The position numbers and the translations under genes were made by a program. The notes below the pieces were generated by a model, which made no database searches, was not told the DNA's origin, and was given only the letters and a program-made list of their open reading frames with translations. From the NCBI GenBank assembly GCA_011391085.1, contig JAABRD010000024.1, positions 1 to 64,000 on the forward strand: a stretch of DNA of 64,000 nucleotides, read 5' to 3'. This stretch comes from Thiotrichaceae bacterium. GTDB taxonomy: Bacteria > Pseudomonadota > Gammaproteobacteria > Beggiatoales > Beggiatoaceae. This document shows positions 1 through 64,000 of this stretch, piece by piece; positions within the stretch are counted from its first letter, which is position 1; every line of letters begins with the position of its first letter.

Positions 1-93
1 TGAAAGCTGTGTGACGCGAAAGTGTCCCGCACAGTTTGGGGTGGGGGGAATACCTAATCTCACACTAGAGAGGATGTATTACTCTATCACCAT
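1..93 (+). mobile_element. 3' end of a group II intron (domains V and VI), cut by the window edge
   Basis: The first 40 bases fold as a domain V hairpin carrying an AGC triad near its 5' side, and the following G-rich stretch to about position 93 behaves as domain VI. The same sequence ends the complete intron at 6309-7140 on the other strand. In the domain V stem this copy reads GCTGTG/CACAGT where the other reads GCCGTG/CACGGT, a compensatory pair change that supports the fold. The 3' boundary is placed after CACCAT by comparison. Whether this intron carries a reverse transcriptase cannot be seen here. Confidence 0.65.
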
Positions 94-143
94 TAAAATT
101 CTGTAAATTCTGATTCAGACAATCAATTAAAGGAATAACATCT

Positions 144-2387
144 ATGCCTCAAGAAAAAGCCAAACAACTCTATCAATTTCTCATTTACAGTGTGATTTTT
201 GGCCTCAAGAAAGTACCTATCGTCGGTGCCGCGGTAGAACTTGCCGTCGATTGGCAAAATAACGTCAAGGTTCAGTTGAATCAACAAGCGAATCTCAAAG
301 TTCAAGAACGTCTGGCACAGATAGAACAGGCGATGTTGTGTTTGCCTGACGAAGTGCGAAAGATGGCACAAGAGATGATTGCAGAACAACGTAGATTGGG
401 CGTGGATATTTCTCCTGAACAAGAAGAAGCCGTGCTTGATTTGGCTTCTTCCATGCCCGCCGCCATTCGTGAACGCACTCAAGCGACTTTGCGTCAAGCC
501 CGACAACATGGGACAGCGTTACATACGGTGCTTCCTGTCGGTGAACAAGTCAGTACACAGGAACGGGCGGAGTTTTATCAGTCATTGTTGCCAGCACGGC
601 GGTCGGCCTTTCGGGAAAATGATTGGGTGCCGCACCGTAACCCACCCTGGCAATTGGTGCAATTGTTAGGCGCGGGTGGTTTTGGGGAAGTGTGGGAAGC
701 CCGGCATCCGCAGTTGAATGACCGTTTTGCGGTGAAGTTTTGTCAAGATGAAGCCAGTGCTAAGGTGTTGAAACAGGAGGCCACAGCTTTGTTTCGGTTG
801 CGTAAAGAGTTGCCCGAACATCCTAATATTGTGCGTTTGTTGGATTTGCAGTTGGATAAGGAACCGTACTGGCTGGCGTTTGAATATGTGCCAGGCGGTA
901 CTTTGGAAGCCTTGATGCGGGGCGCCTCTTTGACTTGGCAAGAGGTATTGGCGATTTTTCTCCCCATTGTGGAAGGCATGAGTGCCGTGCATAAGGTGGG
1001 AATTGTGCATCGGGATTTGAAACCGGCCAATATTTTGTTGACCGAGGCGGGTGTGCCTAAAATTACTGATTTTGGCATTGGTAAAGTGATGGTGGAACAG
1101 GAGAGAACTCGTTTATTACTTTCCAGATCGCTAACGATGGCCAGTTTTGGTAGTGCGGGTTATGCATCGCCTGAACAAATCAAGGGATTGCCCGCGCATC
1201 CTACTGATGATACTTATGCCTTGGGCGCGTTGTTGTGGCAATTGGTGACGCATAAGTTGCAACCGCCGCAATATGTGCAACGCAATCTGAGAGAAGCCAA
1301 TATTCCAGACGTAGTGAAGGCTTTGATTATCGACTGTTTGGAAAATCCGCGGGATGAACGTCCTCAACGGGCCGAAGAGTTGTTGAAGGTGTTGCAACCA
1401 TTGGTATCGGTAACGGGTGACACTGCGAGACACAAAGCGGAAGAGGAAGCGAAACTGTTGGCACGACGTAAGGCCGAAGAAGAAGCGCAAAAAGCAAATG
1501 TCGCTGAAGTGTTGGCACGACGTAAAGTAGAACTAGCACAACGCAAAGTGGAAGCGGAGGCAAAAAAAGCGGCAGAAAAGGAACAACAAACTAAACATAT
1601 CGCCCTAACCCTCAGAGAATTATCAGCCTTTAATCCGTTAGATTGGTGGCGTTTGTTAGTGTGGGTGTTATGGTCTCCTCAACATTTGAAAGTACATCGT
1701 GAGATTTTGGGCCGGGATCAAGAACAATACGTCGGCAGTTGTTTGGTCAGCACTTTGATATGGTTGCCGTTGTTGTGGCCAACATTGGGGATGGCGTTGG
1801 AATGGATACCTCCTGACGACAGATTGAGCGTAGTATACTACTGGATGGCTGTCGGTGTAATTGGCATCGCTTGGCTACTGACTGGAATATTTGCGCTGGC
1901 CAACAATAAAGTAGCGGGAATCGTGGTGGGAGTCATAGCGGGAGTCATGGCGGGAGTCATGGCGGGAGAGATGGCGGGAGAGATGGCGGGAGGGGTGACG
2001 CTCAGGATGGTATTCATGTTCAACGATGTGGAAAACGGCTTGACAGTGGTGAAAAACGTAGTAGGTGGAGTAGCGTGTGTTGTGACATTAATCATGGCGG
2101 AAGGTGTGGCGTTCGGTGTAACGTTCAGCGTGGCAAGAGTCGTAGTGTTGGGCATAGTGTTGAGCGTGGTGTTGGGTATGGTGTTGGGCGGGGTGTTGGG
2201 TATAGTAGTTGTATACTTGATGATGGCCGCTGTAATGGCTGCTGTAGCAGTAAGCATAGCAGCCAGCCTAAAAACTGGCGAACCTTCCATTATTGCTAGA
2301 ACGGCTTTCATTGCCCTACTGTTATCCAATGCGTTTATCCTGTGGTTTAGCTTACTGGGAGGTTGGCAGATGTTTTTTGATAAGTGA
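144..2387 (+). CDS. Membrane-anchored serine/threonine protein kinase with repetitive C-terminal membrane region
   Basis: 747 aa. It phosphorylates protein Ser/Thr, probably at the inner face of the membrane. Residues 1-165 are a helical N-terminal region without a recognised domain. The kinase domain spans about 170-425: glycine loop GAGGFGEVW at 176-184, ATP-binding Lys198, catalytic loop HRDLKPAN with Asp291, and DFG at 309-311, so it looks active. A charged Ala/Glu/Lys/Arg coiled coil follows at about 430-485. The C-terminal 230 residues are strongly hydrophobic; two stretches are built from 4-residue units (AGVM and VLGM types) encoded by 12-nt repeats at about 1918-1995 and 2147-2208. 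AGGA precedes the ATG. The gene stands alone, so its substrate is unknown. Confidence 0.88.
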   Translation: MPQEKAKQLYQFLIYSVIFGLKKVPIVGAAVELAVDWQNNVKVQLNQQANLKVQERLAQIEQAMLCLPDEVRKMAQEMIAEQRRLGVDISPEQEEAVLDLASSMPAAIRERTQATLRQARQHGTALHTVLPVGEQVSTQERAEFYQSLLPARRSAFRENDWVPHRNPPWQLVQLLGAGGFGEVWEARHPQLNDRFAVKFCQDEASAKVLKQEATALFRLRKELPEHPNIVRLLDLQLDKEPYWLAFEYVPGGTLEALMRGASLTWQEVLAIFLPIVEGMSAVHKVGIVHRDLKPANILLTEAGVPKITDFGIGKVMVEQERTRLLLSRSLTMASFGSAGYASPEQIKGLPAHPTDDTYALGALLWQLVTHKLQPPQYVQRNLREANIPDVVKALIIDCLENPRDERPQRAEELLKVLQPLVSVTGDTARHKAEEEAKLLARRKAEEEAQKANVAEVLARRKVELAQRKVEAEAKKAAEKEQQTKHIALTLRELSAFNPLDWWRLLVWVLWSPQHLKVHREILGRDQEQYVGSCLVSTLIWLPLLWPTLGMALEWIPPDDRLSVVYYWMAVGVIGIAWLLTGIFALANNKVAGIVVGVIAGVMAGVMAGEMAGEMAGGVTLRMVFMFNDVENGLTVVKNVVGGVACVVTLIMAEGVAFGVTFSVARVVVLGIVLSVVLGMVLGGVLGIVVVYLMMAAVMAAVAVSIAASLKTGEPSIIARTAFIALLLSNAFILWFSLLGGWQMFFDK

Positions 2388-2568
2388 CAGCCTCTCAGAA
2401 ATTATCTCATATAGAAATTATTTTTATGGATATTTGAGAGGCGCAAAGTGGTACTCAGTCAAAAAACTGGTTGCTATTTTTTAATTTTGGTGTTACACTT
2501 GATAATGGCGGTGCCTGCCAGACATTTTGTTTGGTGGTAACATTGCCATTTAATTAATTATTAAAATT

Positions 2569-2697
2569 ATGATTTATATTAAAAATTTCGTGATGTTATC
2601 TCCCGATGGTCACCACAAGGAACAACGTGATTGGTTGACGATGTTGGTTAACGTCGTATCAATAATTTTAAATATCCTGACATATTTTGTCAGGTAA
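2569..2697 (+). CDS. Possible 42-aa hydrophobic peptide
   Basis: An ATG-initiated frame of 42 codons. The first half is polar; the second half (WLTMLVNVVSIILNILTYFV) could span a membrane. It ends 30 bases before a perfect rho-independent terminator, so the locus is transcribed if a promoter exists upstream, either as a small mRNA or as a small RNA. No convincing ribosome binding site precedes the ATG, and I do not recognise the peptide. Chance is a real alternative. Confidence 0.25.
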   Translation: MIYIKNFVMLSPDGHHKEQRDWLTMLVNVVSIILNILTYFVR

Positions 2698-2726
2698 CCA
2701 ATAAGCCGTTGGTGATATTTATGCAC

Positions 2727-2760
2727 ATGGCGATGGTAGTACTACCATCGCCATTTTTTT
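2727..2760 (+). terminator. Rho-independent terminator
   Basis: A perfect inverted repeat with 14-nt arms (2727-2740 and 2741-2754, starting ATGGCGATGG) is followed by seven Ts. It would end transcription from the kinase gene or from the small locus at 2569. Confidence 0.8.
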
Positions 2761-2908
2761 GTATATGAGTACTGAATCATGAATTTTCATGTATTTTTAG
2801 GAGAAAGATTTGACAATTTTTCGAAAGATTTTCCCCGCTACCCTCCATCAATCCCATCTTATGGTAAACTAACCTGGCCCGTTTTTATTCAATCAAATCG
2901 GCGAAGTG

Positions 2909-2940
2909 GTGGGCAACGATAAAGCGGTGGCCTGCCCTAC
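2909..2940. repeat. REP-like palindrome, GTGGGCAAC family, copy 1
   Basis: Imperfect hairpin GTGGGCAAC...GGCCTGCCCTAC. Further copies with compensating changes lie at 3709-3740, 4316-4347 and 5299-5330, and looser relatives near 45546, 46356, 51497 and 52145. All are intergenic. Confidence 0.8.
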
Positions 2941-2986
2941 TTGGCTACTTGGCTGTATCAGTCAAAATTACTAAGAGGTCATTCTG

Positions 2987-3229
2987 ATGGAAATCATAAA
3001 GCAAATAGTTGCCGAGGCAATTTTGGAATTGCCCGACACGGCGAATTTTAGTGATATTGTGGCAGTATTGGAAACCTGCCGGCAGGAGTTTGAGGATAAC
3101 ACCCTGGTGACGACAGAAACCAAAGCTATTTCGTTTTTAGAAGCAGCTAAAGAATATGTCGGTTGCATCAAGGATGCTCCAGCAGACTTGTCTATTAATA
3201 AGGCTTATTTTGACGGCTTTGGATTATGA
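2987..3229 (+). CDS. Putative antitoxin of a PIN-type TA pair
   Basis: 80 aa, acidic, with no signal peptide or membrane segment. I do not recognise its DNA-binding fold. The assignment rests on context: its stop overlaps the start of a PIN-domain protein by four bases (ATGA), the usual translational coupling of vapBC operons. AGAGG lies at a suitable distance from the ATG. Confidence 0.65.
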   Translation: MEIIKQIVAEAILELPDTANFSDIVAVLETCRQEFEDNTLVTTETKAISFLEAAKEYVGCIKDAPADLSINKAYFDGFGL

Positions 3230-3648
3230 GACAATCCATTATACTCGATGCTGGACCTTTAGTAGCTTTTCTGAGTGAACGGGATGCCTATCACGATTGG
3301 GTAACGCAACAAGTAACCACGATTCAATCCCCATTGTTAACTTGTGAGGCAGTCCTCACGGAAGCCTGTTTTTTGTTACGCAAGCATTTTAAAGCACCGG
3401 TGGTCATGGAAATGGTACATCAAGACTTTATCTCAATACCCTTCCACTTGAATAAGCAGGAGACCGCACTTATCAAGAATCTGATGACCAAATATGCCAA
3501 TTTGCCTATGTCTTTTGCCGATGCCTGTTTAGTCAGAATGTCGGAACAATTTCCTCACAGTACCATCTTGACGTTAGACAGTGATTTTCGGATTTACCGC
3601 AAACATGGTAATCAACTTATACCAGTTATTATGCCTAGTATTCAGTAG
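3226..3648 (+). CDS. vapC: PIN-domain ribonuclease toxin (VapC-like)
   Basis: 140 aa. PIN-domain proteins cut RNA with a Mg-binding cluster of acidic residues. Here Asp8 in ILDAGPLVAF, the Glu of the LTCEAVLTEAC segment, Asp in SFADACLVRM and Asp in LTLDSDF supply the expected acidic set. Length is typical for VapC. The coupled upstream gene is the likely antitoxin. A GTGGGCAAC-family palindrome follows the gene. Confidence 0.82.
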   Translation: MRQSIILDAGPLVAFLSERDAYHDWVTQQVTTIQSPLLTCEAVLTEACFLLRKHFKAPVVMEMVHQDFISIPFHLNKQETALIKNLMTKYANLPMSFADACLVRMSEQFPHSTILTLDSDFRIYRKHGNQLIPVIMPSIQ

Positions 3649-3708
3649 TAAGGTGGGCAAGAGTTTATTTGCCCGTCTTCTAACTAAATCTAAGTATATT
3701 CGAAAATA

Positions 3709-3740
3709 GTGGGCAACGATAAAGCTGTTGCCTGCCCTAC
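3709..3740. repeat. REP-like palindrome, GTGGGCAAC family, copy 2
   Basis: Best-paired copy: GGGCAAC pairs with GTTGCC(T)GCCC across a GATAAAGCT loop. It lies 61 bases after the PIN toxin gene and could act in mRNA 3'-end protection. Confidence 0.8.
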
Positions 3741-3785
3741 CTAACTGCTTAACTAAAATTCTTACCCACATTTCGTCACTACCGA

Positions 3786-4088
3786 ATGAGGAAACCTAGC
3801 GTGATATATTCCATTGCTGAAGAACATGCTAATCATATTTTTCGCAATGCCCCTGGCCATCTTGCAGACACCCCTGCCAATAGGAATTTACTGATAGCCA
3901 CCGCCTCAAGTACCCAAAACTTGATAGGTAAAGATAAATATGGTAACGAATGGTTCACTAAAACTTTAACTGATGGTTCGCAAATCTGGGTACCAGTGCG
4001 AAATGGTCAAATCCGTAATGGTGGTCTCAATTCGATGCCACGCCCATTTAATCTGCAAACCGGACTATCACGTTCCCACGTTCCATAA
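3786..4088 (+). CDS. Small protein resembling a C-terminal toxin domain of polymorphic toxins
   Basis: 100 aa. The centre and end ([25 protein letters not shown]) resemble short nuclease-like tips found at the C termini of contact-dependent or polymorphic toxins, here as a stand-alone protein without delivery or signal sequence. The similarity is recalled by eye, not by search. A 66-aa gene follows 18 bases later and would be the immunity partner or antitoxin. It may be a domesticated or type II-like toxin. Confidence 0.5.
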
Positions 4089-4106
4089 CCAAGAAGAGAT
4101 AAATCC

Positions 4107-4307
4107 ATGAAAATACTCACCACTCAAGAAGCCTTCGTGGCCATGCGCTCGTTTTTAGAAAGTTATTATGAACGTACCAAGTCTGATGATGTGGGTGCGT
4201 TGCTTGGCGATATGCAATTGTTAGGAGACGGTCTGACGGCAGACCCCGCGACTTGGGAAGATTGGTTGAGTTGTGTAGAACAATCAAAAATTAAAATTGC
4301 GGCTTAG
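4107..4307 (+). CDS. Small acidic protein, probable immunity/antitoxin partner of the preceding gene
   Basis: 66 aa, acidic and helical, with the segment YERTKSDDVGALLGDMQLL followed by ATWEDW. Similar short proteins are often found beside small toxins. AAGAAGAG lies upstream of the ATG. No catalytic motif is visible. The pairing is inferred from the 18-base spacing and shared strand. Confidence 0.5.
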   Translation: MKILTTQEAFVAMRSFLESYYERTKSDDVGALLGDMQLLGDGLTADPATWEDWLSCVEQSKIKIAA

Positions 4308-4315
4308 TTAGTGTA

Positions 4316-4434
4316 GTGGGCAACGATAAAGCTGTTACCCACCTTACCCAACTCCTCAAACCTGACAGGTCTGTTAGACCTGTCAGGTTTAACACCATTG
4401 CCCGCCAACCCTGTCTTATGGTAAACTAACCCGG
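4316..4434. repeat. Composite repeat: GTGGGCAAC hairpin plus AACCTGACAGG palindrome, copy A
   Basis: 4316-4347 is the third GTGGGCAAC-family hairpin. 4358-4390 is a perfect palindrome with 15-nt arms (AAACCTGACAGGTCT) around GTT. A conserved tail containing TGGTAAACTAAC follows. The same order recurs at 5191-5270, and the palindrome again at 7161-7193, each time preceded by a CCTAACTCCTC-like sequence. Confidence 0.85.
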
Positions 4435-4475
4435 TCACCTAATTTGCAATCCATTTTTCCAATTGGAGAATCACC

Positions 4476-4730
4476 ATGTTGAAAAGTTACGAAGCGATTT
4501 ACCGTCAAGGTCAATTACGGTGGCTTCATCAAGCACCGCCGACAGTTGACCAAGAACTACGGGTTTTGGTAGTAGCAGAGATAGTCGAAGCCAAAACTCC
4601 AACCAAACACCATTTGCATGAAGTATTACAACAAGCTTGGGGCTGTCTGGGGACGGGTAAGTCCCTGGATGACATTGACCGAGAACTTCAGGTAATGCGT
4701 CATGAATGGGAAAGGGAGTGGGACCAATGA
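4476..4730 (+). CDS. Putative antitoxin of the second PIN pair
   Basis: 84 aa starting MLKSYEAIYRQGQLRWL. The N-terminal strand and the C-terminal RHEWEREWD helix match a paralogue encoded at 60347-60640, and a truncated third copy lies at 62244-62312, so this is a family spread through the region. GGAGAA precedes the ATG. The stop overlaps the next start by four bases. Confidence 0.7.
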   Translation: MLKSYEAIYRQGQLRWLHQAPPTVDQELRVLVVAEIVEAKTPTKHHLHEVLQQAWGCLGTGKSLDDIDRELQVMRHEWEREWDQ

Positions 4731-5122
4731 CCACGTTGTATGTACTTGACTCCAATATGCTTATCTACTATCTGAATGCCAGCTTAACGGAATCCGTTCG
4801 CCAACAAGTGGAAGAGGCGATAGAACAGCAGGCGTTTATCTCCACCATTACTCGGATAGAAGTTCTTGGCTGGCATCAGCATAGTCCAACGTCGTTTCGC
4901 CAAGCGAAAGAGTTGCTAAATCATCTGAGTGAACAATCCTTAAATGAGGCAGTGGTGAATTTGTGTATCCAGTTACGACAAACCACTCCTCTGAAACTTC
5001 CCGATACCATCATTGCTGCCACAGCTTTGCATCTAGGATTACCTTTGATGACTCGCAATGTCAGTGACTTTCAAAAAGTCCCTCATTTGACCCTCTTCAA
5101 TCCTTTTGAAAATCAGGCATAG
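4727..5122 (+). CDS. vapC: PIN-domain ribonuclease toxin (VapC-like)
   Basis: 131 aa from the ATG that overlaps the antitoxin stop; an upstream in-frame ATG at 4706 lies inside the antitoxin gene and is less likely. PIN motifs: DSNMLIYYL (first Asp), TRIEVLGW (Glu), KLPDTIIAATAL (Asp) and TRNVSDF (last Asp). It is clearly paralogous to the toxin at 59985-60392, and both keep the acidic residues. Confidence 0.85.
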   Translation: MTTLYVLDSNMLIYYLNASLTESVRQQVEEAIEQQAFISTITRIEVLGWHQHSPTSFRQAKELLNHLSEQSLNEAVVNLCIQLRQTTPLKLPDTIIAATALHLGLPLMTRNVSDFQKVPHLTLFNPFENQA

Positions 5123-5130
5123 ACTGGTAG

Positions 5131-5330
5131 GGTGCGTCCCACGCACCATTTTTTAAATGCGAAGTCGTTGCCCACTCTACCTAACTCCTCAAACCTGACA
5201 AGTCTGTTAGACCTGTCAGGTTTAACACCACTGTCCGCCAACCCTGTCTTCTGGTAAACTAACTCGCCTCACCTTCGTTCAATCAAATCTGCGAAATAGT
5301 GGGCAACGATAAAGTTGTTTCCCACCCTAC
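5131..5330. repeat. Composite repeat block, copy B
   Basis: Contains a short GGTGCGT/ACGCACC hairpin (5131-5147), the second copy of the AAACCTGACAGG palindrome with one mismatch (5191-5223), the TGGTAAACTAAC tail, and the fourth GTGGGCAAC-family hairpin (5299-5330). It lies between convergent genes and could end transcription from both sides. Confidence 0.8.
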
Positions 5331-5360
5331 CTAACTACCTAACTACCCCAATCAGTTTGG

Positions 5361-5696
5361 TTATTTGTACCTAATTTTCTTCCTATTCACCACCTCACTC
5401 GCCTCATCATGGAGAGAACCCTTAATCACATCGCGCAAGTACAGATTCCCGTCCAACAGTTGCAAATGCAATCGCCAACCAGAAATTTTATCTATATCCG
5501 CCCGATAAACGACTTGTTTCACCCCCACAATACGATGTAATCTGGTCTTAGGCCAAGTTTTGGTGACGTAACAGTTATTGTCCTCCAGTTCCCCCAATGC
5601 CTCCAAAAATTTGACTCGATGTTTTTCATCAGGGAGAATTTTACAAGCTTCATAAATAACGCCATGTTCATCAATGAGTGTCTTGGTTTGTGCCAT
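5361..5696 (-). CDS. Conserved-looking small protein, second gene of a two-gene unit
   Basis: 111 aa, soluble, no signal peptide. I do not recognise a family; it contains YEACKILPDE near the start and RADIDKISGWRLHLQ in the middle. It begins five bases after the stop of the 126-aa gene on the same strand, so the two are probably translated together, perhaps as a TA pair. Function unknown. Confidence 0.55.
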   Translation of the reverse strand: MAQTKTLIDEHGVIYEACKILPDEKHRVKFLEALGELEDNNCYVTKTWPKTRLHRIVGVKQVVYRADIDKISGWRLHLQLLDGNLYLRDVIKGSLHDEASEVVNRKKIRYK

Positions 5697-5701
5697 CTCA
5701 G

Positions 5702-6082
5702 TTATCCAGAGTTTGCAATGAGCTGCGGGAAGTTTGGTTGATACAGCGATTCTGCTACGGCACGATAAACTTTTTCCAAGTTTCCAGTTCGGACGATTCT
5801 CATTAAGGTGAGAATAACTTGTTCAAACAGCGGGTCCTCATCTATGGTTATCAAAACCTTGATTTGGTGATCCAGCCGCAACACATACAAAGAAGATTCC
5901 CATTTACCTAAGTAAATTAAGCAAGGCTGGTAAGCATGTTGGTAGAATGCGGCCTTATCTTCCACAAAGAGGCGACCATATTGTTCTATCTTGGCCAAAA
6001 TGCGGTGCTGTTCTGGTAGTGTGGTAAACTTCTTTTGAAGGTCTTTCTGAAATGATTTAGTGGTGTTAATGGTCAGGTCCAT
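5702..6082 (-). CDS. Putative RelE/HigB-like small protein
   Basis: 126 aa. The opening (SFQKDLQKKF), the central VLRLDHQIKVLITIDEDP and the following helix recall the RelE/ParE toxin fold (helix pair then sheet), but no catalytic residues can be assigned with confidence. It is the upstream gene of a two-gene unit with the 111-aa protein. If it is a TA system, which gene is the toxin is unclear. Confidence 0.5.
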   Translation of the reverse strand: MDLTINTTKSFQKDLQKKFTTLPEQHRILAKIEQYGRLFVEDKAAFYQHAYQPCLIYLGKWESSLYVLRLDHQIKVLITIDEDPLFEQVILTLMRIVRTGNLEKVYRAVAESLYQPNFPQLIANSG

Positions 6083-6308
6083 AGTGATGACTCCAGAATT
6101 TTTGCGAATGGAGAAGAATATAGCAGATTTCGTGCTAAGTCAAGGAGATTTTAAGTCGTTATAACAAACAGGAAAACCGAAGAAAATATTGACAAGCGCG
6201 TTTTTACAAGCCATACTTAACATAAGAAAATATTTTTCTGAAACGGACGGAACAATTATGCGTATCCATTTTAACTTTGACCTAGAAACGGCCATGGTAA
6301 AACTGTTG

Positions 6309-7140
6309 ATGGTGATAGAGAAAGACATCCTCTCGTTATAGATTAGGTCTTCCCCCCACCCCAAACCGTGCAGGAAACTTTCGCTTCACACGGCTTTCAA
6401 AGGTTTTGGTCGGGGCTTGCAGACCCAATGACCACCAGCCGGTTTTAGAAAAACAAACGGCTGGCCTTAACTCACGGTCTTTGTAGATTAGTAACCCGTT
6501 TTAGTAGCACCAAGCTAATCATCAAGTTGATTCTCCTACCATAAAAGTAGGCTCTCAATCAACTACCTTGAGGCTGGTTAAAAATCCAAAGAACTCTCAT
6601 GAATTAAGAAACCTCCTAGCGTACTTTGGTTCCATTCTGCCATGGGATTCGTGTGTTTCTATCAACCACGATAAATTAATCATTCCCTTGACTTACATAC
6701 TATTACGCCTCTGTGAGATAACTAAGAATTAGCTAACACCTAGTCCATTGGACACTTAGTCACCTCATCCCTAGTTTCAGTCGTTAAGAATCTATTGACC
6801 GTGTTAGGTTGTCTCTCTACTAAAGACACCTTTAGAGTGTTACAATGGTGGTGGGACGTCATTGTATAGGTGTCTTTGACCCTGTAAGTTTTTTGAGGCT
6901 TCAACCAAGACTTTGCGGAAGCTCACCATAACGGTTTCTCCAAGCGGTGGTGACGTTAAACAGAGCCTCCTAAGTTCGCCATTCCGCAGTTTTCCTCTCG
7001 CGGTACACCCAAATGACTGGTTAGAGTCTCCGAGGTCTGAGAGTAAGGACTTCATAAACTACCCAGATTAAAGATATTTCTGGTTTTCACTCCATGAAGG
7101 GGGAATTTCACCCCATTTCTTAACGCCTAACTAGGCACAC
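6309..7140 (-). mobile_element. Complete group II intron without an ORF, inserted in a REP-like palindrome
   Basis: 832 nt. The 5' end reads GTGTGCC followed by TTAGGCGTTAAG, close to the GUGYG start and early domain I of known bacterial group II introns. Domain V is at 6361-6398 with an AGC triad, domain VI ends at CACCAT. The 5' exon ends GGTGGG (7141-7146 on the complementary strand). A hairpin at 6841-6866 exposes CCCACC (6850-6855), which pairs perfectly as EBS1. A second loop at 7019-7024 exposes CTAAC, a candidate EBS2 for GTTAG in the exon. The 3' exon resumes CAACAG, as expected for an uninterrupted GTGGGCAAC-family repeat. No reverse transcriptase fits, so mobility would need a protein made elsewhere. 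Confidence 0.82.
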
Positions 7141-7160
7141 CCCACCTTACCTAACTCCTC

Positions 7161-7193
7161 AAACCTGACAGGTCTGTTAGACCTGTCAGGTTT
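7161..7193. repeat. AAACCTGACAGG palindrome, copy C
   Basis: Perfect palindrome with 15-nt arms, identical to the copy at 4358-4390. It lies just upstream of the intron's 5' exon. Confidence 0.85.
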
Positions 7194-7214
7194 AACATCG
7201 CTATCTACCAACTC

Positions 7215-7296
7215 TATAGTTTGTAGGGTGGATTAAGCGAAGCGTATCCACCAACTATAGTTTGTAGGGTGGATTAAGCGAAGCGTATCCACCAAC
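7215..7296. repeat. Tandem duplication of a 41-bp palindromic repeat
   Basis: Two copies (7215-7255, 7256-7296) of a unit containing GTAGGGTGGATTAAGCGAAG and its near-complement GTATCCACC. Single copies of the same family occur at 59139-59168 and 60798-60827. The following bases to 7490 hold a 28-codon frame (7335-7421) that I cannot support as a gene. Confidence 0.85.
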
Positions 7297-7490
7297 ATTA
7301 ACTTTAGTGCCATCTCATTAGAGGAGTGAATCCAATGAATCTTACCGAACGTCAACCATTTTCCACCAACGAAATTTTACTAAAAGAACTTCTGCAACCT
7401 CTTCACTTGATGTCCTGGTAAAATCAGGTTATCATTTGCCCAAATCGTATTATCCATTAAGAATCGCCGTTGTCCATCATTCGTTTCATT

Positions 7491-8237
7491 ATGACTATAG
7501 AAACTATCTTACTTCCAGCCTTTTTGGCAGGGCTGTTCGGTTCCACTCACTGCATTGGTATGTGTGGTGGCATTGTTGGAGTGCTAACCATGAGTTTATC
7601 CCAAGAGGTGCGTCACTCTCACTTGCATCTTTGGCCTTATCTGTTGACTTATAATCTAGGACGTGTCGGCAGTTACACGGTGGCGGGTTTGTTCATGGGT
7701 TTTCTGGGTGCCCAATTTGCTAACTGGCTACCGCTGGAAAATCCGCGCCTGGTGGCAATGTGGGTCTCAGGACTGTTTATGATAGCGTTAGGACTCTACC
7801 TGGGTGCTTGGTGGCAAGCCCTTGCCCTTTTAGAAAAATTTGGAGGTTACTTATGGCAAAAAATTGAACCCCTTGGACGACGTTTTCTGCCGGTCAAAAC
7901 GCCCGGACAAGCTTTTGGACTCGGCATTGTCTGGGGATGGTTGCCTTGTGGTCTAGTCTATAGCATGTTAACTTTCTCCCTGGCTTCTGCCAATGCGTGG
8001 CAAGGGGGATTGTTGATGTTTGCTTTTGGTATTGGAACTTTACCGATGTTACTGGCCATGGGTGCCACAGCCCAATGGCTAACTCGTTTTGCCCAACAAA
8101 TCTGGGTGCGTAGAGTCGCAGGTGCCCTCGTTATTTTATTTGGATTATTTATCTTATTTGGTTCTCACCTTCACCCTTCGCATCCATCTCAAAAAAATAT
8201 TCCTTCTACAGAAAACACTCCTCCTCCTCACCCCTAA
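7491..8237 (+). CDS. SafE/TauE-UreH-like membrane transporter
   Basis: 248 aa, about six membrane helices. The N-terminal motif GLFGSTHCIGMCGGIVG is the signature of the UreH/SafE-like branch of the TauE family, and a second half-motif WGWLPCGLVYSML follows the central loop. Members sit beside cytochrome oxidase genes and are proposed to move copper, nickel or sulfite-type anions; the substrate here is open. The proline/histidine-rich tail (HPSHPSQ, PPPHP) could bind metal. The ATG at 7491 is preferred over an upstream TTG at 7470. Its position before SCO and the heme-copper genes suggests a role in metal supply. Confidence 0.75.
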   Translation: MTIETILLPAFLAGLFGSTHCIGMCGGIVGVLTMSLSQEVRHSHLHLWPYLLTYNLGRVGSYTVAGLFMGFLGAQFANWLPLENPRLVAMWVSGLFMIALGLYLGAWWQALALLEKFGGYLWQKIEPLGRRFLPVKTPGQAFGLGIVWGWLPCGLVYSMLTFSLASANAWQGGLLMFAFGIGTLPMLLAMGATAQWLTRFAQQIWVRRVAGALVILFGLFILFGSHLHPSHPSQKNIPSTENTPPPHP

Positions 8238-8246
8238 GAAGTTGCT

Positions 8247-8280
8247 TAGGTTGGATGTTGCGTAAGCGAAGTCCAACCTA
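8247..8280. terminator. Inverted repeat between convergent genes, possible bidirectional terminator
   Basis: TAGGTTGGA (8247-8255) pairs with TCCAACCTA (8272-8280) across a loop containing GCGTAAGCGAAG. It resembles a dispersed GTTGGACTTCGC-type repeat and has no strong T run, so a terminator role is only suggested by its place between the ends of two convergent genes. Confidence 0.45.
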
Positions 8281-8282
8281 CG

Positions 8283-8960
8283 TTATTTGACAGTATCACT
8301 GGGAAAAAATGGGTCTAGTCTGGAAATGATTTCTCGACAAGGAGGTATGAGTTCACACCAGTAGGCTACACATAATAGTTCAAATTGGTTTCTGACATGT
8401 AGTTTTCTCATTAACACCAGGCGATGTTTGTCAACTGTTTTAGGGCTAATATTTAAGTCGCGGGCGATTTCTTTGTTCGTATTTCCTGCCAATACGCCCA
8501 TCAGGACGTCGAATTCTTTTTGCGTTAACGTTTCTAGTTGTTTAACCCAGGCTTGCCGCAAAGATACTTGTCGGCGGACTTGTTTGTCATGTTCAATAGC
8601 TTTTTGTACGGATATTACAAGATGATTTCTAGTCACAGGTTTTTCAATAAAGTCAAAAATTCCTTCTTTAAGGGCTTCGACAGCAGTAGATACTTCTGCA
8701 TTTCCTGTTAACATGATGACGGGTAAGAAGATGCCTTTCGTCTGTAACTCTTTATAAAATGTCATCCCATTGGTATCGGGAAACATAAAATCCAACACTA
8801 AACAGCCTGCTTGATCTGGACGATATTCTTGTAGAAAGGTAGTTGGTGAAATATAGGCTTTTGTATCAATACCGATTAAGTGGGCGACTGCTTTGACCTG
8901 GACATGAATAGTTTTATCGTCGTCAACCACGAAGATAGTTGGAGTTGAAATCGTTAACAT
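8283..8960 (-). CDS. FixJ/NarL-type response regulator
   Basis: 225 aa from the ATG before LTISTPTIFVVDDD; longer in-frame starts add an unlikely leader. The receiver domain shows the acidic pair in VVDDD, the phosphoacceptor Asp in LVLDFMFPD, Thr in MLTGN and Lys in EKPV. The C-terminal LuxR-type helix-turn-helix reads LAGNTNKEIARDLNISPKTV, matching FixJ-like activators that often respond to oxygen or redox. No histidine kinase is adjacent. It lies next to the SCO and heme-copper genes on the same strand, so control of that cluster is plausible but unproved. Confidence 0.85.
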   Translation of the reverse strand: MLTISTPTIFVVDDDKTIHVQVKAVAHLIGIDTKAYISPTTFLQEYRPDQAGCLVLDFMFPDTNGMTFYKELQTKGIFLPVIMLTGNAEVSTAVEALKEGIFDFIEKPVTRNHLVISVQKAIEHDKQVRRQVSLRQAWVKQLETLTQKEFDVLMGVLAGNTNKEIARDLNISPKTVDKHRLVLMRKLHVRNQFELLCVAYWCELIPPCREIISRLDPFFPSDTVK

Positions 8961-9128
8961 TAATATTGTTGTATAGTGGTGTGGTAAACATTCAGAATAG
9001 AAAGAAAGATACGGTAGTGTTGCAAATTTCAGGGGGCCAAGGCACAAAGCTACGCTTTGACTCCTGGATTTGCTTTAGCCCCCTAGATTTGGGACTTCTG
9101 GGGAGTATAATATCATCGAAACGAGTTG

Positions 9129-9974
9129 TCAATGATTTCTATTAGCAGAGTCATGGCGAGTTCGACGAAATTCTCGTGCCAGGAAGATAAGCACCGAGAG
9201 AATGATGGAAAGTCCGACGAGAATCCCGATAAAGAGTGAATAGTCAAACAGGTAAGCATCACGGCTAGGGTCATAAGTGGTACAGAAAAAACGTACTTTG
9301 TTGATCAAGTCTTCCAAAAAGGGCTGTTCTGGTTTAGATTCCCCTAATATCAGTTGTTTGAGAGGTTCCACCAAAAGTGGTGTAGAGAACACTTCTCCAT
9401 AAACTTGTTGATAAATTTTACCTTGGGCATCGACGACGGTGGCTTGGACAAGATGGTCATAACCACGCGGAGAAGGATAATAGGTGAAACCAAGGTTCTG
9501 AGTGAGGGCCTTCATTGTGTTAGCATCAGTGCTGAGGAAGTACCAATGGTCATCCTGGACCCCTTGCAAAGTGGCAAAGTGGCGCATCGCTGGAGGAGTA
9601 TCTTGAGGAACATCAAAACCGATGGTAGCTATCGCAAAACTGTCGTTTCCCAAAGCATCTTGAGCAATTTTGACCACTTTAGCCAGTTGTTTGGTGGTCA
9701 TGGGACAAGTGTAGGCACAACTGGTATAGATAAGGCTAATGACCAGAGGCTTGCCACGAAATTGAGCGAAAGAAATCGGTTTGCCTGTGGCGGAGTCTAT
9801 CAAAGTGTAGTGACCAAGTGTTTTACCAAGGGCGGCTTGACTATATTTTAAGACGGCTTTGTAGTCAAATTCGGTTGGTGGAGGAGAAGTGGTGTGGGGG
9901 TTGGCTAACGTGGAGGGTGGGAGAATTGAAAGAAAGAGAAGCAGAAGTTGGAGAAATGAGGTAAATGGTGACAT
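9129..9974 (-). CDS. senC: SCO1/SenC family copper chaperone
   Basis: 281 aa. SCO proteins deliver copper to, or reduce, the CuA site of heme-copper enzymes outside the inner membrane. An N-terminal hydrophobic segment to about residue 24 is a signal or anchor. The thioredoxin-like domain carries the copper-binding CAYTC (Cys86, Cys90) and His174 in GYDHLVQ. A second membrane helix lies near the C terminus (about 242-262), an extra found in some bacterial SCOs. It is near a CuA subunit gene (14204-14746), its likely client. NO-reductase (sNOR) clusters of ammonia oxidisers also include a senC gene. Confidence 0.9.
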   Translation of the reverse strand: MSPFTSFLQLLLLFLSILPPSTLANPHTTSPPPTEFDYKAVLKYSQAALGKTLGHYTLIDSATGKPISFAQFRGKPLVISLIYTSCAYTCPMTTKQLAKVVKIAQDALGNDSFAIATIGFDVPQDTPPAMRHFATLQGVQDDHWYFLSTDANTMKALTQNLGFTYYPSPRGYDHLVQATVVDAQGKIYQQVYGEVFSTPLLVEPLKQLILGESKPEQPFLEDLINKVRFFCTTYDPSRDAYLFDYSLFIGILVGLSIILSVLIFLAREFRRTRHDSANRNH

Positions 9975-10031
9975 ATTGGGGATGTAAAAAGGGGGAAGTT
10001 AGTTGGAACAGTTAGAATATGGGGACACATT

Positions 10032-10154
10032 GGTGGAGTAGAGGCTTTAGCCGGTGGGGGGACACGATACCGGCTGAAGCCTCTAGTCCACCGGTGATAC
10101 CGGCTGAAGCCTCTAGTCCACCGGTGGCACCGGCTGAAGCCTCTATCCACCGGC
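10032..10154. repeat. PAEAS-family palindromic repeat cluster
   Basis: One inverted copy (GGTGGAGTAGAGGCTTTAGC, from 10032) faces three direct copies of CGGCTGAAGCCTCTAGTCCA spaced 30 bases apart (10071, 10101, 10131), followed by a run of Ts. This is the commonest dispersed repeat in the window; relatives lie at 12246-12341, 16196-16320, 27618-27722 and 37025-37209, and in frame at 56001-56090. When read in one frame it encodes PAEAS. Confidence 0.9.
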
Positions 10155-10237
10155 TTTTTTTCTTCTTTTACCTTTCCCAGTTTGCCGTCTGTGGTGTAGA
10201 AACGGAAAATCTTGAGAATGGATGAATTAAGAAGATG

Positions 10238-11152
10238 TTAAGCCAGGAATTTTTTCAACAGTTCTTCTCGTGACAAATTCAGCAATAAGGGTAACGCCTC
10301 CTCCGGCGATAATTGTAACACCGGCACAATTATCTTCGACAAGGCTTCATCAAAGGACCCAAAGCGGAACTTCAGCAAATTTTCTATCCAGAGACGCTGG
10401 CCTTCGAATCGACCCTGCTGTACGCCTTGTTGTACGCCTTGTTGTACGGCTTCATTTTCCCATTGTTGATATAACAGTGATAAACTCATAAATAATTCAC
10501 GCTCCTCTTCTGTGAACGAGTGTGGTTTTTCCAAACGGATACGATAAGTATGTAACAGGGGTGCAACACCTTCACGCAATGGATGATCCTTGGGCAGGGC
10601 TAGTAATTCCTTAAACGCTTGTTGTTGCGTCGCACCCTTTCCCAACAGTCTTAATAGTAATGTATCAGGCGTGGGTGGCAGACGATTAATTGCCACTAGC
10701 GCCGTTCTCAAGGCAGGTGCCTGACAGAAATAAACCCCCGCCCCCCACGTTTCTAGGTTCAGTTGGGCGTTAAACTCTGACAACAACGTGTCAGAAGCCG
10801 AAGTGGTAAGAATCCATAAGCGTGGTAGTTCTGCCTCTGGCAAAGGAGGTTTCTTTTGTTTGGTTTGACGATGCTGCAAGTCATTGTGGACCGAAAACAG
10901 TTTTAAAATACAGTTGCGAACCTCGGTGAGTGTCGGTTGATTACGAAAGGGTTCGAGTAAGCAATGCGGGTGCGACACCATTCGTCCTAACAGACCGAGA
11001 GAGTGAAGTTTCGTCGCCTGTGCAGTGGGCGAAAAATATACGTCAATGAGACGACTGGCTTCATGAACTTCGCGACTGACTTCCACATTGCCATACGGTT
11101 CTAACAATTCTGATAAATACTGTTTGGCAAATTGGTCATGGGGTTGAGTCAT
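10238..11152 (-). CDS. Rpn/PD-(D/E)XK-type putative nuclease, repeat-rich family
   Basis: 304 aa from the ATG before TQPHDQFAKQYL; an upstream start adds 17 residues of little character. The N-terminal half (SREVHEASRLIDVYFSP) has the look of the Rpn/PD-(D/E)XK nuclease core, and the middle (LPRLWILTTSASDTLLSEF, LLGKGATQQQA) matches a family common in cyanobacteria and Beggiatoaceae and often mislabelled flagellar assembly protein H. Near residue 240 is a QQGV/QQGR repeat typical of these proteins. A role in DNA transactions is known only for Rpn relatives. Confidence 0.65.
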   Translation of the reverse strand: MTQPHDQFAKQYLSELLEPYGNVEVSREVHEASRLIDVYFSPTAQATKLHSLGLLGRMVSHPHCLLEPFRNQPTLTEVRNCILKLFSVHNDLQHRQTKQKKPPLPEAELPRLWILTTSASDTLLSEFNAQLNLETWGAGVYFCQAPALRTALVAINRLPPTPDTLLLRLLGKGATQQQAFKELLALPKDHPLREGVAPLLHTYRIRLEKPHSFTEEERELFMSLSLLYQQWENEAVQQGVQQGVQQGRFEGQRLWIENLLKFRFGSFDEALSKIIVPVLQLSPEEALPLLLNLSREELLKKFLA

Positions 11153-11210
11153 AGTAAATATTAGAGATAGCTTTAGATTGTTTGGGTCACTCACCTGACA
11201 CAAGGGGGCC

Positions 11211-11243
11211 AGAAACTAAGTTTCTTTAAGAAACTTAGTTTCT
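11211..11243. repeat. GAAACTTAG palindrome
   Basis: Arms AGAAACTAAGTTTCT and AGAAACTTAGTTTCT around TTA. Related palindromes occur at 30629-30680 (between rplN and rplX), 51292-51324, 51452-51485, 58472-58504 and 59901-59933. Confidence 0.85.
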
Positions 11244-11268
11244 TTAGACAATAACTAAATAACCCCCC

Positions 11269-12144
11269 TCACCCCAGCAGTTGGTTATCTAACACGGCTG
11301 CCACTAATAGTATAGCAAGTTGGGACAAGGATGCAAAGAAATTTGACATGGCAATTTTAGGTGAAGGGTCGCGTACCAGTTGCACATTACGATACAAAAA
11401 ATGTCCCCCCCCTGTCAACGCCCCTAGCAAATAAATCCATTGTAGCCCGAAAAAAATTGGCAAGAGGGAAATAATGACCAAGGCTAACGTGTTGACCAGA
11501 ATCACTTGGGCCGCTACTTTATCTCCCACGACGACAGGTAGCATGGGAACGCCGGCGGCCGCGTAGTCTTTGTGTTGCGCAATGGCCAAACTCCAAAAGT
11601 GGGAGGGGGTCCATAAAAACAGGACAATGGCAAAAATAATAGGTAACGGGCTAAGTTCTGGGTCGACAACGGCGGCCCCTGCCAGGACCGCAAAGCTACC
11701 GGAGGCACCGCCAATTACGACGTTTAACCAAGTGCGTCGTTTTAACCAAACAGTATACACAATGGCGTAAAAAAATGCACCCAGAAAGATGTGCAGGGCG
11801 GCTATCCAGTTTAATACGAAGAGGGCCGCTATCACACCGACCAGCAGTAATGTAGCCAATGACACTAGCCACCAGGGATTGGGAGTGAACTCGCCTGTGA
11901 CAAAGGGGCGCCGACAGGTTCTGCGCATTTGGGCATCTAGGTCCCGTTCCATATATTGGTTAAAACCGCCGGCACTGGCAGAGGCGAGGAGAATGGCCAA
12001 AGCCAGCACCACGACTTGGGTAAAAGTGGGTGTAGGACCTGGGGTAATAGCTAAAGTGGCCACCGCAGTGACCGCCATGAGGAGGCCAATCCGGAGTTTG
12101 AATAGATTGTAGAGTTGCTGGACCATAGTATCTTGAATCCTCAT
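11269..12144 (-). CDS. cyoE: Protoheme IX farnesyltransferase (heme O synthase)
   Basis: 291 aa, UbiA superfamily, about eight to nine membrane helices. It attaches a farnesyl group to heme B to make heme O, the precursor of heme A. The prenyl-diphosphate binding segment FNQYMERDLDAQMRRT (61-75) keeps Asn62, Asp68 and Asp70. A second loop contains VVGDKVAAQ. The gene is the last of the minus-strand cluster with the CuA and catalytic subunits, separated from them by a repeat island; heme A synthase is encoded divergently at 15137. Together they imply a heme O or heme A cofactor. The start at 12126 (MVQQ) is a possible alternative. Confidence 0.93.
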   Translation of the reverse strand: MRIQDTMVQQLYNLFKLRIGLLMAVTAVATLAITPGPTPTFTQVVVLALAILLASASAGGFNQYMERDLDAQMRRTCRRPFVTGEFTPNPWWLVSLATLLLVGVIAALFVLNWIAALHIFLGAFFYAIVYTVWLKRRTWLNVVIGGASGSFAVLAGAAVVDPELSPLPIIFAIVLFLWTPSHFWSLAIAQHKDYAAAGVPMLPVVVGDKVAAQVILVNTLALVIISLLPIFFGLQWIYLLGALTGGGHFLYRNVQLVRDPSPKIAMSNFFASLSQLAILLVAAVLDNQLLG

Positions 12145-12198
12145 TTAGAGTTTGATGGTGATTTGGAAAATGAATAATGAATGATGGAAAAATGACGT

Positions 12199-12382
12199 TG
12201 GAGTAGAGGCGTTAGCCGCAATACCATTAAGTTAAGGAAAACTCCGGTGGAGTGGAGGCTTTAGCCGGCCGGCCGTAGGCATCACCCCCCACTAAAATTG
12301 CGGGGCGCCTACCGCCGGCCGGCTAAAGCCTCCACTCCACCGTACTTTAACTTAATGGCATTGCGGCTAACGCCTCCAGTCC
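12199..12382. repeat. Long nested inverted repeat with PAEAS-family core
   Basis: Outer arms of about 36 bases (from 12199 and to 12382, including CATTAAGTTAA and TTAACTTAATG) enclose inner PAEAS-family arms (12246-12272 and 12315-12341). The whole could form one long cruciform. A short heptamer tandem of TTTTCCA type follows at about 12390-12421. It separates cyoE from the catalytic-subunit gene and could uncouple their expression. Confidence 0.85.
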
Positions 12383-12389
12383 GGTACTT

Positions 12390-12421
<32 letters not shown>

Positions 12422-12457
12422 AAGAAGGGTTCTCACCCGATTCTCAAAACTCTCTTC

Positions 12458-14197
12458 TTAACTCATCGGCCACACGGAGGCAAGATACTTCCAGTTAATG
12501 AAGTAATAGACCACAAAGGTGACTAGGAAAACGATGGCTAAGACAAACGTACCCGGCGCCTCAAAACCAGCCGAACCGTGTTCTTCAATGACAGGGGGTC
12601 TGCCTAACCGTTCAGGTCGCGTGGGACTGTAGCAAGAATCGGCCAACGGGACCCCAAAGTTTTGCCAGAAGCCCGCCGAAGCTTCCAGTTTCTTGCCAAA
12701 CAACAGGGAACCTACCACGATGAGGACGTACATAGCACCACCAATGATAGAGAGAACGCCACTGATACCGACTATGCCCATCATTAGTTTCGCCGTACCT
12801 GGATACTCAAAGGTCATACCCAGTATGGTAGAGGCGTCGGCAAAACTCATATCCCAGTGCCGACGTGAAACGCCCATCGTACCTGCGCCCATCATGAACA
12901 ACGTGAATAGGATTATGCCAATGGAGAAAATATAAGGTTGCCATTTGGCTAACCCCGGCAAGATTAACTCGCGACGGAATAGCACCGGTACCAGGAAGTA
13001 GGTAATGGCCATGAAGGCTAACGTTGTCCCTGCCACAACCGTGGCATGGAAGTGACCTGGCACATACAGCGTGTTATGGATGATGATGTTAATTTGTTCC
13101 GTACCCATGACCACGCCCGTGATGCCACCTAAGAAGCCGAACATAATGAGGGACATGAACATGCCAGAAAAGACTGGATTACTCCACGGGGCTTTGCGTA
13201 ACCATTCAAAGATACCGTTGGTGTAACCTTTTTTGCGTTGCGCAGCTTCGATGGCGCCTGGGACGGTAAGACCATGAATCATACTGGCCAAGACGGCAAG
13301 GTACATGGCATAACTGGTGTTAAATATTTTCCAGGTCGAACTGACGCCAGGATCCACCAAAATGTGGTGGGCCGAAGCCAGTTGTAAAAACAGAATGTAA
13401 AGTAAATAAGCACCACGACTCACTTTTTCCGACATCGGTTTGGCACCAAAGACAATCGCGGCAATCGCATACCAGATGGCCACATGGGTCGCCACATTGA
13501 TTTGTTGGGAGGAGTGTCCCATAGCCCACCATACGATTCGGTACATGACCGGGTCAATGTAACTGATGAGTCCTACCGACCAAAGGAAGGTGGGAATCAG
13601 GATGATGGCGCCGGAGGCAATGGTGAAAATGGCAATGATACAAGCCGTCAGGGCGCCAAAAGTGACCAACGGAATCGAACCGTCATAAGTGTTCTCTCCT
13701 TTTGCTACGGCCAGCGTACCTAAGAAGACAAAACAGCCAATTAAGGCACCAACCGCAAACAGAATCAGTCCCAAGTAAAAATGAGGTTCGGCTGGCATCG
13801 GCACATAAGAGGTCATCATCACACTAGAGGCGCCTTGAAAAATGGCGACATTAGTGGTGATGGCCCCAATGATCATTAACCAAAAACCTAACCATGCCCA
13901 CCGCGGAGTGGCGAGTCGACTCCGTAGCAGGGTGGAGGAGGCGAAATACAGTACCGCCATTTCAAAAAAGATAATCCAAAACAACAGGGCGTTAATCCCA
14001 TGGGCGGTTAACACCATGTAGAAGGCGTCCGCAGGTAACAAATGTACCGTCGGCCACCGGGTGAGGGTGACTAACAAGGCGAGAACGCCGGCCAGCAGTA
14101 AAAAGACTACCGCCGCGACCGCATTAGCTTTCATCAGGCTTTCAGCCGATTTGTGAAAGTATAAACCACTTTGAGGACATACTCGAAATTGTGCCAT
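12458..14197 (-). CDS. norY: Heme-copper enzyme catalytic subunit lacking the oxidase tyrosine; probable sNOR-type NO reductase
   Basis: 579 aa, about 12-14 membrane helices. All six ligand histidines are present: His66 and His384 for the low-spin heme, His382 for the active-site heme, and His228, His277, His278 for CuB. In oxygen reductases of the A and B families the fourth residue after the first CuB His is the Tyr that forms the His-Tyr cofactor. Here the segment is GHSSQQINVATH and that position is Gln232. Known NO-reducing branches of the superfamily lack the Tyr, and sNOR pairs such a subunit with a CuA subunit and SenC, as seen here. It starts seven bases after the CuA gene. The gene symbol is by analogy with norSY of Nitrosomonas. 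A divergent oxygen reductase using another Tyr is the alternative. Confidence 0.75.
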   Translation of the reverse strand: MAQFRVCPQSGLYFHKSAESLMKANAVAAVVFLLLAGVLALLVTLTRWPTVHLLPADAFYMVLTAHGINALLFWIIFFEMAVLYFASSTLLRSRLATPRWAWLGFWLMIIGAITTNVAIFQGASSVMMTSYVPMPAEPHFYLGLILFAVGALIGCFVFLGTLAVAKGENTYDGSIPLVTFGALTACIIAIFTIASGAIILIPTFLWSVGLISYIDPVMYRIVWWAMGHSSQQINVATHVAIWYAIAAIVFGAKPMSEKVSRGAYLLYILFLQLASAHHILVDPGVSSTWKIFNTSYAMYLAVLASMIHGLTVPGAIEAAQRKKGYTNGIFEWLRKAPWSNPVFSGMFMSLIMFGFLGGITGVVMGTEQINIIIHNTLYVPGHFHATVVAGTTLAFMAITYFLVPVLFRRELILPGLAKWQPYIFSIGIILFTLFMMGAGTMGVSRRHWDMSFADASTILGMTFEYPGTAKLMMGIVGISGVLSIIGGAMYVLIVVGSLLFGKKLEASAGFWQNFGVPLADSCYSPTRPERLGRPPVIEEHGSAGFEAPGTFVLAIVFLVTFVVYYFINWKYLASVWPMS

Positions 14198-14203
14198 AAG
14201 ATT

Positions 14204-14746
14204 CTACTCCTTAACGAAAATCTTGCCTAACATGGTGTGGTGCATGATGCCACAATATTCATTGCAGACGATGGTATATTCGCCAGAAGTGTCAGGCGTC
14301 ATGGTAACGACCATTTCATAACCAGGGATAACCTGCAAATTGATATTGAGGGGTTGTAAGGAAAACCCATGTTGCCAGTCCAGAGAGGACAGGTGGAGAC
14401 GATAGGTTTGGTTCTTCTCCAACTCCAAAATGGGCCACCATTGCCAGAGACGGGCAAGAATATACACGTCGCTACCAGCAGGTGGATGGACCACGGGAAT
14501 CAGTTGCGGACCTTCCTCACGGACTTTGTACTGGTCCACCATCGCTTTGACTTTCGTCTCATAAGCGGCGGGATAGATCTTGTAAGCTTCGTTAGACAAG
14601 TTTTGCTTGCCATACACATGCCAATAAGGCATCATCGCAAACAGGATAAGACACCACAGGAGGGCGATGCCTACCCAGACGATTTCTTGTCGACCAACGG
14701 GCGTGTTCCACCATAAGCGTTCAGCGGGTGGTAAAATTGCGCTCAT
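14204..14746 (-). CDS. norS: CuA-containing subunit II of the heme-copper enzyme
   Basis: 180 aa: one membrane helix (about 21-40) and a periplasmic cupredoxin domain. The CuA ligands are complete: His126 in LDWQHGF, then Cys161, Glu163, Cys165, His169 and Met172 in CNEYCGIMHHTM. It would receive electrons from a soluble cytochrome c or cupredoxin and pass them to the low-spin heme of the partner subunit. Short bitopic subunits of this kind are seen in ba3-type oxidases and in sNOR. A GAGGAG site precedes the ATG. The symbol is provisional and depends on the partner being an NO reductase. Confidence 0.85.
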   Translation of the reverse strand: MSAILPPAERLWWNTPVGRQEIVWVGIALLWCLILFAMMPYWHVYGKQNLSNEAYKIYPAAYETKVKAMVDQYKVREEGPQLIPVVHPPAGSDVYILARLWQWWPILELEKNQTYRLHLSSLDWQHGFSLQPLNINLQVIPGYEMVVTMTPDTSGEYTIVCNEYCGIMHHTMLGKIFVKE

Positions 14747-14766
14747 AAAAAATCTCCTCTTGTTAG

Positions 14767-14937
14767 TTATTTAGCAATCGGGATGGAAACGACTTCCATA
14801 ATTCCCCAGACAATGTAAAGCACCGTGGGTAGTGCAATTCCTAGAAACAGCAATAGGAAGTGATTGTCAAGGATTTGTTGCATCGCCGGCACGGGTTCTG
14901 TCTCAGTGCCAGGTGATGTGTGGGTATCGTGGTTCAT
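14767..14937 (-). CDS. 56-aa single-helix membrane peptide, probable small subunit
   Basis: 56 aa: a polar Thr/Glu/Pro-rich head of about 20 residues, then one hydrophobic helix (FLLLFLGIALPTVLYIVWGI) and a short tail. It starts the minus-strand cluster, 20 bases before the CuA gene, with GGAGG upstream of the ATG. By size and place it resembles subunit IIa of ba3-type enzymes, which supplies a helix missing from the short subunit II. Homology was not tested. Confidence 0.75.
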   Translation of the reverse strand: MNHDTHTSPGTETEPVPAMQQILDNHFLLLFLGIALPTVLYIVWGIMEVVSIPIAK

Positions 14938-15026
14938 GAGTAACCTCCATTTATGTTGATTTGTGGAAAGTGTTTAAGTTAACATACTACAGGACAAAAA
15001 ATACCCTTTGTGGTTTATGGACTACA

Positions 15027-15040
15027 TTGACATAAGTCAA
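15027..15040. promoter_or_regulatory. FNR/CRP-family (possibly DNR/NnrR) binding site
   Basis: TTGAC-ATAA-GTCAA, a perfect 5+4+5 inverted repeat matching the FNR-family layout TTGAT-N4-ATCAA with one change per half-site. It lies 90 bases upstream of the small-subunit start on one side and 97 bases upstream of heme A synthase on the other. Such sites control oxygen-limited respiration, and DNR/NnrR relatives respond to NO. Which protein binds is unknown. Confidence 0.6.
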
Positions 15041-15136
15041 TTTTTCTTGAACTTCAAAAAATTATTTTAAATACACACATATTAGAAATATAAATTATGC
15101 CCATACCCCCTAAAAATAATCATTTACACAACAAAC

Positions 15137-16195
15137 ATGAATACTCCCCCATTCTCCACTGAATTACACAACCGTCGTCCCCTGGCCTTCTGGCTATTAA
15201 TTTGTTGTGCCTTAATCTTTGCCATGGTGGTACTAGGCGGTGTCACCCGTCTCACTGGATCAGGTCTATCCATGGTCAAATGGGAACCTCTCATCGGTAT
15301 TATCCCACCTCTCACTCATGAGGAATGGGAACACACCTTTCAACTGTATCAACAATTCCCAGAATACCAGTTGAAAAATTCCCACTTCACCTTGGAAGAA
15401 TTTAAAAGTATCTTCTGGGTGGAATATGCCCACCGTGTTCTAGGACGCCTCATTGGCCTCGTTTTTTTCCTTCCCCTCGTCTATTTCGCCCTCCGTGGCC
15501 AAATTGACAAACTCTTGACCAAAAAACTGTTGGTAGCGTTTCTGTTGGGAGGACTTCAAGGATTGATGGGATGGTATATGGTCAAAAGTGGCTTGGTTGA
15601 CCAGCCGCATGTGAGTCAATATCGACTAACTGCCCATTTAGGTTTGGCATTACTGATTTATGGCTATCTCTTCTGGATTGCCTTAGACCTGTTACGACCC
15701 ACCTCCTCCCCTCAGATGATGAAGAAATCTCTGCGAAGAGTCAGAAACTTCTCCTTTATCGTCACCTGTTTCATCTTTGTGACCGCATTGGCAGGTGGTT
15801 TCGTGGCAGGACTCAAGGCGGGTTATGCCTACAATACTTTCCCATTGATGGACGGCCGCTTTTTTCCAGAAGGATTGTTTGCCCTGTCCCCGTGGTGGCG
15901 AAATTTATTTGAGGACATCACCACCGTGCAATTTGACCATCGTCTGCTGGCGACAGTCGTTTTTGGAATGGTGGTGACATTATGGTGGGTAGGAAGAACC
16001 GAAACGTTATCGTATCGAACTCGGTGGGCCTTCCACTGGTTATTGGTGATAATGCTGATTCAAGTCACGTTGGGGATTGCAACATTATTGCTATTTGTCC
16101 CCATCTGGTTAGCCGCGTTCCATCAAGGCGGGGCGGTGGCATTGTTGACGGTTGCGTTATGGGTGAACCATGAGTTGGTGACAAATTCCCATTAA
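15137..16195 (+). CDS. ctaA: Heme A synthase (COX15/CtaA family)
   Basis: 352 aa, eight membrane helices in two pseudo-repeats. It oxidises the C8 methyl of heme O to a formyl group, making heme A. Conserved histidines are present in EYAHRVLGRLIG, TAHLGLALLIY, FDHRLLAT and AAFHQGG, and the first loop has the GGVTRLTGSGLSMVKW signature. It is divergent from the heme-copper cluster. Its presence would normally predict an aa3 or ba3 oxidase; beside a Tyr-less enzyme it suggests either that this enzyme also uses heme A or that ctaA serves an oxidase encoded elsewhere. Confidence 0.93.
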   Translation: MNTPPFSTELHNRRPLAFWLLICCALIFAMVVLGGVTRLTGSGLSMVKWEPLIGIIPPLTHEEWEHTFQLYQQFPEYQLKNSHFTLEEFKSIFWVEYAHRVLGRLIGLVFFLPLVYFALRGQIDKLLTKKLLVAFLLGGLQGLMGWYMVKSGLVDQPHVSQYRLTAHLGLALLIYGYLFWIALDLLRPTSSPQMMKKSLRRVRNFSFIVTCFIFVTALAGGFVAGLKAGYAYNTFPLMDGRFFPEGLFALSPWWRNLFEDITTVQFDHRLLATVVFGMVVTLWWVGRTETLSYRTRWAFHWLLVIMLIQVTLGIATLLLFVPIWLAAFHQGGAVALLTVALWVNHELVTNSH

Positions 16196-16320
16196 CTAGA
16201 GGCTTCAGCCGGTCCCAGCCGGGACTAGAGGCTTCAGCCGGGACCAGGACTAGAGGCTTCAGCCGGGACCGGGACTAGAGGCTTCAGCCGGTCCTGGTCC
16301 CGGCTGAAGCCTCTAGTCCC
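16196..16320. repeat. PAEAS-family repeat cluster
   Basis: Three to four direct copies of GACTAGAGGCTTCAGCCGG separated by GC-rich spacers, ending in one inverted copy (CGGCTGAAGCCTCTAGTCCC). It starts at the ctaA stop codon and could form a strong hairpin behind that gene. Confidence 0.88.
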
Positions 16321-16343
16321 GCAGAGTTTGATTAAAGAAAAAC

Positions 16344-19331
16344 TTGAACATCGAGTTATATTTGGATGATTCCATTTTACCTATTACAACCGAAAACAAC
16401 CAAAATATGATTAATTCCATAAAACACTTCGTAGCACACCCCATCACTATATTAGCAGGTCTTATTGCTACCTTCATTGGTGGTGCAACCGCAATTGATC
16501 CAGACTGGACTTTACTGTACAACGGTTCAGTCATTTTACTGTTCGTTTCAATATTCCTTGATTATTTCTGGCAAAAGGAGGTTGTCCAAGGCAAAATCAC
16601 CGCCAACAAATCCCTCCTCTGCCGCCTCTTCCCTCGCTTCTGCTTTCGCAAAGCCTATTTACGCCATGTCTCCTTTGAACACCGCGTCTTTAATATCAAA
16701 GGCTTGCGGACTCGTGGGACTTATACCATTGAATTAGAACACGTCTTTGTCGAGTTACGCATTGCGCCGATGGCTAATCCGAATCGGCCTGATTCAAGTT
16801 TGGTGGGGGTGAAGGAGTTACAAGGGAATAAACCAATTTGGCAATTTTTACGGTATACCAAACAGCGACAAGCACCGTTGCAGGTTGCTATCATTGGGGC
16901 GCCGGGCAGTGGGAAAACGACTTTGTTACAGTATCTGGCTTTGGTGTTGGCCGTGGGTAAAGCAAAACGCTTTAAGGTCAAATTTCTTAATACGACCGTG
17001 CCGTTGCTGTTGGCTTTGCGTCAGCATACGCAGGCCATTTTGGAAAAGAAGTTGTTAGCTGACATTGCCCAAACGCATTTCAGTGGGAAAGACCGTTATC
17101 CCGATTTGTCTCCTCCAGAGGGTTGGTTTGCCCAGCAATTACAAACGGGGAAGTGTTTGGTGTTGTTAGATGGACTGGATGAAGTGGCCCAAACCAGTCA
17201 ACGTCGGCAAGTGTCGGAGTGGATTGATGAACAGATGGTGAATTATCCACGGTGTCAGTTTATCATTACCTCGCGTCCTTATGGTTATCAAGAGGCGCCG
17301 TTGAATCGAGTGGATGTGTTGGAAGTGCAACCGTTTAATCAATCTCAGGTGCGTCAATTTATCGATGCGTGGTATTTGGCCAATGAGGTGATGAGTTTTG
17401 GTGGCAAACAGGATGCGGGGGTGGTGTCGCGGGCGCAACAGGATGCGAAGGATTTATGGCGACGGTTGCAACACCGGCCCGTGTTGAGTGAATTGACGGT
17501 GAATCCGTTATTGTTGACCATGATTACGATGGTGCATCGTTATCGCGGGCAGTTGCCTGGGAAACGGGTGGAGTTGTATGCGGAAATTTGTGATGTGTTG
17601 TTAAGTCATTGGCGAGAAGCGAAAGGGATACAGGAGAAGTTGACCGCGGCGCAAAAGCGAGTGGCTTTGCAACCATTGGCGGCCAAGATGATGGAATCGC
17701 AAGTGCGTGAGTTGTCGACGGCAGAGGCGTTGGCAGTGATTCGGGCGCCGTTGCAAACGGTGGGGGTGGGAGAAGCGGAGGTGGAGAGTTTTTTGGAGGA
17801 GGTACAAAAGGGCAGTGGGTTGTTATTGGAACGGGAACGGGGCGTCTGGGGATTTGCGCATTTGACTTTTCAGGAATATTTGGCCGCGGCCCATTGGGTT
17901 GGACAGTCGTTATCAGAGGACTCGTGCCCCTCTCGGGTGGCGCAAAGTTGGTGGCAGGAGACCTTGCGTTTATACGCGGCCCAAGCCGATGCCACGCCGA
18001 TTGTTCGGGCTTGTTTGCAAGCTGGGAGTGTATTGGCTTTGACATTAGCCGCCGATTGTTTGGAGGAGGCGTTGAAATTGGATGCCACTGTGCGGGAGGC
18101 GGCGGAACAGCGGTTAATTGCGGGTTTGGAAGCAGCGGATAATGAACAGCGGAAGTTAGCGGCGGAAGTGAAGTTAAAACAGCGGTTAAAGCGGTTGCAA
18201 CGGCTGGATGAACATCGGGAGATTGATTTGCATTTTATCAGTTGTGCGGAGTATCAGTTGTTTTTGGATGAGAAACGGGCTGAAGGTAAGTTTTATCAAC
18301 CTGACCATTGGTTGGAATTTCAATTTCCCAAGGGAGAGGCATTGCGGCCCATTGCGGGAGTTCGGGCAGAAGATGCTGTGGCGTTTTGTCAGTGGTTATC
18401 TGAAAGGGAAGGGGTGCGTTATCGGTTGCCTACTAGGGAGGAGGCGGAAGAGAATCAGTCTCTGGAGGAGAGGGAAGTGGCGACTGGGTGTCAAGTGGGA
18501 GAGGGGGAATATGAGTTGGGGTGGTCATCATCACAGGAAGAAGGGGTGGTTAGGTCGAACCTCGCAAAATTGTTTGCCAATTTGTATGTGAATAAGTATT
18601 TTAGTATAGATGAGGTTAACCTCATCTATACTAAAATACCACAATTTAAATATAGCATCCGCGTCCTCGACCTCGACCTCGACCGCGTCCTCGACCGCGT
18701 CCTCGACCTCGACCTCGACCGCGTCCGCGACCGCGTCCTCGACCGCGTCCTCGACCGCGTCCGCGACCGCGTCCTCGACCGCGTCCGCGACCTCGACCGC
18801 GTCCGCGTCCGCGACCGCGTCCTCGACCGCGACCGCGTCCTCGACCGCGTCCTCGACCTCGACCGCGTCCTCGACCTCGACCTCGACCGCGTCCGCGTCC
18901 GCGACCGCGTCCTCGACCGCGTCCGCGACCGCGGCCCCGCCCTCAGCGTGGTGTATTCTAGCATAGAAAAAAGAAACTTTCAAGAGGCTTACCAGCAGTT
19001 ACAAACCTTCTCTCCCTCTTCTGATTATGACAAACGAAGAGTAAACTTGTTGAAAGCCCTGTTAAAAATATTGATGGCCACGACGAACCTACAACTGCTT
19101 TCAGCATGGCGACAATATGCGGCTTACCTGGTAGAATACGCAGTGATGGGTTATGAAATGTTAGAGAAAGAAGAACGTACTTGGTGGCAACGGTTACGTG
19201 GTAAAGCCAGTTACCAACGAGAAAAACGGGAACTGTCTATGCTTTACAGTTGGCTTCAAATCGTCATAGCCCGTGAAGCAGGCAAACTCCCGGCGTGGGA
19301 AGGGATTCGGGTGGTGAGGGAGAGGGAGTGA
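16344..19331 (+). CDS. NACHT-type STAND NTPase with FGE-like segment and hexamer-encoded dipeptide array
   Basis: 995 aa. A membrane-anchored N terminus (helices about 33-52 and 61-76) is followed by a NACHT ATPase: Walker A GAPGSGKTT (185-193), Walker B LVLLDGLDEV (about 271-280), the sensor-like FIITSRPYGYQE, and FAHLTFQEYLAAAHW, typical of NACHT proteins. Residues about 620-710 (ISCAEYQLFLDE, PIAGVRAEDAVAFCQWLSE, YRLPTREEAEE) resemble a formylglycine-generating-enzyme-like domain. Residues 773-862 are 45 dipeptides of only LD, RV and RD. STAND NTPases act as sensors or scaffolds, often in defence or signalling; this one's target is unknown. The start is TTG at 16344; ATG at 16407 is an alternative. 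Confidence 0.82.
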   Translation: MNIELYLDDSILPITTENNQNMINSIKHFVAHPITILAGLIATFIGGATAIDPDWTLLYNGSVILLFVSIFLDYFWQKEVVQGKITANKSLLCRLFPRFCFRKAYLRHVSFEHRVFNIKGLRTRGTYTIELEHVFVELRIAPMANPNRPDSSLVGVKELQGNKPIWQFLRYTKQRQAPLQVAIIGAPGSGKTTLLQYLALVLAVGKAKRFKVKFLNTTVPLLLALRQHTQAILEKKLLADIAQTHFSGKDRYPDLSPPEGWFAQQLQTGKCLVLLDGLDEVAQTSQRRQVSEWIDEQMVNYPRCQFIITSRPYGYQEAPLNRVDVLEVQPFNQSQVRQFIDAWYLANEVMSFGGKQDAGVVSRAQQDAKDLWRRLQHRPVLSELTVNPLLLTMITMVHRYRGQLPGKRVELYAEICDVLLSHWREAKGIQEKLTAAQKRVALQPLAAKMMESQVRELSTAEALAVIRAPLQTVGVGEAEVESFLEEVQKGSGLLLERERGVWGFAHLTFQEYLAAAHWVGQSLSEDSCPSRVAQSWWQETLRLYAAQADATPIVRACLQAGSVLALTLAADCLEEALKLDATVREAAEQRLIAGLEAADNEQRKLAAEVKLKQRLKRLQRLDEHREIDLHFISCAEYQLFLDEKRAEGKFYQPDHWLEFQFPKGEALRPIAGVRAEDAVAFCQWLSEREGVRYRLPTREEAEENQSLEEREVATGCQVGEGEYELGWSSSQEEGVVRSNLAKLFANLYVNKYFSIDEVNLIYTKIPQFKYSIRVLDLDLDRVLDRVLDLDLDRVRDRVLDRVLDRVRDRVLDRVRDLDRVRVRDRVLDRDRVLDRVLDLDRVLDLDLDRVRVRDRVLDRVRDRGPALSVVYSSIEKRNFQEAYQQLQTFSPSSDYDKRRVNLLKALLKILMATTNLQLLSAWRQYAAYLVEYAVMGYEMLEKEERTWWQRLRGKASYQREKRELSMLYSWLQIVIAREAGKLPAWEGIRVVRERE
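18596..18639. repeat. Perfect 44-bp palindrome inside the NACHT gene
   Basis: Arms of 22 bases (18596-18617 and 18618-18639, meeting at GAGGTTAACCTC) with no loop, translated in frame as part of KYFSIDEVNLIYTKI. It immediately precedes the hexamer array and looks like an inserted mobile palindrome. Confidence 0.9.
18660..18929 (+). repeat. 45-unit hexanucleotide array CKCGWC within the NACHT gene
   Basis: 270 bases read as exactly 45 hexamers of three kinds: CTCGAC (19), CGCGTC (19) and CGCGAC (7), encoding LD, RV and RD. The fourth possible word CTCGTC never occurs. Because each unit is two codons, gain or loss of units keeps the frame. The array is open in all six frames, which creates spurious Arg/Ser-rich and Thr/Ser-rich ORFs. 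Confidence 0.92.
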
Positions 19332-19362
19332 GGGGAGAGGGAAAGGGAAGGGATTTTCAAGA

Positions 19363-19391
19363 ACTGGCAGTCCTTTAAGGACTGCCAGTCC
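19363..19391. repeat. ACTGGCAGTCC palindrome, copy 1
   Basis: ACTGGCAGTCCTT faces AAGGACTGCCAGT. A second copy is between fusA and tuf (23142-23174). Here it lies 32 bases after the NACHT stop codon. Confidence 0.85.
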
Positions 19392-19918
19392 TGACTTCGG
19401 TGCTTATCCATAAATTCTTTACCCTAGAAACTTAGTTTCTTAACCATTTTTTCGTAATGTGAATAACCATTAATCTCCTTTATTTAACTATAAAAAATAA
19501 CAGTTAATTATTTTTCTTTTCAACTATTGACAAACGAAAACTGACAGAGGATAATTTGCATCAATCAAATATTAGCCTCTCTATAAAAGAGTGAATGAAG
19601 ATTAACAAAATATTTTTTATAAGTTCTACTTGAAAAAGTCCTCTTGACAATCTATATTATATAGCCGTGCTAGAACCTCAAAAGCAATTCATATACCCTC
19701 CTCAAGGTTAACCGTCTGTGGCCATGAACATTATATGGCCATCATTCTTTTTGATGATCTCACTCTAGCTAGTTGACAACGAATTTTTTTAAAGTATACT
19801 TTCCCTCTTTACATTTAGAGAGGCGGAAGTTAAAATAGTGTATGGCCTGTCTATAGGTTTAATTGACAGTTATCATTTTCCAAAGCCTGTCAATTCTCAA
19901 TGAAGATGTGGAATAAGT
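19392..19918. other. AT-rich leader region of the str cluster
   Basis: About 530 AT-rich bases. Apart from the promoter at 19773-19800 and a GAAACTTAG half-palindrome near 19427, I see no gene. A second TTGACA at 19644-19649 lacks a good -10 partner. The ~110-base stretch from the predicted transcription start to rpsL could hold regulatory RNA structure, but I see no recognised one. Confidence 0.5.
19773..19800 (+). promoter_or_regulatory. Sigma-70 promoter of the rpsL operon
   Basis: TTGACA (19773-19778), 16-base AT-rich spacer, TATACT (19795-19800). It is the best consensus promoter I see in the window and sits 118 bases before rpsL, so it probably drives the str cluster and perhaps more downstream. 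Confidence 0.7.
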
Positions 19919-20293
19919 ATGACAACGATTAATCAGTTGGTACGTCGTCCACGCCAGGATAAAGTTACGAAAAGTAACGTCCCCGCGTTGGAAGGCTGTC
20001 CACAAAAACGGGGGGTTTGCACTCGCGTGTATACCACTACCCCGAAAAAGCCTAACTCTGCTATGCGTAAAGTGGCGCGTGTGCGCCTGACGAATAGCAT
20101 GGAGGTGACAACCTACATTGGCGGAGAAGGCCATAATTTACAAGAACACTCGGTGGTACTCATTCGTGGCGGTCGCGTTAAAGACCTTCCAGGTGTGCGG
20201 TATCACACGATTAGAGGCAGTTTAGATACTTCAGGCGTAAATGCCAGAAAACAGGGCCGTTCCAAATACGGTACGAAACGTCCGAAATCTTAG
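19919..20293 (+). CDS. rpsL: 30S ribosomal protein S12
   Basis: 124 aa, the usual length. S12 lies at the decoding centre and affects accuracy. The [10 protein letters not shown] segment, site of streptomycin-resistance changes, has the susceptible Lys, and the [10 protein letters not shown] loop carries the Asp that is methylthiolated in many bacteria. First gene of the str cluster; the upstream neighbour is a NACHT gene, not rpoBC. Confidence 0.97.
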
Positions 20294-20316
20294 AAACTCT
20301 TAGAAACTATCGATTT

Positions 20317-20342
20317 GGAGTCCAAAACCCGTTTTGGACTCC
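20317..20342. repeat. GGAGTCCAAAAC palindrome between rpsL and rpsG
   Basis: GGAGTCCAAAAC faces GTTTTGGACTCC across two bases. The same palindrome occurs at 24501-24526, 36383-36408 and 47739-47764, with a degenerate copy near 24854-24880. Confidence 0.9.
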
Positions 20343-20358
20343 TGGAATTTTGATTAAG

Positions 20359-20829
20359 ATGCCAAGAAGAGGAATTATACCCAAACGAGTGATTCTACCT
20401 GACCCCAAATTCGGGGATGAGACGGTAGCGAAATTCATCAATGTGGTAATGAAAAGTGGTAAAAAGGCCATAGCTGAACGTATTGTCTATGGCGCCTTAG
20501 GCCGTGTGGCGGAGAAAACCAAAGGGGATCCGTTAGAAATATTTAACAAGGCGTTGGACAACTTGCGTCCTATTGTGGAGGTCAAGTCACGCCGAGTCGG
20601 TGGATCGAATTACCAAGTCCCTGTGGAAGTGCGGGCCTCGCGGCGTACCGCGTTGGCAATGCGCTGGTTGGCAGACGCGTCTCGGAAACGGGGTGAAAAG
20701 TCTATGGGCCTGCGCCTGGCTGGGGAAATAATGGAAGCGATAGAGAGTAAGGGTTCAGCCATAAAGAAGCGTGAGGATGTGCATCGTATGGCCGAAGCAA
20801 ACAAGGCTTTCTCACATTTTCGCTGGTAG
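20359..20829 (+). CDS. rpsG: 30S ribosomal protein S7
   Basis: 156 aa from the ATG before PRRGIIPKR; an in-frame TTG nine bases earlier is not the conserved start. S7 nucleates assembly of the 30S head and contacts E-site tRNA. The beta-hairpin region with [17 protein letters not shown] is intact. The gap to rpsL is filled by a palindrome. Confidence 0.97.
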
Positions 20830-20951
20830 ATTTTTGTCAGTTCAGTTGTCAAAGTTCAGTTATCTATGATTAAGGAACTCAACGATAACTGGACTGGAAA
20901 CTTATTTTTGTTGTTTTATAGAAACTGAAAACTGATAATTGAAAACTGAAT

Positions 20952-23057
20952 ATGGCACGAAAGACACCCATTGATCGCTATCGTAATATTGGGATTATGG
21001 CGCATATTGACGCGGGTAAAACCACTACCACGGAACGCGTTCTTTTTTATACTGGGGTTTCTCATAAGTTAGGGGAAGTTCACGATGGCACCACGCAGAT
21101 GGATTGGATGGTGCAAGAACGTGAACGTGGTATTACCATTACTTCTGCGGCTACGACGTGTTACTGGAAGGGGATGGCCCAACAGTATACGGAACACCGC
21201 ATCAATATTATTGATACGCCAGGTCATGTGGACTTCACCATTGAAGTGGAAAGGTCTTTGCGTGTGTTAGATGGCGCAGTAGCCGTTTTTTGTGCGGTTG
21301 GTGGTGTCGAACCTCAATCCGAAACGGTCTGGCGCCAGGCGAATAAGTATCGAGTGCCACGTTTGGCATTTATCAACAAGATGGACCGGGCTGGGGCGGA
21401 TTTCTTTCGTGTAGTAGGACAAATCAAAGATCGTCTAGGGTCTAACCCTGTGGTTTTACAATGTCCCATAGGCGCCGAAGAAAAATTTGAAGGCATTGTT
21501 GACCTGGTCAAAATGAAGGCCATCTTTTGGGATGAAGCTACGCAAGGCATGAAGTTCGAAGAACGTGACATTCCTTCTGCACTGCAAGCGACGTGCCAGG
21601 AATGGCGGTCCAAATTATTGGAATCAGCCGCCGAAGCCAATGAAGAGTTGATGGAAAAATACTTAGAAACGGGTGAATTGGAAATTTCAGAAATTCGCCG
21701 GGGCATTAGGATTCGTGCCTTAGCCAATGAAATTGTCCCCGTTTTGTGCGGTTCAGCCTTTAAAAACAAAGGGGTGCAAGCGGTATTGGATGCCGTGGTT
21801 GAGTATTTACCCTCACCGCTGGACATCCCGCCTGTGCGTGGTATACTGGATGATAAAAATCAAACGGAAGCAACTCGTGTGCCCAGTGATGACGAACCAT
21901 TTGCGGCCTTGGCCTTTAAAGTAGCCACCGATCCATTTGTGGGCAATGTAACCTACTTCCGTGTCTATTCTGGCACTCTCAAGGCGGGTGATACGGTATA
22001 CAACCCTATTAAACAAAGCCGTGAACGGTTAGGCCGCATTCTCCAAATGCACGCCAACTCGCGTGAGGAACTGAAAGAAATTTTCGCGGGCGATATTGTA
22101 GCCGCGGTGGGCCTGAAAGATGTGACCACGGGTGATACGTTGTGTGATAAGAACAAGGTGATTACTCTGGAAAAGATCGAGTTTCCAGAACCTGTTATAT
22201 CGATTGCGGTTGAACCCAAAACCAAGACCGATCTGGATAGGATGGGTATGGCCTTGGGCAAACTGGTGCATGAAGATCCCTCGTTTCGTGTCCGTTCCGA
22301 TGAAGAAACTGGGCAAACCATTATTTCTGGGATGGGTGAGTTGCATTTAGAAATTATTGTAGATAGACTGAAACGCGAATTTAATGTGGAGGCCAACATT
22401 GGGGCACCACAGGTTGCCTATCGTGAAACTATCCGTCGTAAGGTGGAACAAGAGGGCAAATATATTCGTCAAAGTGGTGGACGTGGACAGTATGGGCATG
22501 TTTGGCTTAAACTGGAACCTCTACCGTCCGCCGGTGGTTACGAATTTGTCAATGAAATTGTGGGTGGTGCGATACCCAAAGAGTACATCAATGCGGTGGA
22601 CAAAGGCATTCAAGAACAACTGCAAAATGGTGTTCTCGCCGGTTTCCCCGTAGTAGATGTCAGGGTGACTCTCTTTGATGGTTCCTACCATGAAGTCGAT
22701 TCTAGTGAAATGGCTTTCAAAATAGCCGCCGGGATTGGCTTTAAAGAAGGGGCCAGGAAAGCCGGTGCCGTCTTATTGGAGCCGATTATGGCCGTAGAAG
22801 TGGTCACTCCAGAAGAATATATGGGCGACGTGATGGGCGATTTGAACCGCAGGCGTGGTATACTACAAGGCATGGACGTGATTGCCACCGGTAAAATCAT
22901 TCGGGCGGAGGTTCCCTTGGGAGAAATGTTTGGTTATGCCACTGATGTTCGTTCTCTCTCACAAGGGCGGGCGAGTTACACGATGCAATTTGCTAAATAC
23001 CAAGATGCGCCGGCGAGTATTGCGGAGGCGGTGATTAAAAGAACACAAATAAATTAG
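20952..23057 (+). CDS. fusA: Translation elongation factor G
   Basis: 701 aa. GTPase that drives translocation. G motifs: AHIDAGKTT (G1), RGITITSA (G2), DTPGHVDF (G3), NKMDRAGAD (G4) and GSAFKNKG (G5). Domain IV contains [11 protein letters not shown], and the C-terminal domain is complete. The 122 bases before it contain only short AACTGAAAACTG-type repeats. Length and order match a canonical str-operon EF-G rather than a paralogue. Confidence 0.97.
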
Positions 23058-23141
23058 ATTGAGAAGTTCAGGAGTTCAGGAGTCCGGCGGACTGACAGTT
23101 CAAGAACTGGTAGTGATGCCATCTGAGTGACAGAGGTATTC

Positions 23142-23174
23142 AGGACTGGCAGTCCTTAAAGGACTGCCAGTCCT
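23142..23174. repeat. ACTGGCAGTCC palindrome, copy 2, between fusA and tuf
   Basis: AGGACTGGCAGTCCTT faces AAGGACTGCCAGTCCT. The flanking DNA (23058-23302) is otherwise built from short GAACTACTGAACTGCTG-type direct repeats. Confidence 0.88.
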
Positions 23175-23302
23175 TGCCCATCACCTGCATGGCGTCACTA
23201 CCCAAAAACTGTCTTGGCTACTGATGACCTTCCTGTCTTCTGAACTGCTGACTGAACTACTGAACTGCTGAACTACTAAACTAATGAACTACTGATTGAA
23301 CT

Positions 23303-24493
23303 ATGGCTAAACAAAAATTTGAACGGACGAAGCCTCACGTCAATGTGGGCACGATTGGCCACGTTGACCATGGCAAAACGACTCTGACTTCCGCCATTAC
23401 CAAAGTGATGGCGACGAAATTCGGTGGCGAATTTAAAGCTTACGACCAAATTGACAACGCCCCTGAAGAAAAGGCACGCGGTATCACCATTGCGACCGCC
23501 CACGTTGAATATCAATCCGATAAGCGGCACTATGCCCACGTTGACTGTCCTGGTCATGCTGACTATATCAAAAATATGATTACTGGCGCTGCCCAGATGG
23601 ACGGTGCTATTCTGGTCGTGTCGGCGGCGGACGGCCCGATGCCTCAAACTCGTGAACATATTCTTCTGGCCCGCCAGGTTGGTGTTCCTTACATTGTCGT
23701 CTATCTGAATAAAGCAGATATGGTGGACGATAAAGAACTCCTTGACTTGGTAGATATGGAAGTCCGCGAACTCCTCAGTAAATATAAGTTCCCTGGAGAC
23801 GATACTCCCATTGTGGTAGGTTCCGCCTTGAAGGCGTTAGAAGGTGATAAAGGTGAATTAGGGGAACCTTCTATTCATAAGCTGGTTGCCGCCATGGATG
23901 ACTATATTCCAGAACCTAAGCGGAGTATTGATAAACCCTTCTTGATGCCGATCGAGGATGTTTTCTCTATCTCTGGTCGTGGCACGGTCGTGACAGGGCG
24001 TGTGGAACGTGGCACAGTCAAGGTCGGTGAAGATGTTGAAATTGTGGGTATTAAGGAAACCATCAAGACCGTCTGTACTGGTGTAGAAATGTTCCGGAAA
24101 CTTCTGGATGCAGGCGTGGCCGGTGACAATGTCGGCGTTCTCGTGCGCGGCACCAAACGCGAGGACGTGGAACGTGGTCAAGTGTTGGCCAAACCCGGTA
24201 GCATTACGCCGCACACGCATTTCGAGTGTGAAGTGTATGTGTTGAGTAAAGAAGAAGGTGGACGTCATACGCCTTTCTTTAACGGCTATCGTCCCCAATT
24301 TTATTTTCGCACCACCGACGTGACGGGTTCTTGTGAACTTCCAGAAGGAGTGGAAATGGTGATGCCGGGTGATAATGTGAAAATGACGGTGAAACTCATT
24401 AATCCCATCGCTATGGAAGAGGGTCTGCGCTTTGCCATCCGTGAAGGTGGCCGTACTGTGGGTGCAGGTGTGGTGGCAAAGATTGTCGAATAA
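23303..24493 (+). CDS. tuf: Translation elongation factor Tu
   Basis: 396 aa. Delivers aminoacyl-tRNA to the ribosome. G motifs: [39 protein letters not shown] and GSALKALEG. Domains 2 and 3 are complete, ending VVAKIVE. It follows fusA after 245 repeat-filled bases and precedes rpsJ by 45. Only one tuf copy is seen; a second elsewhere cannot be excluded. Confidence 0.97.
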
Positions 24494-24500
24494 TTTTATT

Positions 24501-24526
24501 GGAGTCCAAAACTCGTTTTGGACTCC
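24501..24526. repeat. GGAGTCCAAAAC palindrome between tuf and rpsJ
   Basis: GGAGTCCAAAACT/CGTTTTGGACTCC hairpin in the 45-base gap. A decayed relative at 24854-24880 fills the rpsJ-rplC gap. Confidence 0.88.
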
Positions 24527-24538
24527 GGTTGTTGAATT

Positions 24539-24850
24539 ATGGCTAACCAAAGAATACGAATCCGCTTAAAGGCGTTTGACCATCGTTTGATTGATCAGTC
24601 GGCGCGGGAAATTGTAGAAACAGCGAGACGCACGGGCGCCCAGTTACGTGGCCCGATTCCGTTGCCTACGAAGAAGGAAAGATTTACCATATTAGTTTCT
24701 CCGCATGTAAATAAGGATGCGCGTGACCAGTACGAGATTCGTACTCATAAACGATTGTTAGATATTATTAACCCTACTGACAAGACCGTGGACTCGTTGA
24801 TGAAACTCGATTTGGCAGCAGGAGTGGATGTTCAGATTAAATTGAACTAA
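24539..24850 (+). CDS. rpsJ: 30S ribosomal protein S10
   Basis: 103 aa, the standard length. Head protein of the 30S subunit, which also takes part in antitermination as Nus[15 protein letters not shown] at the start and [13 protein letters not shown] in the loop are conserved. First gene of the S10 cluster. The ATG is 12 bases after a palindrome. Confidence 0.97.
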
Positions 24851-24909
24851 TCGGTCCAAGACGTGTTTTGGACTCCAGTGTTCGAAAAAATTTTAAAGAG
24901 GAGTTTTCA

Positions 24910-25566
24910 ATGACGATTGGCGTTGTTGCACGAAAATGTGGCATGTCCCAAATATTTACGCCAGAGGGCGGGGCCATCCCGGTCACGGTAGTAGAAGTCG
25001 CGCCCAATCGGGTCACTCAGATCAAAACGAAAGAACGTGATGGTTATCGGGCGGTCCAAGTGACGACGGGTCAAAGACGGGCGATACGTGTGAACAAACC
25101 CACCAGCGGCCATCTAGCTAAGGCAAAGGTGGAGGCCGGCCGGGGCTTCTGGGAATTTCTTCTGTCAGAGGAAGAAGCAGGCCAGGTTCAAGTGGGGCAA
25201 GAAATCAAGTTAGACGTCTTCCAAGTGGGACAAAAAATTGATGTGTCTGGTGTCACCAGAGGGAAGGGCTTTGCAGGTGTCATTAAACGTCACCATTTTG
25301 AGAGTCAAGATGCCACTCATGGTAACTCTCTGTCGCACCGCGCCCCCGGTTCGATTGGTCAAAACCAAAGTCCTGGTCGAGTTTTTAAAGGCAAGCGAAT
25401 GGCGGGTCATTTAGGAAATGTGCGTCGCACCATTCAAAATGTGGAAGTTGCGGCGATTGATAGTCAAAGAAATTTGCTGATGATAAAGGGTGCCGTCCCA
25501 GGGTCGCCAGGCGGTGACTTGTTAGTGCGTCCCGCTGTTAAAAGCAGGGCTTCTAAGATTGCATAA
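24910..25566 (+). CDS. rplC: 50S ribosomal protein L3
   Basis: 218 aa from the ATG before [11 protein letters not shown], which has AGAGGAG upstream; an upstream in-frame start is not conserved. The extended loop [20 protein letters not shown] reaches the peptidyl transferase centre and holds the Gln that is methylated by PrmB in E. coli. L3 is one of the first proteins in 50S assembly. Confidence 0.97.
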
Positions 25567-25717
25567 ATAGGGTTTCCTAAGCCTGCGCGGTGGCCGCAAA
25601 CTGATTGAGTCAAGTAGGTTTAGTCCGACTAGATAGATAACGACTATGAATCCTGCTAACTCTTAAAATGTGGTTCAAACCAGAAACTTTAAGTATAAAA
25701 AATTTGGACTGTGGAAT

Positions 25718-26335
25718 ATGGAACTAAGTCTGCAAACCCCGACAGGGCAAAGTGGAGGTATCATTAACGTTTCCGACGTTTTATGTGCTAAACCCTTCAA
25801 CGAGTCCTTAATTCATCAAGCGGTGACTGCTTACTTGGCAGGGGCACGGGCGGGTACTCATGCACAGAAAACCCGTGCCCAGGTCAGTGGTGGTGGTAGT
25901 AAACCGTGGCGCCAAAAAGGCACAGGTCGCGCCCGTGCTGGTACCATTCGAAGCCCTTTGTGGCGTAAAGGTGGTAAAATATTCGCGGCCGTACCTAGCG
26001 ATTATTCGCAAAAACTGAATAAGAAAATGTACCAAGGTGCGTTACGTTCAGTCTTTTCAGAACTGATTAGACAACAACGCTTGGTAGTGGTAGAACAATT
26101 CCCACTAGAGGCGCCGAAGACTCGTGCATTATTGAACCAGTTAAAAGTCCTGAACCTGGAAGACGTTCTGATTGTGACAGAAGTGATAGATAACTTCTTG
26201 ACATTGGCAGCACGTAACCTGTATAAGGTCCGGGTAACATCAGTGACTGCGTTATCCTTAGTAGATTTAATCGGTTTTGAAAAGGTCTTGGTGACTTTAC
26301 CAGCCTTAAAGAAAATTGAGGAGATTTGGGCATGA
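25718..26335 (+). CDS. rplD: 50S ribosomal protein L4
   Basis: 205 aa from the ATG before ELSLQTP; the upstream in-frame codons are not conserved. The loop [18 protein letters not shown] lines the exit tunnel. In E. coli L4 also represses its own S10 operon; whether it does here is unknown. The stop overlaps rplW by four bases. The 151-base gap to rplC holds no clear repeat. Confidence 0.97.
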
Positions 26336-26628
26336 AAAATCAAGAACGTCTATTGCAAGTGATCAGGTCGCCCATCGTCTCGGAAAAGTCCACCAAAGTG
26401 GCCGATAAACATCGTCAATTTGTCTTTAAAGTGTTACCCAACGCCACGAAGCCCGAAATTAAGCAGGCGGTGGAGTTTTTGTTTAACGTCAAGGTGCGAC
26501 ATGTACAGACTGTCTGCGTCAAGGGCAAACAGAAAAGATATGGTTGGGTTTGGGGAAGACGGATAGATTGGAAAAAGGCCTACGTGGGCTTGGAAGAGGG
26601 ATATGACATCATTTTTGGGGGGCAGTGA
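26332..26628 (+). CDS. rplW: 50S ribosomal protein L23
   Basis: 98 aa. Tunnel-exit protein and docking site for trigger factor and [12 protein letters not shown] near the start and the [11 protein letters not shown] tail are conserved. The ATG overlaps the rplD stop (ATGA), with GAGGAG inside rplD as the ribosome site. A large repeat island follows. Confidence 0.97.
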
Positions 26629-26632
26629 GTTT

Positions 26633-26751
26633 AGTGGATAGTGGATAGTGGATAGTGGATAGTGGAGGGTTTTCAGTTCCCACTATCCACTAAAACTACT
26701 ATCCACCAATAAAAGTACTATCCACTAAATCCACTATCCACTATCCACTAT
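26633..26751. repeat. GTGGATA heptamer tandem and inverted array between rplW and rplB
   Basis: Five head-to-tail TAGTGGA units from 26633 face several inverted TCCACTA units in 26680-26751, making a long potential hairpin that ends six bases before the rplB ATG. Normally this gap is under 20 bases in gammaproteobacteria. Confidence 0.9.
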
Positions 26752-26756
26752 ATAAT

Positions 26757-27575
26757 ATGGCACTGATTAAAGCAAAACCTACCTCACCAGCACGACGTTT
26801 CGTGATTAAAGTGAGTACCCCAAATCTGCACAAAGGGACGGCCCATGCCCCGCTGTTGGAAAAACAAACCAAGCGGGGGGGACGGAATAGCTTTGGGCGA
26901 ATCACGGTGCGTCACCAAGGTGGAGGACATAAACAGCATTATCGAATCATTGACTTTAAGCGTGACAAGGACAATATTCAAGGCAAGGTGGAACGGATTG
27001 AATATGATCCGAACCGAAGTGCCCATATCGCCCTGGTCTTGTATGTTGATGGCGAACGGCGGTATATTATTGCCCCCAATGGCGTCAAGGCCGGTGACCT
27101 GATCATCTCTGGTAATCAAGCACCAATTAAGCCAGGTAACTGTATGCCATTGCGCAATGTGCCGATGGGCAGTTTAGTTCATTGTGTAGAACTAAAACCT
27201 GGCAAGGGCGCCCAAATGGCCCGCAGTGCTGGTGCTTCGGCCCAGATGATTGCACGAGAAGGTCAATATGTCACCCTGCGTTTGCGTTCCGGAGAACTTC
27301 GCAAAGTTCTCAGTGAGTGTCGCGCTACCATCGGGGAAGTTGGCAATAATGAACACAATCTGATCTCCCTGGGTAAAGCAGGGGCGAGTCGGTGGCGTGG
27401 AATACGTCCCACTGTGCGCGGTACCGCAATGAATCCTGTGGATCACCCACATGGTGGCGGTGAAGGTCGCACCAAAGGTGGCCGTCATCCAGTGACCCCG
27501 TGGGGATTCCCAACTAAGGGAGGCAAGACTCGTCATAATAAGCGTACCAATAACATGATTGTGGCACGTTCCTAA
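26757..27575 (+). CDS. rplB: 50S ribosomal protein L2
   Basis: 272 aa. L2 supports subunit joining and peptidyl transfer. The C-terminal [18 protein letters not shown] segment carries the conserved His near the peptidyl transferase centre. The Lys/Arg-rich tail is complete. Flanked on both sides by repeat islands. Confidence 0.97.
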
Positions 27576-27617
27576 GGGATAAAAGGTGAGTCGCCGAACT
27601 ATATTGGGGATCATAGG

Positions 27618-27722
27618 CCGGAGTGGAGGCTTTAGCCGGTGGGAGTAGGCAAACGATTGAACTAAAAAGTATGACTACCGCCGGCTAAAGCCTCCACACC
27701 ACCGGCTTTAGCCTCTACTCTG
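27618..27722. repeat. PAEAS-family inverted repeat between rplB and rpsS
   Basis: GGAGTGGAGGCTTTAGCCGG (27621-27640) faces CCGGCTAAAGCCTCCACACC, followed by a further partial copy to 27722. It makes most of the 293-base gap; the rest shows nothing distinctive. Confidence 0.88.
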
Positions 27723-27868
27723 GTGATTTTCGCCACCGGTTAAAGTCTGGTAGTTTCTGAAACAAGGACATGCAACATTTATCTGTCCAGTTTAACAGAT
27801 TCACAGTTGCTTCTCCCTGGATGAAATGATATTGTTAACTGAAAACTTTCAACTGATTGTTGTATATT

Positions 27869-28156
27869 ATGCCTCGTTCAATTAAAAAAGGACCCTTTAT
27901 TGACCTACATTTACTCAAAAAAGTGCAGAGTGCCATTGCGACGAATAGTAAACGTCCTGTCAAGACCTGGTCGCGTCGTTCCATGGTGATACCGGAAATG
28001 GTGGGGCTTACCATGGCTGTTCACAACGGGAAACAACATATTCCCGTATTTGTGACAGAAAATATGGTAGGTCATAAGTTAGGAGAGTTTGCCATTACTC
28101 GTACTTTTCGAGGTCATTCTGGGGATAAAAAAGCGTCTGCGCCTGCTAAGAAATAA
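27869..28156 (+). CDS. rpsS: 30S ribosomal protein S19
   Basis: 95 aa from the ATG before PRSIKKGPF. Head protein that contacts S13 and the A-site tRNA region. [11 protein letters not shown] and [13 protein letters not shown] are conserved; the C-terminal SAPAKK tail is slightly extended. Confidence 0.97.
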
Positions 28157-28196
28157 CTTCGGTTTAGGCATGATTTGATTTAATTAGGATATTCAA

Positions 28197-28529
28197 ATGG
28201 AAGTCTCTAGTATTTACAAATATGCCCATATTGGGCCGCAAAAATGTCGTCTGGTCGCCGACCAGATTCGTGGCTTACCGGTAGAACGTGCGTTAAACGT
28301 TCTGACGTTTAGCAAAAAAAAGGCAGCCGGTTTGATTAAGAAGACGTTGGAAGCAGCTATGGCCAATGCTGAACATAATGAGGGTGCGGATATTGACGAG
28401 TTACGTGTCTCCCGCATTATGGTTGATCATGGGCCTAGTTTTAAACGTATTCAGGCGCGTGCAAAAGGTCGGGCCAATCGCATTTATAAACGCACAAGTC
28501 ATATTGTTGTGACTTTGTCAGACCATTAG
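28197..28529 (+). CDS. rplV: 50S ribosomal protein L22
   Basis: 110 aa. Its long beta-hairpin ([16 protein letters not shown]) lines the exit tunnel. [17 protein letters not shown] at the start is typical. TTAGGA lies upstream of the ATG. rpsC begins 13 bases later. Confidence 0.97.
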
Positions 28530-28542
28530 AGGGTGTCCATAT

Positions 28543-29208
28543 ATGGGTCAAAAAACTCATCCAATAGGTCTTCGCTTAGGAATTGTGAAAGATTGGTCAT
28601 CCAAATGGTATGCCAATCACAAAGACTTTGCAGAATATCTCAATAGTGACCTCAAGGTACGAGAGTATATTAAGAAAAAGTTAGCACAGGCTTCCGTGAG
28701 TGAAGTGCGGATTGAACGTCCGGCACGTAACGCCAGAATCATTATTCATACCGCACGTCCTGGCATCGTCATTGGCAAGAAAGGTGAGGACATTGATGCC
28801 CTGCGTAAAGAAGTGTCCGAAATGATGGGGATTCCCGTTCACATCAGTGTGGAGGAAATTCGTAAGCCAGAGATAGATGCCTATCTCGTGGCCGTGGGAG
28901 TTGCCCAGCAGTTGGAACGTCGGATTATGTTTCGGCGGGCCATGAAGCGTGCCGTAGGCAATGCGATGCGGCTAGGTGCCCAAGGAATCCGGATCAATGT
29001 GAGTGGACGACTGAATGGGGCCGAAATTGCCCGGATGGAATGGTATCGAGAAGGTCGTGTGCCTCTTCATACCTTACGCGCCAACATCGATTATGGTTTT
29101 GCTGAAGCGATGACCACCTATGGCGTTATTGGTGTGAAGGTATGGATTTTCAAAGGCGAAGTGTTAGGCAAGCAAGGTTCCGAGACCATGCTTGCTAAGG
29201 AGAAGTAG
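28543..29208 (+). CDS. rpsC: 30S ribosomal protein S3
   Basis: 221 aa. mRNA-entry protein with an N-terminal KH domain ([14 protein letters not shown], the GxxG loop being GKKG) and a C-terminal domain containing [18 protein letters not shown]. Length is close to the E. coli protein. A 129-base gap rich in CAGGA/TCCTG short repeats follows. Confidence 0.97.
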
Positions 29209-29337
29209 GGGGTTCAGGACAGGAGGACAGGTGGTCAGGGGAACAGGCGATTATGTCAGCCTGACAGACAGACTTCCTGATTCCTGATTTCTCCTGTTTC
29301 CTAACCGCCGGACTCCTGAACTTGAGAACTAAGATAT

Positions 29338-29751
29338 ATGTTACAACCTAAACGTACTAAATTCAAGAAGCAACAAAAGGGCAAAAACCGCGGTAATGCC
29401 CAACGTGGCAATAAGGTCAGCTTTGGTGCTTTTGGACTGAAGGCCACTGGTCGGGGACGAATTACCTCGCGTCAAATTGAGGCGGCCCGGCGTACCATTA
29501 GTCGCTATATCAAACGGGGTGGAAAAATTTGGATTCGAATTTTTCCAGATAAGCCGATTAGCAAAAAGCCCTTAGAGGTTCGTATGGGTAAAGGTAAAGG
29601 CGCCGTTGAATACTGGGTGGCATTGATTCAACCAGGGCGGTTGTTGTATGAAGTAGATGGTGTCACTGAACAAGAGGCGCGGGCCGCCTTGCGTTTGGCC
29701 GCCGCTAAACTTTCTGTTCCCACTATGTTTGTCAGTCGGATGGTGATGTGA
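29338..29751 (+). CDS. rplP: 50S ribosomal protein L16
   Basis: 137 aa. L16 sits near the A-site tRNA acceptor arm. [16 protein letters not shown] at the start and the [14 protein letters not shown] loop are conserved. Its stop overlaps the rpmC start by one base (TGATG). Confidence 0.97.
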
Positions 29752-29945
29752 TGATAGCCCGTGAATTACGTGAAAAAAACGTTGATGACCTCAAAAAAGA
29801 ACTTCTGGACTTGCATCGTGAACACTTTAATCTGCGAATGCAGAAGGCTAACGAACAACTCAAGCAACATCACCTGCTGGGCCAGGTAAAGCGTAGTATT
29901 GCACGAGTCAAGACCGTCTTGAAAGAAAAGGAAAGAACCGTATGA
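29751..29945 (+). CDS. rpmC: 50S ribosomal protein L29
   Basis: 64 aa from the ATG overlapping the rplP stop; a GTG three bases earlier is less likely. Two long helices, with [17 protein letters not shown] typical of L29. It forms a tunnel-exit site with L23. The stop overlaps rpsQ by four bases. Confidence 0.95.
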
Positions 29946-30223
29946 CAGAAGCAACCGTGCGTGTGAAACGTACCCTGACGGGGCAAGTGATTAGTGACAA
30001 AATGAATAAAACCATAACGGTGCTGGTGGAACGTTTGGTCAAACATCCGAAATATGGGAAGTTTGTGAGGCGTTCGACCAAACTTCATGCCCATGATGAA
30101 GAGAACCGTTGTCGGGAAGGAGATGTCGTGACGATTGAAGAATGTCGCCCTCTTTCCAAAACCAAAGCGTGGCGGTTACATGAAATTGTTTCTACTAGCC
30201 AGCCAGCCGTAGCCAAGGAGTGA
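29942..30223 (+). CDS. rpsQ: 30S ribosomal protein S17
   Basis: 93 aa, OB fold, primary 16S rRNA binder. [16 protein letters not shown] and the [15 protein letters not shown] loop are conserved. The ATG overlaps the rpmC stop. It is followed after six bases by rplN. Confidence 0.96.
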
Positions 30224-30229
30224 TAGCGT

Positions 30230-30595
30230 ATGATTCAAATGAGTACTATGCTAGAAGCCGCCGATAATAGTGGTGCCCGTCGCATGATGTGTATCAAAGT
30301 GTTGGGTGGTTCGCGTCGCCGCTATGCCAGCGTAGGTGACATTATTAAAGTTAGCATCAAAGAAGCTATCCCGCGTGGGAAAGTCAAGAAGGGAGAAATC
30401 TATGATGCGGTGATCGTCAGAACGCGCAAAGGTGTGAGACGCGGGGATGGTTCTGTGATTCGGTTTGACGGTAATGCGGCAGTGTTGCTGAATAATCAGA
30501 AACAACCCATTGGGACTCGTATTTTTGGGCCCGTGACGCGTGAACTTCGCGCAGACCACATGAAGATTATTTCTCTTGCGCCTGAAGTGCTTTAA
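30230..30595 (+). CDS. rplN: 50S ribosomal protein L14
   Basis: 121 aa, matching the family. Forms an intersubunit bridge with 16S r[23 protein letters not shown] at the start and the [12 protein letters not shown] end are standard. A ribosome site AAGGAG lies upstream. This is the start of the spc cluster in E. coli, but no separate promoter is evident. Confidence 0.97.
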
Positions 30596-30628
30596 CGTTA
30601 TGGCCGTCAAGAGTGATGAGAAACTAAT

Positions 30629-30680
30629 GGGTTTCTCAAAGAAACTTAGTTTCTTTAAATGAAGCTAAGTTTCTTTAAAG
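30629..30680. repeat. GAAACTTAG repeats between rplN and rplX
   Basis: GGTTTCTCAAAGAAAC, CTTAGTTTCTTTAAA and CTAAGTTTCTTTAAAG are related, partly inverted copies of the palindrome at 11211-11243. Confidence 0.8.
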
Positions 30681-30699
30681 GCAGTGAACAGAGACTACT

Positions 30700-31017
30700 A
30701 TGCGTAAAATAAGACGAAACGATGAAGTCATCGTGATTACTGGTAAAGATAAAGGAAAACGTGGTAAAGTCATTCGAGTCAGCGCGGATGACCGGGTCTT
30801 TGTGGAAAATGTCAATGTGGTGAAACGCCACACTAAAGGCAATCCTATACATAACCAGCCAGGGGGAATCATAGATAAAGAGACGCCCATTCACATTTCC
30901 AATGTGGCACTCTATAACCCCACTACGAATAAAGCTGACAAAGTAGGTTTTAAATTTCTTGAAGACGGCAATAAAGTACGTTTCTTCAAGTCAAATGGCG
31001 AAGTGATTGACGTATGA
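30700..31017 (+). CDS. rplX: 50S ribosomal protein L24
   Basis: 105 aa with a KOW motif ([17 protein letters not shown]). Assembly initiator of the 50S subunit. The [18 protein letters not shown] segment is typical. Complete to the C terminus. Confidence 0.97.
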
Positions 31018-31070
31018 TTTGGGTTTTTGGATTTTCGATGGTCGATTCTTGGATATAAGACGAAATTAAT

Positions 31071-31619
31071 ATGGCAGCAAGGTTACAAACTTATTATCAC
31101 GATGTGGTCGTGCCTCAACTCAAACAGCGGTTTGGCTACCAAAGCGTCATGCAAGTGCCCAAATTTGTGAAGATCACCCTGAATATGGGTTGCGGAGAGG
31201 CAGTGGCAGACAAAAAAGTAATTGAACGGGCGGTGGCCGATTTGGCAGTGATTGCAGGCCAAAAGCCGGTGGTCACGTTGTCGCGCAAGTCCATTGCTAA
31301 CTTTAAAATTCGTACGGACTGGCCGATTGGTTGTAAAGTAACGCTACGTCGCGACCGTATGTATGAATTTTTGGATCGGTTGATCAACATTTCCATTCCG
31401 CGGATTCGTGACTTTCGTGGCTTTAGTGCTAAAGCGTTTGATGGACGTGGCAACTATAGTTTAGGGGTGCGAGAACAGATCATTTTCTCTGAAATTGACT
31501 ACGATAAGATCGATGCGGTGCGGGGATTAGATATTACCTTCACTACCTCGGCCGCCACCGATGACGAGGCGCGTGCTTTATTGGCGGCTTTCAACTTTCC
31601 GTTACGAGACAAGGGGTAG
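31071..31619 (+). CDS. rplE: 50S ribosomal protein L5
   Basis: 182 aa. Binds 5S rRNA and contacts the P-site t[15 protein letters not shown]-like [12 protein letters not shown] and the [15 protein letters not shown] loop are conserved. Three residues longer than the E. coli protein. rpsN begins seven bases after the stop. Confidence 0.97.
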
Positions 31620-31626
31620 AGTGGCT

Positions 31627-31932
31627 ATGGCGAGACTGGCACTGAAAAATAAGGAAGCAAAACGCTTACGAATAGTTAAAAAGTATGCGGCGAAACGAAC
31701 CGAATTGAAGAGTATCATTTCCAACATGACGTTGTCTGAGGAAGAACGTGAGGCGGCACGGCGGAAAGTCTTGTGTATGCCGCGTGATGCAAGTCCTTGT
31801 CGGTTGCACAATCGTTGCCGTATCACGGGCCGCCCTCACGGTTATTACCGGAGATTTGGCCTCAGTCGGAACAAGTTACGAGAGGCTGCCATGCAGGGAC
31901 TGGTGCCCGGCTTGGTGAAGGCCAGTTGGTAA
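31627..31932 (+). CDS. rpsN: 30S ribosomal protein S14 (zinc-free type)
   Basis: 101 aa from the ATG before [11 protein letters not shown]; a GTG six bases earlier is possible. The long form without paired CxxC zinc motifs, as in gammaproteobacteria. [20 protein letters not shown] is the conserved core. It binds 16S rRNA in the head. Confidence 0.97.
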
Positions 31933-31970
31933 TTGATTACAATTCAATGAATATTGAATGGTCTGCGAAC

Positions 31971-32003
31971 AGATTTGACAACTCTTTGAAAGTTGTCAAA
32001 TCT
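31971..32003. repeat. GATTTGACAACT palindrome between rpsN and rpsH
   Basis: AGATTTGACAACT faces AGTTGTCAAATCT across seven bases. The same hairpin forms part of the 91-bp tandem repeat at 34737-35009 and an imperfect copy lies at 40302-40334. Confidence 0.9.
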
Positions 32004-32040
32004 CGCCCCGTCATTATTCACTAAGGTTTACTATATCACT

Positions 32041-32433
32041 ATGAACATGACAGACCCTATTGCAGATATGTTGACCCGGATTCGCAATGGTCAAATGGCC
32101 CGTAAGCAACGGGTTGAAATGCCATCTTCGAAAATGAAGAAAGCGATAGCCCAACTTCTCGTACAAGAAGGTTACATTAGCGACTATGGTGTGACACAAG
32201 AGGTTAAGCCGGTCTTGACGGTGGCTTTAAAATATTATCAGGGGAAACCCGTTATTTCTGAAATTCAACGAGTGAGTCGGCCTGGGTTACGTGTTTATAA
32301 ACCCAAAGACAAACTTCCTAAAATCATGGGTGGATTAGGAACAACCATTGTTTCTACTTCCAAAGGCCTGATGACAGACCGTCAAGCACGGACGCAGGGA
32401 TTTGGGGGCGAGGTCCTCTGTTGGGTGAGTTAA
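32041..32433 (+). CDS. rpsH: 30S ribosomal protein S8
   Basis: 130 aa from the ATG before [10 protein letters not shown]. Central 16S binder; in E. coli it represses the spc operon. The C-terminal [18 protein letters not shown] and GGEVLCWV are conserved. A palindrome fills the 108-base gap to rpsN. Confidence 0.97.
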
Positions 32434-32439
32434 CTGGAC

Positions 32440-32467
32440 ATCCGCTATCCGCTATCCGCTATCCGCT
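32440..32467. repeat. Heptamer tandem ATCCGCT x4
   Basis: Four exact head-to-tail copies in the rpsH-rplF gap. The TATCCAC-type heptamers near rplB are of similar style. Confidence 0.9.
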
Positions 32468-32492
32468 AAAAACAGGATGAGAGTTAACAACT

Positions 32493-33026
32493 ATGTCAAG
32501 AGTTGCAAAAGTACCTATATCTATACCCAAAGGTGTAGAAATTACACTGCAAGGCCAGCAGCTAATGGTCAAGGGCAGCAAAGGGGTTCTCAACCACAAG
32601 ATTGCTGACCCAGTAGAAGTGAAGAAAATCGACAGTCAGTTAACCGTGACCCCACGTCATACTGTGGCTACGGCGGACGCCTTGGCAGGGACCACCCGGG
32701 CCTTGGTGTTCAACATGGTAAAAGGGGTTAGCCAGGGTTTTGAAAAGAAACTGATTCTGGTTGGCGTTGGCTACCGTGCCCAGGTCCAGGGTAAAACTTT
32801 AAATCTGACGCTGGGTTTTTCGCATCCTATCGCGTTTGCGATTCCTGACGGGGTAGTTGTAGAAACGCCCAGTCAAACGGAAGTAATAGTGAAAGGGCTA
32901 GACAAACATCAAGTGGGACAGGTGGCAGCGAACATTCGCGCCTATCGTCCTCCTGAACCTTATCGTGGCAAAGGTGTGAAGTATGCCAATGAGGTGATTG
33001 TCCTAAAAGAGGCTAAGAAGAAGTAA
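32493..33026 (+). CDS. rplF: 50S ribosomal protein L6
   Basis: 177 aa, two repeated alpha/beta domains, at the base of the L7/L12 stalk near the factor site. MSRVAKVPISIPKGVEI at the start and the EPYRGKGVKYANEVIVLKEA end are typical of proteobacterial L6. Confidence 0.97.
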   Translation: MSRVAKVPISIPKGVEITLQGQQLMVKGSKGVLNHKIADPVEVKKIDSQLTVTPRHTVATADALAGTTRALVFNMVKGVSQGFEKKLILVGVGYRAQVQGKTLNLTLGFSHPIAFAIPDGVVVETPSQTEVIVKGLDKHQVGQVAANIRAYRPPEPYRGKGVKYANEVIVLKEAKKK

Positions 33027-33102
33027 GTCATGGTTAATCGTCAAAATAGGTCAATTAACCGTTAGCTATTAACGGTTATAGATTGGGTTTGGGAGGTAAT
33101 TA

Positions 33103-33456
33103 ATGAACAAAAAAGAAACCCGTTTACGTCGTGCCCGTCGTACTCGCCTACACATTAAGAAGATGGGTGCTACGCGGTTATGTATACATAAAACGCCACG
33201 TCATATTTACGCACAAGTGATTTCCCCCACGGGATCCGAAGTGCTGGCCAGTGCTTCTAGCTTAGACGAAGAGTTTAAGCAAGAGGTTGCTTATGGCGGT
33301 AATATCAAAGCGGCGTCGGTTGTGGGTAGGTTGGTGGCCCAACGTGCCAAGGCAAAAGGAATCACGAAAGTGGCTTTTGACCGGTCGGGCTTTAAATATC
33401 ATGGGCGAGTCAAGGCAGTGGCTGAAGCGGCCCGTGAACAAGGTTTAAGTTTCTAA
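33103..33456 (+). CDS. rplR: 50S ribosomal protein L18
   Basis: 117 aa, same length as E. coli. Binds 5S rRNA with L5 and L25. The basic N terminus and the C-terminal [20 protein letters not shown] segment are conserved. GGGAGG precedes the ATG. Confidence 0.97.
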
Positions 33457-33508
33457 ATTGAGTAAGGGGTTCAAGACTCTTTGAACTCCTTATGGGAATG
33501 TGTTGAGT

Positions 33509-34018
33509 ATGGTTAACTTTGATATTCAAAGCAGTAGGAATGATGACCTCTTGGAGAGACTCGTCGCGGTCAACCGGGTCGCTAAAGTAGTCAAAGGTGG
33601 TCGAATCTTCAGTTTTACCGCGCTGACCGTGGTCGGCGATGGCAAAGGCAAGGCGGGTTTTGGTTATGGCAAAGCCCGTGAAGTTCCCTTAGCCATCCAG
33701 AAGGCAATGGACAGTGCGCGGAAAAACATGTACCATGTCCCCCTGAAAGGCACTACTTTACAGTATGCTATCACGGTGCAACAGGGGGCCGCCAAGGTCT
33801 TTATGCAACCTGCGGCAGAAGGGACCGGAATCATTGCAGGAGGCGCAATGCGGGCCGTGTTTGAAGTGCTAGGGGTGCGCAATGTGTTGGCCAAGGTGAT
33901 TGGTCCTTCCAATCCGATTAATGTGGTTCAAGCGATGATGAAGGGCCTGTCTCAGATGGTTTCACCTGAAGAGATTGCGGCCAAACGTGGGAAGACAGTA
34001 GAAGAAATTACGAGTTAG
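33509..34018 (+). CDS. rpsE: 30S ribosomal protein S5
   Basis: 169 aa from the ATG before [11 protein letters not shown]; the upstream GTG and TTG codons are not conserved starts. The double-stranded-RNA-binding-like N domain has [20 protein letters not shown] and the accuracy-related [12 protein letters not shown] loop. rpmD starts four bases after the stop. Confidence 0.97.
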
Positions 34019-34022
34019 TCTC

Positions 34023-34214
34023 ATGAGTGCCAACAAGAATAAACTAAAAGTAACACAAGTTCGGAGTACCCACGCCTGTTTACCAAAACACAAAGCTTGT
34101 GTGGCAGGGTTGGGGTTACGACACACTTATCATTCAGTAGAGGTAGAAGACACGCCAGCGGTTCGAGGCATGATTAATAAGGTAGCCTACCTCTTAAAAG
34201 TTGAGAACGTTTGA
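34023..34214 (+). CDS. rpmD: 50S ribosomal protein L30
   Basis: 63 aa. Ferredoxin-like fold. [20 protein letters not shown] and [20 protein letters not shown] are family hallmarks. It is tightly coupled to rpsE. Confidence 0.96.
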
Positions 34215-34291
34215 TTTTCGTTTTGGGTTTTGGGATAATTCAAGGTAGATTGTCACAAATCCAGAATTGAGGAGGTATGGATAATACATTT

Positions 34292-34726
34292 ATGCAATTG
34301 AATACTTTAAAACCAGCGTCGGGGTCTAAACAGTCTCCCAAACGGGTTGGACGTGGCATCGGTTGTGGCTTGGGTAAAACGTGTGGACGCGGTCACAAGG
34401 GTCAAAAGGCCCGGGCCGGCGGTTTTCATAAAAGAGGTTTTGAAGGTGGCCAAATGCCATTGCAGAGACGGTTGCCTAAAGTTGGTTTTAATTCTCCGAA
34501 ACGGGGGTTGACCGCGGAGGTGCGTCTGCATGAGTTGGAACGTATGACCGAAGAAGTGATAGACTTGCCATCCCTCAAAGCGGCGAATATTGTGCCAGCC
34601 ACCTGTGTGCGTGCTAAAGTGATAGCGTCTGGGAAACTTTCGAAAGCGGTTAAAATTCGTGGTTTGGCCGTCACCAAAGGGGCTAAGGTAGCTATAGAGG
34701 CGACGGGCGGAAGTATAGAAAGTTAG
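34292..34726 (+). CDS. rplO: 50S ribosomal protein L15
   Basis: 144 aa from the ATG before [11 protein letters not shown], matching the family start. A GAGGAGG stretch lies just before another in-frame ATG at 34277, which would add five residues, so the true start is uncertain. The Gly-rich [20 protein letters not shown] region is conserved. L15 is a late 50S assembly protein. Confidence 0.95.
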
Positions 34727-34736
34727 ACAGATTTGA

Positions 34737-35009
34737 AGATTTGACAACTTTTAAAAAGTTGTCAAATCTTGGATAAATCTCAACAGAACGGACGTTCTCA
34801 CGAAATCCGTTGTACTCTTAGGAGAGAAGATTTGACAACTTTTAAAAAGTTGTCAAATCTTGGATAAATCTCAACAGAACGGACGTTCTCACGGAATCCG
34901 TTGTACTCTTAGGAGAGAAGATTTGACAACTTTTAAAAAGTTGTCAAATCTTGGATAAATCTCAACAGAACGGACGTTCTCACGGAATCCGTGAGATTTC
35001 GTCAATCCG
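34737..35009. repeat. Three tandem copies of a 91-bp repeat between rplO and secY
   Basis: Units start at 34737, 34828 and 34919, nearly identical. Each contains the GATTTGACAACTTTT hairpin, a CAACAGAACGGACGTTC stretch and an AGGAGAG end. After the third unit a partial, altered end runs to about 35027 with TTAGGAGAATTG just before secY. It fills the 313-base gap. Confidence 0.93.
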
Positions 35010-35039
35010 TTGTACTATTAGGAGAATTGAAGAGACTTT

Positions 35040-36374
35040 ATGAATACTCTTTCAATGTCAGACAAACTGGGTAAGTTAGGAGGAGTCGTTGAACTAAAAC
35101 AGCGCGTATTATTTTTATTGGGTGCTATTTTAGTTTTTCGCATAGGCTCCTTTATCCCTGTTCCAGGGATTGACCCAGACGCCCTGGCAAAGATGTTTGA
35201 ACAACAAAGTGGCACTATTTTAGACATGTTCAACATGTTTTCCGGAGGTGCATTAAAACGCTTCTCCGTGCTTGCCATTGGCATTATGCCTTATATTTCG
35301 GCCTCCATCATTATTCAAATGTTGACGGTGGTGTCACCGCAACTGGAACAATTGAAAAAAGAAGGGCCTACCGGACAACGTAAGATTACCCAATACACTC
35401 GTTATTTCACGGTGGTCTTAGCCATGTTTCAATCTTTGGGGGTTGCGATTGCGTTAGAAAGTCAAGGGGTAGTAGTTGACCCAGGCATGGCCTTCCGACT
35501 CACCGCGGCAGTTACCTTGGTAACTGGAACCATGTTCCTAATGTGGTTAGGTGAACAGGTAACGGAAAGAGGATTAGGTAATGGTATTTCCATGATCATC
35601 TTTGCGGGCATCGTGGCCGGTTTGCCACAGGCCATTGCTGGCACGTTGGAAATGGCGCGGACGGGACAACTCCATTTTTTAATGGTGTTGTTAATCTTTG
35701 TCATTGTGTTGGCCGTAACGGCCTTTGTGGTCTTTGTGGAACGTGGGCAACGACGAATTACGGTCAATTATGCCAAGCGACAAATTGGGAACAAACTGTA
35801 TGCTGGGCAAACGAGTCATTTGCCATTGAAGGTAAATATGGCGGGGGTTATCCCACCCATTTTCGCATCGAGTATCATCTTATTTCCTGCCACCTTGGGA
35901 AGCTGGTTTGGCAGTAGCGAGGGGATGGAATGGCTAAGAGATATTTCTCAAATGTTATCGCCAGGTCAGCCCATTTATGTGATGCTATATGCCATGGCAA
36001 TTATATTCTTTTGCTTCTTTTATACGGGACTGGTGTTTAACCCCAGAGAGACAGCAGAGAACTTGAAGAAGTCAGGTGCCTTCATTCCAGGTGTAAGACC
36101 AGGTAAGCAAACCGCTGAATACATTGACCGGGTGATGTCACGGTTAACCTTGGGCGGTGCCGCCTACGTTACCAGTGTTTGTTTGTTGCCTGAATTTTTG
36201 ACTTTGCAATGGCATGTCCCATTCTATTTCGGTGGCACTTCGCTATTGATTATCGTGGTTGTCACCATGGATTTTATGGCCCAGGTGCAAGCCCATTTGA
36301 TGTCTCATCAATATGAAGGTTTGATGAGGCGGGCCAATTTGAAAGGGTCGGGACGGAGTCCAATCTTGCGTTAA
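35040..36374 (+). CDS. secY: Protein translocase subunit SecY
   Basis: 444 aa, ten membrane helices. Channel subunit of the SecYEG translocon. [15 protein letters not shown] leads into helix 1, [18 protein letters not shown] is typical of helix 2, and the loop GFQ-like [16 protein letters not shown] and C-terminal [12 protein letters not shown] are conserved. AGGAGAATTGAAGAG precedes the ATG. Its separation from rplO by three repeat units is unusual. Confidence 0.97.
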
Positions 36375-36382
36375 TTCATTTT

Positions 36383-36408
36383 GGAGTCCAAAACCTGTTT
36401 TGGACTCC
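36383..36408. repeat. GGAGTCCAAAAC palindrome between secY and rpmJ
   Basis: GGAGTCCAAAACC/TGTTTTGGACTCC hairpin starting eight bases after the secY stop. Confidence 0.9.
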
Positions 36409-36431
36409 TCTAACTGGTAACATTATTGACT

Positions 36432-36545
36432 ATGAAAGTAAGAGCTTCTGTAAAAAGAATTTGTCGTAACTGTAAGATTATCCGCCGCAAAGGTCAAGTG
36501 CGAGTGATTTGCACCATTGCCAAACATAAGCAGAGACAAGGATAG
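36432..36545 (+). CDS. rpmJ: 50S ribosomal protein L36 (zinc-binding type)
   Basis: 37 aa, [15 protein letters not shown] start. The zinc ligands Cys11, Cys14, Cys27 and His32/33 region are present, so this is the C+ form. Placed between secY and rpsM as in other gammaproteobacteria. It binds 23S rRNA. Confidence 0.95.
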
Positions 36546-36583
36546 AGTAAATTAGAGTAACACTCAGGTAAGGGGAGAAAAAA

Positions 36584-36943
36584 ATGGCTCGTATTGCAGG
36601 CATTAATATTCCAGAGAAAAAACACACTGTCATTGCATTGACTTCAATTTATGGTATCGGTTCCACACGCGCCCAAACGATTTGTGACAACGCGAAAATT
36701 ACGCCGAGTGTCAAGGTGAAAGACCTCACAGAGGAACAATTAGATACCCTGCGTGCAGAAATCGCTAAGTTCACCGTGGAAGGGGACTTGCGTCGCGAGG
36801 TCGCCATGAGTATTAAACGTCTCATGGATTTGGCCTGTTACCGTGGGATACGCCATCGTCGCGGGTTGCCCGTGCGGGGACAGAGAACGAAAACCAATGC
36901 ACGTACTCGTAAAGGGCCACGCAGATCGATGCGGAAACAGTAG
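36584..36943 (+). CDS. rpsM: 30S ribosomal protein S13
   Basis: 119 aa. Head protein bridging to L5 and contacting P-site t[31 protein letters not shown] and the [19 protein letters not shown] tail are conserved. AGGGGAG lies upstream. It begins the alpha cluster. Confidence 0.97.
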
Positions 36944-37342
36944 TAGTATGCGAGTGGTCCCTGTAAAATCATAAGGCTGTCATGGAGATTTTAGACAATT
37001 TGACAATAGCATGAAACGTGCCCCGGTGGAGTAGAGGCGGTAGCCGGTGGAAGGTTGGCACACCCCCGAAAACCGGGACCACCCTCACCGGCTGAAGCCT
37101 CTACTCCACCATGACATAGCCCTGGTGGAGTGGAGGCGGTAGCCGGTGGAAGGTTGGCACACCCCCGAAAACCGGGACCACCCTCACCGGCTGAAGCCTC
37201 TACTCCACCGGGGCCATGTTGGGATGTGTTCGTCAATCTTTTATAGATTTTTATGATGGGCGACACCTCTAACCTATCGTTTTTGCAGAGACTGCCAACA
37301 TGATTCACTATTCACTATCCACTATTCATTATCCATATAAGT
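36944..37342. other. Repeat-filled gap between rpsM and rpsK
   Basis: 399 bases where a few are usual. The core is the duplicated PAEAS unit (37025-37209). The last 40 bases are CACTATCCACTATTCAT-type repeats. No promoter is obvious. Confidence 0.7.
37025..37209. repeat. Direct duplication of an 80-bp PAEAS-family inverted repeat
   Basis: Two nearly identical copies (37025-37110 and 37133-37209), each beginning GGTGGAGT(A/G)GAGGCGGTAG and ending GAAGCCTCTACTCCACC, with an identical interior containing TTGGCACACCCCCGAAAACC. Confidence 0.92.
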
Positions 37343-37741
37343 ATGGCTAAACCAGCAGCAGCACAACAACGTACACGTAAGAAGGTAAAAAAGAACGTTT
37401 CGGACGGCATTGCCCATGTCCATGCCTCTTTCAATAACACCATCATTTCGATAACCGATCGTCAAGGCAACGCTTTGGCCTGGGCAACGGCAGGTGGTAG
37501 TGGTTTTCGTGGTTCACGTAAAAGCACCCCCTTTGCCGCACAGGTGGCAGCAGAGAAAGTCAGCAACGTCATTAAAGAATTTGGAGTAAAAAATTTGGAA
37601 GTGCGAGTCAAGGGGCCGGGCCCTGGGCGAGAATCAGCGGTGCGATCTCTCAATGCCCACGGTTTTAAAATCACTAACATCATGGATGTCACTCCCATCC
37701 CGCATAACGGGTGTCGTCCCCCAAAGAAGCGTAGAGTGTAA
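37343..37741 (+). CDS. rpsK: 30S ribosomal protein S11
   Basis: 132 aa. Platform protein that contacts mRNA near the E site. [20 protein letters not shown] and the C-terminal [16 protein letters not shown] are conserved. Confidence 0.97.
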
Positions 37742-37858
37742 AGATTGTTTTTAGATTTTGAGTTTTGGATTTCGGAAATCGCGGGACCGTTCGGCGCGGG
37801 CTAAATTGATAAATCGGAAATCAAAAATCAAAACTATGGAAAACTAAGAGGAAACAAT

Positions 37859-38482
37859 ATGGCGAAATATCTTGGGCCAAAATGTAAATTGAGTCGTCGT
37901 GAAGGTGGTGTTGACCTGTTTTTGAAAAGCCGGGCACGAGGGTTGGATTCCAAATGTAAATTAGAGAAGATGCCAGGCCAACACGGCGACAGACGTCAAC
38001 GGTTGTCTGACTATGGTACCCAACTCCGCGAGAAACAGAAGTTGCGCAGACTGTATGGCGTGTTGGAAAGACAATTTCATGGCTACTATGAAAAAGCCAG
38101 TCGTTTAAAAGGTTCTACTGGGCAGAATCTGTTGAAGTTGCTAGAAAGTCGTCTGGACAACGTAATATTTAGGATGGGCTTTGCGGCCACCCGGGCAGAG
38201 GCGAAACAACTGGTTTGTCACAAATCAGTTTTAGTGAACAATGGTTGCGTGAACATCCCGTCTTATCAAGTCAAACCCGGCGACGTGATTAGTATTCGTG
38301 AGAAAAGTCGCGAACAATTGCGAATTAAAAGTGCTTTGGCAAGTGCCACAGAATATGGTTTCCCTGAATGGGTAGAAGTCGAAATCAGCAAAATGCAGGG
38401 AGTATTTAAATCGGTCCCAGAACGCATGGAGTTACCCAGCGACATCAATGAACAATTAGTGGTGGAGTTGTATTCTAAGTAA
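37859..38482 (+). CDS. rpsD: 30S ribosomal protein S4
   Basis: 207 aa. 16S assembly initiator and accuracy protein; in E. coli it represses the alpha operon. The S4 RNA-binding domain reads [20 protein letters not shown] and [22 protein letters not shown] lies before the ATG. Confidence 0.97.
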
Positions 38483-38775
38483 GACTAACCAGAAAGAAGT
38501 CACCGTCCCTTTCGAATGCAAACACTACCTAACGCCTTGGTAGTGTTATAAAATCCAGGAGAAAAAAGCGTCGTTTTGTCTATGACCTGACAAAGCGACA
38601 CTTTAGACTCCCGAACCATTACCTCTATAACACCACCGAATAGTCTGCTAAATCCGTGTCATCTGTGGTCATCTGCGAGAAAGAACAAACAGAGGAAAAC
38701 ACCGAAATCGGTTCTGCACAGGTGCTTATTTTCACTATTTACTATTCACTCTCAAAGGTGAGATAGAAACAAGAT
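38483..38775. other. Gap between rpsD and rpoA with one hairpin
   Basis: 293 bases. AACACTACC faces GGTAGTGTT at about 38521-38548, a possible terminator-like hairpin without a T run. A CATCTGTGGTCATCTGCG direct repeat follows near 38659. I see no gene and no convincing promoter, although a gap of this size could hold one for rpoA. Confidence 0.5.
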
Positions 38776-39783
38776 ATGCAATCCTATATGATGGATTTTT
38801 TAAAGCCGCGTATTGTTGATATTAAACGCTTCAATGGAACAACCGCCACCGTTACCTTAGAACCCTTGGACCGTGGTTTTGGGCATACCCTGGGTAATGC
38901 TTTGCGACGGGTGCTATTATCATCTTTAGCGGGGGCGGCCGTGGTAGAAGCAAGAATTGAAGGAATACAGCATGAGTATACCTGGCTTGAAGGAGTGCAA
39001 GAGGATGTGACCGAGATATTGTTGAACTTAAAGGGATTGGCAATCCGAATGCACGGCGTTCAGCCAGAAGTGACGCTGACATTGCGAAAGAAAGGGGCCG
39101 GGCAGGTTTATGCGGGCGATATTACGTTGCCCCATGATGTCGAGATTGTGAACCCTGACCACCTGATTGCGAATTTGACTAAGACCGGCGAATTGAATAT
39201 GTGGTTGAAGGTCAAACAAGGTCGTGGTTATCAGTCTGTGAGTTCACGTCATGTCGAAACTGACAACAGCAGTCCGATTGGCACGTTGAAACTAGACGCA
39301 TCGTTTAGCCCCATTGTGCGAGTCGCCTACAAAGTAGAAAGTGCGCGGGTGGAACAGCGTACTGACTTGGACCGACTGATAATAGAACTACAAACCAATG
39401 GCACTATCGACCCTGAATTTGCCATCCGACAAGCTGCCGCCATTTTACAGAACCAGTTGATGGTCATAGCCAGCCTGGAAGGGCGGGCGGAAGGAGACTT
39501 ATCGCTGACCGGTCATTTAGCGTTTGATCCAGTGTTCTTGCGGCCCGTAGATGAGTTGGAATTAACCGTCCGTTCCGCCAATTGTTTAAAAGCCGAAAGT
39601 ATTTACTTTATTGGCGATCTGGTGCAAAAAACGGAAGCGGAGTTGTTGAAAACGCCTAATTTGGGCAAGAAGTCTCTGACCGAGATTAAGGATGTCTTAG
39701 CCTCCAAGGGACTCTCTTTAGGAATGCGATTAGAGAACTGGCCACCGTCTGGTTTGTATGAACAGCGTAAGGTAAGTTCTTGA
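38776..39783 (+). CDS. rpoA: RNA polymerase alpha subunit
   Basis: 335 aa. The N-terminal domain (dimerisation and beta/beta-prime binding) includes [20 protein letters not shown]; the C-terminal domain (DNA and activator contacts) has [19 protein letters not shown]. The start at 38776 gives [14 protein letters not shown], close to the usual start. Complete and unremarkable. Confidence 0.97.
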
Positions 39784-39848
39784 TTTTAAATATTAAGTGA
39801 ACGAACTGTCAAAGTCACATCGTCAATTGAAACGAGGAACAAAATCTC

Positions 39849-40229
39849 ATGCGTCACCGTTGTTCGGGTAGAAATTTGAGTCGTACCAGCAGTCATCGGA
39901 AGGCCATGTTTAAAAATATGGCCGTTTCTTTAATGCGCTACGAAGTCATCAAGACAACCTTGCCCAAAGCAAAAGAATTGCGGCAGGTTGTAGAACCTTT
40001 AATTACTTTGGCTAAAGAAGACAGCGTCGCAAAACGACGTTTAGCGTTTGCAAGGTTGCGAGACCGAGACATTGTCACCAAGTTGTTTAATGACTTGGGG
40101 CCACGCTATAAAGAACGGCCAGGGGGGTATATGCGTATACTTAAATTTGGCTTTCGGGTCGGTGACAAAGCCCCGATGGCATTGGTAGAACTTGTCGGAA
40201 GGCCACAAGAGGCTGTAGAAGAAAGTTAA
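39849..40229 (+). CDS. rplQ: 50S ribosomal protein L17
   Basis: 126 aa. [20 protein letters not shown] is the family start and [20 protein letters not shown] the conserved end. Last gene of the alpha cluster. GAGGAAC precedes the ATG, and a terminator follows 35 bases after the stop. Confidence 0.97.
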
Positions 40230-40264
40230 TCAGAAGGAATAGATTACCTAGAGATTTGCAATTG

Positions 40265-40290
40265 AAAAACCGGGGTTTCCCGGTTTTTTT
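40265..40290 (+). terminator. Rho-independent terminator of the ribosomal protein cluster
   Basis: AAAAACCGGG faces CCCGGTTTTT across GTTT, followed by Ts. It closes the 20-kb translation gene cluster. Confidence 0.88.
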
Positions 40291-40301
40291 GTTGACCGCA
40301 G

Positions 40302-40334
40302 ATTTGACAACTTTTCCAAAGTGGTCAAATCTTG
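40302..40334. repeat. GATTTGACAACT palindrome, imperfect copy
   Basis: AGATTTGACAACTTTT faces AGTGGTCAAATCT, related to 31971-32003 and the 91-bp repeats. Confidence 0.8.
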
Positions 40335-40342
40335 TCCATTCC

Positions 40343-40579
40343 CTACTGATTCACCACCATCGCCCATTCCTCCTCATTAGCACTCCCCACGCTGGTACAA
40401 TCCCCAGTCACCGTCGCATTGAAGTGAATATTCTTCCCTTGCATCAAATCCAGAACGGGTTGAATCTCTGCATCCGGACACGGGGAAGCATCGGTGGAGA
40501 ACCAGATGATACCGCCTGGTTTGACATACAACAGGGGTCCAATGGCGTTTCGAAGCAACGTCAAGTCTTTAGGTAAAGG
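40343..40579 (-). pseudogene. Orphan C-terminal fragment of a VWA-domain protein
   Basis: An open stretch of about 75 codons encodes GGIIWFSTDASPCPDAEIQP and VTGDC, matching the end of the adjacent protein at 40583-44731 (GGKIVLITDASPYEDADLEG, ITGDC) but clearly diverged. It has no signal peptide, no MIDAS start and lies just beyond the stop of the larger gene. It is best read as the remnant of a paralogous tail after duplication or a broken longer gene. Confidence 0.65.
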
Positions 40580-40582
40580 TTT

Positions 40583-43500
40583 TTACCTATTTGTCACTTC
40601 ATTTAACGACGTTCCCCCTTGAGAACAATCCCCCGTAATGATGGCCGTCAAATTGACATTCTGCGCCTTTAACCGCCGACTCAGCCCTTCTAAATCGGCA
40701 TCTTCATAAGGAGACGCATCGGTAATCAAAACAATTTTGCCTCCTGTTTTCAGATGGTCGATAGCCAATTCCAGGGCCTCGGCACTGGCTTCGGGACATA
40801 ACCCTCCCCCTTGTGCTTCGAGTCTGCCAACCATTCGGCTTAACAGATTCAGGTCCTTGGTATAAGCCTCCAGTTTCACCTCGTCCTTGAACGTAATCAA
40901 AGCCACCGTGGTGGCCGTGACAGGGTCGATTTGGGCGATAAAACCCTTCAATGCCCGGGTCGTGGCGTTAATATCTTCCTGCATACTGTGAGTGGTGTCA
41001 ACTAGCAGGAAAATATCCGCTTTCGCTTCCAGTGGAATCGCCAGATGAGTCCGTTCTCGCACCAAATAGTCAACATATCCAGAGGCACTGGAAGTCGCTT
41101 CCACGGTTAGCACCAGTAAACCCATTTCCACTAATTTGATGGAGACCGTGACCGTGGCTTGTTCGCCTGGATTCAACGAGTCCAACTGACAGGTGAGAAG
41201 GGGCAGTTTGCCAGATTCACACTGACCTTGGGAACTGTTCACCGAATTTAAGGTCACCCCATTGGGCAGGCGTACCGCTAATTGCACCTCTGTAGCAGGT
41301 TCTGGGGCCTTCTCATGGAGGGCCACCCGAAAAGTATATTGCAAAGTGCCTTGCATGGCAACAGGGTCTGAACTGTCTTGCACACTGACCGTCAAGTAGG
41401 GTTTAATTTGAGTTTCCGTCAATTGGGCACTGGTCGGGTATTCCATACTGGCAACGATGACCGCATTTTCCAAAACCTGGGCCGCTGGCGAGTTAACCAC
41501 TATCGTCACCGTCGCCGTCGCACGCGGTGATAAATCATTCAACGTGCAAGTCGCCGTGGTCAAGTCACATTGCCCGTCGCCTGTTTCCAAACGGACTAAC
41601 TGAGTACCTTCACGAAACGCTTCTGACAGAATCACACCGGTGGCTGTAAGTTTGCCATTGTTCTTAACCGTTACGGTATAAGTGAGGTCATCCCCTTGAC
41701 CGGGTGGTTGCGGAGAAGGGAGGACCTTCACATCTAACAAGGACTGCGGTTTGAAACTCATCACGGCATCTTGATGGTTGCCCAATTCAAATTCTTTAGT
41801 GAAGGGCCCATAACCCGTCTTGGTCACGGTGGCCGTATAACGGTTTTCAGGTAATCCCTTGACTTCCCAATAGCCGGTAGCATCGGTGGTCACGGTGTGT
41901 GGACCCACTTGTACGGTGGCGGAGACCAGGGGATTACCCAATTCATCTTGAATCGTGCCTGACACTTGATATTGATGTGGCGGTGACACCATTGCACCTC
42001 CAGAGGGCGTGGTAGTGGTCACCACTTCGCTAACCACTTCCGAGAAGACCTTCGCCACTTCAGTGTCTGCGGTAATCCCTTGTGGCAACCAATTAAAGGT
42101 GCCCCCAGTGAGGTCTGCAAGATGTTGGTAAAAAGCCTTATCCGTCGCTTCACTGTTATCACAGCTACCAGCTAACAAAACGTGAGTTTTGATACCGCGG
42201 GCTTGCAATTTTAACTGCGTGTCAGCATCCAACGCCGTCTCCGCGGAGGAGGCCGTGGCCAAAATAATTTGCCCGTTGTCATTGAGATTGTCCAAGGCGT
42301 AATTGAGGGTGCCCACGGTGGCATCTGGACATTCTCCCCCATCTTGCGGTTGCAGACTCCGAATGCGCCCAATGAGGTCCGCCAAATTGTTAGTCACAAC
42401 GCGAGAAATCCAGTTATCGGTGAAAGTAATCAACTCGATAGTGGGTAACTTAGGTGGTTCAGTTTTGAAAGTTGCCAAGTAACCTTCCACCGCTTCCTTG
42501 GTGGGTGGATTGTCTTCATTGAACTGAGTCAAGAAGTTGACCATTTCTTTATCAGAAGGAGAGTTGACTGGCTGTTCGGCCAGGAATTTCTCCAACGCAT
42601 CAGCTACCGTTTGGAACAGTCCCGCCATCGTGACACTGTTATTGACCACAATGGTCATATCGGCCTGTTGGCCCGTGCGAGGAGTGATAAGTTCGGCTTC
42701 CTTCACCCCCACCCGAAGGGTTGCCGTGGCCGTTGCGGTGGGGTCGTTTTGTGAAGTGACGGTGACGGTCAATTCGTCTTGCGCCCCGCGGGCCGAAGGC
42801 AAGGTGACCTCAAAGGTCAAATCCGTGCGACGTAATCCGCCTACTGTGACTTGTTCAGGAGGAGGCATCATTTGCCAACTTTGATTGTCACTGAGGGTCA
42901 CTGTGTAAGTGTCTTCCGTAGGTCCATTGTTAAGCACACTGAGTTGCACTGGCAAAGTGGCATTAGGTTCACCGACCACGGTTTCCGCATGGTTTAGTTC
43001 AACATGGTAAAGAATCTTACTGGGTTGTTGAACCACTTCGGGGGCTTCGGCCAAGTCCTGTAAAGTGACCCCAGGGTCTAACATCACGTTATCCGCAAAA
43101 ATCTCCACTTTCTCCGCAGCGACGAAGACTTTGCCGGTCACGCCTCGTAAATCAATGGTGCTGTTGTTACCAACCGCTAGAGTAACCACTTGGTCCGCTT
43201 GGATAGCCCCAGGGCTGAGTTTGCGTAAGTCCATCGTCCAATCGTCACCCCCAAAAATGATGATTTGGTCAGCATCGTTGACGCGGGTAGTTTCATCCAT
43301 TGTCAAGGTGGTCGGTTCAATCCAAATGACATTGGAATAACGCAAATCGCGGCGGATTTCTTGTCCTTTGCTGCCCTGAATCACGCCGGAGATGTTACCT
43401 AAATTGACGGAAACACTGCCACCGGTGCCACCCACGACATTGTACATTTTGCCACTGTTCCACCAACCAGTTGCAATGTACCATCCCCACCACGGGTTCC

Positions 43501-44731
43501 AGCTGTACACCAAATTGAGTTGCAACCACCGATAAATGCCATCGGCTAGACCGCCATTCCCCGCCTTAATTTTGCCTGTCGGGCCATTCATGGACATTGC
43601 CAAATTGCTGGCGTTGATTTTGACCGAACCCCCTTTGCCACCATACGCATTACCATACACGAACTTACTCCAGGAGTCAAAGGTATCACCATCACCTCCA
43701 TTACCACTTTCCACGGTGCCTTGATTGATAAAGGCTTCGGTTTGAATGTCGATATTGCCACCATTACCCCCAATGGCATCCACCACCCCTGAACCTGCTA
43801 CATAAAAGTTATAGGGCAGATCGTCACCACCCCGACCACTGGCACTGATTTTACCGGTGGTTTCATTGACAAAACGACCCGTGGTAATACGAATATCACT
43901 GCCCGCCGTGGCATGTTTGTAATCATTCCCCACTAAACCGCTATTCACCCCCGCTGAACTTTGAATGGTGCCTCGATTGCGAATGGCACCTGCCGAGAGA
44001 TCAACCGCAGTGGTAGGTGACAGGAGGTTGTTAAAAGCACTTTGCAGAACCCCACCTTGTTCGATACAGAGACCTTTGACATTCACAGGCGCATTAGGCA
44101 AAATGACTGTGTTAGAAGGTTGAATTAACACCCAATCATTGGCATTGGGCAGACGATTTTTGTCCCAGGTCGTCGGGATATTCCACATGCCGACCGGCTT
44201 CTTGGAACGAATAGTGATGACTGCGGAACTACAGGTATCATCGCTAACGGCGACGACTTTTACCGTGATTTGCCGCGACCCTTTCTTACCCGAACGGTCA
44301 GTCACTTCTAAGGTAGCTGTCAACTGACCTGCTTGTGTGTAGGTATGGTTCACAGGAATACTGCCCACTTGACTGACCGTGCCAGTGGTGCTGTTACCAT
44401 CTCCAAAGGTCCAGGTATAGGTGTAAGGACCATCTTTATCACCATCGGTAAAGGAACCATTGAAATCAACCTGTTGTCCTACTTCAACGTCCAAATTTGA
44501 ACCGGCGTTGACTTGAGGAGTTGGGTTAATTTGAGGTGCTGGGGGAATATAGACGGGGTTGGGACAAGACCATCCAAACCAATTTATCCTGCAAAAGATA
44601 TTCTGTATGTTAACCGCTTCAGCGACCGGCACCCAACTAGCAGTCATCAAAGCTACCCCAATAGCAGAAGCCAATAATTTCCGACGTGGCGCCCAATGTG
44701 AAGTAATTAAACGTTTTGATTTGAGTTTCAT
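40583..44731 (-). CDS. Large secreted protein with PKD, two VWA, carboxypeptidase-like and DUF11 domains
   Basis: 1382 aa from the ATG preceded by GAGGAG. Signal peptide at about 13-38 (ending VPVAEAV). Then a PKD-like domain (GNSTTGTVSQ, about 60-160), a Gly/Asn-rich beta-helix-like region with VNDADQIIIFGGDDW, a degenerate VWA domain (VVNNSVTM where MIDAS Asp is expected), a carboxypeptidase-regulatory-like domain (GTIQDELGNPLVSATV), two DUF11-type domains (YTVTVKNNGKLTATGV and YTFRVALHEKAP), and a C-terminal VWA domain with an intact DTTHS metal site. It looks like a surface adhesin or extracellular matrix component. No anchor or secretion system gene is nearby. Confidence 0.8.
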   Translation of the reverse strand: MKLKSKRLITSHWAPRRKLLASAIGVALMTASWVPVAEAVNIQNIFCRINWFGWSCPNPVYIPPAPQINPTPQVNAGSNLDVEVGQQVDFNGSFTDGDKDGPYTYTWTFGDGNSTTGTVSQVGSIPVNHTYTQAGQLTATLEVTDRSGKKGSRQITVKVVAVSDDTCSSAVITIRSKKPVGMWNIPTTWDKNRLPNANDWVLIQPSNTVILPNAPVNVKGLCIEQGGVLQSAFNNLLSPTTAVDLSAGAIRNRGTIQSSAGVNSGLVGNDYKHATAGSDIRITTGRFVNETTGKISASGRGGDDLPYNFYVAGSGVVDAIGGNGGNIDIQTEAFINQGTVESGNGGDGDTFDSWSKFVYGNAYGGKGGSVKINASNLAMSMNGPTGKIKAGNGGLADGIYRWLQLNLVYSWNPWWGWYIATGWWNSGKMYNVVGGTGGSVSVNLGNISGVIQGSKGQEIRRDLRYSNVIWIEPTTLTMDETTRVNDADQIIIFGGDDWTMDLRKLSPGAIQADQVVTLAVGNNSTIDLRGVTGKVFVAAEKVEIFADNVMLDPGVTLQDLAEAPEVVQQPSKILYHVELNHAETVVGEPNATLPVQLSVLNNGPTEDTYTVTLSDNQSWQMMPPPEQVTVGGLRRTDLTFEVTLPSARGAQDELTVTVTSQNDPTATATATLRVGVKEAELITPRTGQQADMTIVVNNSVTMAGLFQTVADALEKFLAEQPVNSPSDKEMVNFLTQFNEDNPPTKEAVEGYLATFKTEPPKLPTIELITFTDNWISRVVTNNLADLIGRIRSLQPQDGGECPDATVGTLNYALDNLNDNGQIILATASSAETALDADTQLKLQARGIKTHVLLAGSCDNSEATDKAFYQHLADLTGGTFNWLPQGITADTEVAKVFSEVVSEVVTTTTPSGGAMVSPPHQYQVSGTIQDELGNPLVSATVQVGPHTVTTDATGYWEVKGLPENRYTATVTKTGYGPFTKEFELGNHQDAVMSFKPQSLLDVKVLPSPQPPGQGDDLTYTVTVKNNGKLTATGVILSEAFREGTQLVRLETGDGQCDLTTATCTLNDLSPRATATVTIVVNSPAAQVLENAVIVASMEYPTSAQLTETQIKPYLTVSVQDSSDPVAMQGTLQYTFRVALHEKAPEPATEVQLAVRLPNGVTLNSVNSSQGQCESGKLPLLTCQLDSLNPGEQATVTVSIKLVEMGLLVLTVEATSSASGYVDYLVRERTHLAIPLEAKADIFLLVDTTHSMQEDINATTRALKGFIAQIDPVTATTVALITFKDEVKLEAYTKDLNLLSRMVGRLEAQGGGLCPEASAEALELAIDHLKTGGKIVLITDASPYEDADLEGLSRRLKAQNVNLTAIITGDCSQGGTSLNEVTNR

Positions 44732-44906
44732 ATTGAAATCTCCTCTGTTAAAATGAATGGTTGAAAAGGTTTGAACCATGATAGGTGTGACATGATGAGA
44801 GGACTGTAACCGTAGATTACGGTCTCTCACACTCATCCCAAACATCACAGTTCAAAAAAATATAATACGTTTGTCCTTAATTTAAACACGTACTGGAGAA
44901 CTTTCC

Positions 44907-45512
44907 ATGTTAGCAGAAACCGTTGTCCTCAAACCCATTCAAACGACTGTTTCATCACGGCGAACCGTCGTCAAAGCGTCGCCAATCACAGGTGAAGAAT
45001 TAGCCGCACTGGGAGATATTGGACGCACTGAGTTAGTCAAAGGAGAAATTATTTATCTTATGCCAACCGGACATCCTCATAGTTTTTACGAAGGCAATAT
45101 TACTATTGCTTTAGGTATATTCGTGCGCGAACACAAACTGCTGGGTCGCGTTTTACCTGGCGAAGTGGGTATCTATACTCAACGCCATCCCGATACCGTG
45201 CGAGGTGCCGATGTTGCGTTCATTTCTCATGAACGATTAGCCCAAGTGCAATCCAAAAGTTTTCTGGATGTTTGCCCAGAATTGATTGTTGAAGTCATGT
45301 CCCCCGACGACACCTGGGACGAAGTTCACGAGAAATTAGAAGAATATTTCGCCGTCGGTGCGAAACTGATATGGGTCGTGGCCCCACGTCGGCAACGTCT
45401 CCATGTGTATCGATCTCTCACTGACCTGGACGTGTTGACGGTTCAAGACACGTTGACAGGCGGTGAAGTATTACCTGGTTTTCAAGTGCCTGTGGCAGAG
45501 TTATTCGGGTAA
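44907..45512 (+). CDS. Uma2 family putative restriction-type endonuclease
   Basis: 201 aa. Uma2 (DUF820) proteins have a PD-(D/E)XK fold. Visible core: ELVKGEIIYLMPTGHPHS at the start, RGADVAFISHERL (Asp) and PELIVEVMSPDDTWDEVHEKL (Glu and Lys), then GAKLIWVVAP. The family is expanded in cyanobacteria and Beggiatoaceae and its biological role is unsettled. It stands alone here. Confidence 0.85.
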   Translation: MLAETVVLKPIQTTVSSRRTVVKASPITGEELAALGDIGRTELVKGEIIYLMPTGHPHSFYEGNITIALGIFVREHKLLGRVLPGEVGIYTQRHPDTVRGADVAFISHERLAQVQSKSFLDVCPELIVEVMSPDDTWDEVHEKLEEYFAVGAKLIWVVAPRRQRLHVYRSLTDLDVLTVQDTLTGGEVLPGFQVPVAELFG

Positions 45513-45544
45513 TTTACCAGTCGGGTAGCCCACTACTTCGCCGA

Positions 45545-45585
45545 CTTGAGTTAAGGACGGTGGGCAACAAACATTTGCCTACCTT
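45545..45585. repeat. GTGGGCAAC-related repeat
   Basis: GGTGGGCAACAAACATTTGCC followed by a TTACGCCTACT end. The same arrangement recurs at 46358-46391, so the two copies flank the PIN TA pair at 45666-46314. Confidence 0.75.
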
Positions 45586-45665
45586 ACGCCTACTAATGAG
45601 TTGCAATAAATATTTTGGTGTATCATATAGAAAAACTTCTTTCTACTCATAAACCGTCACTTTCC

Positions 45666-45902
45666 ATGAAACAAACTCTTGCTATTTCCTTAGACGAAGC
45701 CTTAATTCAAAAAGCGACTTTTATTGCTGCTTCTCATGCCACCACCGTGTCACAACTGTTGAGTGAAGAACTGACACGGTTGATTAATCAATTAGCTGCC
45801 AACCATTACGAACAAACCAAACAACATGCTTTCGCACAAATGGAAATTGGTTGTCATTTGGGAGGCATGTACTTACCACGAGAAGAATGCCATGAACGCT
45901 AA
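45666..45902 (+). CDS. Antitoxin of a PIN pair
   Basis: 78 aa from the ATG before KQTLAISLDEALIQKA. The pattern of a short strand followed by two helices (LDEALIQKATFIAASH, TVSQLLSEEL) fits ribbon-helix-helix antitoxins (DUF6364-like). Its end overlaps the toxin start by 11 bases. Flanked by two copies of the same repeat. Confidence 0.75.
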   Translation: MKQTLAISLDEALIQKATFIAASHATTVSQLLSEELTRLINQLAANHYEQTKQHAFAQMEIGCHLGGMYLPREECHER

Positions 45903-46314
45903 ATTCTTTGTTGACACGAATCTGCTTCTGTATGGGTATGATAAAGACGCCAATGAGAAACATGAGATCGCAGTGACCTGGTTAAAACAACTTTGGGAAA
46001 CCCAAACGGGCATCATCAGTACCCAAGTGTTGCAAGAATTTTATGTCAATGCGACACGCAAAATTTCTCCTCCCATTTCACCGGCAAGGGTGAGAGAGAT
46101 ATTGACTGACTACTTGAGTTGGCAAGTAGAAATCAATACGCCTGACACCATTTTATTTGCCTCAAAGCTTCAGGAACGTCATTGTTTATCGTTTTGGGAT
46201 GCTATGATTATTGCAGCCGCACGACAGGGAGGTGCCAATATTCTTCTGACCGAAGACCTTAATCATGGACAGATCATTGAAGGTATACGCATTCAAAATC
46301 CGTTTTTAAGTTAG
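45892..46314 (+). CDS. vapC: PIN-domain ribonuclease toxin
   Basis: 140 aa from the ATG that overlaps the antitoxin end. FVDTNLLLYGYD (first Asp), STQVLQEFYVNA (Glu), LSFWDAMIIAAA (Asp) and LLTEDLNHGQ (Asp) form the PIN site. The family is close to YhcI/Fit-type PIN proteins with a DLNHGQ tail. Confidence 0.87.
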   Translation: MNAKFFVDTNLLLYGYDKDANEKHEIAVTWLKQLWETQTGIISTQVLQEFYVNATRKISPPISPARVREILTDYLSWQVEINTPDTILFASKLQERHCLSFWDAMIIAAARQGGANILLTEDLNHGQIIEGIRIQNPFLS

Positions 46315-46388
46315 GTTGAACTGTCACCACGTTCCTACTCCGTGCATAGTCGAGTAGGGTGGGCAACAAACATTTGCCTGCCCTACGC

Positions 46389-47708
46389 CTACTCTCTTAT
46401 TACTGTAGCCTCGGCCCAACCGGACTGCACCAAAGAATCTATAATAAATTGTCCACGATTGCCCCAGATAGGATGCCGTTCGAGAGACAATTGATCCGCC
46501 AGTAATTCAGCCTCCTCGGCAGGTGTACGTCCTGATTCTTCAGCACGATGTAATATTTCTAAACAACGTTGGTAAATACCGGTGGGAGTTTGTTGCTGGA
46601 GATGGGCCATAATCACCGGGTCATTTTCGATTACGCCATATTGTTCGTTAGCGCAGTTAACAATTCCCATTCGATTGGCGAGAAAGTCTGGGATGTAGAG
46701 GACACCTTTGGGAAAGAGTTTGGCATCTCTTTTGGGGTCTTCAAGTTGATTGTTTGCGGCGCCACAAACCACTTTTGCCTGAATCAGTGGGATAGTTGCA
46801 GAATTGAGAGTGGCGCCCAACGCATTGGGTGCCAATACATCTCCTGCTTCTTTCAAGATAGAATTATCCCCCGGCGCCACTAAGCGTAACTCTAATGGTG
46901 CCCCAACATATTGTGTTTTAGCCTTATCAAGTGCTAATGGATTAACATCCGAACCAATTATTTTGGCAACTCTGCGGTTGAGTAATTCTTTTATCATGTA
47001 AAAAGACACATTTCCAACGCCCTGTATGACAACCGTTTTTCCCTCTAACCGGCCCAGTCCCAAATATTCAAGTGCCGCTTCAATAGCCACCACGACGCCA
47101 GTTGCAGTTAAAATACTAGGATTACCGCTTCCGCCAAATTCTGCTGGAATACAAGTAGTATGGCGGGTTGTAGAAAACACCTGTGCCATATCGTTAGGCA
47201 CGGTTCCGGCGTCTTCAGCAGTCACGTAACATCCCCTCAGGCTAGACATAAAACGCCCATAGTCTTGATAAATAGCTTTGCGTAATTCGGGATGGCGGTA
47301 ATCATTCCCTTCCTGTCGCGCAATAACACCCTTGCCTCCTCCCCACCATAAACCAGCTAAGGCACATTTTTGTCCCATACCACGACTGAGGCGTAGGCCC
47401 TCTCGGATATAGTCTTCTAAGCGGTCGTAATGCCACAACCGAACCCCACCCGCCGCTTGTCCGCGTAGCGTCAGGTGAATAAAAGTGCCGAGTAAATGAC
47501 CACTTTGACGACCGATCTCAAAAAACATCCCTTGATGTTTTTGATAGTCTCTGGTATCTGCTTGTAACGCCTCAACCACATTTTGCAAAATTGGGTGACT
47601 GCCCTGTAGTTGTCTTGTTTGAGGATGAGTCACTATAAATGCACGTTCCCGCTGATTGTCTTTCATTGCTTCAATCAAGGTTGCGGGTGGTAATTGCCAT
47701 AAATTCAT
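46389..47708 (-). CDS. Glu/Leu/Phe/Val dehydrogenase family enzyme
   Basis: 439 aa from the ATG before NLWQLPPATL. NAD(P)-dependent amino-acid dehydrogenases deaminate an amino acid to its 2-oxo acid. GLWWGGGKGV holds the catalytic Lys and VTAEDAGT the catalytic Asp. The Rossmann motif reads VVIQGVGNVSFYMIKEL, with Ser in place of the third Gly. The size and the LAPNALGATLN/CGAANNQL segments are like leucine/valine dehydrogenases. Substrate cannot be set from sequence alone. Upstream is a GGAGTCCAAAAC palindrome. Confidence 0.82.
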   Translation of the reverse strand: MNLWQLPPATLIEAMKDNQRERAFIVTHPQTRQLQGSHPILQNVVEALQADTRDYQKHQGMFFEIGRQSGHLLGTFIHLTLRGQAAGGVRLWHYDRLEDYIREGLRLSRGMGQKCALAGLWWGGGKGVIARQEGNDYRHPELRKAIYQDYGRFMSSLRGCYVTAEDAGTVPNDMAQVFSTTRHTTCIPAEFGGSGNPSILTATGVVVAIEAALEYLGLGRLEGKTVVIQGVGNVSFYMIKELLNRRVAKIIGSDVNPLALDKAKTQYVGAPLELRLVAPGDNSILKEAGDVLAPNALGATLNSATIPLIQAKVVCGAANNQLEDPKRDAKLFPKGVLYIPDFLANRMGIVNCANEQYGVIENDPVIMAHLQQQTPTGIYQRCLEILHRAEESGRTPAEEAELLADQLSLERHPIWGNRGQFIIDSLVQSGWAEATVIRE

Positions 47709-47738
47709 TTTGATACCTGTTTCAATTGTTTCGATTGA

Positions 47739-47764
47739 GGAGTCCAAAACAAGTTTTGGACTCC
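47739..47764. repeat. GGAGTCCAAAAC palindrome
   Basis: GGAGTCCAAAACA/AGTTTTGGACTCC hairpin just upstream of the dehydrogenase gene. Same family as the copies inside the ribosomal cluster. Confidence 0.9.
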
Positions 47765-47807
47765 GTCCAAAGTAGATACCCTCCCTGGCAGAGATGGCAT
47801 CTGGTTC

Positions 47808-49022
47808 TTACTGCCCACAAGCCCCCACCGGCATCGCCAACCCTTCCACATCATCGTAACCAATGGAAAGATTGAACTCTTTACGTAGTGTGCAGGTGGC
47901 GATGTCATACGCTTGCAATTCCAATTTCTTGCTATGGTGTGACCCTAATAGCACCAAACCATCGGGCAAGATATTGGGAGGTAATGTTTTGACGGCCTCG
48001 GTTTTGGGAGGGAGACCGCCGCAGACTTTGGCAACTTTGCCATTAGCCGGCGCGTAACTCCACAATTCTTTGCCTATCACACCATACAACACTTGGGAGG
48101 CGGCATCCCAGGTTAAATCCGCTAATTCCACGGCGGAGGGCAGTTCTAACTTCCCCTGTCCTGTGTCAATATCCAAGGTGGCCAATCCCTGACCTTTAGC
48201 CCAAGCCCATAAGATGCCTTGATTGTCAAAGGCGAGGCCACTGATGTCGGCAAATTCCGTGTTACCAACCGAACGTAATTCACCGGTATTGGGGTCGAGT
48301 TTGTACAAATGTCCTTTGGGATGTCCAAACGCATCGTCCCCTGAACCCAGGTAAATTTCGCTAGTGACAGGATGGATGGCCAACGCTTCAATATCGCAAC
48401 CTTTGCAAGTCTGCCCCAGTTGTTTAACGGTGGAGTCAAACGAATTGCGCACAAAGAAGATGCTGTCATTGAGGGCTTGGTCTTGCACCCCGTAGAGTAA
48501 GCAAGCCGCGGGCCGAGGTTCATTGGGTTTGGCTTCGGCAATGAAGTCCTCATGCCAAGTCTTCTCACCATTGTCGTCCACGTCTTCCAGTGAATAATAG
48601 TAGGTATTCCCTGGCACGGCGGAGGTGTCGTCAAAGGTGTACGTGGCACCCCATCTGGCTTCGAGTTGCGCTGGAATCAGGTCTGGGTTGACTTGAACCT
48701 TATTGACCCATTCACCAGCGGCATTTTTCTCTTGACGATAGACGTTGAAACCGCTATTGCCAAATTCGAGAAGAGTTGCCCAGGTGAGATGGTTGCCAAT
48801 GTTTGTGGGACTGGCGGTGTGGTAGTCAAGGGCAATGAAGGGAGGTTTTAGGCAGTTCTCAGGGTTGTAAGAAATGCTACTTATGTCCTCCGCATAAGCA
48901 CCTGCCATAAGCAGTTGAGAAAGCAATAAGCAACAGGCAGTGATACTGATTGCCGACGGTCTGCACCACAGATGAATAAAGCGGCAACAGACAGTTAAAT
49001 TTCGTGATTGATAGTAGTTCAT
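47808..49022 (-). CDS. Secreted protein with FN3-like and propeller-like parts
   Basis: 404 aa. A cleavable signal peptide ends near residue 44 (GAYAEDIS). A beta-sandwich-like region (WATLLEFGNSGFNVYRQE, NTYYYSLEDVDDNGEKTWH) resembles fibronectin type III domains that report comparison text in DUF-type surface proteins. Residues about 190-390 repeat short strands of IYLGSGDD, ISGLAFDNQGILWAWA and LTWDAASQVLYGV type, as in SMP-30/NHL-like propellers. It lies 38 bases after the 682-aa gene on the same strand and is probably co-expressed. Function unknown. Confidence 0.6.
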   Translation of the reverse strand: MNYYQSRNLTVCCRFIHLWCRPSAISITACCLLLSQLLMAGAYAEDISSISYNPENCLKPPFIALDYHTASPTNIGNHLTWATLLEFGNSGFNVYRQEKNAAGEWVNKVQVNPDLIPAQLEARWGATYTFDDTSAVPGNTYYYSLEDVDDNGEKTWHEDFIAEAKPNEPRPAACLLYGVQDQALNDSIFFVRNSFDSTVKQLGQTCKGCDIEALAIHPVTSEIYLGSGDDAFGHPKGHLYKLDPNTGELRSVGNTEFADISGLAFDNQGILWAWAKGQGLATLDIDTGQGKLELPSAVELADLTWDAASQVLYGVIGKELWSYAPANGKVAKVCGGLPPKTEAVKTLPPNILPDGLVLLGSHHSKKLELQAYDIATCTLRKEFNLSIGYDDVEGLAMPVGACGQ

Positions 49023-49060
49023 AGTTGACCTCTGCTAATAAACCAACTTAGTTGGTTTTG

Positions 49061-51109
49061 TTATTGACAAACCCCATAATCTGCTGCCACCATTGAAAAC
49101 ATACCAGATTGACAAAAGTCGGCATCGGTAATGTCAAGTTTAGTGCTTGGTGGCGCACTCAATCTCATGGTCGCCGCCAACTCTTGAACCGTTCCTAGTT
49201 GACTTCTTCTAAGGGATTGTGTGGCAGGTGAAACATCGTCACCTTGACTTCCTAAAAAGTACGGGCCAAAGTTGACATACCAACCATGTCCATAAGGAAA
49301 GTCATTCGTGGTATCGTTAGCCGCTTTGTCCCATTCCGCCTTGCAGGCAGTGGCAAGCAGATTACCTCTGCACATGTGTCCACCTTCTCCTTTTTGTTCC
49401 TGTTTGAAACAACAAATGTCATGGAGAATGCTACCAACAGTGACAAATCCTTTGGCCATACAGCTAGAAGTATCTAACGTCACAGGATGAACTGGATCCG
49501 GAATGATTTGACACCCAGGACCCGAAGCACCAAAACAACGTTGCGGTGTTTCAAAGTCACAGGCGGATTTTTGCCTTGCTGGACTTACCCACCACCCAAT
49601 CAATTCAGCGCCTTCCTTTATCCTATCGGCAAAATAGGCTACTCGTTTCGCAAATTCTCCTACTGCATCAGAAACTTTAGCCACTCCTTCGGCAAACGCT
49701 GCTACCGCGCAAAACAGTTGACATAAGGGTGGAAAGAGTACAGCGGCCACTCTAGCAATCGATGCTACTACCTTGGCTACAGCACTAATTACTTGCGTCA
49801 CTTTAACCACAAACCGGGCCACCTTCGCCACAAAACCGGCGACTTTGCCAATGAAACGAGTGACTGAGCTGAAGACATTTTTTATCCCTTTCCACAGCTT
49901 ACTAAAAAAGCCTCTCGTGTTTTTTGGCAATACGACACACACGCCATTCTGATTGTCTATCATGGTGTAATTGCCCTGCGAATCAATATGCACGACCATA
50001 TTGTTCACTAGGTCCTGAACCTTGTACTCATTATTCCCATAAACCGTCGCTATCAGGTTAGGAAACTCCTCATCGGTGACCGTGTAACTGCCATCAAGAT
50101 TGATGACCGCCAGCGCAGTCGGATATTCGGAATCCGTGACCGTCTTCACCCCCGTCGTCTTATCAAACGATAAAGACATCGTGGGGTCATCACTGTCAGT
50201 CGCCGTGATATTCCCGGCGCTATCAATCGCTACCGTGACCGTGGGCGACTCACTATCTGCCGCGGTATAAGTCCCGTCCTGATTGGCCGTGACAGACACG
50301 GTGGGAAACTCAGGGTCCATGAAGGAAACCGAACCATCAGGATTCGTTCGCGCATCTAAGGCAATCTCCTCCCCGGTCTCACTCACATTCTTGCCCACCA
50401 AAATAGAAAACTCGTTGGTGTCACTACGACGCGAACGAGTGCCATCGTTAGGTGACACATAAACTTGGGACGCTTGATTATCGCCCTGATAAGTATCACC
50501 CACCTGATTGACTTGCATTTCCGTCTTTTCTGTGGCATCCTTATTGGGCTTGACCAACATATCATACTCACTGTTGGACACCATCACCCCATCATCACGC
50601 ATCGACCAAATTTCCGTGGGCGTAGTTCCGATCAGGCCAAAATTCACCTTGATCGTTTGACTGGTCTTTGGCACCGTCAAATCATAAAACGCCGGTTGCC
50701 CAACCTCCCCGGCCACGGGCGTAACTTGCCGCATATCAGGGGGTATATCAATCCAAAGGGTAAAATCACCGGCATTGTTACCAAAAAAATAGTAACAGCC
50801 GTCCCCACCAGTCACGGCGGTAAAAAAACCACCTTGGCCAGTTTGGACTAATTGGTTGTCCATCAGGTAAACCACGGCATTGGCTTGAACCAGTTCGCCG
50901 GCATCATAAGTGCCATTGCTGTTCTGGTCCAAAAAGACGCAACCTTGGAAATCGACGGCATTGACCGCCGGTAGCCAGACCGAAAAGATGGCGAGTGTTC
51001 CAGCCATTAGCCACTGTGTCAGGGATTCTCGCCACCCGACCTTCTGGGCTTGCGCCCGTAATTGGCCTCCTCTACCAGAGGCGTGTTTATTGAGATTTGA
51101 ACAAGACAT
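49061..51109 (-). CDS. Secreted SdrD-B-like repeat protein with amphipathic and cysteine-rich C terminus
   Basis: 682 aa. Signal peptide ends near residue 51 (WLPAVNAVDF). Residues 53-160 form an SdrD B-like domain (GCVFLDQNSNGTYDAGELV). Residues about 250-400 contain six to seven ~22-residue repeats of the type DGSYTVTDEEFPNLIATV. A Val/Ala-rich amphipathic stretch follows (about 420-510; FIGKVAGFVAKVARFVVKV). The C-terminal part is Cys-rich and includes VGSILHDICCFKQ, reminiscent of the His-Asp-x-Cys-Cys active-site helix of phospholipase A2, though the calcium loop is not evident. Likely exported; role unknown. Confidence 0.6.
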   Translation of the reverse strand: MSCSNLNKHASGRGGQLRAQAQKVGWRESLTQWLMAGTLAIFSVWLPAVNAVDFQGCVFLDQNSNGTYDAGELVQANAVVYLMDNQLVQTGQGGFFTAVTGGDGCYYFFGNNAGDFTLWIDIPPDMRQVTPVAGEVGQPAFYDLTVPKTSQTIKVNFGLIGTTPTEIWSMRDDGVMVSNSEYDMLVKPNKDATEKTEMQVNQVGDTYQGDNQASQVYVSPNDGTRSRRSDTNEFSILVGKNVSETGEEIALDARTNPDGSVSFMDPEFPTVSVTANQDGTYTAADSESPTVTVAIDSAGNITATDSDDPTMSLSFDKTTGVKTVTDSEYPTALAVINLDGSYTVTDEEFPNLIATVYGNNEYKVQDLVNNMVVHIDSQGNYTMIDNQNGVCVVLPKNTRGFFSKLWKGIKNVFSSVTRFIGKVAGFVAKVARFVVKVTQVISAVAKVVASIARVAAVLFPPLCQLFCAVAAFAEGVAKVSDAVGEFAKRVAYFADRIKEGAELIGWWVSPARQKSACDFETPQRCFGASGPGCQIIPDPVHPVTLDTSSCMAKGFVTVGSILHDICCFKQEQKGEGGHMCRGNLLATACKAEWDKAANDTTNDFPYGHGWYVNFGPYFLGSQGDDVSPATQSLRRSQLGTVQELAATMRLSAPPSTKLDITDADFCQSGMFSMVAADYGVCQ

Positions 51110-51667
51110 GTTCGTATTCCTTTTGTGTTAGTTGTCTGAATCAGAATTTTCAGAATGTTAGAATTAGCAGAATGGTGATTCGGTTAATTCTGTGAGTTTG
51201 GCAAAGACTGCCGTTGTGTTTGATGATAGGGGGTCAGCCTGGGTGTTGACCTGCGTCTGTATTCCTTATATATATAGATTAAGTTCAATTCGAGAAACTC
51301 AGTTTCTTGAAGAAACTGAGTTTCGGTTCTTTTGTTGTGCCCGTGGGTCTAAATATAAGGGCATCAAGTGTTAAATCATAGGTAACTTTCGTTTAACAAA
51401 GTGTTCAATTTCGTTTAACACTGGCAAACCTCATAGAGATTAAGTTCCGTTCGAGAAACTCAGTATTTTGAAAAAACTGAGTTTCAGCCAGGTAGGGTGG
51501 GCAAACGTCTTTTGGTTTGCCCACGGATTTTGATGGCGGGGGGGTTGGGGGGCAATGGTAAGGCGCGTTGCCCACCCTACCTGGCTGCCATTAAGCCAGG
51601 GAATTGACAGAAACTTCAACAGTCTATATCATAAAGCATTTTAAACTCTGGTTAATTTCAATCAACC
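51110..51667. other. Repeat-rich gap
   Basis: About 560 bases without a supported gene. 51130-51160 has an ATTCTGATTCAGACAA-type repeat also found at 105-121 in the window. 51292-51324 and 51452-51485 are GAAACTCAG palindromes. 51497-51524 pairs GTGGGCAAAC with GTTTGCCCAC, and 51560-51590 is another GTTGCCCACCCTAC unit. Confidence 0.7.
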
Positions 51668-52036
51668 ATGTCCTTTAAAATTAAATTTACTCAAACAGCT
51701 ACCAACCATATACGGGCACTGCGCAAATTTGAACAACAATTGATTCTGGATGCCATCGAAGAACAATTGGTTTATGAACCTCATCAGGAAACTAGAAATA
51801 GAAAGCGTCTAAGATATAACAACATTTCTGATTGGGAACTACGTGTTGACAAATATAGAATATTTTATGATTTGGTGATAACTGAAGAAAAACACATTGT
51901 GAAAATCAAACCGGTTGGCCATAAAGCTCACAACACTTTGCACACTGGTGGCCGGCCAGGAGACAAAATTATGAAAGTGATAGAAATGGAAAGTTGGTAT
52001 CCCACCCTTGCTGAAGTGATAAGTCTAGCGGTGTGA
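51668..52036 (+). CDS. RelE/ParE-type toxin fused in frame to an antitoxin stub
   Basis: 122 aa. Residues 1-98 are a RelE/ParE-family toxin: KFTQTATNHIRALRKFEQQ, RNRKRLRYNNISDWELRVDKYRIFYD and the VKIKPVGHKAHNTLHTGG end. Residues 102-122 (MKVIEMESWYPTLAEVISLA) look like the start of the usual downstream antitoxin, whose own AGGAG-ATG is visible at 51957-51973, but the frame stops soon after. So the toxin stop was lost or the two were joined, and the antitoxin is truncated. The toxin's RNA-cleaving residues cannot be fixed by eye. Confidence 0.75.
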   Translation: MSFKIKFTQTATNHIRALRKFEQQLILDAIEEQLVYEPHQETRNRKRLRYNNISDWELRVDKYRIFYDLVITEEKHIVKIKPVGHKAHNTLHTGGRPGDKIMKVIEMESWYPTLAEVISLAV

Positions 52037-52234
52037 CAATCCGTTTACGCACATTAACCCACGGGTAATACGTTTGTGTTGGCCTCGATAGATGACTTTG
52101 ACGTGGTGGTCAACGTCTTTTTGTTGCCCACCATTTAGGTGGTGAAATAGGAAGGCAACGGTAAACCGCGTTGCCCTCCCTACAAATACTATAAATACTA
52201 TGCAATATAGAAAATCTTCCCGCTTCTCATAACT

Positions 52235-55200
52235 ATGACCCCTTCCCCCCTTATCCTCCTTGGAATGCACCGTAGTGGCACTTCCGCTTTAATGCGTGTG
52301 CTAAATCTACTCGGTGTGGAAATCGGTTCTCATCTCTTGCCCAAACATCATACCAATGAAACTGGTTTTTGGGAGTGGTTCCCCATGGTCCAGGCCCATG
52401 AAACCATCTTCCAATTGCTTCACTCCACCTGGTTTAACCCGCTACCTTTGCCTCCTCAATGGTGGCAATCGGAATCCTTGACGGCTTTGCAAGTGCAAAT
52501 GAAGCAAGTGTTGCATCATCAGTTTGCTAACAGTCCTCTGTGGGGAATGAAAGACCCGCGGTTGTGTCGTTTGCTACCTTTTTGGTTACCAATTTTAGAC
52601 TCGTTGGGAATGTCGCCCAAATTTGTGATAATCGCCAGACCGCCTGAAGAAGTAGCCGCCTCTTTAAAACGTCGTGATGACTTCTTTCTGCATGAAACAG
52701 CTTTGTGGTTATGGCTAACCTACATGTTAGAAGCCGAACAGTATTCGCAACCTTATGCTAGAGTGTGGGTGACTTATGACGAATTATTAACCGATTGGCA
52801 AGCCACCGTCACCAAAATTGCGTCGGTGTTGACTCTTAAATGGCCCCATACGCCGACTTCAGTGCAATCCCAAGTGCAAGATTTCTTAACCCCCAATTTG
52901 AGACATCATCATACAGAAGAATGTCCAAAACAGGGACGCGAGGAGATGTTGTTAAGCTGGAGTCAATCGGTCTATTCAGTCATTTGTGAAGCGGCCCAAG
53001 GGAGGTGTGAAGGGTTGCAATCGGTGGGGGAGATTCGGCACGCTGTTGAAGCATTTGCAATCCGTCGGCCACGGTTTTATTTGGCAGACAAAAGTTACCA
53101 AATTTATTTGGAAAGACATTGTAGTGATGTTCTTTCATTCTTGTACCCCCCCCTACCCCCCCGCACGCGGGGGGGAGTCATTTCCCTTAGGGAGGAAGTC
53201 ATTCCCCCCGTACACAGGGAGTTAGGGGGGTATAGAAATGGGAAAACGTCACCCGTGTTGAATCAGCCTCCATTGCCATGTTTAGCACAGCCGTTACCTA
53301 CCTTTCATTTATTCATTGTGCAACGTCCTGGGCAATCAGTTTTCTATTTGAATGCTACTCTGGCTTCTTTGCATAATCAAACTTATCCTCATTGGCAAGT
53401 TCATTTATCATTCCCGACACTTCCAACTGAGGGAGAGGCGGGAGGCGAGTGGGTGGCAGTGTTGCACGCGGGGGATACGTTGGCACCTGAATTACTGTGG
53501 TGGTGTGTACTCTATATTCACCGTTATCCGCAGTGGTGGTTGCTTTATACCGATGAGGATTTATGGTCTCCTCAAGGAGAACACTATGCCCCGCAATTTA
53601 AGCCGGACTGGAATTTAGATTTATTACGTTCCACGCCTTATATTGGCGGTTTCGTCTTGGTGCAACGGGAAGCGTTGCAACAGGTGGGAGGTTATGCGAA
53701 TTATCCTCTTTTGGAAAATGTTGATCTGGCTTTGAAACTTTGGGAACGTTATGGGGAGTCGACACTTGGACATGTTCCTTACGTCCTCTATCATCGTGCC
53801 ACGGTCAATGCGCTGGAGTATTGGCCGGCGACAACTGAGTCTGCTATCGCGATTTTACAACAACATTGTAAACGTCAAGCTATCTCGGCGCAAGTCTATG
53901 AAACGGATTTTTTCAACCTGTATTGTATTGAATATTCGTTAGAAAAAACGCCACTGGTCTCTCTTATTCTGACCACTCGAAATGACCCTCAGTCGTTGCA
54001 ACGTTGCCTCCACAGTCTGTTGACCGTGTCCACTTATCCGCATTATGAAGTTATCGTGGTGGACAATCACAGTACCACGGAGGAGATGAGGACGTATCTA
54101 ATGGGGTTGATGAAGCATGAGAAGATTCAAGTGTTGTTTAGTAAACAGGAAAGGAATGTGTCTCAACTGCTTAACCTCGCGGTGGCCCACGCCCAAGGTA
54201 GCATCCTCTGCTTTCTCAATGACGACTCTCAAATTATCCAACCGTCAGGGTTGCAAGAGTTATTGTCTCATTGTTTGCGTCCAGAAGTAGGTGCCGTGGG
54301 ACCGCGCCTGTTAGGGGCCGATCATCGATTATTGCATTCTGGTTTGATATTGGGAATGGGGGTAGCTGGGGTGGCAGGACGGGTTCATCATGGTTTGGGG
54401 CACGATGAACTGGGTTATCTGGGACGTAATCAAGTGGCCCAGAATTTTTCCGCTATTTCAGATACTGGCTTGATGATTGAAAAGTCTCTCTATTTAGAAG
54501 TGGGTGGCATGGAGGAGACATTCAATTTGTTCAATGAAGTGGAGTTCTGTTTAAAGATCACTGCTACAGGTAAAAAAATGGTCTGGACTCCCTTTGCCAC
54601 CCTTCTGCAACACGGACCTGGCAGTGTGATTCGGTATCGGGATAATTCGTTGAATAATCAACAATTTGAAACTGAGGTGGAGCGTCTTCAAACACGTTGG
54701 ATGTCACACCTTCGAGAGGACCCGGCGTATCATCCGCATCTCAGTTTACATGGTTCTGAATGGCAACCTGACAGTCAAATAACAGTACCTTGGAATCCTC
54801 ATTTTCAGGATCGTCCACGGGTGGTTGCGTTTCCTTATGACAGTTGGGGTTGCGGAGAATATCGAGTGCGGGCGCCATTACGGGCGTTGCAACGGGCTTC
54901 CATGATAGAATATGCTTTGATGCCCAATGATAAAGAAGGTCGCATTCCTACCCCTACAGAATTGGCGCGGTTGCAACCAGATACGGTGTTGTTACATAAT
55001 ACGTTACAGGATGAGGCATTGCAACGATTGAAACAGTATCAAGAGGTGGTGCCAGGTTTCAAAATTTTTGGACAAGATGACCTTTTGTTTGCCTTGCCCA
55101 AGGCCAATCCTTATCGTCGTCTCAATTATCGGGACCTGAAACCTAGAATTGGCAAAGCGATTTCTCACTGTGATCGTCTGTTGGTCACGACCGAACCGTT

Positions 55201-56707
55201 GGCAGAGATTTATCAATATGTGGCTTCCGACATTCGGATCGTGCCGAATTATTTAGAACGTCACCGTTGGGATTTTCTCACTTCCCACCGTCGCCAGGGA
55301 CGCCAACCGCGGGTGGGCTGGGCTGGGGCAGCGCAACATCAGGGAGATTTGCAATTGATTATTCCATTGGTCATCACGTTAGCTTCGAAGGAGGAGGTGG
55401 AATGGGTCTTCTTTGGAATGTGTCCAGAGGAGTTACGGCCTTATGTTTCCGAATATCATCCAATGGTTCCCTTTGACGAATATCCTGCTAAATTGGCCAG
55501 TTTGAACTTGGATGTGGCGATAGCACCGTTAGAGATTCACCCGTTCAATGAAGCAAAGAGTCACTTGCGTTTGTTAGAATATGGTATCTTAGGTTGGCCA
55601 GTGATATGTTCAGATATTTATCCTTATCAATCGGCCCCTGTGACTCGTGTTCCTAACACGTCGCAAGCCTGGTTGCAGGCTGTACGTGAACATATTTATG
55701 ATTTGGAAGCGGCCCAGCAAGCAGGAGAAGAATTAAGGCAGTGGGTAAAGAAATATTGGTTACTAGAAGACCATTTAGATGAATGGGCGGAGGCGTTAAA
55801 TGTTAGCAGTCGTCGTTTAAAAACCAGTTCTCTAGGAGGAAACAGCGTAGTTTCGTCCGAACCTTCCGTTATTTTTCTACTTGGCAACGATTTCACCAGT
55901 TGCCATTTCTTGGAATCTATTTTGACTCAACATTCGTCTATAGTCAGTGTGTCAGAAGCCGATTTTTTTGCGGAAGTTCATGCGAAATTGAATATGCGTT
56001 CACCGGCTGAAGCCTCCACTTCGGGATGTTGTTCACCGGCTGAAGCCTCCACTTCGGGATGTTGTTCACCGGCTGAAGCCTCCACTCCGGTATCTCCTCA
56101 TTTTCGTTATATTGTAGAACTTTGGACTGAATGGGAAGAGGAGTTTCGTTATGTGGCTGACTCTGGTTTATCTCATCGGGCGGATTTGTTGAAACGACGT
56201 TGGGCAAAGGTATTAGATTATTCTCCGACTCGTTTCGTTATCTATTCGGCGGCGGTATCTATGGCTAAAACGCAGTGGTTGCAACAGCATTTTCCGAATG
56301 CTTACTTCATTCATATTGTTCGCAATGGTTATGCGGTGGCGTTGGAGTTACGCGACAGGATTCAGCAACAATATGGTGTGCAACCTTTGTTATTGTCAAG
56401 GACGGCGCGGCATTGGGCGCGTAGTTTAGAGATTTTGCAAGAGGATATGGGTTGTTTGAAACGATTTTTGGAAATTCGTTATGAGGAGATAATAACTGAT
56501 CCTTCCGCCGTTTTTCAACAGATAGCAGGTTTTTTGCAGTTACCTGAACTTCATTTCTCTCCTTCGCTGCATGGCGCCTCGCAAAAGTTAGATAGATTGA
56601 ACCAAATGACGGCTGCACAACGGGCGGTGATTGAAAGGGAGGCGGGGAAGAGATTGGAGTGTCGTAATATTTTTCAAACTTGTACAATTTACGCTGGAGC
56701 GCAATAA
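52235..56707 (+). CDS. Four-part sulfotransferase/glycosyltransferase fusion
   Basis: 1490 aa. Residues 1-270: sulfotransferase domain with the PAPS 5' loop LGMHRSGTSAL and WGMKDPRLCRLLPFW. Residues about 350-560: GT2-like fold (LYTDEDLWSPQGEHYAPQF). About 570-810: a second GT2 domain (LVSLILTTRNDPQSLQRCL, VVDNHST, FLNDDSQI). About 850-1200: a GT-B-like domain (RVGWAGAAQHQGDLQLI, DVAIAPLEIHPFNEAKSHLR). About 1210-1490: a second sulfotransferase-like domain (VIFLLGNDFTSCHFLES, FIHIVRNGYAVALELR). It likely builds sulfated surface glycans. Two translated repeat insertions lie in linkers (53142-53235 and 56001-56090). Confidence 0.82.
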   Translation: MTPSPLILLGMHRSGTSALMRVLNLLGVEIGSHLLPKHHTNETGFWEWFPMVQAHETIFQLLHSTWFNPLPLPPQWWQSESLTALQVQMKQVLHHQFANSPLWGMKDPRLCRLLPFWLPILDSLGMSPKFVIIARPPEEVAASLKRRDDFFLHETALWLWLTYMLEAEQYSQPYARVWVTYDELLTDWQATVTKIASVLTLKWPHTPTSVQSQVQDFLTPNLRHHHTEECPKQGREEMLLSWSQSVYSVICEAAQGRCEGLQSVGEIRHAVEAFAIRRPRFYLADKSYQIYLERHCSDVLSFLYPPLPPRTRGGVISLREEVIPPVHRELGGYRNGKTSPVLNQPPLPCLAQPLPTFHLFIVQRPGQSVFYLNATLASLHNQTYPHWQVHLSFPTLPTEGEAGGEWVAVLHAGDTLAPELLWWCVLYIHRYPQWWLLYTDEDLWSPQGEHYAPQFKPDWNLDLLRSTPYIGGFVLVQREALQQVGGYANYPLLENVDLALKLWERYGESTLGHVPYVLYHRATVNALEYWPATTESAIAILQQHCKRQAISAQVYETDFFNLYCIEYSLEKTPLVSLILTTRNDPQSLQRCLHSLLTVSTYPHYEVIVVDNHSTTEEMRTYLMGLMKHEKIQVLFSKQERNVSQLLNLAVAHAQGSILCFLNDDSQIIQPSGLQELLSHCLRPEVGAVGPRLLGADHRLLHSGLILGMGVAGVAGRVHHGLGHDELGYLGRNQVAQNFSAISDTGLMIEKSLYLEVGGMEETFNLFNEVEFCLKITATGKKMVWTPFATLLQHGPGSVIRYRDNSLNNQQFETEVERLQTRWMSHLREDPAYHPHLSLHGSEWQPDSQITVPWNPHFQDRPRVVAFPYDSWGCGEYRVRAPLRALQRASMIEYALMPNDKEGRIPTPTELARLQPDTVLLHNTLQDEALQRLKQYQEVVPGFKIFGQDDLLFALPKANPYRRLNYRDLKPRIGKAISHCDRLLVTTEPLAEIYQYVASDIRIVPNYLERHRWDFLTSHRRQGRQPRVGWAGAAQHQGDLQLIIPLVITLASKEEVEWVFFGMCPEELRPYVSEYHPMVPFDEYPAKLASLNLDVAIAPLEIHPFNEAKSHLRLLEYGILGWPVICSDIYPYQSAPVTRVPNTSQAWLQAVREHIYDLEAAQQAGEELRQWVKKYWLLEDHLDEWAEALNVSSRRLKTSSLGGNSVVSSEPSVIFLLGNDFTSCHFLESILTQHSSIVSVSEADFFAEVHAKLNMRSPAEASTSGCCSPAEASTSGCCSPAEASTPVSPHFRYIVELWTEWEEEFRYVADSGLSHRADLLKRRWAKVLDYSPTRFVIYSAAVSMAKTQWLQQHFPNAYFIHIVRNGYAVALELRDRIQQQYGVQPLLLSRTARHWARSLEILQEDMGCLKRFLEIRYEEIITDPSAVFQQIAGFLQLPELHFSPSLHGASQKLDRLNQMTAAQRAVIEREAGKRLECRNIFQTCTIYAGAQ
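53142..53235. repeat. In-frame palindromic repeat in the glycosyltransferase gene, site 1
   Basis: TACCCCCCC at the start faces GGGGGGGTA at the end, with an inner CCCCCCGC/GCGGGGGG hairpin. The unit is translated as a Pro/Arg-rich linker (YPPLPPRTRGGV and PPVHRELGGY) between the first sulfotransferase domain and the first GT domain. Confidence 0.8.
56001..56090 (+). repeat. In-frame PAEAS repeat in the glycosyltransferase gene, site 2
   Basis: Three direct 33-nt units starting CACCGGCTGAAGCCTCCACT at 56001, 56034 and 56067. Each adds 11 residues (SPAEASTSGCC). The unit belongs to the PAEAS family that is otherwise intergenic here (10032, 12246, 16196, 27618, 37025). Confidence 0.92.
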
Positions 56708-56733
56708 GCATTATTGCGCAATAATGCTTATTG
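56701..56733. terminator. Palindrome at the end of the glycosyltransferase gene
   Basis: CAATAAGCATTATTGC (56702-56717) faces GCAATAATGCTTATTG (56718-56733). It overlaps the stop codon and lacks a T run, so it may stabilise the mRNA 3' end rather than terminate. Confidence 0.65.
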
Positions 56734-56902
56734 TGCGTAAGTGGGAATTGGATAAGTTTATCGGTAGTGATGCAATGTGGGTTCTTTGTCTGAACTTTGA
56801 TTAGAATGATTTTCAGATGGACTCTGATTCGTCAAGCCTCCTTTCATAGCCCTCATTTAATCATATAAATCATAGTTCAAGACTAAGAAACCTCACGATA
56901 TT

Positions 56903-57565
56903 TCACCCAGTTTGCATTACTACCCTATTTTCCATCACCCACGGTGCCTCTTGCCGCCGCCGTTGTTCATAACTTCTGATTTCCTGGGCATGTTGCAACG
57001 TCAGTCCAATGTCATCCAGACCATTGAGTAAGCAATGTTTCCTAAAAGATTCTATGTGGAACCCACAAATCTTTCCTTCTGAGGTCATCACTGTTTGGGC
57101 CGCGAGATCAATGGTCAGTTGATAGCCAGGATTGGCTTCGACTTCTTGAAACAACATATCCACCGTCGTTTCATCTAACACAATGGGCAAAATGCCATTT
57201 TTGAAACAGTTGCTATAAAAAATGTCGGCAAAACTGGGGGCGATGAGGGCGCGAAAACCGTAATCAAGCAGGGCCCACGGGGCATGTTCACGACTGGAAC
57301 CACAGCCAAAATTGCGCCGGGCCAGTAGAATAGTAGTCCCCTGATAACGCGGTTGATGGAGGAAAAAATCTGGATTGAGGGGACGTTTGTTGCAATCTTG
57401 ACCCGGTTCACCGTGGTCTAAATAACGCCATTCGTCAAAGAGGTTAGGTCCAAAACCAGTTCGATGAATCGATTTTAGAAATTGTTTAGGGATGATGGCA
57501 TCGGTGTCCACATTCGCCCGATCTAAAGGGGCGACTAGGCCAGTTAAGAGAGTAAATGGTTGCAT
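56903..57565 (-). CDS. leuD: 3-isopropylmalate dehydratase small subunit
   Basis: 220 aa. With LeuC it converts 2-isopropylmalate to 3-isopropylmalate in leucine synthesis. [31 protein letters not shown] and [17 protein letters not shown] are the conserved active-site and interface segments. Length fits the proteobacterial type. leuC and leuB are not beside it, so the leucine genes are scattered. Confidence 0.95.
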
Positions 57566-57713
57566 AGTGTTGAAATGGTTAGTTGTGAAAGGTAACCTTG
57601 AATTTGTGAACCAAGGTATCTAATACCTAAACAAGTATTTTATCATCTGTTCAATAAAATGAAAATGGTTATCGACATGGACGCGACGATTGTAAGCGTT
57701 GGTATAAAGGTTC

Positions 57714-57793
57714 TGGCATTTTTGATATTCTTAAAATTGTTAAATGGCATAGTTTATACCTCTTCGTCTATTTGATAGGAAAGAAACTCTGTT
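57714..57793 (-). pseudogene. 5' remnant of a PD-(D/E)XK protein gene
   Basis: The 57740-57793 sequence repeats the upstream region and start of the gene at 57829-58440. The first codons read MPFNNFKNIKNA against MPFSDFKNLKQV, then similarity ends. It is a leftover of a partial duplication. Confidence 0.65.
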
Positions 57794-57828
57794 TCGGAAC
57801 GCAAAGGGAGTTTCTCGCCTTGTCCATC

Positions 57829-58440
57829 CTACGGAATCTGAATCTGTTTTTCACATTCCGCAAACAGATAGTCCAAAATTCCAAACACTTTCTTGGGATC
57901 CGTCACTGAATAGGAAAGGGTATGCTGAGTAAACACTTCCCGTTCCAGTTTCCCAAATTCCCAAAAAATCCCGGTTGATACAATACCATAGACGGTTAAT
58001 TGGTCGTTTTGATTCAATTTTTGACAAGCCATCATCTCCACTAAGTATTGTGCCCACCCTCCTTCAAAATCCTGTTTTTTGGCTTCCACTACCGCTAACA
58101 ACGGGGTGTTGATAGGTTTTTCAATGACCTCATCTCGCCAGACCGAGACTAAATAATCAGGTTCGCCATACAATTTATCATCACAAACCAGTTCTTGATG
58201 AGACCATAGTTTCAGCTTATTATGCCGTTTCCAAGTGTGTTGCAAAAATGGGAAAATGAAACTTTCACAGAAGAAAAATTCACTTTCAAACATGGTTCTC
58301 TTGTCCAACGCAAAATTGAGATTTTCCAGAAACCATTCCGGCAGTTCCATTGGAACTTCCGGCAAAAATCTGTCTCGCCGGAGTTTGAGTGGATATTTTT
58401 GAAGCACTTGCTTGAGATTTTTGAAGTCGCTAAATGGCAT
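57829..58440 (-). CDS. PD-(D/E)XK-like nuclease family protein, copy A
   Basis: 203 aa. The centre has DDKLYGEPDYLVSVW and LLAVVEAKKQDFEGGWAQ: the Asp of GEPDYLV and the Glu-x-Lys of VVEAKK form a PD-(D/E)XK site. The N terminus is helical. A paralogue of about 75 percent identity by eye is encoded at 62326-62949, and a start fragment at 57714. Substrate and partners unknown. Confidence 0.75.
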   Translation of the reverse strand: MPFSDFKNLKQVLQKYPLKLRRDRFLPEVPMELPEWFLENLNFALDKRTMFESEFFFCESFIFPFLQHTWKRHNKLKLWSHQELVCDDKLYGEPDYLVSVWRDEVIEKPINTPLLAVVEAKKQDFEGGWAQYLVEMMACQKLNQNDQLTVYGIVSTGIFWEFGKLEREVFTQHTLSYSVTDPKKVFGILDYLFAECEKQIQIP

Positions 58441-58471
58441 AGTTTATACCTCTAAGTATATTTGATAGAAA

Positions 58472-58504
58472 AGAAACTCAGTTTCTTAAAGAAACTGAGT
58501 TTCT
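58472..58504. repeat. GAAACTCAG palindrome
   Basis: AGAAACTCAGTTTCT faces AGAAACTGAGTTTCT across TAA. Identical to 59901-59933. Confidence 0.9.
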
Positions 58505-58511
58505 CCCCCTA

Positions 58512-58724
58512 TCAAGCCGCCTTCCGCAATACCTGAGATTGCACTTCCAATAACTCTATCAAGTTCTGAATCGCTTCCACCTCAGGCGTTTCAAAATAGA
58601 CTTCACCACATTGGCTACAGGTCCAGGCGGGGATACTCTCTAAAGTGACATGATAGTGCGGCCGCGTAATTTGAAAAGGGGCAGATTGCCGTATCATGGT
58701 GGCATAACAGTACATACATTTCAT
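58512..58724 (-). CDS. YgiT/MqsA-type zinc-finger protein, putative antitoxin
   Basis: 70 aa. Two CxxC pairs (MKCMYCYA and WTCSQCGEVYFE) form the YgiT-type zinc finger. The C-terminal helical part PEVEAIQNLIELL is normal, but the DNA-binding domain of full MqsA is missing. Coupled by four bases to the DUF4258 gene upstream, its probable toxin. Confidence 0.8.
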   Translation of the reverse strand: MKCMYCYATMIRQSAPFQITRPHYHVTLESIPAWTCSQCGEVYFETPEVEAIQNLIELLEVQSQVLRKAA

Positions 58725-59041
58725 GGAGATAGCCTCTGTTTAAAATGTGGGTTCCACTTGTTGGGATGTGGTAAATAAACGGTTATGATGGCCAAATAAT
58801 CTTCTTTAGGAGAACAAACGACATGAATGGGGCGTTGTTGTGCATCAAAACCCAAGAGAAGACAACTGTGTCCACGTTGATCTTCAGGATAGTCTTCAAT
58901 CATTTCTCCTTCTTGCACAACTTTTTCAACATCGTTAGCCCTTATCATTCTTTCAGGTCGCGACATTTGACGTATCGCATGGGGGAGAAAGAGGAGGTTT
59001 TTCTGGGCCGCTTGTCGAACAAGTTCTCTAATATCTGTCAT
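58721..59041 (-). CDS. DUF4258 protein, putative RelE-like toxin
   Basis: 106 aa. HAIRQMSRPERMIRANDVEKVV, GEMIEDYPEDQRGHSCLLLG and PIHVVCSPKEDYLAIITVY are the DUF4258 pattern. The family is commonly paired with YgiT-type zinc-finger genes, as here. Confidence 0.82.
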   Translation of the reverse strand: MTDIRELVRQAAQKNLLFLPHAIRQMSRPERMIRANDVEKVVQEGEMIEDYPEDQRGHSCLLLGFDAQQRPIHVVCSPKEDYLAIITVYLPHPNKWNPHFKQRLSP

Positions 59042-59138
59042 GGTGTATTTTTTTCTCTGTCACTTGCCACATAAATCATTCTCAAAAATTCGATATTGAA
59101 TAGTCCTAAGTTTATTTTTTTTGGACAGTTTCCAAGTT

Positions 59139-59168
59139 GGTGGATACGCTTCGCTTAATCCACCCTAC
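59139..59168. repeat. GTGGATACGCTTCGC palindrome
   Basis: GGTGGATACGCTTCGCTTAA followed by TCCACCCTAC, the inverse of the tandem unit at 7215-7296. Confidence 0.85.
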
Positions 59169-59197
59169 ATGCCACATGCTTCAGACTCAGTAGAACC

Positions 59198-59713
59198 CTA
59201 ATCAGAAGACTCCTCCACTTTGTTCTCCTTATCCTCTTCCTTCGCAGGCGGGGTAACGATACGAATTTCAAGAACCCGTTGATTGAAATGATTATATTGG
59301 TTGATAATAATCGCGCCCATCATATTTTCAATTTTAATTGGCAAACCCATTCCCTCTGGTGACTTGTTTAAGGAAAAGACGGTGGGCAATTTTTTATAGC
59401 CCGCCTCTTCCAAATATTTTGAAACATTTTGCCAATTTCGGATTTTCTTACCCACCGACGACAGTTCTTTGACATACGAATAAATGGTGGCACTTAACGC
59501 ATTCTCCACACTACGAAGTTCTTTCTTCAATTTATCAGCTATCTCAGTAGGACTGTGACCACATAACAAGCCTCGCAAATGCAACTTTTCCACGGGTGTC
59601 AAGTATTGGTCTTTGGTGCCGGCCAAGTCACGGTATAAACGTTCTAAGTCCCATTGCTGTTCGGCTTGTTTGAATTGTTCGCGTTTGGGAGATTGTTAGA
59701 TGGGGGTGGTCAT
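59198..59713 (-). pseudogene. HTH-like protein gene interrupted by a stop codon, copy A
   Basis: From the ATG at 59713 the frame reads MTTPI, then TAA at 59696-59698, then continues open to 59198 with KREQFKQAEQQWDLERLYRDL and HLRGLLCGHSPTEIADKL. The intact paralogue at 63119-63616 shows that the stop truncates the gene at codon 6. Reinitiation at a TTG (59626) would lose the first domain. The central part resembles helix-turn-helix domains at the N termini of conflict-type NTPases. Confidence 0.75.
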
Positions 59714-59763
59714 AAATGTAACATTATCTATGGAAAGAGAGTTGATAAAATACTAACTAAAGA

Positions 59764-59890
59764 AACAATTTGATATCCTTGAATGACTAGAGTACACTTA
59801 AATTGATAATAGTGTATAAACGGAATAGCTTAAAAATGGAAACCCTTGAATCGTTGTTCAAGCACAGATTTAGAATTTTAAGCTATTTAG
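59764..59890. repeat. Duplicated upstream region, copy A
   Basis: About 125 bases nearly identical to 63759-63888, including CTAGAGTACACTTAAATTG and AATGGAAACCCTTGAATCG. Each copy lies upstream of one HTH-like gene, so it probably carries their promoter or came with the module duplication. Confidence 0.85.
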
Positions 59891-59900
59891 TCATCACCAA

Positions 59901-59933
59901 AGAAACTCAGTTTCTTAAAGAAACTGAGTTTCT
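59901..59933. repeat. GAAACTCAG palindrome
   Basis: Identical to the palindrome at 58472-58504. Confidence 0.9.
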
Positions 59934-59984
59934 CGACTCATTAAGCGGCCTTCTGCAACCGCCGAAATTGCACCTTTTCAGTTG

Positions 59985-60392
59985 TCACCCGGCGGCGGGA
60001 CTAAACGGGTCAAGTAACATCAAGTCAGAAACGGCCTGAAAATCCTTAATATTGCGCGTCATTAAAGGTCGTCCCAAATGTAATGCAGTGGCGGCAATAA
60101 TGGCATCTGGCAATTTTAAGAAAGTCGTTTGACGTAACTGAATACACTTCTTGATAATTTCTTCACTCAAAGAGAGTTCTTGAACTTTTGTCAATAACTC
60201 TGCGGCTTCATTCAAAGATTTCGCACTGTGTTTAGACCAGCCAAGTATCTCTATTCGAGTGATGACAGAAACATACGCCCCAGCGTCAAACGCTTCTTCT
60301 AACCACCTTTCACCGACCTCTCCTAAACAATCAGTCAAGTGGTAAATCAAGAGGTTGGTATCAATGACACAACCTTGGTCAATGAGTTCCAT
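59985..60392 (-). CDS. vapC: PIN-domain ribonuclease toxin, paralogue of the 4727 gene
   Basis: 135 aa from the ATG preceded by GGAAAGAG. CVIDTNLLIYHL, TRIEILGWSKHS, KLPDAIIAATALHLGRP and TRNIKDF give the PIN acidic site. Very similar to the toxin at 4727-5122 throughout. Its start lies 46 bases inside the antitoxin gene. Confidence 0.87.
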   Translation of the reverse strand: MELIDQGCVIDTNLLIYHLTDCLGEVGERWLEEAFDAGAYVSVITRIEILGWSKHSAKSLNEAAELLTKVQELSLSEEIIKKCIQLRQTTFLKLPDAIIAATALHLGRPLMTRNIKDFQAVSDLMLLDPFSPAAG

Positions 60393-60640
60393 TCTCTTTC
60401 CCATTCCGAACGCATTTGTTGAATTTCCGCATCCACTTCTTCAATCGTCTTGCCACGCCCCCAGGCCCCACGAGTTCGTCGTAATATCTCACGAGAACTA
60501 GGTGAGGAACTGGGTGAAACAGGGTGGGTTTCCTCCATCACAATGATAATTCGTATATCAGTGGCGTGTCTTGGTGGCGCGGAGGTTAGCCAGCGCACGG
60601 ACTGATTACGTTCCAAAATGGCTTCATAGCTTTTTAACAT
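60347..60640 (-). CDS. Antitoxin paralogue of the 4476 gene, with a longer tail
   Basis: 97 aa from the ATG before LKSYEAILERNQSVRWL. RGAWGRGKTIEEVDAEIQQM and RSEWEREWN match the 4476-4730 protein, but the C terminus runs 11 residues further through the toxin start (SLTKVVSLIPTS), perhaps after loss of the original stop. Confidence 0.75.
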   Translation of the reverse strand: MLKSYEAILERNQSVRWLTSAPPRHATDIRIIIVMEETHPVSPSSSPSSREILRRTRGAWGRGKTIEEVDAEIQQMRSEWEREWNSLTKVVSLIPTS

Positions 60641-60689
60641 GAGGATTCTCCAGTTAAATGGTTTAATTTGTAAAGAATAAAATCTGCCG

Positions 60690-60785
60690 TTATAATCGTC
60701 CCTCCGTTTTCGCCAACTCAAGTTCTTCTGCCGTGACAAGTTGTTCATAAATTAAAGTTGGCAGACTTTCTATAGTAATCGCCGA
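60690..60785 (-). pseudogene. Antitoxin remnant (MPAITIESLPT family), start codon lost
   Basis: The frame AITIESLPTLIYEQLV matches the N terminus of the antitoxin at 61891-62181 and stops at 60690. The ATG is absent. Confidence 0.65.
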
Positions 60786-60797
60786 AATTAGAAATTA

Positions 60798-60827
60798 GTA
60801 GGGTGGATTTCGCTGCGCGTATCCACC
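60798..60827. repeat. GTAGGGTGGATT palindrome
   Basis: GTAGGGTGGATT faces GTATCCACC with a CGCTGCGC loop, a variant of the 7215-7296 family. Confidence 0.85.
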
Positions 60828-60854
60828 TGCGTTTCCTCACCACCGCAGAATTAG

Positions 60855-61328
60855 TTAAGTGGCCGCAAAATAAATACCCCCGATATTCTCATAATCCGGG
60901 TCAATCGCAAACCGTATCCGTTCCAGAAAACCATGCAAACCCAACACGGTAGGCCCTGTCCACGCCTCACAAAAGAGAAAGGTGCCATCGATAATCAATT
61001 CTTCTCCCCAATCGGCTTTTAAACTGACCTCGACACGGTGTAAAGAACCGGTGAAATTACCCAGTCTGGTGTTGATAGTAGCGGTGCCCACTGGGGTACC
61101 TAAAAAGACTTGTTCATACGAGTAAGCTTGATAAATCTGACTACCAGCCATTGAGAGTTCCGCGCCCGTATCTAACAACGCGATTTGTTTCGCTTTGATG
61201 GCAGGAAACTCGCATTCGACACCCGTGATTAACTTGTAGTTGTCTATCTCATGTAGAAAATGCAAATAAGCACCACCGGTACTCCATTGTGAAAGAGTAT
61301 GGTTGACACGATAAAGGTCCGCCATCAT
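60855..61328 (-). CDS. Retropepsin-like aspartic protease family protein
   Basis: 157 aa. IALLDTGAELSMAGSQ holds the DTGA catalytic motif of retroviral-type aspartic proteases, followed by a flap-like stretch (GTATINTRLGNFTG) and the VLGLHGFLERIRFAID end, the usual psi-structure partner. One DTG per chain implies a dimer. The 80-aa gene upstream ends five bases before it, so both are probably one operon. Target unknown. Confidence 0.7.
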   Translation of the reverse strand: MMADLYRVNHTLSQWSTGGAYLHFLHEIDNYKLITGVECEFPAIKAKQIALLDTGAELSMAGSQIYQAYSYEQVFLGTPVGTATINTRLGNFTGSLHRVEVSLKADWGEELIIDGTFLFCEAWTGPTVLGLHGFLERIRFAIDPDYENIGGIYFAAT

Positions 61329-61333
61329 GCCAC

Positions 61334-61573
61334 CTATTTTAAGTTAATAAACAAGGCGACACTCAACTGACCGGAATGCTTCATAGTTTTATACAGTTCC
61401 AGAAAATTTTCATTGGCCCCTAAAAAGATTCCTTCATTCATGGCTATCCATTGTCCTTGATATTCCTTGGCATGAATTTTTAGCCACGCTAGATTCTGCC
61501 GAACTCCCTCAGCCGACGTGGCTTTGGTGAAGGTAGGCATCGTTTTGACAGTCGGTTTGGGAATGTTGTACAT
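61334..61573 (-). CDS. Small protein, partner of the protease-like gene (DUF5678-like)
   Basis: 79 aa from the ATG preceded by GAGGAG. NLAWLKIHAKEYQGQWIAMN followed by GIFLGANENF resembles DUF5678, a short domain often next to aspartyl-protease-like genes. No motif for function. Confidence 0.6.
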   Translation of the reverse strand: MYNIPKPTVKTMPTFTKATSAEGVRQNLAWLKIHAKEYQGQWIAMNEGIFLGANENFLELYKTMKHSGQLSVALFINLK

Positions 61574-61717
61574 AGTTGAGACTCCTCTGGTTTGAGTTTT
61601 CAAGTGCTGAAGAAATTATGAGACGTGGGATTCAATGGGTAACTGGGTCTCCACTAGATAGAAGTTGATTGCCCCCTTACCGCCCCGTTGCCCACTCTAC
61701 TACTTGGCGGTTATTTT

Positions 61718-61894
61718 TCAAGCATCGTCAGGTTTCTGTTGCATCAGTATCAGCAATTGCGCCGGTAATATCGCAGGAACAGGGGATTGTTCAAAATCGC
61801 TGGTATTACGGGTCACCACATAATCACTTAGCACTGCCGCAGAATGTGTATGCAGAACATCCAGTAAGACGTTTAAATCTATCATGACTTTCAT
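61718..61894 (-). pseudogene. PIN toxin with a large internal deletion
   Basis: 58 codons. The N-terminal VMIDLNVLLDVL and the C-terminal DYVVTRNTSDFEQSPVPAIL are normal PIN ends, but the middle 70 or so residues, with the central Glu and third Asp, are missing. The frame is kept. It overlaps the intact antitoxin by four bases. It is almost surely inactive. Confidence 0.8.
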
Positions 61895-62181
61895 TGGTGC
61901 TTACGTAAAAGATGTTGGTAATAATCGTCTCTTACCTCCAGTTGTTCGGGCAGAATACCGGTAATTGCCGCCAGTGCTGGATGCAACGTTCTTGACGCAC
62001 GGGCTTCGGCAATGATAGCGTCTGGGTGACGTGGCAACCTCGACCCGGCGGGCGGGGGAGAAAAACTCAGTTCCAGACGTCTCACAATTTCTTGAGTGAG
62101 ATTGCACTGGTGTAACGTAGCGGCTTGCATTAATTGTTCATAGATTGAAGTAGGCAGACTTTCTATAGTAATCGCAGGCAT
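61891..62181 (-). CDS. FitA-like antitoxin, partner toxin decayed
   Basis: 96 aa. PAITIESLPTSIYEQLMQAA and LTQEIVRRLELS form a ribbon-helix-helix as in FitA/VapB antitoxins. The C-terminal part (YYQHLLRKHQ) would bind the toxin, which is deleted inside. Two N-terminal remnants of the same gene lie at 60690 and 63019. Confidence 0.8.
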   Translation of the reverse strand: MPAITIESLPTSIYEQLMQAATLHQCNLTQEIVRRLELSFSPPPAGSRLPRHPDAIIAEARASRTLHPALAAITGILPEQLEVRDDYYQHLLRKHQ

Positions 62182-62243
62182 AATTCAGTTCTCCAGAAGA
62201 TGGTTTCATTCAATGGAAGGAAGAGTTTAAACCCAGTAGAACC

Positions 62244-62312
62244 CTAATCAGAAGACTCCAGCCAGCGTACCAATTGGTTATGTTCCAGGATGGCTTCATC
62301 ACTTTTCAACAT
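62244..62312 (-). pseudogene. Chimeric remnant: PIN antitoxin start joined to HTH-protein tail
   Basis: 22 codons: MLKSDEAILEHNQLVRWL from the antitoxin family of 60347, then ESSD-stop with following bases matching the 3' end of the HTH-like gene at 59198. It marks a deletion or recombination joint. Confidence 0.7.
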
Positions 62313-62325
62313 GATCATCCTCCAG

Positions 62326-62949
62326 TCAAGTGGTTTGTTTAAAAAGGTTCTGTTTCTCACATTCAGTAAACAGATAGTCCAAAACCCCAAACACTTTTTT
62401 GGGTTCCATCACTGAATATGAAAGGGTATGCTGAGTAAACACGTCCTTTTCGAGTTTCCCAAATTCCCAAAGAATCCCGGTTGACACAATACCATAGACA
62501 GTAATCTGTTCATCTTGGTTCAATTTTTGACAAGCCAGGAGTTCCGCTAGACACTGCGCCCACCCGCCTTCAAAATCCTGTTTTTTGGCTTCCACTACCG
62601 CCAACAAAGGAATCTGAACGGGTTTCTCCATGATCTCACCTTGCCAGACAGAGACTAAATAATCCGGCGCACCAGACAATTTGTCGTCACAAACCAATTC
62701 CTGATGAGACCATAATCTTAGCTGGTTATGCCGTTTCCAAGTCTGTTGTAAGAATGGAAAAATAAAACTTTCACAAAAGAACTGTTCATTTTCAAACATG
62801 GTTCGATTGTCCAACGCAAAGTTGAGATTTTCAACAAATAACTCCGGCAAATCCAGTTGCACGTCCGGCAAGAAGCGGGCCAGTCGGAGTTTGACGGTGG
62901 GACAGTATTGAAGCACTTGCTTGATAGTTTTGAAATCGCTAAAGGCCAT
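62326..62949 (-). CDS. PD-(D/E)XK-like nuclease family protein, copy B
   Basis: 207 aa. Same architecture as 57829-58440: DDKLSGAPDYLVSVW and LLAVVEAKKQDFEGGWAQ carry the Asp and Glu-x-Lys site. Differences are spread along the length, so the duplication is not recent. Context: between remnants of TA genes and the HTH-like gene. Confidence 0.75.
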   Translation of the reverse strand: MAFSDFKTIKQVLQYCPTVKLRLARFLPDVQLDLPELFVENLNFALDNRTMFENEQFFCESFIFPFLQQTWKRHNQLRLWSHQELVCDDKLSGAPDYLVSVWQGEIMEKPVQIPLLAVVEAKKQDFEGGWAQCLAELLACQKLNQDEQITVYGIVSTGILWEFGKLEKDVFTQHTLSYSVMEPKKVFGVLDYLFTECEKQNLFKQTT

Positions 62950-63018
62950 CTGATTCCTCTTGTTCTTGTTAGTAATGTTGTTTCAACGCGCAACGCCGGT
63001 GCAAAGTGGCGGCTTGTT

Positions 63019-63060
63019 TCAATGGTTGGTAGGCAGACTTTCTATAGTAATGGCATGCAT
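63019..63060 (-). pseudogene. Antitoxin start remnant (MPAITIESLPT family)
   Basis: 13 codons MHAITIESLPTNH followed by TGA. Related to the intact gene at 61891-62181. Confidence 0.65.
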
Positions 63061-63118
63061 AGTCTATTTCTCCATTTAAGATGATTTCATTTAGGTCAGA
63101 AACCAATCCGACTCACTC

Positions 63119-63616
63119 CTAAGACTCCTCCTCTTTCTCCCCGTCTGGCATTGGGAACACCAAACGAAGATTAATTTCAACGCCCTTTTGATTGTTACAA
63201 TAATGTGGATTGATGAACGTAATCAGCCCTTCCAAAGCCTCTATCGGCAAAGTGATTCCTTGTAATTTTTTCAAAGGAAAAGAGGGCGATTTTTTATACC
63301 CGACCTCTTCCAGATATTGCGTAACATCCCGCCAGTTGTCAATTTTTTGACCTGCCAGGAGGTCTTTGACTCGTGAATACAGCCTGGTACTCAAATCGGA
63401 TTCCACCCCGTGGGTATCTTTGTTCAATTTGTTAGCTATCTCGGCGGGACTGCAACCACATAACAGACCGCGCAGGTGAAGTTTGTCCATATTGGTCAAC
63501 TTTCGCCCCTTAACATCGGCTTTGACCAAATCACGGTATAAACGTTCCAAATCCCATTGCTGTTCAGCTTGTTCGAATTGTTCGCGTTTGGTTTTTTTTT
63601 GGACAGGAGTGGTCAT
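63119..63616 (-). CDS. HTH-like protein, intact copy B
   Basis: 165 aa. N-terminal charged helix (KREQFEQAEQQWDLERLYRDL), then LHLRGLLCGCSPAEIANKL and a following helical part (NWRDVTQYLEEVGY) that resemble N-terminal effector-associated HTH domains of NTPase-type conflict systems, then a beta-rich C terminus. It has no NTPase of its own. The gene lies next to a PD-(D/E)XK gene in both copies of the module, so the two may act together. Confidence 0.6.
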   Translation of the reverse strand: MTTPVQKKTKREQFEQAEQQWDLERLYRDLVKADVKGRKLTNMDKLHLRGLLCGCSPAEIANKLNKDTHGVESDLSTRLYSRVKDLLAGQKIDNWRDVTQYLEEVGYKKSPSFPLKKLQGITLPIEALEGLITFINPHYCNNQKGVEINLRLVFPMPDGEKEEES

Positions 63617-63758
63617 AAATATGATGTTCTTTATATGATGTTCAAGTAATTAGGATTTCCTCTATTCCTGTGATGAATACAACGGATTTGAGGGATACAC
63701 GGATTTTTCCCGTTGACTATCCGTATATCCCAAAAATTTGTTGTACTCGTTCTAAAAG

Positions 63759-63888
63759 AACAAATTTGACATCCTTGAATAACTAGAGTACACTTAAATT
63801 GACAACAGTGTATAAACGGAATAGTTTAAAAATGGAAACCCTTGAATCGTTGTTTAAGCACAGATTTTAGAATTTTAAGCTATGCACT
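63759..63888. repeat. Duplicated upstream region, copy B
   Basis: Counterpart of 59764-59890, upstream of the intact HTH-like gene. Confidence 0.85.
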
Positions 63889-63951
63889 TTCCCGCCTACG
63901 AAATTTCGTAGGTCTCTACCCAAGAGTGGGGATAAATAAGAGGTTCCGATT

Positions 63952-63992
63952 AAAAAGCCTCCTTTTTTCAAAAGGGAGGCTTTCCTTTTTTT
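63952..63992 (+). terminator. Rho-independent terminator
   Basis: AAAGCCTCC faces GGAGGCTTT with CTTTTTTCAAAAG between, followed by a CCTTTTTTT tract. On the plus strand it has no gene before it in the last 2 kb, so it may end a small RNA or be the far end of a locus outside the window. Confidence 0.65.
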
Positions 63993-64000
63993 GAGGGGCT

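Follow-up and report, generated by a model that had tools for sequence, protein, structure and literature searches.

An ORF-less group II intron with guide sequences that match the head of a GTAG-tagged REP palindrome in a Thiotrichaceae bacterium

We analyzed a window of 64,000 nt (positions 1 to 64,000 of contig JAABRD010000024.1, assembly GCA_011391085.1, from a Thiotrichaceae bacterium) and confirmed that it contains, between genes, a group II intron without a reverse transcriptase (RT) gene. The intron occupies 6309..7140 on the minus strand, with its 5' end at 7140 and its 3' end at 6309. A first-pass annotation made from the sequence letters had described an 832-nt element with a GTGTG start, a domain V/VI end and no RT, and all of this held to the exact coordinates. 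An Rfam covariance-model search matched RF00029 at 6398..6309(-), stopping exactly at 6309; the score was 57 bits, over a gathering threshold of 40, and RF00029 also matched sister copies of the intron. The longest ORF wholly within the intron (71 aa, on the intron strand) is the only one of at least 60 aa in the ORF list. A profile search of the genome contigs found no RT ORF in the window intron, the genome's only RVT_1 matches falling elsewhere. The intron opens with GTGTGCCTAGTTAGG (5' GTGTGCC) and closes with CTATCACCAT (3' CACCAT); every full-length copy has the boundaries GTGTG...CAT, in agreement with the GUGYG and AY signature of group II introns. Near the intron are two PIN-domain genes (3226-3648 and 4706-5122, plus strand) that likely encode toxin-antitoxin toxins, and an apparent remnant of a gene start (6258-6308, plus strand) that is cut near the interrupted REP palindrome; in a sister species (L086 996-1607) the whole gene is preserved. 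The features of the locus are as follows.

6309..7140, minus strand: ORF-less group II intron, GTGTGCC...CACCAT, 832 nt (RF00029, 57 bits; four own and two sister full-length copies; exon junctions)
6363..6396, minus strand: domain V, 34 nt, AAGCCGTGTGAAGCGAAAGTTTCCTGCACGGTTT region (RF00029 alignment and consensus fold columns 759-792)
6309..6362, minus strand: domain VI and 3' end (consensus fold)
6316, minus strand: candidate branch-point A, 8 nt from the 3' end (A825, unpaired beside a GGUG/CACC helix in the consensus fold)
6850..6855, minus strand: EBS1, CCCACC, in a hairpin loop (ranked first in an unbiased complementarity scan of 11 copies)
6885..6889, minus strand: EBS2, ACTTA (own-site pairing total, permutation test over 11 copies)
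6817..6817, minus strand: candidate EBS3 (G), pairing with C+1 (complementarity to the initial 3' exon base, 9 of 10 copies)
7141..7146, minus strand: IBS1, GGTGGG, the REP 5' arm (exact complement of EBS1)
7149..7153, minus strand: IBS2, TAGGT, overlapping the GTA(A/G) REP head (pairs with EBS2, one G-U)
6296..6308, minus strand: rest of the interrupted REP in the 3' exon, CAACAGTTTTACC, with a degenerate 3' arm (joined exons; hairpin not above shuffles)
5152..5245, minus strand: unoccupied paralogous target, a hairpin and then GAGGAGTTAGGTAGAGTGGGCAACG, uninterrupted (89% match over the 5' exon into the junction)

The genome carries four full-length ORF-less copies of the intron (100, 91, 83 and 78% identity) along with 3' and 5' fragments; the sister species, Thiomargarita sp. 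SulCav_PC08, of the same genus, adds two full-length copies (90 and 82%), both at other loci. A larger related family is also present in the genome, its copies broken off at contig ends, which makes this inventory an incomplete one. Its ends are nearly identical at no fewer than 12 contig ends; since the copies stop there, the interior of this high-copy family, with or without an intron-encoded protein (IEP), is missing from the assembly. Using the six full-length copies from the two sister genomes, we derived a consensus fold of 247 pairs, 32 of which show at least one two-sided compensatory change; within domains I-IV these pairs are predicted from the alignment of the copies. The stem that presents CCCACC in its loop is one of those that covary (columns 278-303), and the A bulged 8 nt from the 3' end falls within the 7-8 nt spacing of a branch point. 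The window copy and the fragment L005 are 98% identical over 291 nt, so that one event was recent. L005 and L007 lack the 5' end and retain an intact 3' end seated in a REP, the outcome expected if target-primed reverse transcription stopped before completion.

Joining the exons of the window intron gives GTTAGGTAAGGTGGG|CAACAGTTTTACC, part of a repeat that is a GTAG-headed palindrome, GTAGGGTGGGCAA...TTGCCCACC. In 5.77 Mb we counted 101 exact palindromes and 142 exact GTAG heads, and the reversed control patterns gave 0. GTAG-tagged REPs are a recognized super-family tied to RAYT transposases (PMC3733652). Our target has the head, the palindrome and more than 100 copies, and the genome encodes a RAYT (REP-associated tyrosine transposase; NF047646, 159 bits); the RAYT gene, on C75, is bordered by members of a second REP family, which shares the GTAGGGTGG head. 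Two copies of this second family (GTAGGGTGGATTAAGCGAAGCGTATCCACC) are also found in the window at 7223-7294 on the plus strand.

Nearly every readable site of the window-intron subfamily is a REP: the exons are REP sequence around the window copy, L002-L007, C50 and L027 in this genome and L035, L039 and L046 in the sister, the 3' fragments L005-L007 likewise ending in a REP. The other copies of the subfamily therefore have the same GTAG-GGTGGGCAA repeat at their flanks rather than unrelated sequence. Sister copies at unrelated loci carry identical exon words, so the exon match of the window copy is not due to chance. Each of the nine insertions that could be read lies on the strand with the head, GTAG/GTAA (0.002 if the strands were equal). 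The copies divide into two subtypes that cut one and the same repeat one base apart, and EBS1 has changed to match (CCCACC or CCATCC). Subtype A (window copy, L002, L035 and the 5' part of C50) has the junction GGTGGG|CAA and subtype B (L003, L004, L039 and L027, the 3' side of L027 being absent from the assembly) has GGGTGG|GCAA, with L004 reading GAATGG|. Relatives with other EBS1 and EBS2 sequences occupy other targets, at least two of which are repeats (a TATAG repeat in L040 and a GTCTGAATCAG repeat in L069).

We located the guides by comparing, in 11 copies, each 6-nt segment of the intron with exon positions -6 to -1, an approach that does not presuppose where EBS1 lies, and repeated an equivalent scan of exon positions -13 to -8 for EBS2. 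The loop that the first-pass annotation had paired with the exon end GGTGGG, CCCACC, ranked first, and its partner words change with it across copies (EBS1:IBS1 pairs CCCACC:GGTGGG, CCATCC:GGGTGG, GAATCC:GGATTC, GAATGT:ATATTC, AATCCG:CGGATT and TAGAAT:ATTCTA). In permutations of the exons, whose figures are not strict probabilities because the copies are related and some have exon words in common (differing target words are separate changes), the EBS1 loop averaged 5.71 of 6 pairs versus a best value of 4.65 in 300 permutations, the EBS2 own-site total over the 11 copies was 53.5 versus a permutation maximum of 52.0 (0 of 100,000 reached it), and 8 of 5040 orderings of the REP copies alone equaled or bettered the own-site pairing of EBS2. 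Of the 9 copies scanned, 8 have a base complementary to position +1 of the 3' exon at the candidate EBS3 column (9 of 10 when L028 is added), the exception being L040; we discarded an alternative column beside GTTGAAGCC that fits only 6 of 9. Hence the element displays the pairings of a group IIB intron: EBS1-IBS1, EBS2-IBS2 and a candidate EBS3-IBS3.

A search for a trans-acting maturase, also proposed in the first-pass annotation, recovered only a broken protein from this assembly, whose repeats are collapsed where contigs end, but an intact one from the sister species. The only group II protein assembled here, on C50 (L031 940-2539, minus strand), is split by a frameshift, reads YTDN for YADD and carries an HNH domain. 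Its best match among solved structures is 6me0, which we take to be the Thermosynechococcus elongatus RNP. The intact Thiomargarita IEP (554 aa, with YADD and HNH) is 39% identical to the C50 protein, and domains V and VI of its host intron are closely similar. The C50 IEP appears to belong to an IEP-bearing intron whose insertion interrupted a REP intron, and a single domain V/VI remains there. Such nesting, with an IEP-bearing or 5'-truncated intron inside a REP intron, was seen at G000:C50 (L031 700-3315) and at G001:C343 (L046), and the insertion points are nearly equal in the REP introns of the two species (CTGTTT/CTGTTA). An IEP N-terminal remnant is kept in the ORF-less relatives L040 (E 3.9e-6) and L028 and is undetectable in the window copy. 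The pattern of an absent RT ORF in the window copy with ORF remnants in close relatives is that of ORF loss of the T. elongatus type. We set aside two further RVT_1 matches, one on C67 that resembles a diversity-generating retroelement (DGR) and one on C47 that resembles a decayed relative of the C67 element.

The claim that the exons rejoin to an intact palindrome stood only in part. The junction is indeed GTTAGGTAAGGTGGG|CAACAG, and the rejoined REP keeps the head and the 5' arm, but its 3' arm is degenerate (TTTTACC) and the hairpin of the joined site does not rise above shuffled sequences (z 0.39). Folding the joined target sites gave strong hairpins in 5 of 7, a weak one at L003 and none in the window, which implies that the hairpin shape is either unneeded or was lost later. 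The unoccupied paralog at 5152-5245 includes an upstream hairpin and GTGGGCAAC. The orthologous locus of the sister provided no clean empty site; an intact gene lies there, of which the window keeps the first codons only, and the unoccupied paralog within the window served in its place.

These folds bear on a rival reading in which the intron recognizes its target by hairpin shape, in the way that terminators and attC sites are recognized by group IIC introns. Group IIC introns are generally described as relying on stem-loop shape and lacking EBS2, and their proteins as lacking an HNH domain. Like them, the REP intron inserts at palindromic DNA outside genes, most of its joined sites fold strongly and, in L008, a perfect stem-loop immediately precedes IBS1. 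Yet IBS1 is part of a hairpin arm and does not follow a stem-loop, folding is weak at the window and L003 sites, and the 3' exon of L011 belongs to the second REP family, which has only the head in common with the first. Further, EBS1, EBS2 and EBS3 pairings are all seen, EBS2 co-varies with its sites and the related IEP on C50 has the HNH domain, all of which places the element outside group IIC. Recognition by shape is therefore quite improbable, and the sequence comparisons suggest a correction: the target would be the REP head, read through base pairing. Even less credible is the proposal that the copies spread as passengers of transposing REPs, or by recombination between REPs, rather than by homing. 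REPs are thought to be mobile, the genome has a RAYT and the introns of the subfamily are seated in REPs, which speaks for it. However, REP loops and flanks differ among copies, so these are not duplicates of one loaded REP; the insertion register tracks EBS1, EBS2 fits the flank of each site, and relatives with other EBS1 words are in other targets (L040, L069).

The reading that we favor, with a probability of roughly 85%, is that a mobile IIB intron lost its ORF, borrows a maturase/RT in trans and retrohomes into REPs through EBS pairing. EBS1 would bind the opening six bases of the REP 5' arm and EBS3 the exon base that follows them, and EBS2 would contact the GTA head and its immediate upstream neighbors; the two EBS1 spellings would then direct insertion in two registers one base apart. 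The guides of individual copies match their own exons, and insertion into one REP family occurred repeatedly and independently. The large target pool follows from a guide word that belongs to a repeat found at more than 100 places, and the intron lies in the same REP repeat as its sister copies because the guides are spelled to match the REP start. As the first-pass annotation anticipated, the target is repeated (142 heads), but the sites are not all equivalent: recognition takes in the head and, upstream of it, a contact with EBS2, on one strand. That REPs act as safe landing sites that spare the host is a reasonable inference. Because REPs are extragenic by nature, the guide match may be simpler to explain as target choice than as host selection for splicing. 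More tentatively, the lineage could have specialized on the REP network, with EBS1 locked to the head in two registers, EBS2 drifting with each flank and insertion confined to the GTAG strand, possibly because replication or the action of the RAYT leaves that strand of the REP single-stranded; we regard this extension as doubtful.

A further alternative is that every copy is an inert fossil, with no splicing or movement today, and that the guide matches are relics of earlier activity. The broken IEP of the assembly, the 5'-truncated copies and the divergence of the full-length copies (78-91% identical) are all compatible with fossils. On the other side are the EBS2 sequences that still fit each site, the intact domains V and VI, the recent event recorded by the window copy and L005 and the high-copy family, whose interior has yet to be assembled and whose ends have hardly diverged. 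We consider complete inertness unlikely, though by no means negligible.

The proposed mode of action has a precedent in the T. elongatus introns TeI3/TeI4 (Mohr et al., 2010; PMC2882425), for which retrohoming of an ORF-less intron with the IEP in trans was shown experimentally and drift of the EBS opens new sets of targets. As in those families, the introns described here appear to be ORF-less through ORF deletion and to form twintrons, and would depend on an IEP in trans, and families with differing EBS are aimed at different sites, which in T. elongatus are mostly intergenic or in other mobile elements. The new part would be the GTAG-headed REP target, with more than 100 sites, together with insertion in two registers offset by one base in that target; unlike T. 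elongatus, the present assembly has no intact driver IEP. Some group II copies are also located at REPs in Pseudomonas putida KT2440 (2 of 9 tabulated; Tobes and Pareja, 2006; PMC1525189), but they are a minority in a paper on insertion sequences, whereas here nearly all readable sites are REPs and the guide match is seen. Candidatus Thiomargarita nelsonii, of the same family, has 57 IIB2-type introns, including non-coding versions, and palindromic repeats have been noted in it (PMC4853749); the parts of that report available to us contain no insertion-site or EBS analysis. The literature we searched, with most subscription journals outside its scope, contained no account of EBS-directed homing into REPs. 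The many insertions in one repeat family provide a clean natural experiment on the search of selfish introns for harmless targets, in which guide and target change together, down to a one-base insertion shift matched by the guide. They also suggest that REPs serve as a landing array for a retroelement and not for insertion sequences alone, and they offer naturally retargeted introns with known target pools.

Other retroelements and repeats were noted alongside the REP introns. The start of the contig (window 2-93, plus strand) is the 3' end (D5/D6) of another group II intron. Nearly the same D5/D6 end is shared by at least 12 contig ends, most with the 3' exon TAAAATTCTGnAAATTCTGATTCAGAC, which belongs to another repeat family; a pattern search with the 5' exon of this high-copy family (CTGTTTGTGTG) gave chance-level matches only. 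The DGR-like locus L032 (G000:C67) comprises a variable-repeat gene, an ORF of accessory-protein size, an RT and a template repeat. Last, the sister species has a TATAGTAATATTC-ended repeat that holds an intron in L040 and is uninterrupted in L048 (411-533).

Follow-up and report, generated by a model that had tools for sequence, protein, structure and literature searches.

We identified, at positions 52235–56707 of the window (the 64,000-nucleotide stretch of DNA analysed in this study), a gene encoding one polypeptide in which a glycosyltransferase core homologous to the products of flagellin-linked genes is framed by two sulfotransferase (ST) domains. The N-terminal ST retains its motifs and the C-terminal ST has lost most of the positions that define its PAPS loop and two further motifs, the whole layout recurs in related genomes, and no flagellin match was found in the window genome. 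The core is shared with flagellin-linked glycosyltransferases, and to it are joined a swapped tailoring module and a putative pseudo-ST tail. In the explanation that we put forward, and to which we give about an even chance, an Fgt-like core has been kept where no flagellin was found and has received a new tailoring module, the N-terminal ST would sulfate the product, and the C-terminal domain would be a pseudo-sulfotransferase.

Domain organization of the fused protein

The gene is a single uninterrupted frame on the forward strand, running from the ATG at 52235 to the stop at 56705–56707 and encoding 1490 aa, and the longest chance frame in 200 shuffles of the 5 kb around it was 282 codons. 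The order ST-GT2-GT2-GT-B-ST, which the initial annotation had proposed, was confirmed by Pfam and by matches of an AlphaFold model (Table 1). Above the cut-off, Pfam returned PF00685 (best stretch residues 5–227), PF00535 (residues 576–690) and PF13469 (best stretch residues 1225–1437; E = 1.1e-19 for the whole protein, in two stretches), and no match for the first GT2 or the GT-B. The model of the core (residues 386–1198, 17 rows) has a mean pLDDT of 84; its residues ~566–850 match polypeptide GalNAc-transferases and its residues ~858–1194 match GT4 enzymes, with Z scores of 22.5–25.4 among the rows shown. Both terminal domains match sulfotransferase profiles (PF00685 and PF13469), as had been expected of them, and the candidate explanation that they are not sulfotransferases was ruled out by Pfam, PDB profile and fold matches. 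Five other proteins share the ST-core-ST layout, which makes an assembly artefact unlikely, and a chimeric assembly or a chance frame was ruled out. An Rfam scan of 51000–57500 gave nothing at the gathering score.

Table 1. Features of the gene, in positions of the window
Feature	Position	Strand	Basis
N-terminal ST domain, residues ~1–275, motifs intact	52235..53059	+	PF00685; 8/8 aligned rows
PAPS (5'-PSB) loop GMHRSGTS, N-terminal ST	52262..52285	+	sequence; invariant in 8/8 aligned rows
Linker with in-frame copy of a GC-rich hairpin repeat	53150..53240	+	exact 18-mer at 53160–53177
First GT2 (GT-A), degenerate DxD = HAGD, start approximate	53252..53929	+	alignment; model
Second GT2 (GT-A), NDD and acidic NEVEF motif	53930..54784	+	PF00535; Z 22.5–24.1
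GT4-type GT-B domain, GWAGAAQHQGDL ... FNEAKSHLRLLEYG	54806..55819	+	model residues 473–809, Z up to 25.4
C-terminal putative pseudo-ST domain	55865..56704	+	PF13469; family profile matches CurM ST and TPST1; motif losses
Degenerate PAPS loop GNDFTSCHF (standalone relatives: GCYNSGTTL or similar)	55883..55909	+	alignment
2.8 in-frame copies of a 33-bp dispersed repeat (SPAEASTSGCC), C-terminal ST	55998..56090	+	TRF

Recurrence of the layout in one family of sulfur bacteria

Besides the window gene, six further genomes from the same family together carry seven fused copies; one of these genomes is a Thiomargarita MAG. The full layout occurs in L012 (genome G010), L013 (G023), L014 (G020), L192 (G049) and L193 (G051), while L191 (G049) carries the core and the C-terminal ST behind a different N-terminus and L194 (G053) carries them in a frame interrupted by N. 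A search of 42 family genomes (all genomes of the order examined) with the profile of the C-terminal ST at E <= 1e-10 resulted in 21 matches in 15 genomes, namely the eight fused copies (seven genomes), ten standalone proteins of ~250 aa and three distant matches. Outside these 42 genomes the domain was sought by BLAST among retrieved loci. The core loci covered were the best 80 of 237 and 369 of a larger class (query N-terminal ST plus core). Within the searches made, the ST-core-ST layout appears to be confined to this one family of sulfur bacteria. An N-terminal ST joined to the core with no C-terminal ST was found outside the family in L050 (an Alphaproteobacteria MAG) and L180 (G196); L183 gave a BLAST match to the N-terminal ST and no match to the PAPS-loop pattern, and was not counted as a clear case.

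In a quick tree of 115 core rows the fused cores grouped in one clade (SH-aLRT 100), which also holds the long-branched L184, a protein with no ST. Several of the fused rows have an unusual composition. Loci that were duplicate or partial (L015, L137, L147, L153, L154, L159, L160, L161, L187, L194, L205, L206, L207 and further skipped loci) were excluded from the tree, as were core matches shorter than 700 residues. No description of an ST-GT-ST fusion was found in the open-access literature searched, and one may exist elsewhere.

Linkage of the glycosyltransferase core to flagellin genes

The core, of ~800 residues, is widespread, with 237 stretches confirmed and the best 80 kept. At 20 of these best 80 of 237 loci a flagellin frame lies directly downstream on the same strand, starting within about 400 bp, and flagellin is also directly downstream at 10 of the 26 loci of the larger class that have 1.5 kb of flank. 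The flagellin frames beside the core were recognized by a sequence pattern; at L165 in genome G102 the Flagellin_N model confirmed the flagellin (C53:53834), next to a core at C53:51080–53503. The window core aligns at ~36–44% over ~790 aa with genes directly upstream of flagellin, among them that of P. viridiflava (L109). Within the 26 class loci, L168 and L171 have cores identical to those of L045 and L049.

In Pseudomonas syringae, the genes fgt1 and fgt2 precede fliC, and rhamnose is reportedly attached to serine by Fgt1 (PMC3927599); deletion of fgt1 is reported to result in non-glycosylated flagellin (PMC3402453). The core is not equated with FgtA of P. aeruginosa PAO1, because PA1091 is described as a GT2 plus phosphotransferase (PMC11833859). 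Judged from gene order, the core is linked most clearly to flagellin genes, i.e. to protein O-glycosylation.

Flagellin_N was absent from all nine family genomes searched, the window genome included; the nine include six with the full layout and also G053, which has a partial layout, and the outside genome G102 gave two matches in the same search. The core family therefore persists where its usual target was not found. In one account Thiomargarita is not known to move by flagella (PMC4853749). Among the seven non-fused rows nearest to the fused clade, most of which have no more than 1.5 kb of flank, only L167 is flagellin-linked.

At 60 of the best 80 of 237 core loci no flagellin match lies nearby, some of these loci being cut by contig ends, and this speaks for a different product. 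The core could extend a surface polysaccharide, either lipid-linked or free (O-antigen or exopolysaccharide), that the N-terminal ST sulfates, a reading that we hold to be possible and that keeps a substantial minority of our belief. It is consistent with the best PDB sequence-profile match of the core, a chondroitin synthase, with the chondroitin and heparosan synthases among its top Foldseek matches, with the RgpF (rhamnan synthesis) domains that L053 and L056 carry within the same polypeptide as the core, and with a glycosyltransferase gene (PF13712/GT2) that adjoins the fused gene in G023 and G020. On the other side, neither a recognizable exporter nor a recognizable polymerase was present among the Pfam-scanned neighbours (five in the window and eight near three other loci), and the first GT2 departs from a two-site polymerase. 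Both GT2 sites are active in K4 chondroitin polymerase and heparosan synthase. A two-site synthase of the K4CP type would have a DxD site in each GT2, and the first GT2 of the window protein reads HAGD where DxDD is expected; its second acidic position is Gly in 16 of 17 aligned rows and Glu in the remaining one. From this alignment the first GT2 is probably not a working site in the core family. Hence the three glycosyltransferase regions first annotated stand as domains, while the number of active sites was probably overstated. The second GT2 (PF00535, NDD) has polypeptide GalNAc-transferases as its structural matches shown (Z 22.5–24.1), which also argues against a polysaccharide, and the GT-B matches sucrose-phosphate synthase, MMP mannosyltransferase and BshA (Z up to 25.4). 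A surface polysaccharide, the product suggested in the initial annotation, is in our view less likely than the glycoprotein route.

The N-terminal sulfotransferase occupies a probable tailoring slot

The N-terminal ST scores 32.7 bits against PF00685 (whole protein) vs a cut-off of 22, and the motif positions GMHRSGTS, KDPR and R.P..V.ASL..RD are invariant in all eight aligned rows. On the strength of these motifs the domain is predicted to be active on PAPS. Genes of PAPS synthesis, which had been suggested as a check, were looked for, and an APS kinase (PF01583) is present in the window genome on contig C90 (233 bits, E = 5.3e-69); the same kinase was found in 11 of 14 control genomes, so its presence is not specific.

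Eleven long relatives with no ST were scanned. In five of them (L051, L053, L062, L118 and L205) a methyltransferase precedes the core, and the other six have further GT or RgpF domains in front of it. The slot before the core thus seems often to hold a tailoring enzyme in the relatives, and in the window protein and its kin an ST fills it. The domains and motifs support the proposal that a single polypeptide may carry out both sugar transfer and sulfation.

The C-terminal domain has lost some of its sulfotransferase motifs

The second ST had been flagged as lacking the usual loop and as possibly inactive. We found LLGNDFTSCHFLES where the PAPS loop is expected, and the PF13469 match begins at profile position 14, past most of that loop; the suspicion of inactivity gained support from comparison with standalone relatives, against which motifs are lost. 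Outside the fused set, the domain is most closely related to standalone STs that have the loop GCYNSGT, and the 94 positions invariant in ten standalone copies served as the reference. At these positions the window domain keeps 1/7 in the PAPS loop, 1/6 in EGQF and 0/5 in EKSP, a total of 2 of 18, vs 56 of 76 other invariant positions, which divide into 7/7 in the 3'-phosphate motif IVRNGYAVAL and 49/69 elsewhere. For other fused copies the corresponding values, in the order PAPS loop, EGQF, EKSP, 3'-phosphate motif and elsewhere, are 2/7, 1/6, 1/5, 2/7 and 24/69 (L012); 0/7, 0/6, 1/5, 1/7 and 35/69 (L013); 1/7, 0/6, 1/5, 0/7 and 36/69 (L014); 4/7, 2/6, 1/5, 6/7 and 42/69 (L192); 5/7, 1/6, 3/5, 4/7 and 43/69 (L193); and 5/7, 2/6, 2/5, 7/7 and 44/69 (L191).

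The EKSP lysine is present in 10/10 standalone and 0/8 fused copies, the window having Ser in its place. Among the eight fused copies, six have another residue at the EGQF glutamate (Ala in the window) and L193 has a gap, while L012 has a glutamate here, where its alignment is poor. Three of the eight retain SGT (L191, L193 and L194), L192 reads SGI, and the window domain, L012, L013 and L014 have lost the motif. In a profile alignment the EGQF glutamate and the EKSP lysine line up near GEE and NKDP of TPST1, and we take both residues to be catalytic from the roles of their TPST equivalents. The predicted model of the domain has a mean pLDDT of 48.7, and its first 13 Foldseek matches are TPSTs with TM scores of about 0.4. 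We read the C-terminal domain, on this residue pattern, as a putative pseudo-sulfotransferase; weak activity might persist in L191 and L193, whose PAPS loop is mostly kept. Fused and standalone C-terminal STs lie on opposite sides of one branch (99/99), a pattern that would fit a single fusion, with L012, L013 and L014 on long branches.

The window domain is interrupted by 2.8 copies of a dispersed 33-bp unit holding ACCGGCTGAAGCCTC, which are read in frame and occur in none of the other 16 rows in the C-terminal ST alignment. The 15-mer core of this repeat has 1431 matches with at most one mismatch in the window genome, 323 of them exact (reversed control 0); G010 has 12 exact matches, and the remaining 40 family genomes have none. 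The GC hairpin of the linker has 183 matches with at most two mismatches in the window genome (reversed control 0). L012, L013 and L014 have neither the linker hairpin nor the C-terminal repeat. These in-frame repeats are consistent with only loosely constrained sequence in the linker and in this stretch of the C-terminal ST.

Tolerance of the repeat array would also suit a domain that has become baggage, a neutral remnant of the fusion that is decaying without a role. The C-terminal ST is in addition the least conserved part of the fused protein (mean pairwise identity 33.7%, vs 48.2% for the N-terminal ST and 52.6% for the core), L012, L013 and L014 hold just 24, 35 and 36, respectively, of the 69 non-motif positions, and in L012 and L193 the frame stops a little before the family end, the searches having aligned past the stop. 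We nevertheless rate decay as somewhat unlikely, since the frame is open across most of the domain in all seven aligned copies, all seven retain the P, W and E positions of the LWTE region, and the window domain has kept most of its non-motif invariant positions.

Gene neighbourhoods and candidate acceptors

Calx-beta proteins are encoded near three of the eight fused genes, in G023, in G020 and at the L191 locus of G049, and these neighbours are mutually homologous (E = 4e-87 to 3e-12). Two of the three Calx-beta matches in each of the genomes G023 and G020 stand beside the fused gene, and in both cases the divergent PF13712/GT2 gene lies between the fused gene and the Calx-beta genes. Calx-beta matches are numerous in G049 (14) and G051 (16), and the neighbour in G049 may be there by chance because of the 14 matches in that genome; L191, the fused gene concerned, has no N-terminal ST. 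The window gene has no Calx-beta neighbour, the two matches of its genome being on other contigs, and none was seen at the loci of G010 and G051 or at L192, which is on a 7.6-kb contig.

Upstream of the window gene are a ParE-like ORF and, in divergent orientation, genes for a 682-aa protein (SdrD_B-like, below the cut-off) and a 404-aa protein, with a divergent gene for a PKD/DUF11/VWA protein farther upstream; downstream is an ORF that is leuD-like by eye. The Calx-beta proteins are therefore named here as possible acceptors on the basis of only three of the eight fused loci, that of the window excluded. A more specific form of the proposal, in which a flagellin-type glycosyltransferase, re-aimed in large sulfur bacteria that lack flagellin, builds a sulfated O-glycoprotein on Calx-beta/PKD surface proteins within one polypeptide and a pseudo-ST of TPST-like fold recognizes the acceptor, strikes us as improbable when taken as a whole.

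Discussion

In the explanation that we favour, whose sugar, acceptor, sulfation step and C-terminal role are all predictions, the second GT2 and the GT4-type GT-B would transfer sugars to an acceptor, which is most likely a surface protein (the Calx-beta/PKD repeat proteins being candidates) or a short glycan on it, and the first GT2 would be structural or bind the acceptor. The N-terminal ST would use PAPS for sulfating the glycan, either during its growth or once it is complete, in the place that a methyltransferase holds in several relatives. The C-terminal domain would derive from standalone STs of the same family, would then have lost its catalytic residues, and may now be a scaffold, an acceptor-binding domain or a domain in decay. 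A further reading, in which each ST domain would work on its own position or substrate and the C-terminal one would rely on an atypical PAPS loop, is very improbable. The window domain does keep the 3'-phosphate motif in full and three of eight fused copies retain SGT, but SGT, the EKSP lysine and the EGQF glutamate are all missing from the window domain, that lysine is gone from every fused copy, and the domain contains an inserted repeat array.

If the favoured explanation is true, sulfation would be tied to protein glycosylation in a single bacterial enzyme, and an enzyme that decorates flagellin could persist after the flagellum is lost because it has switched to a new target. It would also provide a natural series from ST to pseudoenzyme (intact standalone, fused with SGT and fused without it), and would name testable surface-protein substrates in large sulfur bacteria.

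Comparison with known systems

Homologues of the window protein sit where fgt1 and fgt2 do in P. syringae, a likeness by position and not by direct alignment. Unlike Fgt1/Fgt2, the window protein has added N- and C-terminal ST domains and its genome has no flagellin match; hence we call it Fgt-like and do not file it as a member. Tandem GT2-type domains are shared with E. coli K4 chondroitin polymerase and P. multocida heparosan synthase, from which the window protein differs in a first GT2 with no DxD and in the addition of the GT-B and ST domains.

The C-terminal ST family has TPSTs and the CurM ST (PDB 5wrj, 3ap1 and 4gbm, described as sulfotransferases by their depositors) as its top profile and fold matches, with 13–22% identity across the region in which a low-confidence model matches their fold. 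The standalone GCYNSGT STs of ~250 aa, which are PF13469-related and belong to the same family, are 37–42% identical to the window domain; in contrast to it they are separate genes with an intact PAPS loop, EGQF and EKSP. The proteins L053, L062 and L118, from flagellin loci, have the same core behind a tailoring enzyme placed earlier in the polypeptide, but this enzyme is a methyltransferase and no C-terminal ST follows. L050 and L180 also lack the C-terminal ST domain, yet they share with the window protein both the same core and an N-terminal ST bearing GMHRSGTS.

Dispersed and tandem repeats

The fused sulfotransferase-glycosyltransferase gene carries two dispersed repeats, one inside its C-terminal sulfotransferase domain (ACCGGCTGAAGCCTC) and the other, a GC hairpin, in the linker after the N-terminal sulfotransferase (CCCGCACGCGGGGGGGAG). 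ACCGGCTGAAGCCTC has 1431 matches in the window's own genome (at most 1 mismatch), and exact copies were found in only two of the 42 Beggiatoaceae genomes. The GC hairpin has 183 matches in the own genome (at most 2 mismatches).

Repeats and a further ORF in the window
Feature	Window position	Remark
ACCGGCTGAAGCCTC	10069-10143, 16199-16313, 37087-37200, 56002-56082	dispersed repeat
CCCGCACGCGGGGGGGAG	53150-53240	second dispersed repeat; within coding linker
12-bp repeat	18659-18933	23 copies, within 995-aa ORF 16344-19331
91-bp repeat	34735-34992	2.8 copies, 99% match; inverted repeat within unit, by eye
Heptamer tandem arrays	12390-12421, 26632-26666, 32440-32468	units ATTTTCC, TAGTGGA, ATCCGCT
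Tryptophan dehydrogenase ScyB relative	46389-47747	NF035922, E 1.7e-56, under that family's cut-off

Other long polypeptides with sulfotransferase domains were also observed. Close to the fused gene of another family genome (locus L191), a 1559-aa polypeptide (11640-16316) combines several sulfotransferase stretches with a GT2 domain, and a standalone sulfotransferase lies farther along the locus. Within the own genome, frames of 1658 aa (L131, 2-4975) and 2899 aa (L132, 807-9503) each contain a sulfotransferase domain, besides which both look by eye to have NRPS/PKS parts.

Heptamer repeats are also mentioned for related bacteria in PMC4853749, with a sequence different from those of the window.
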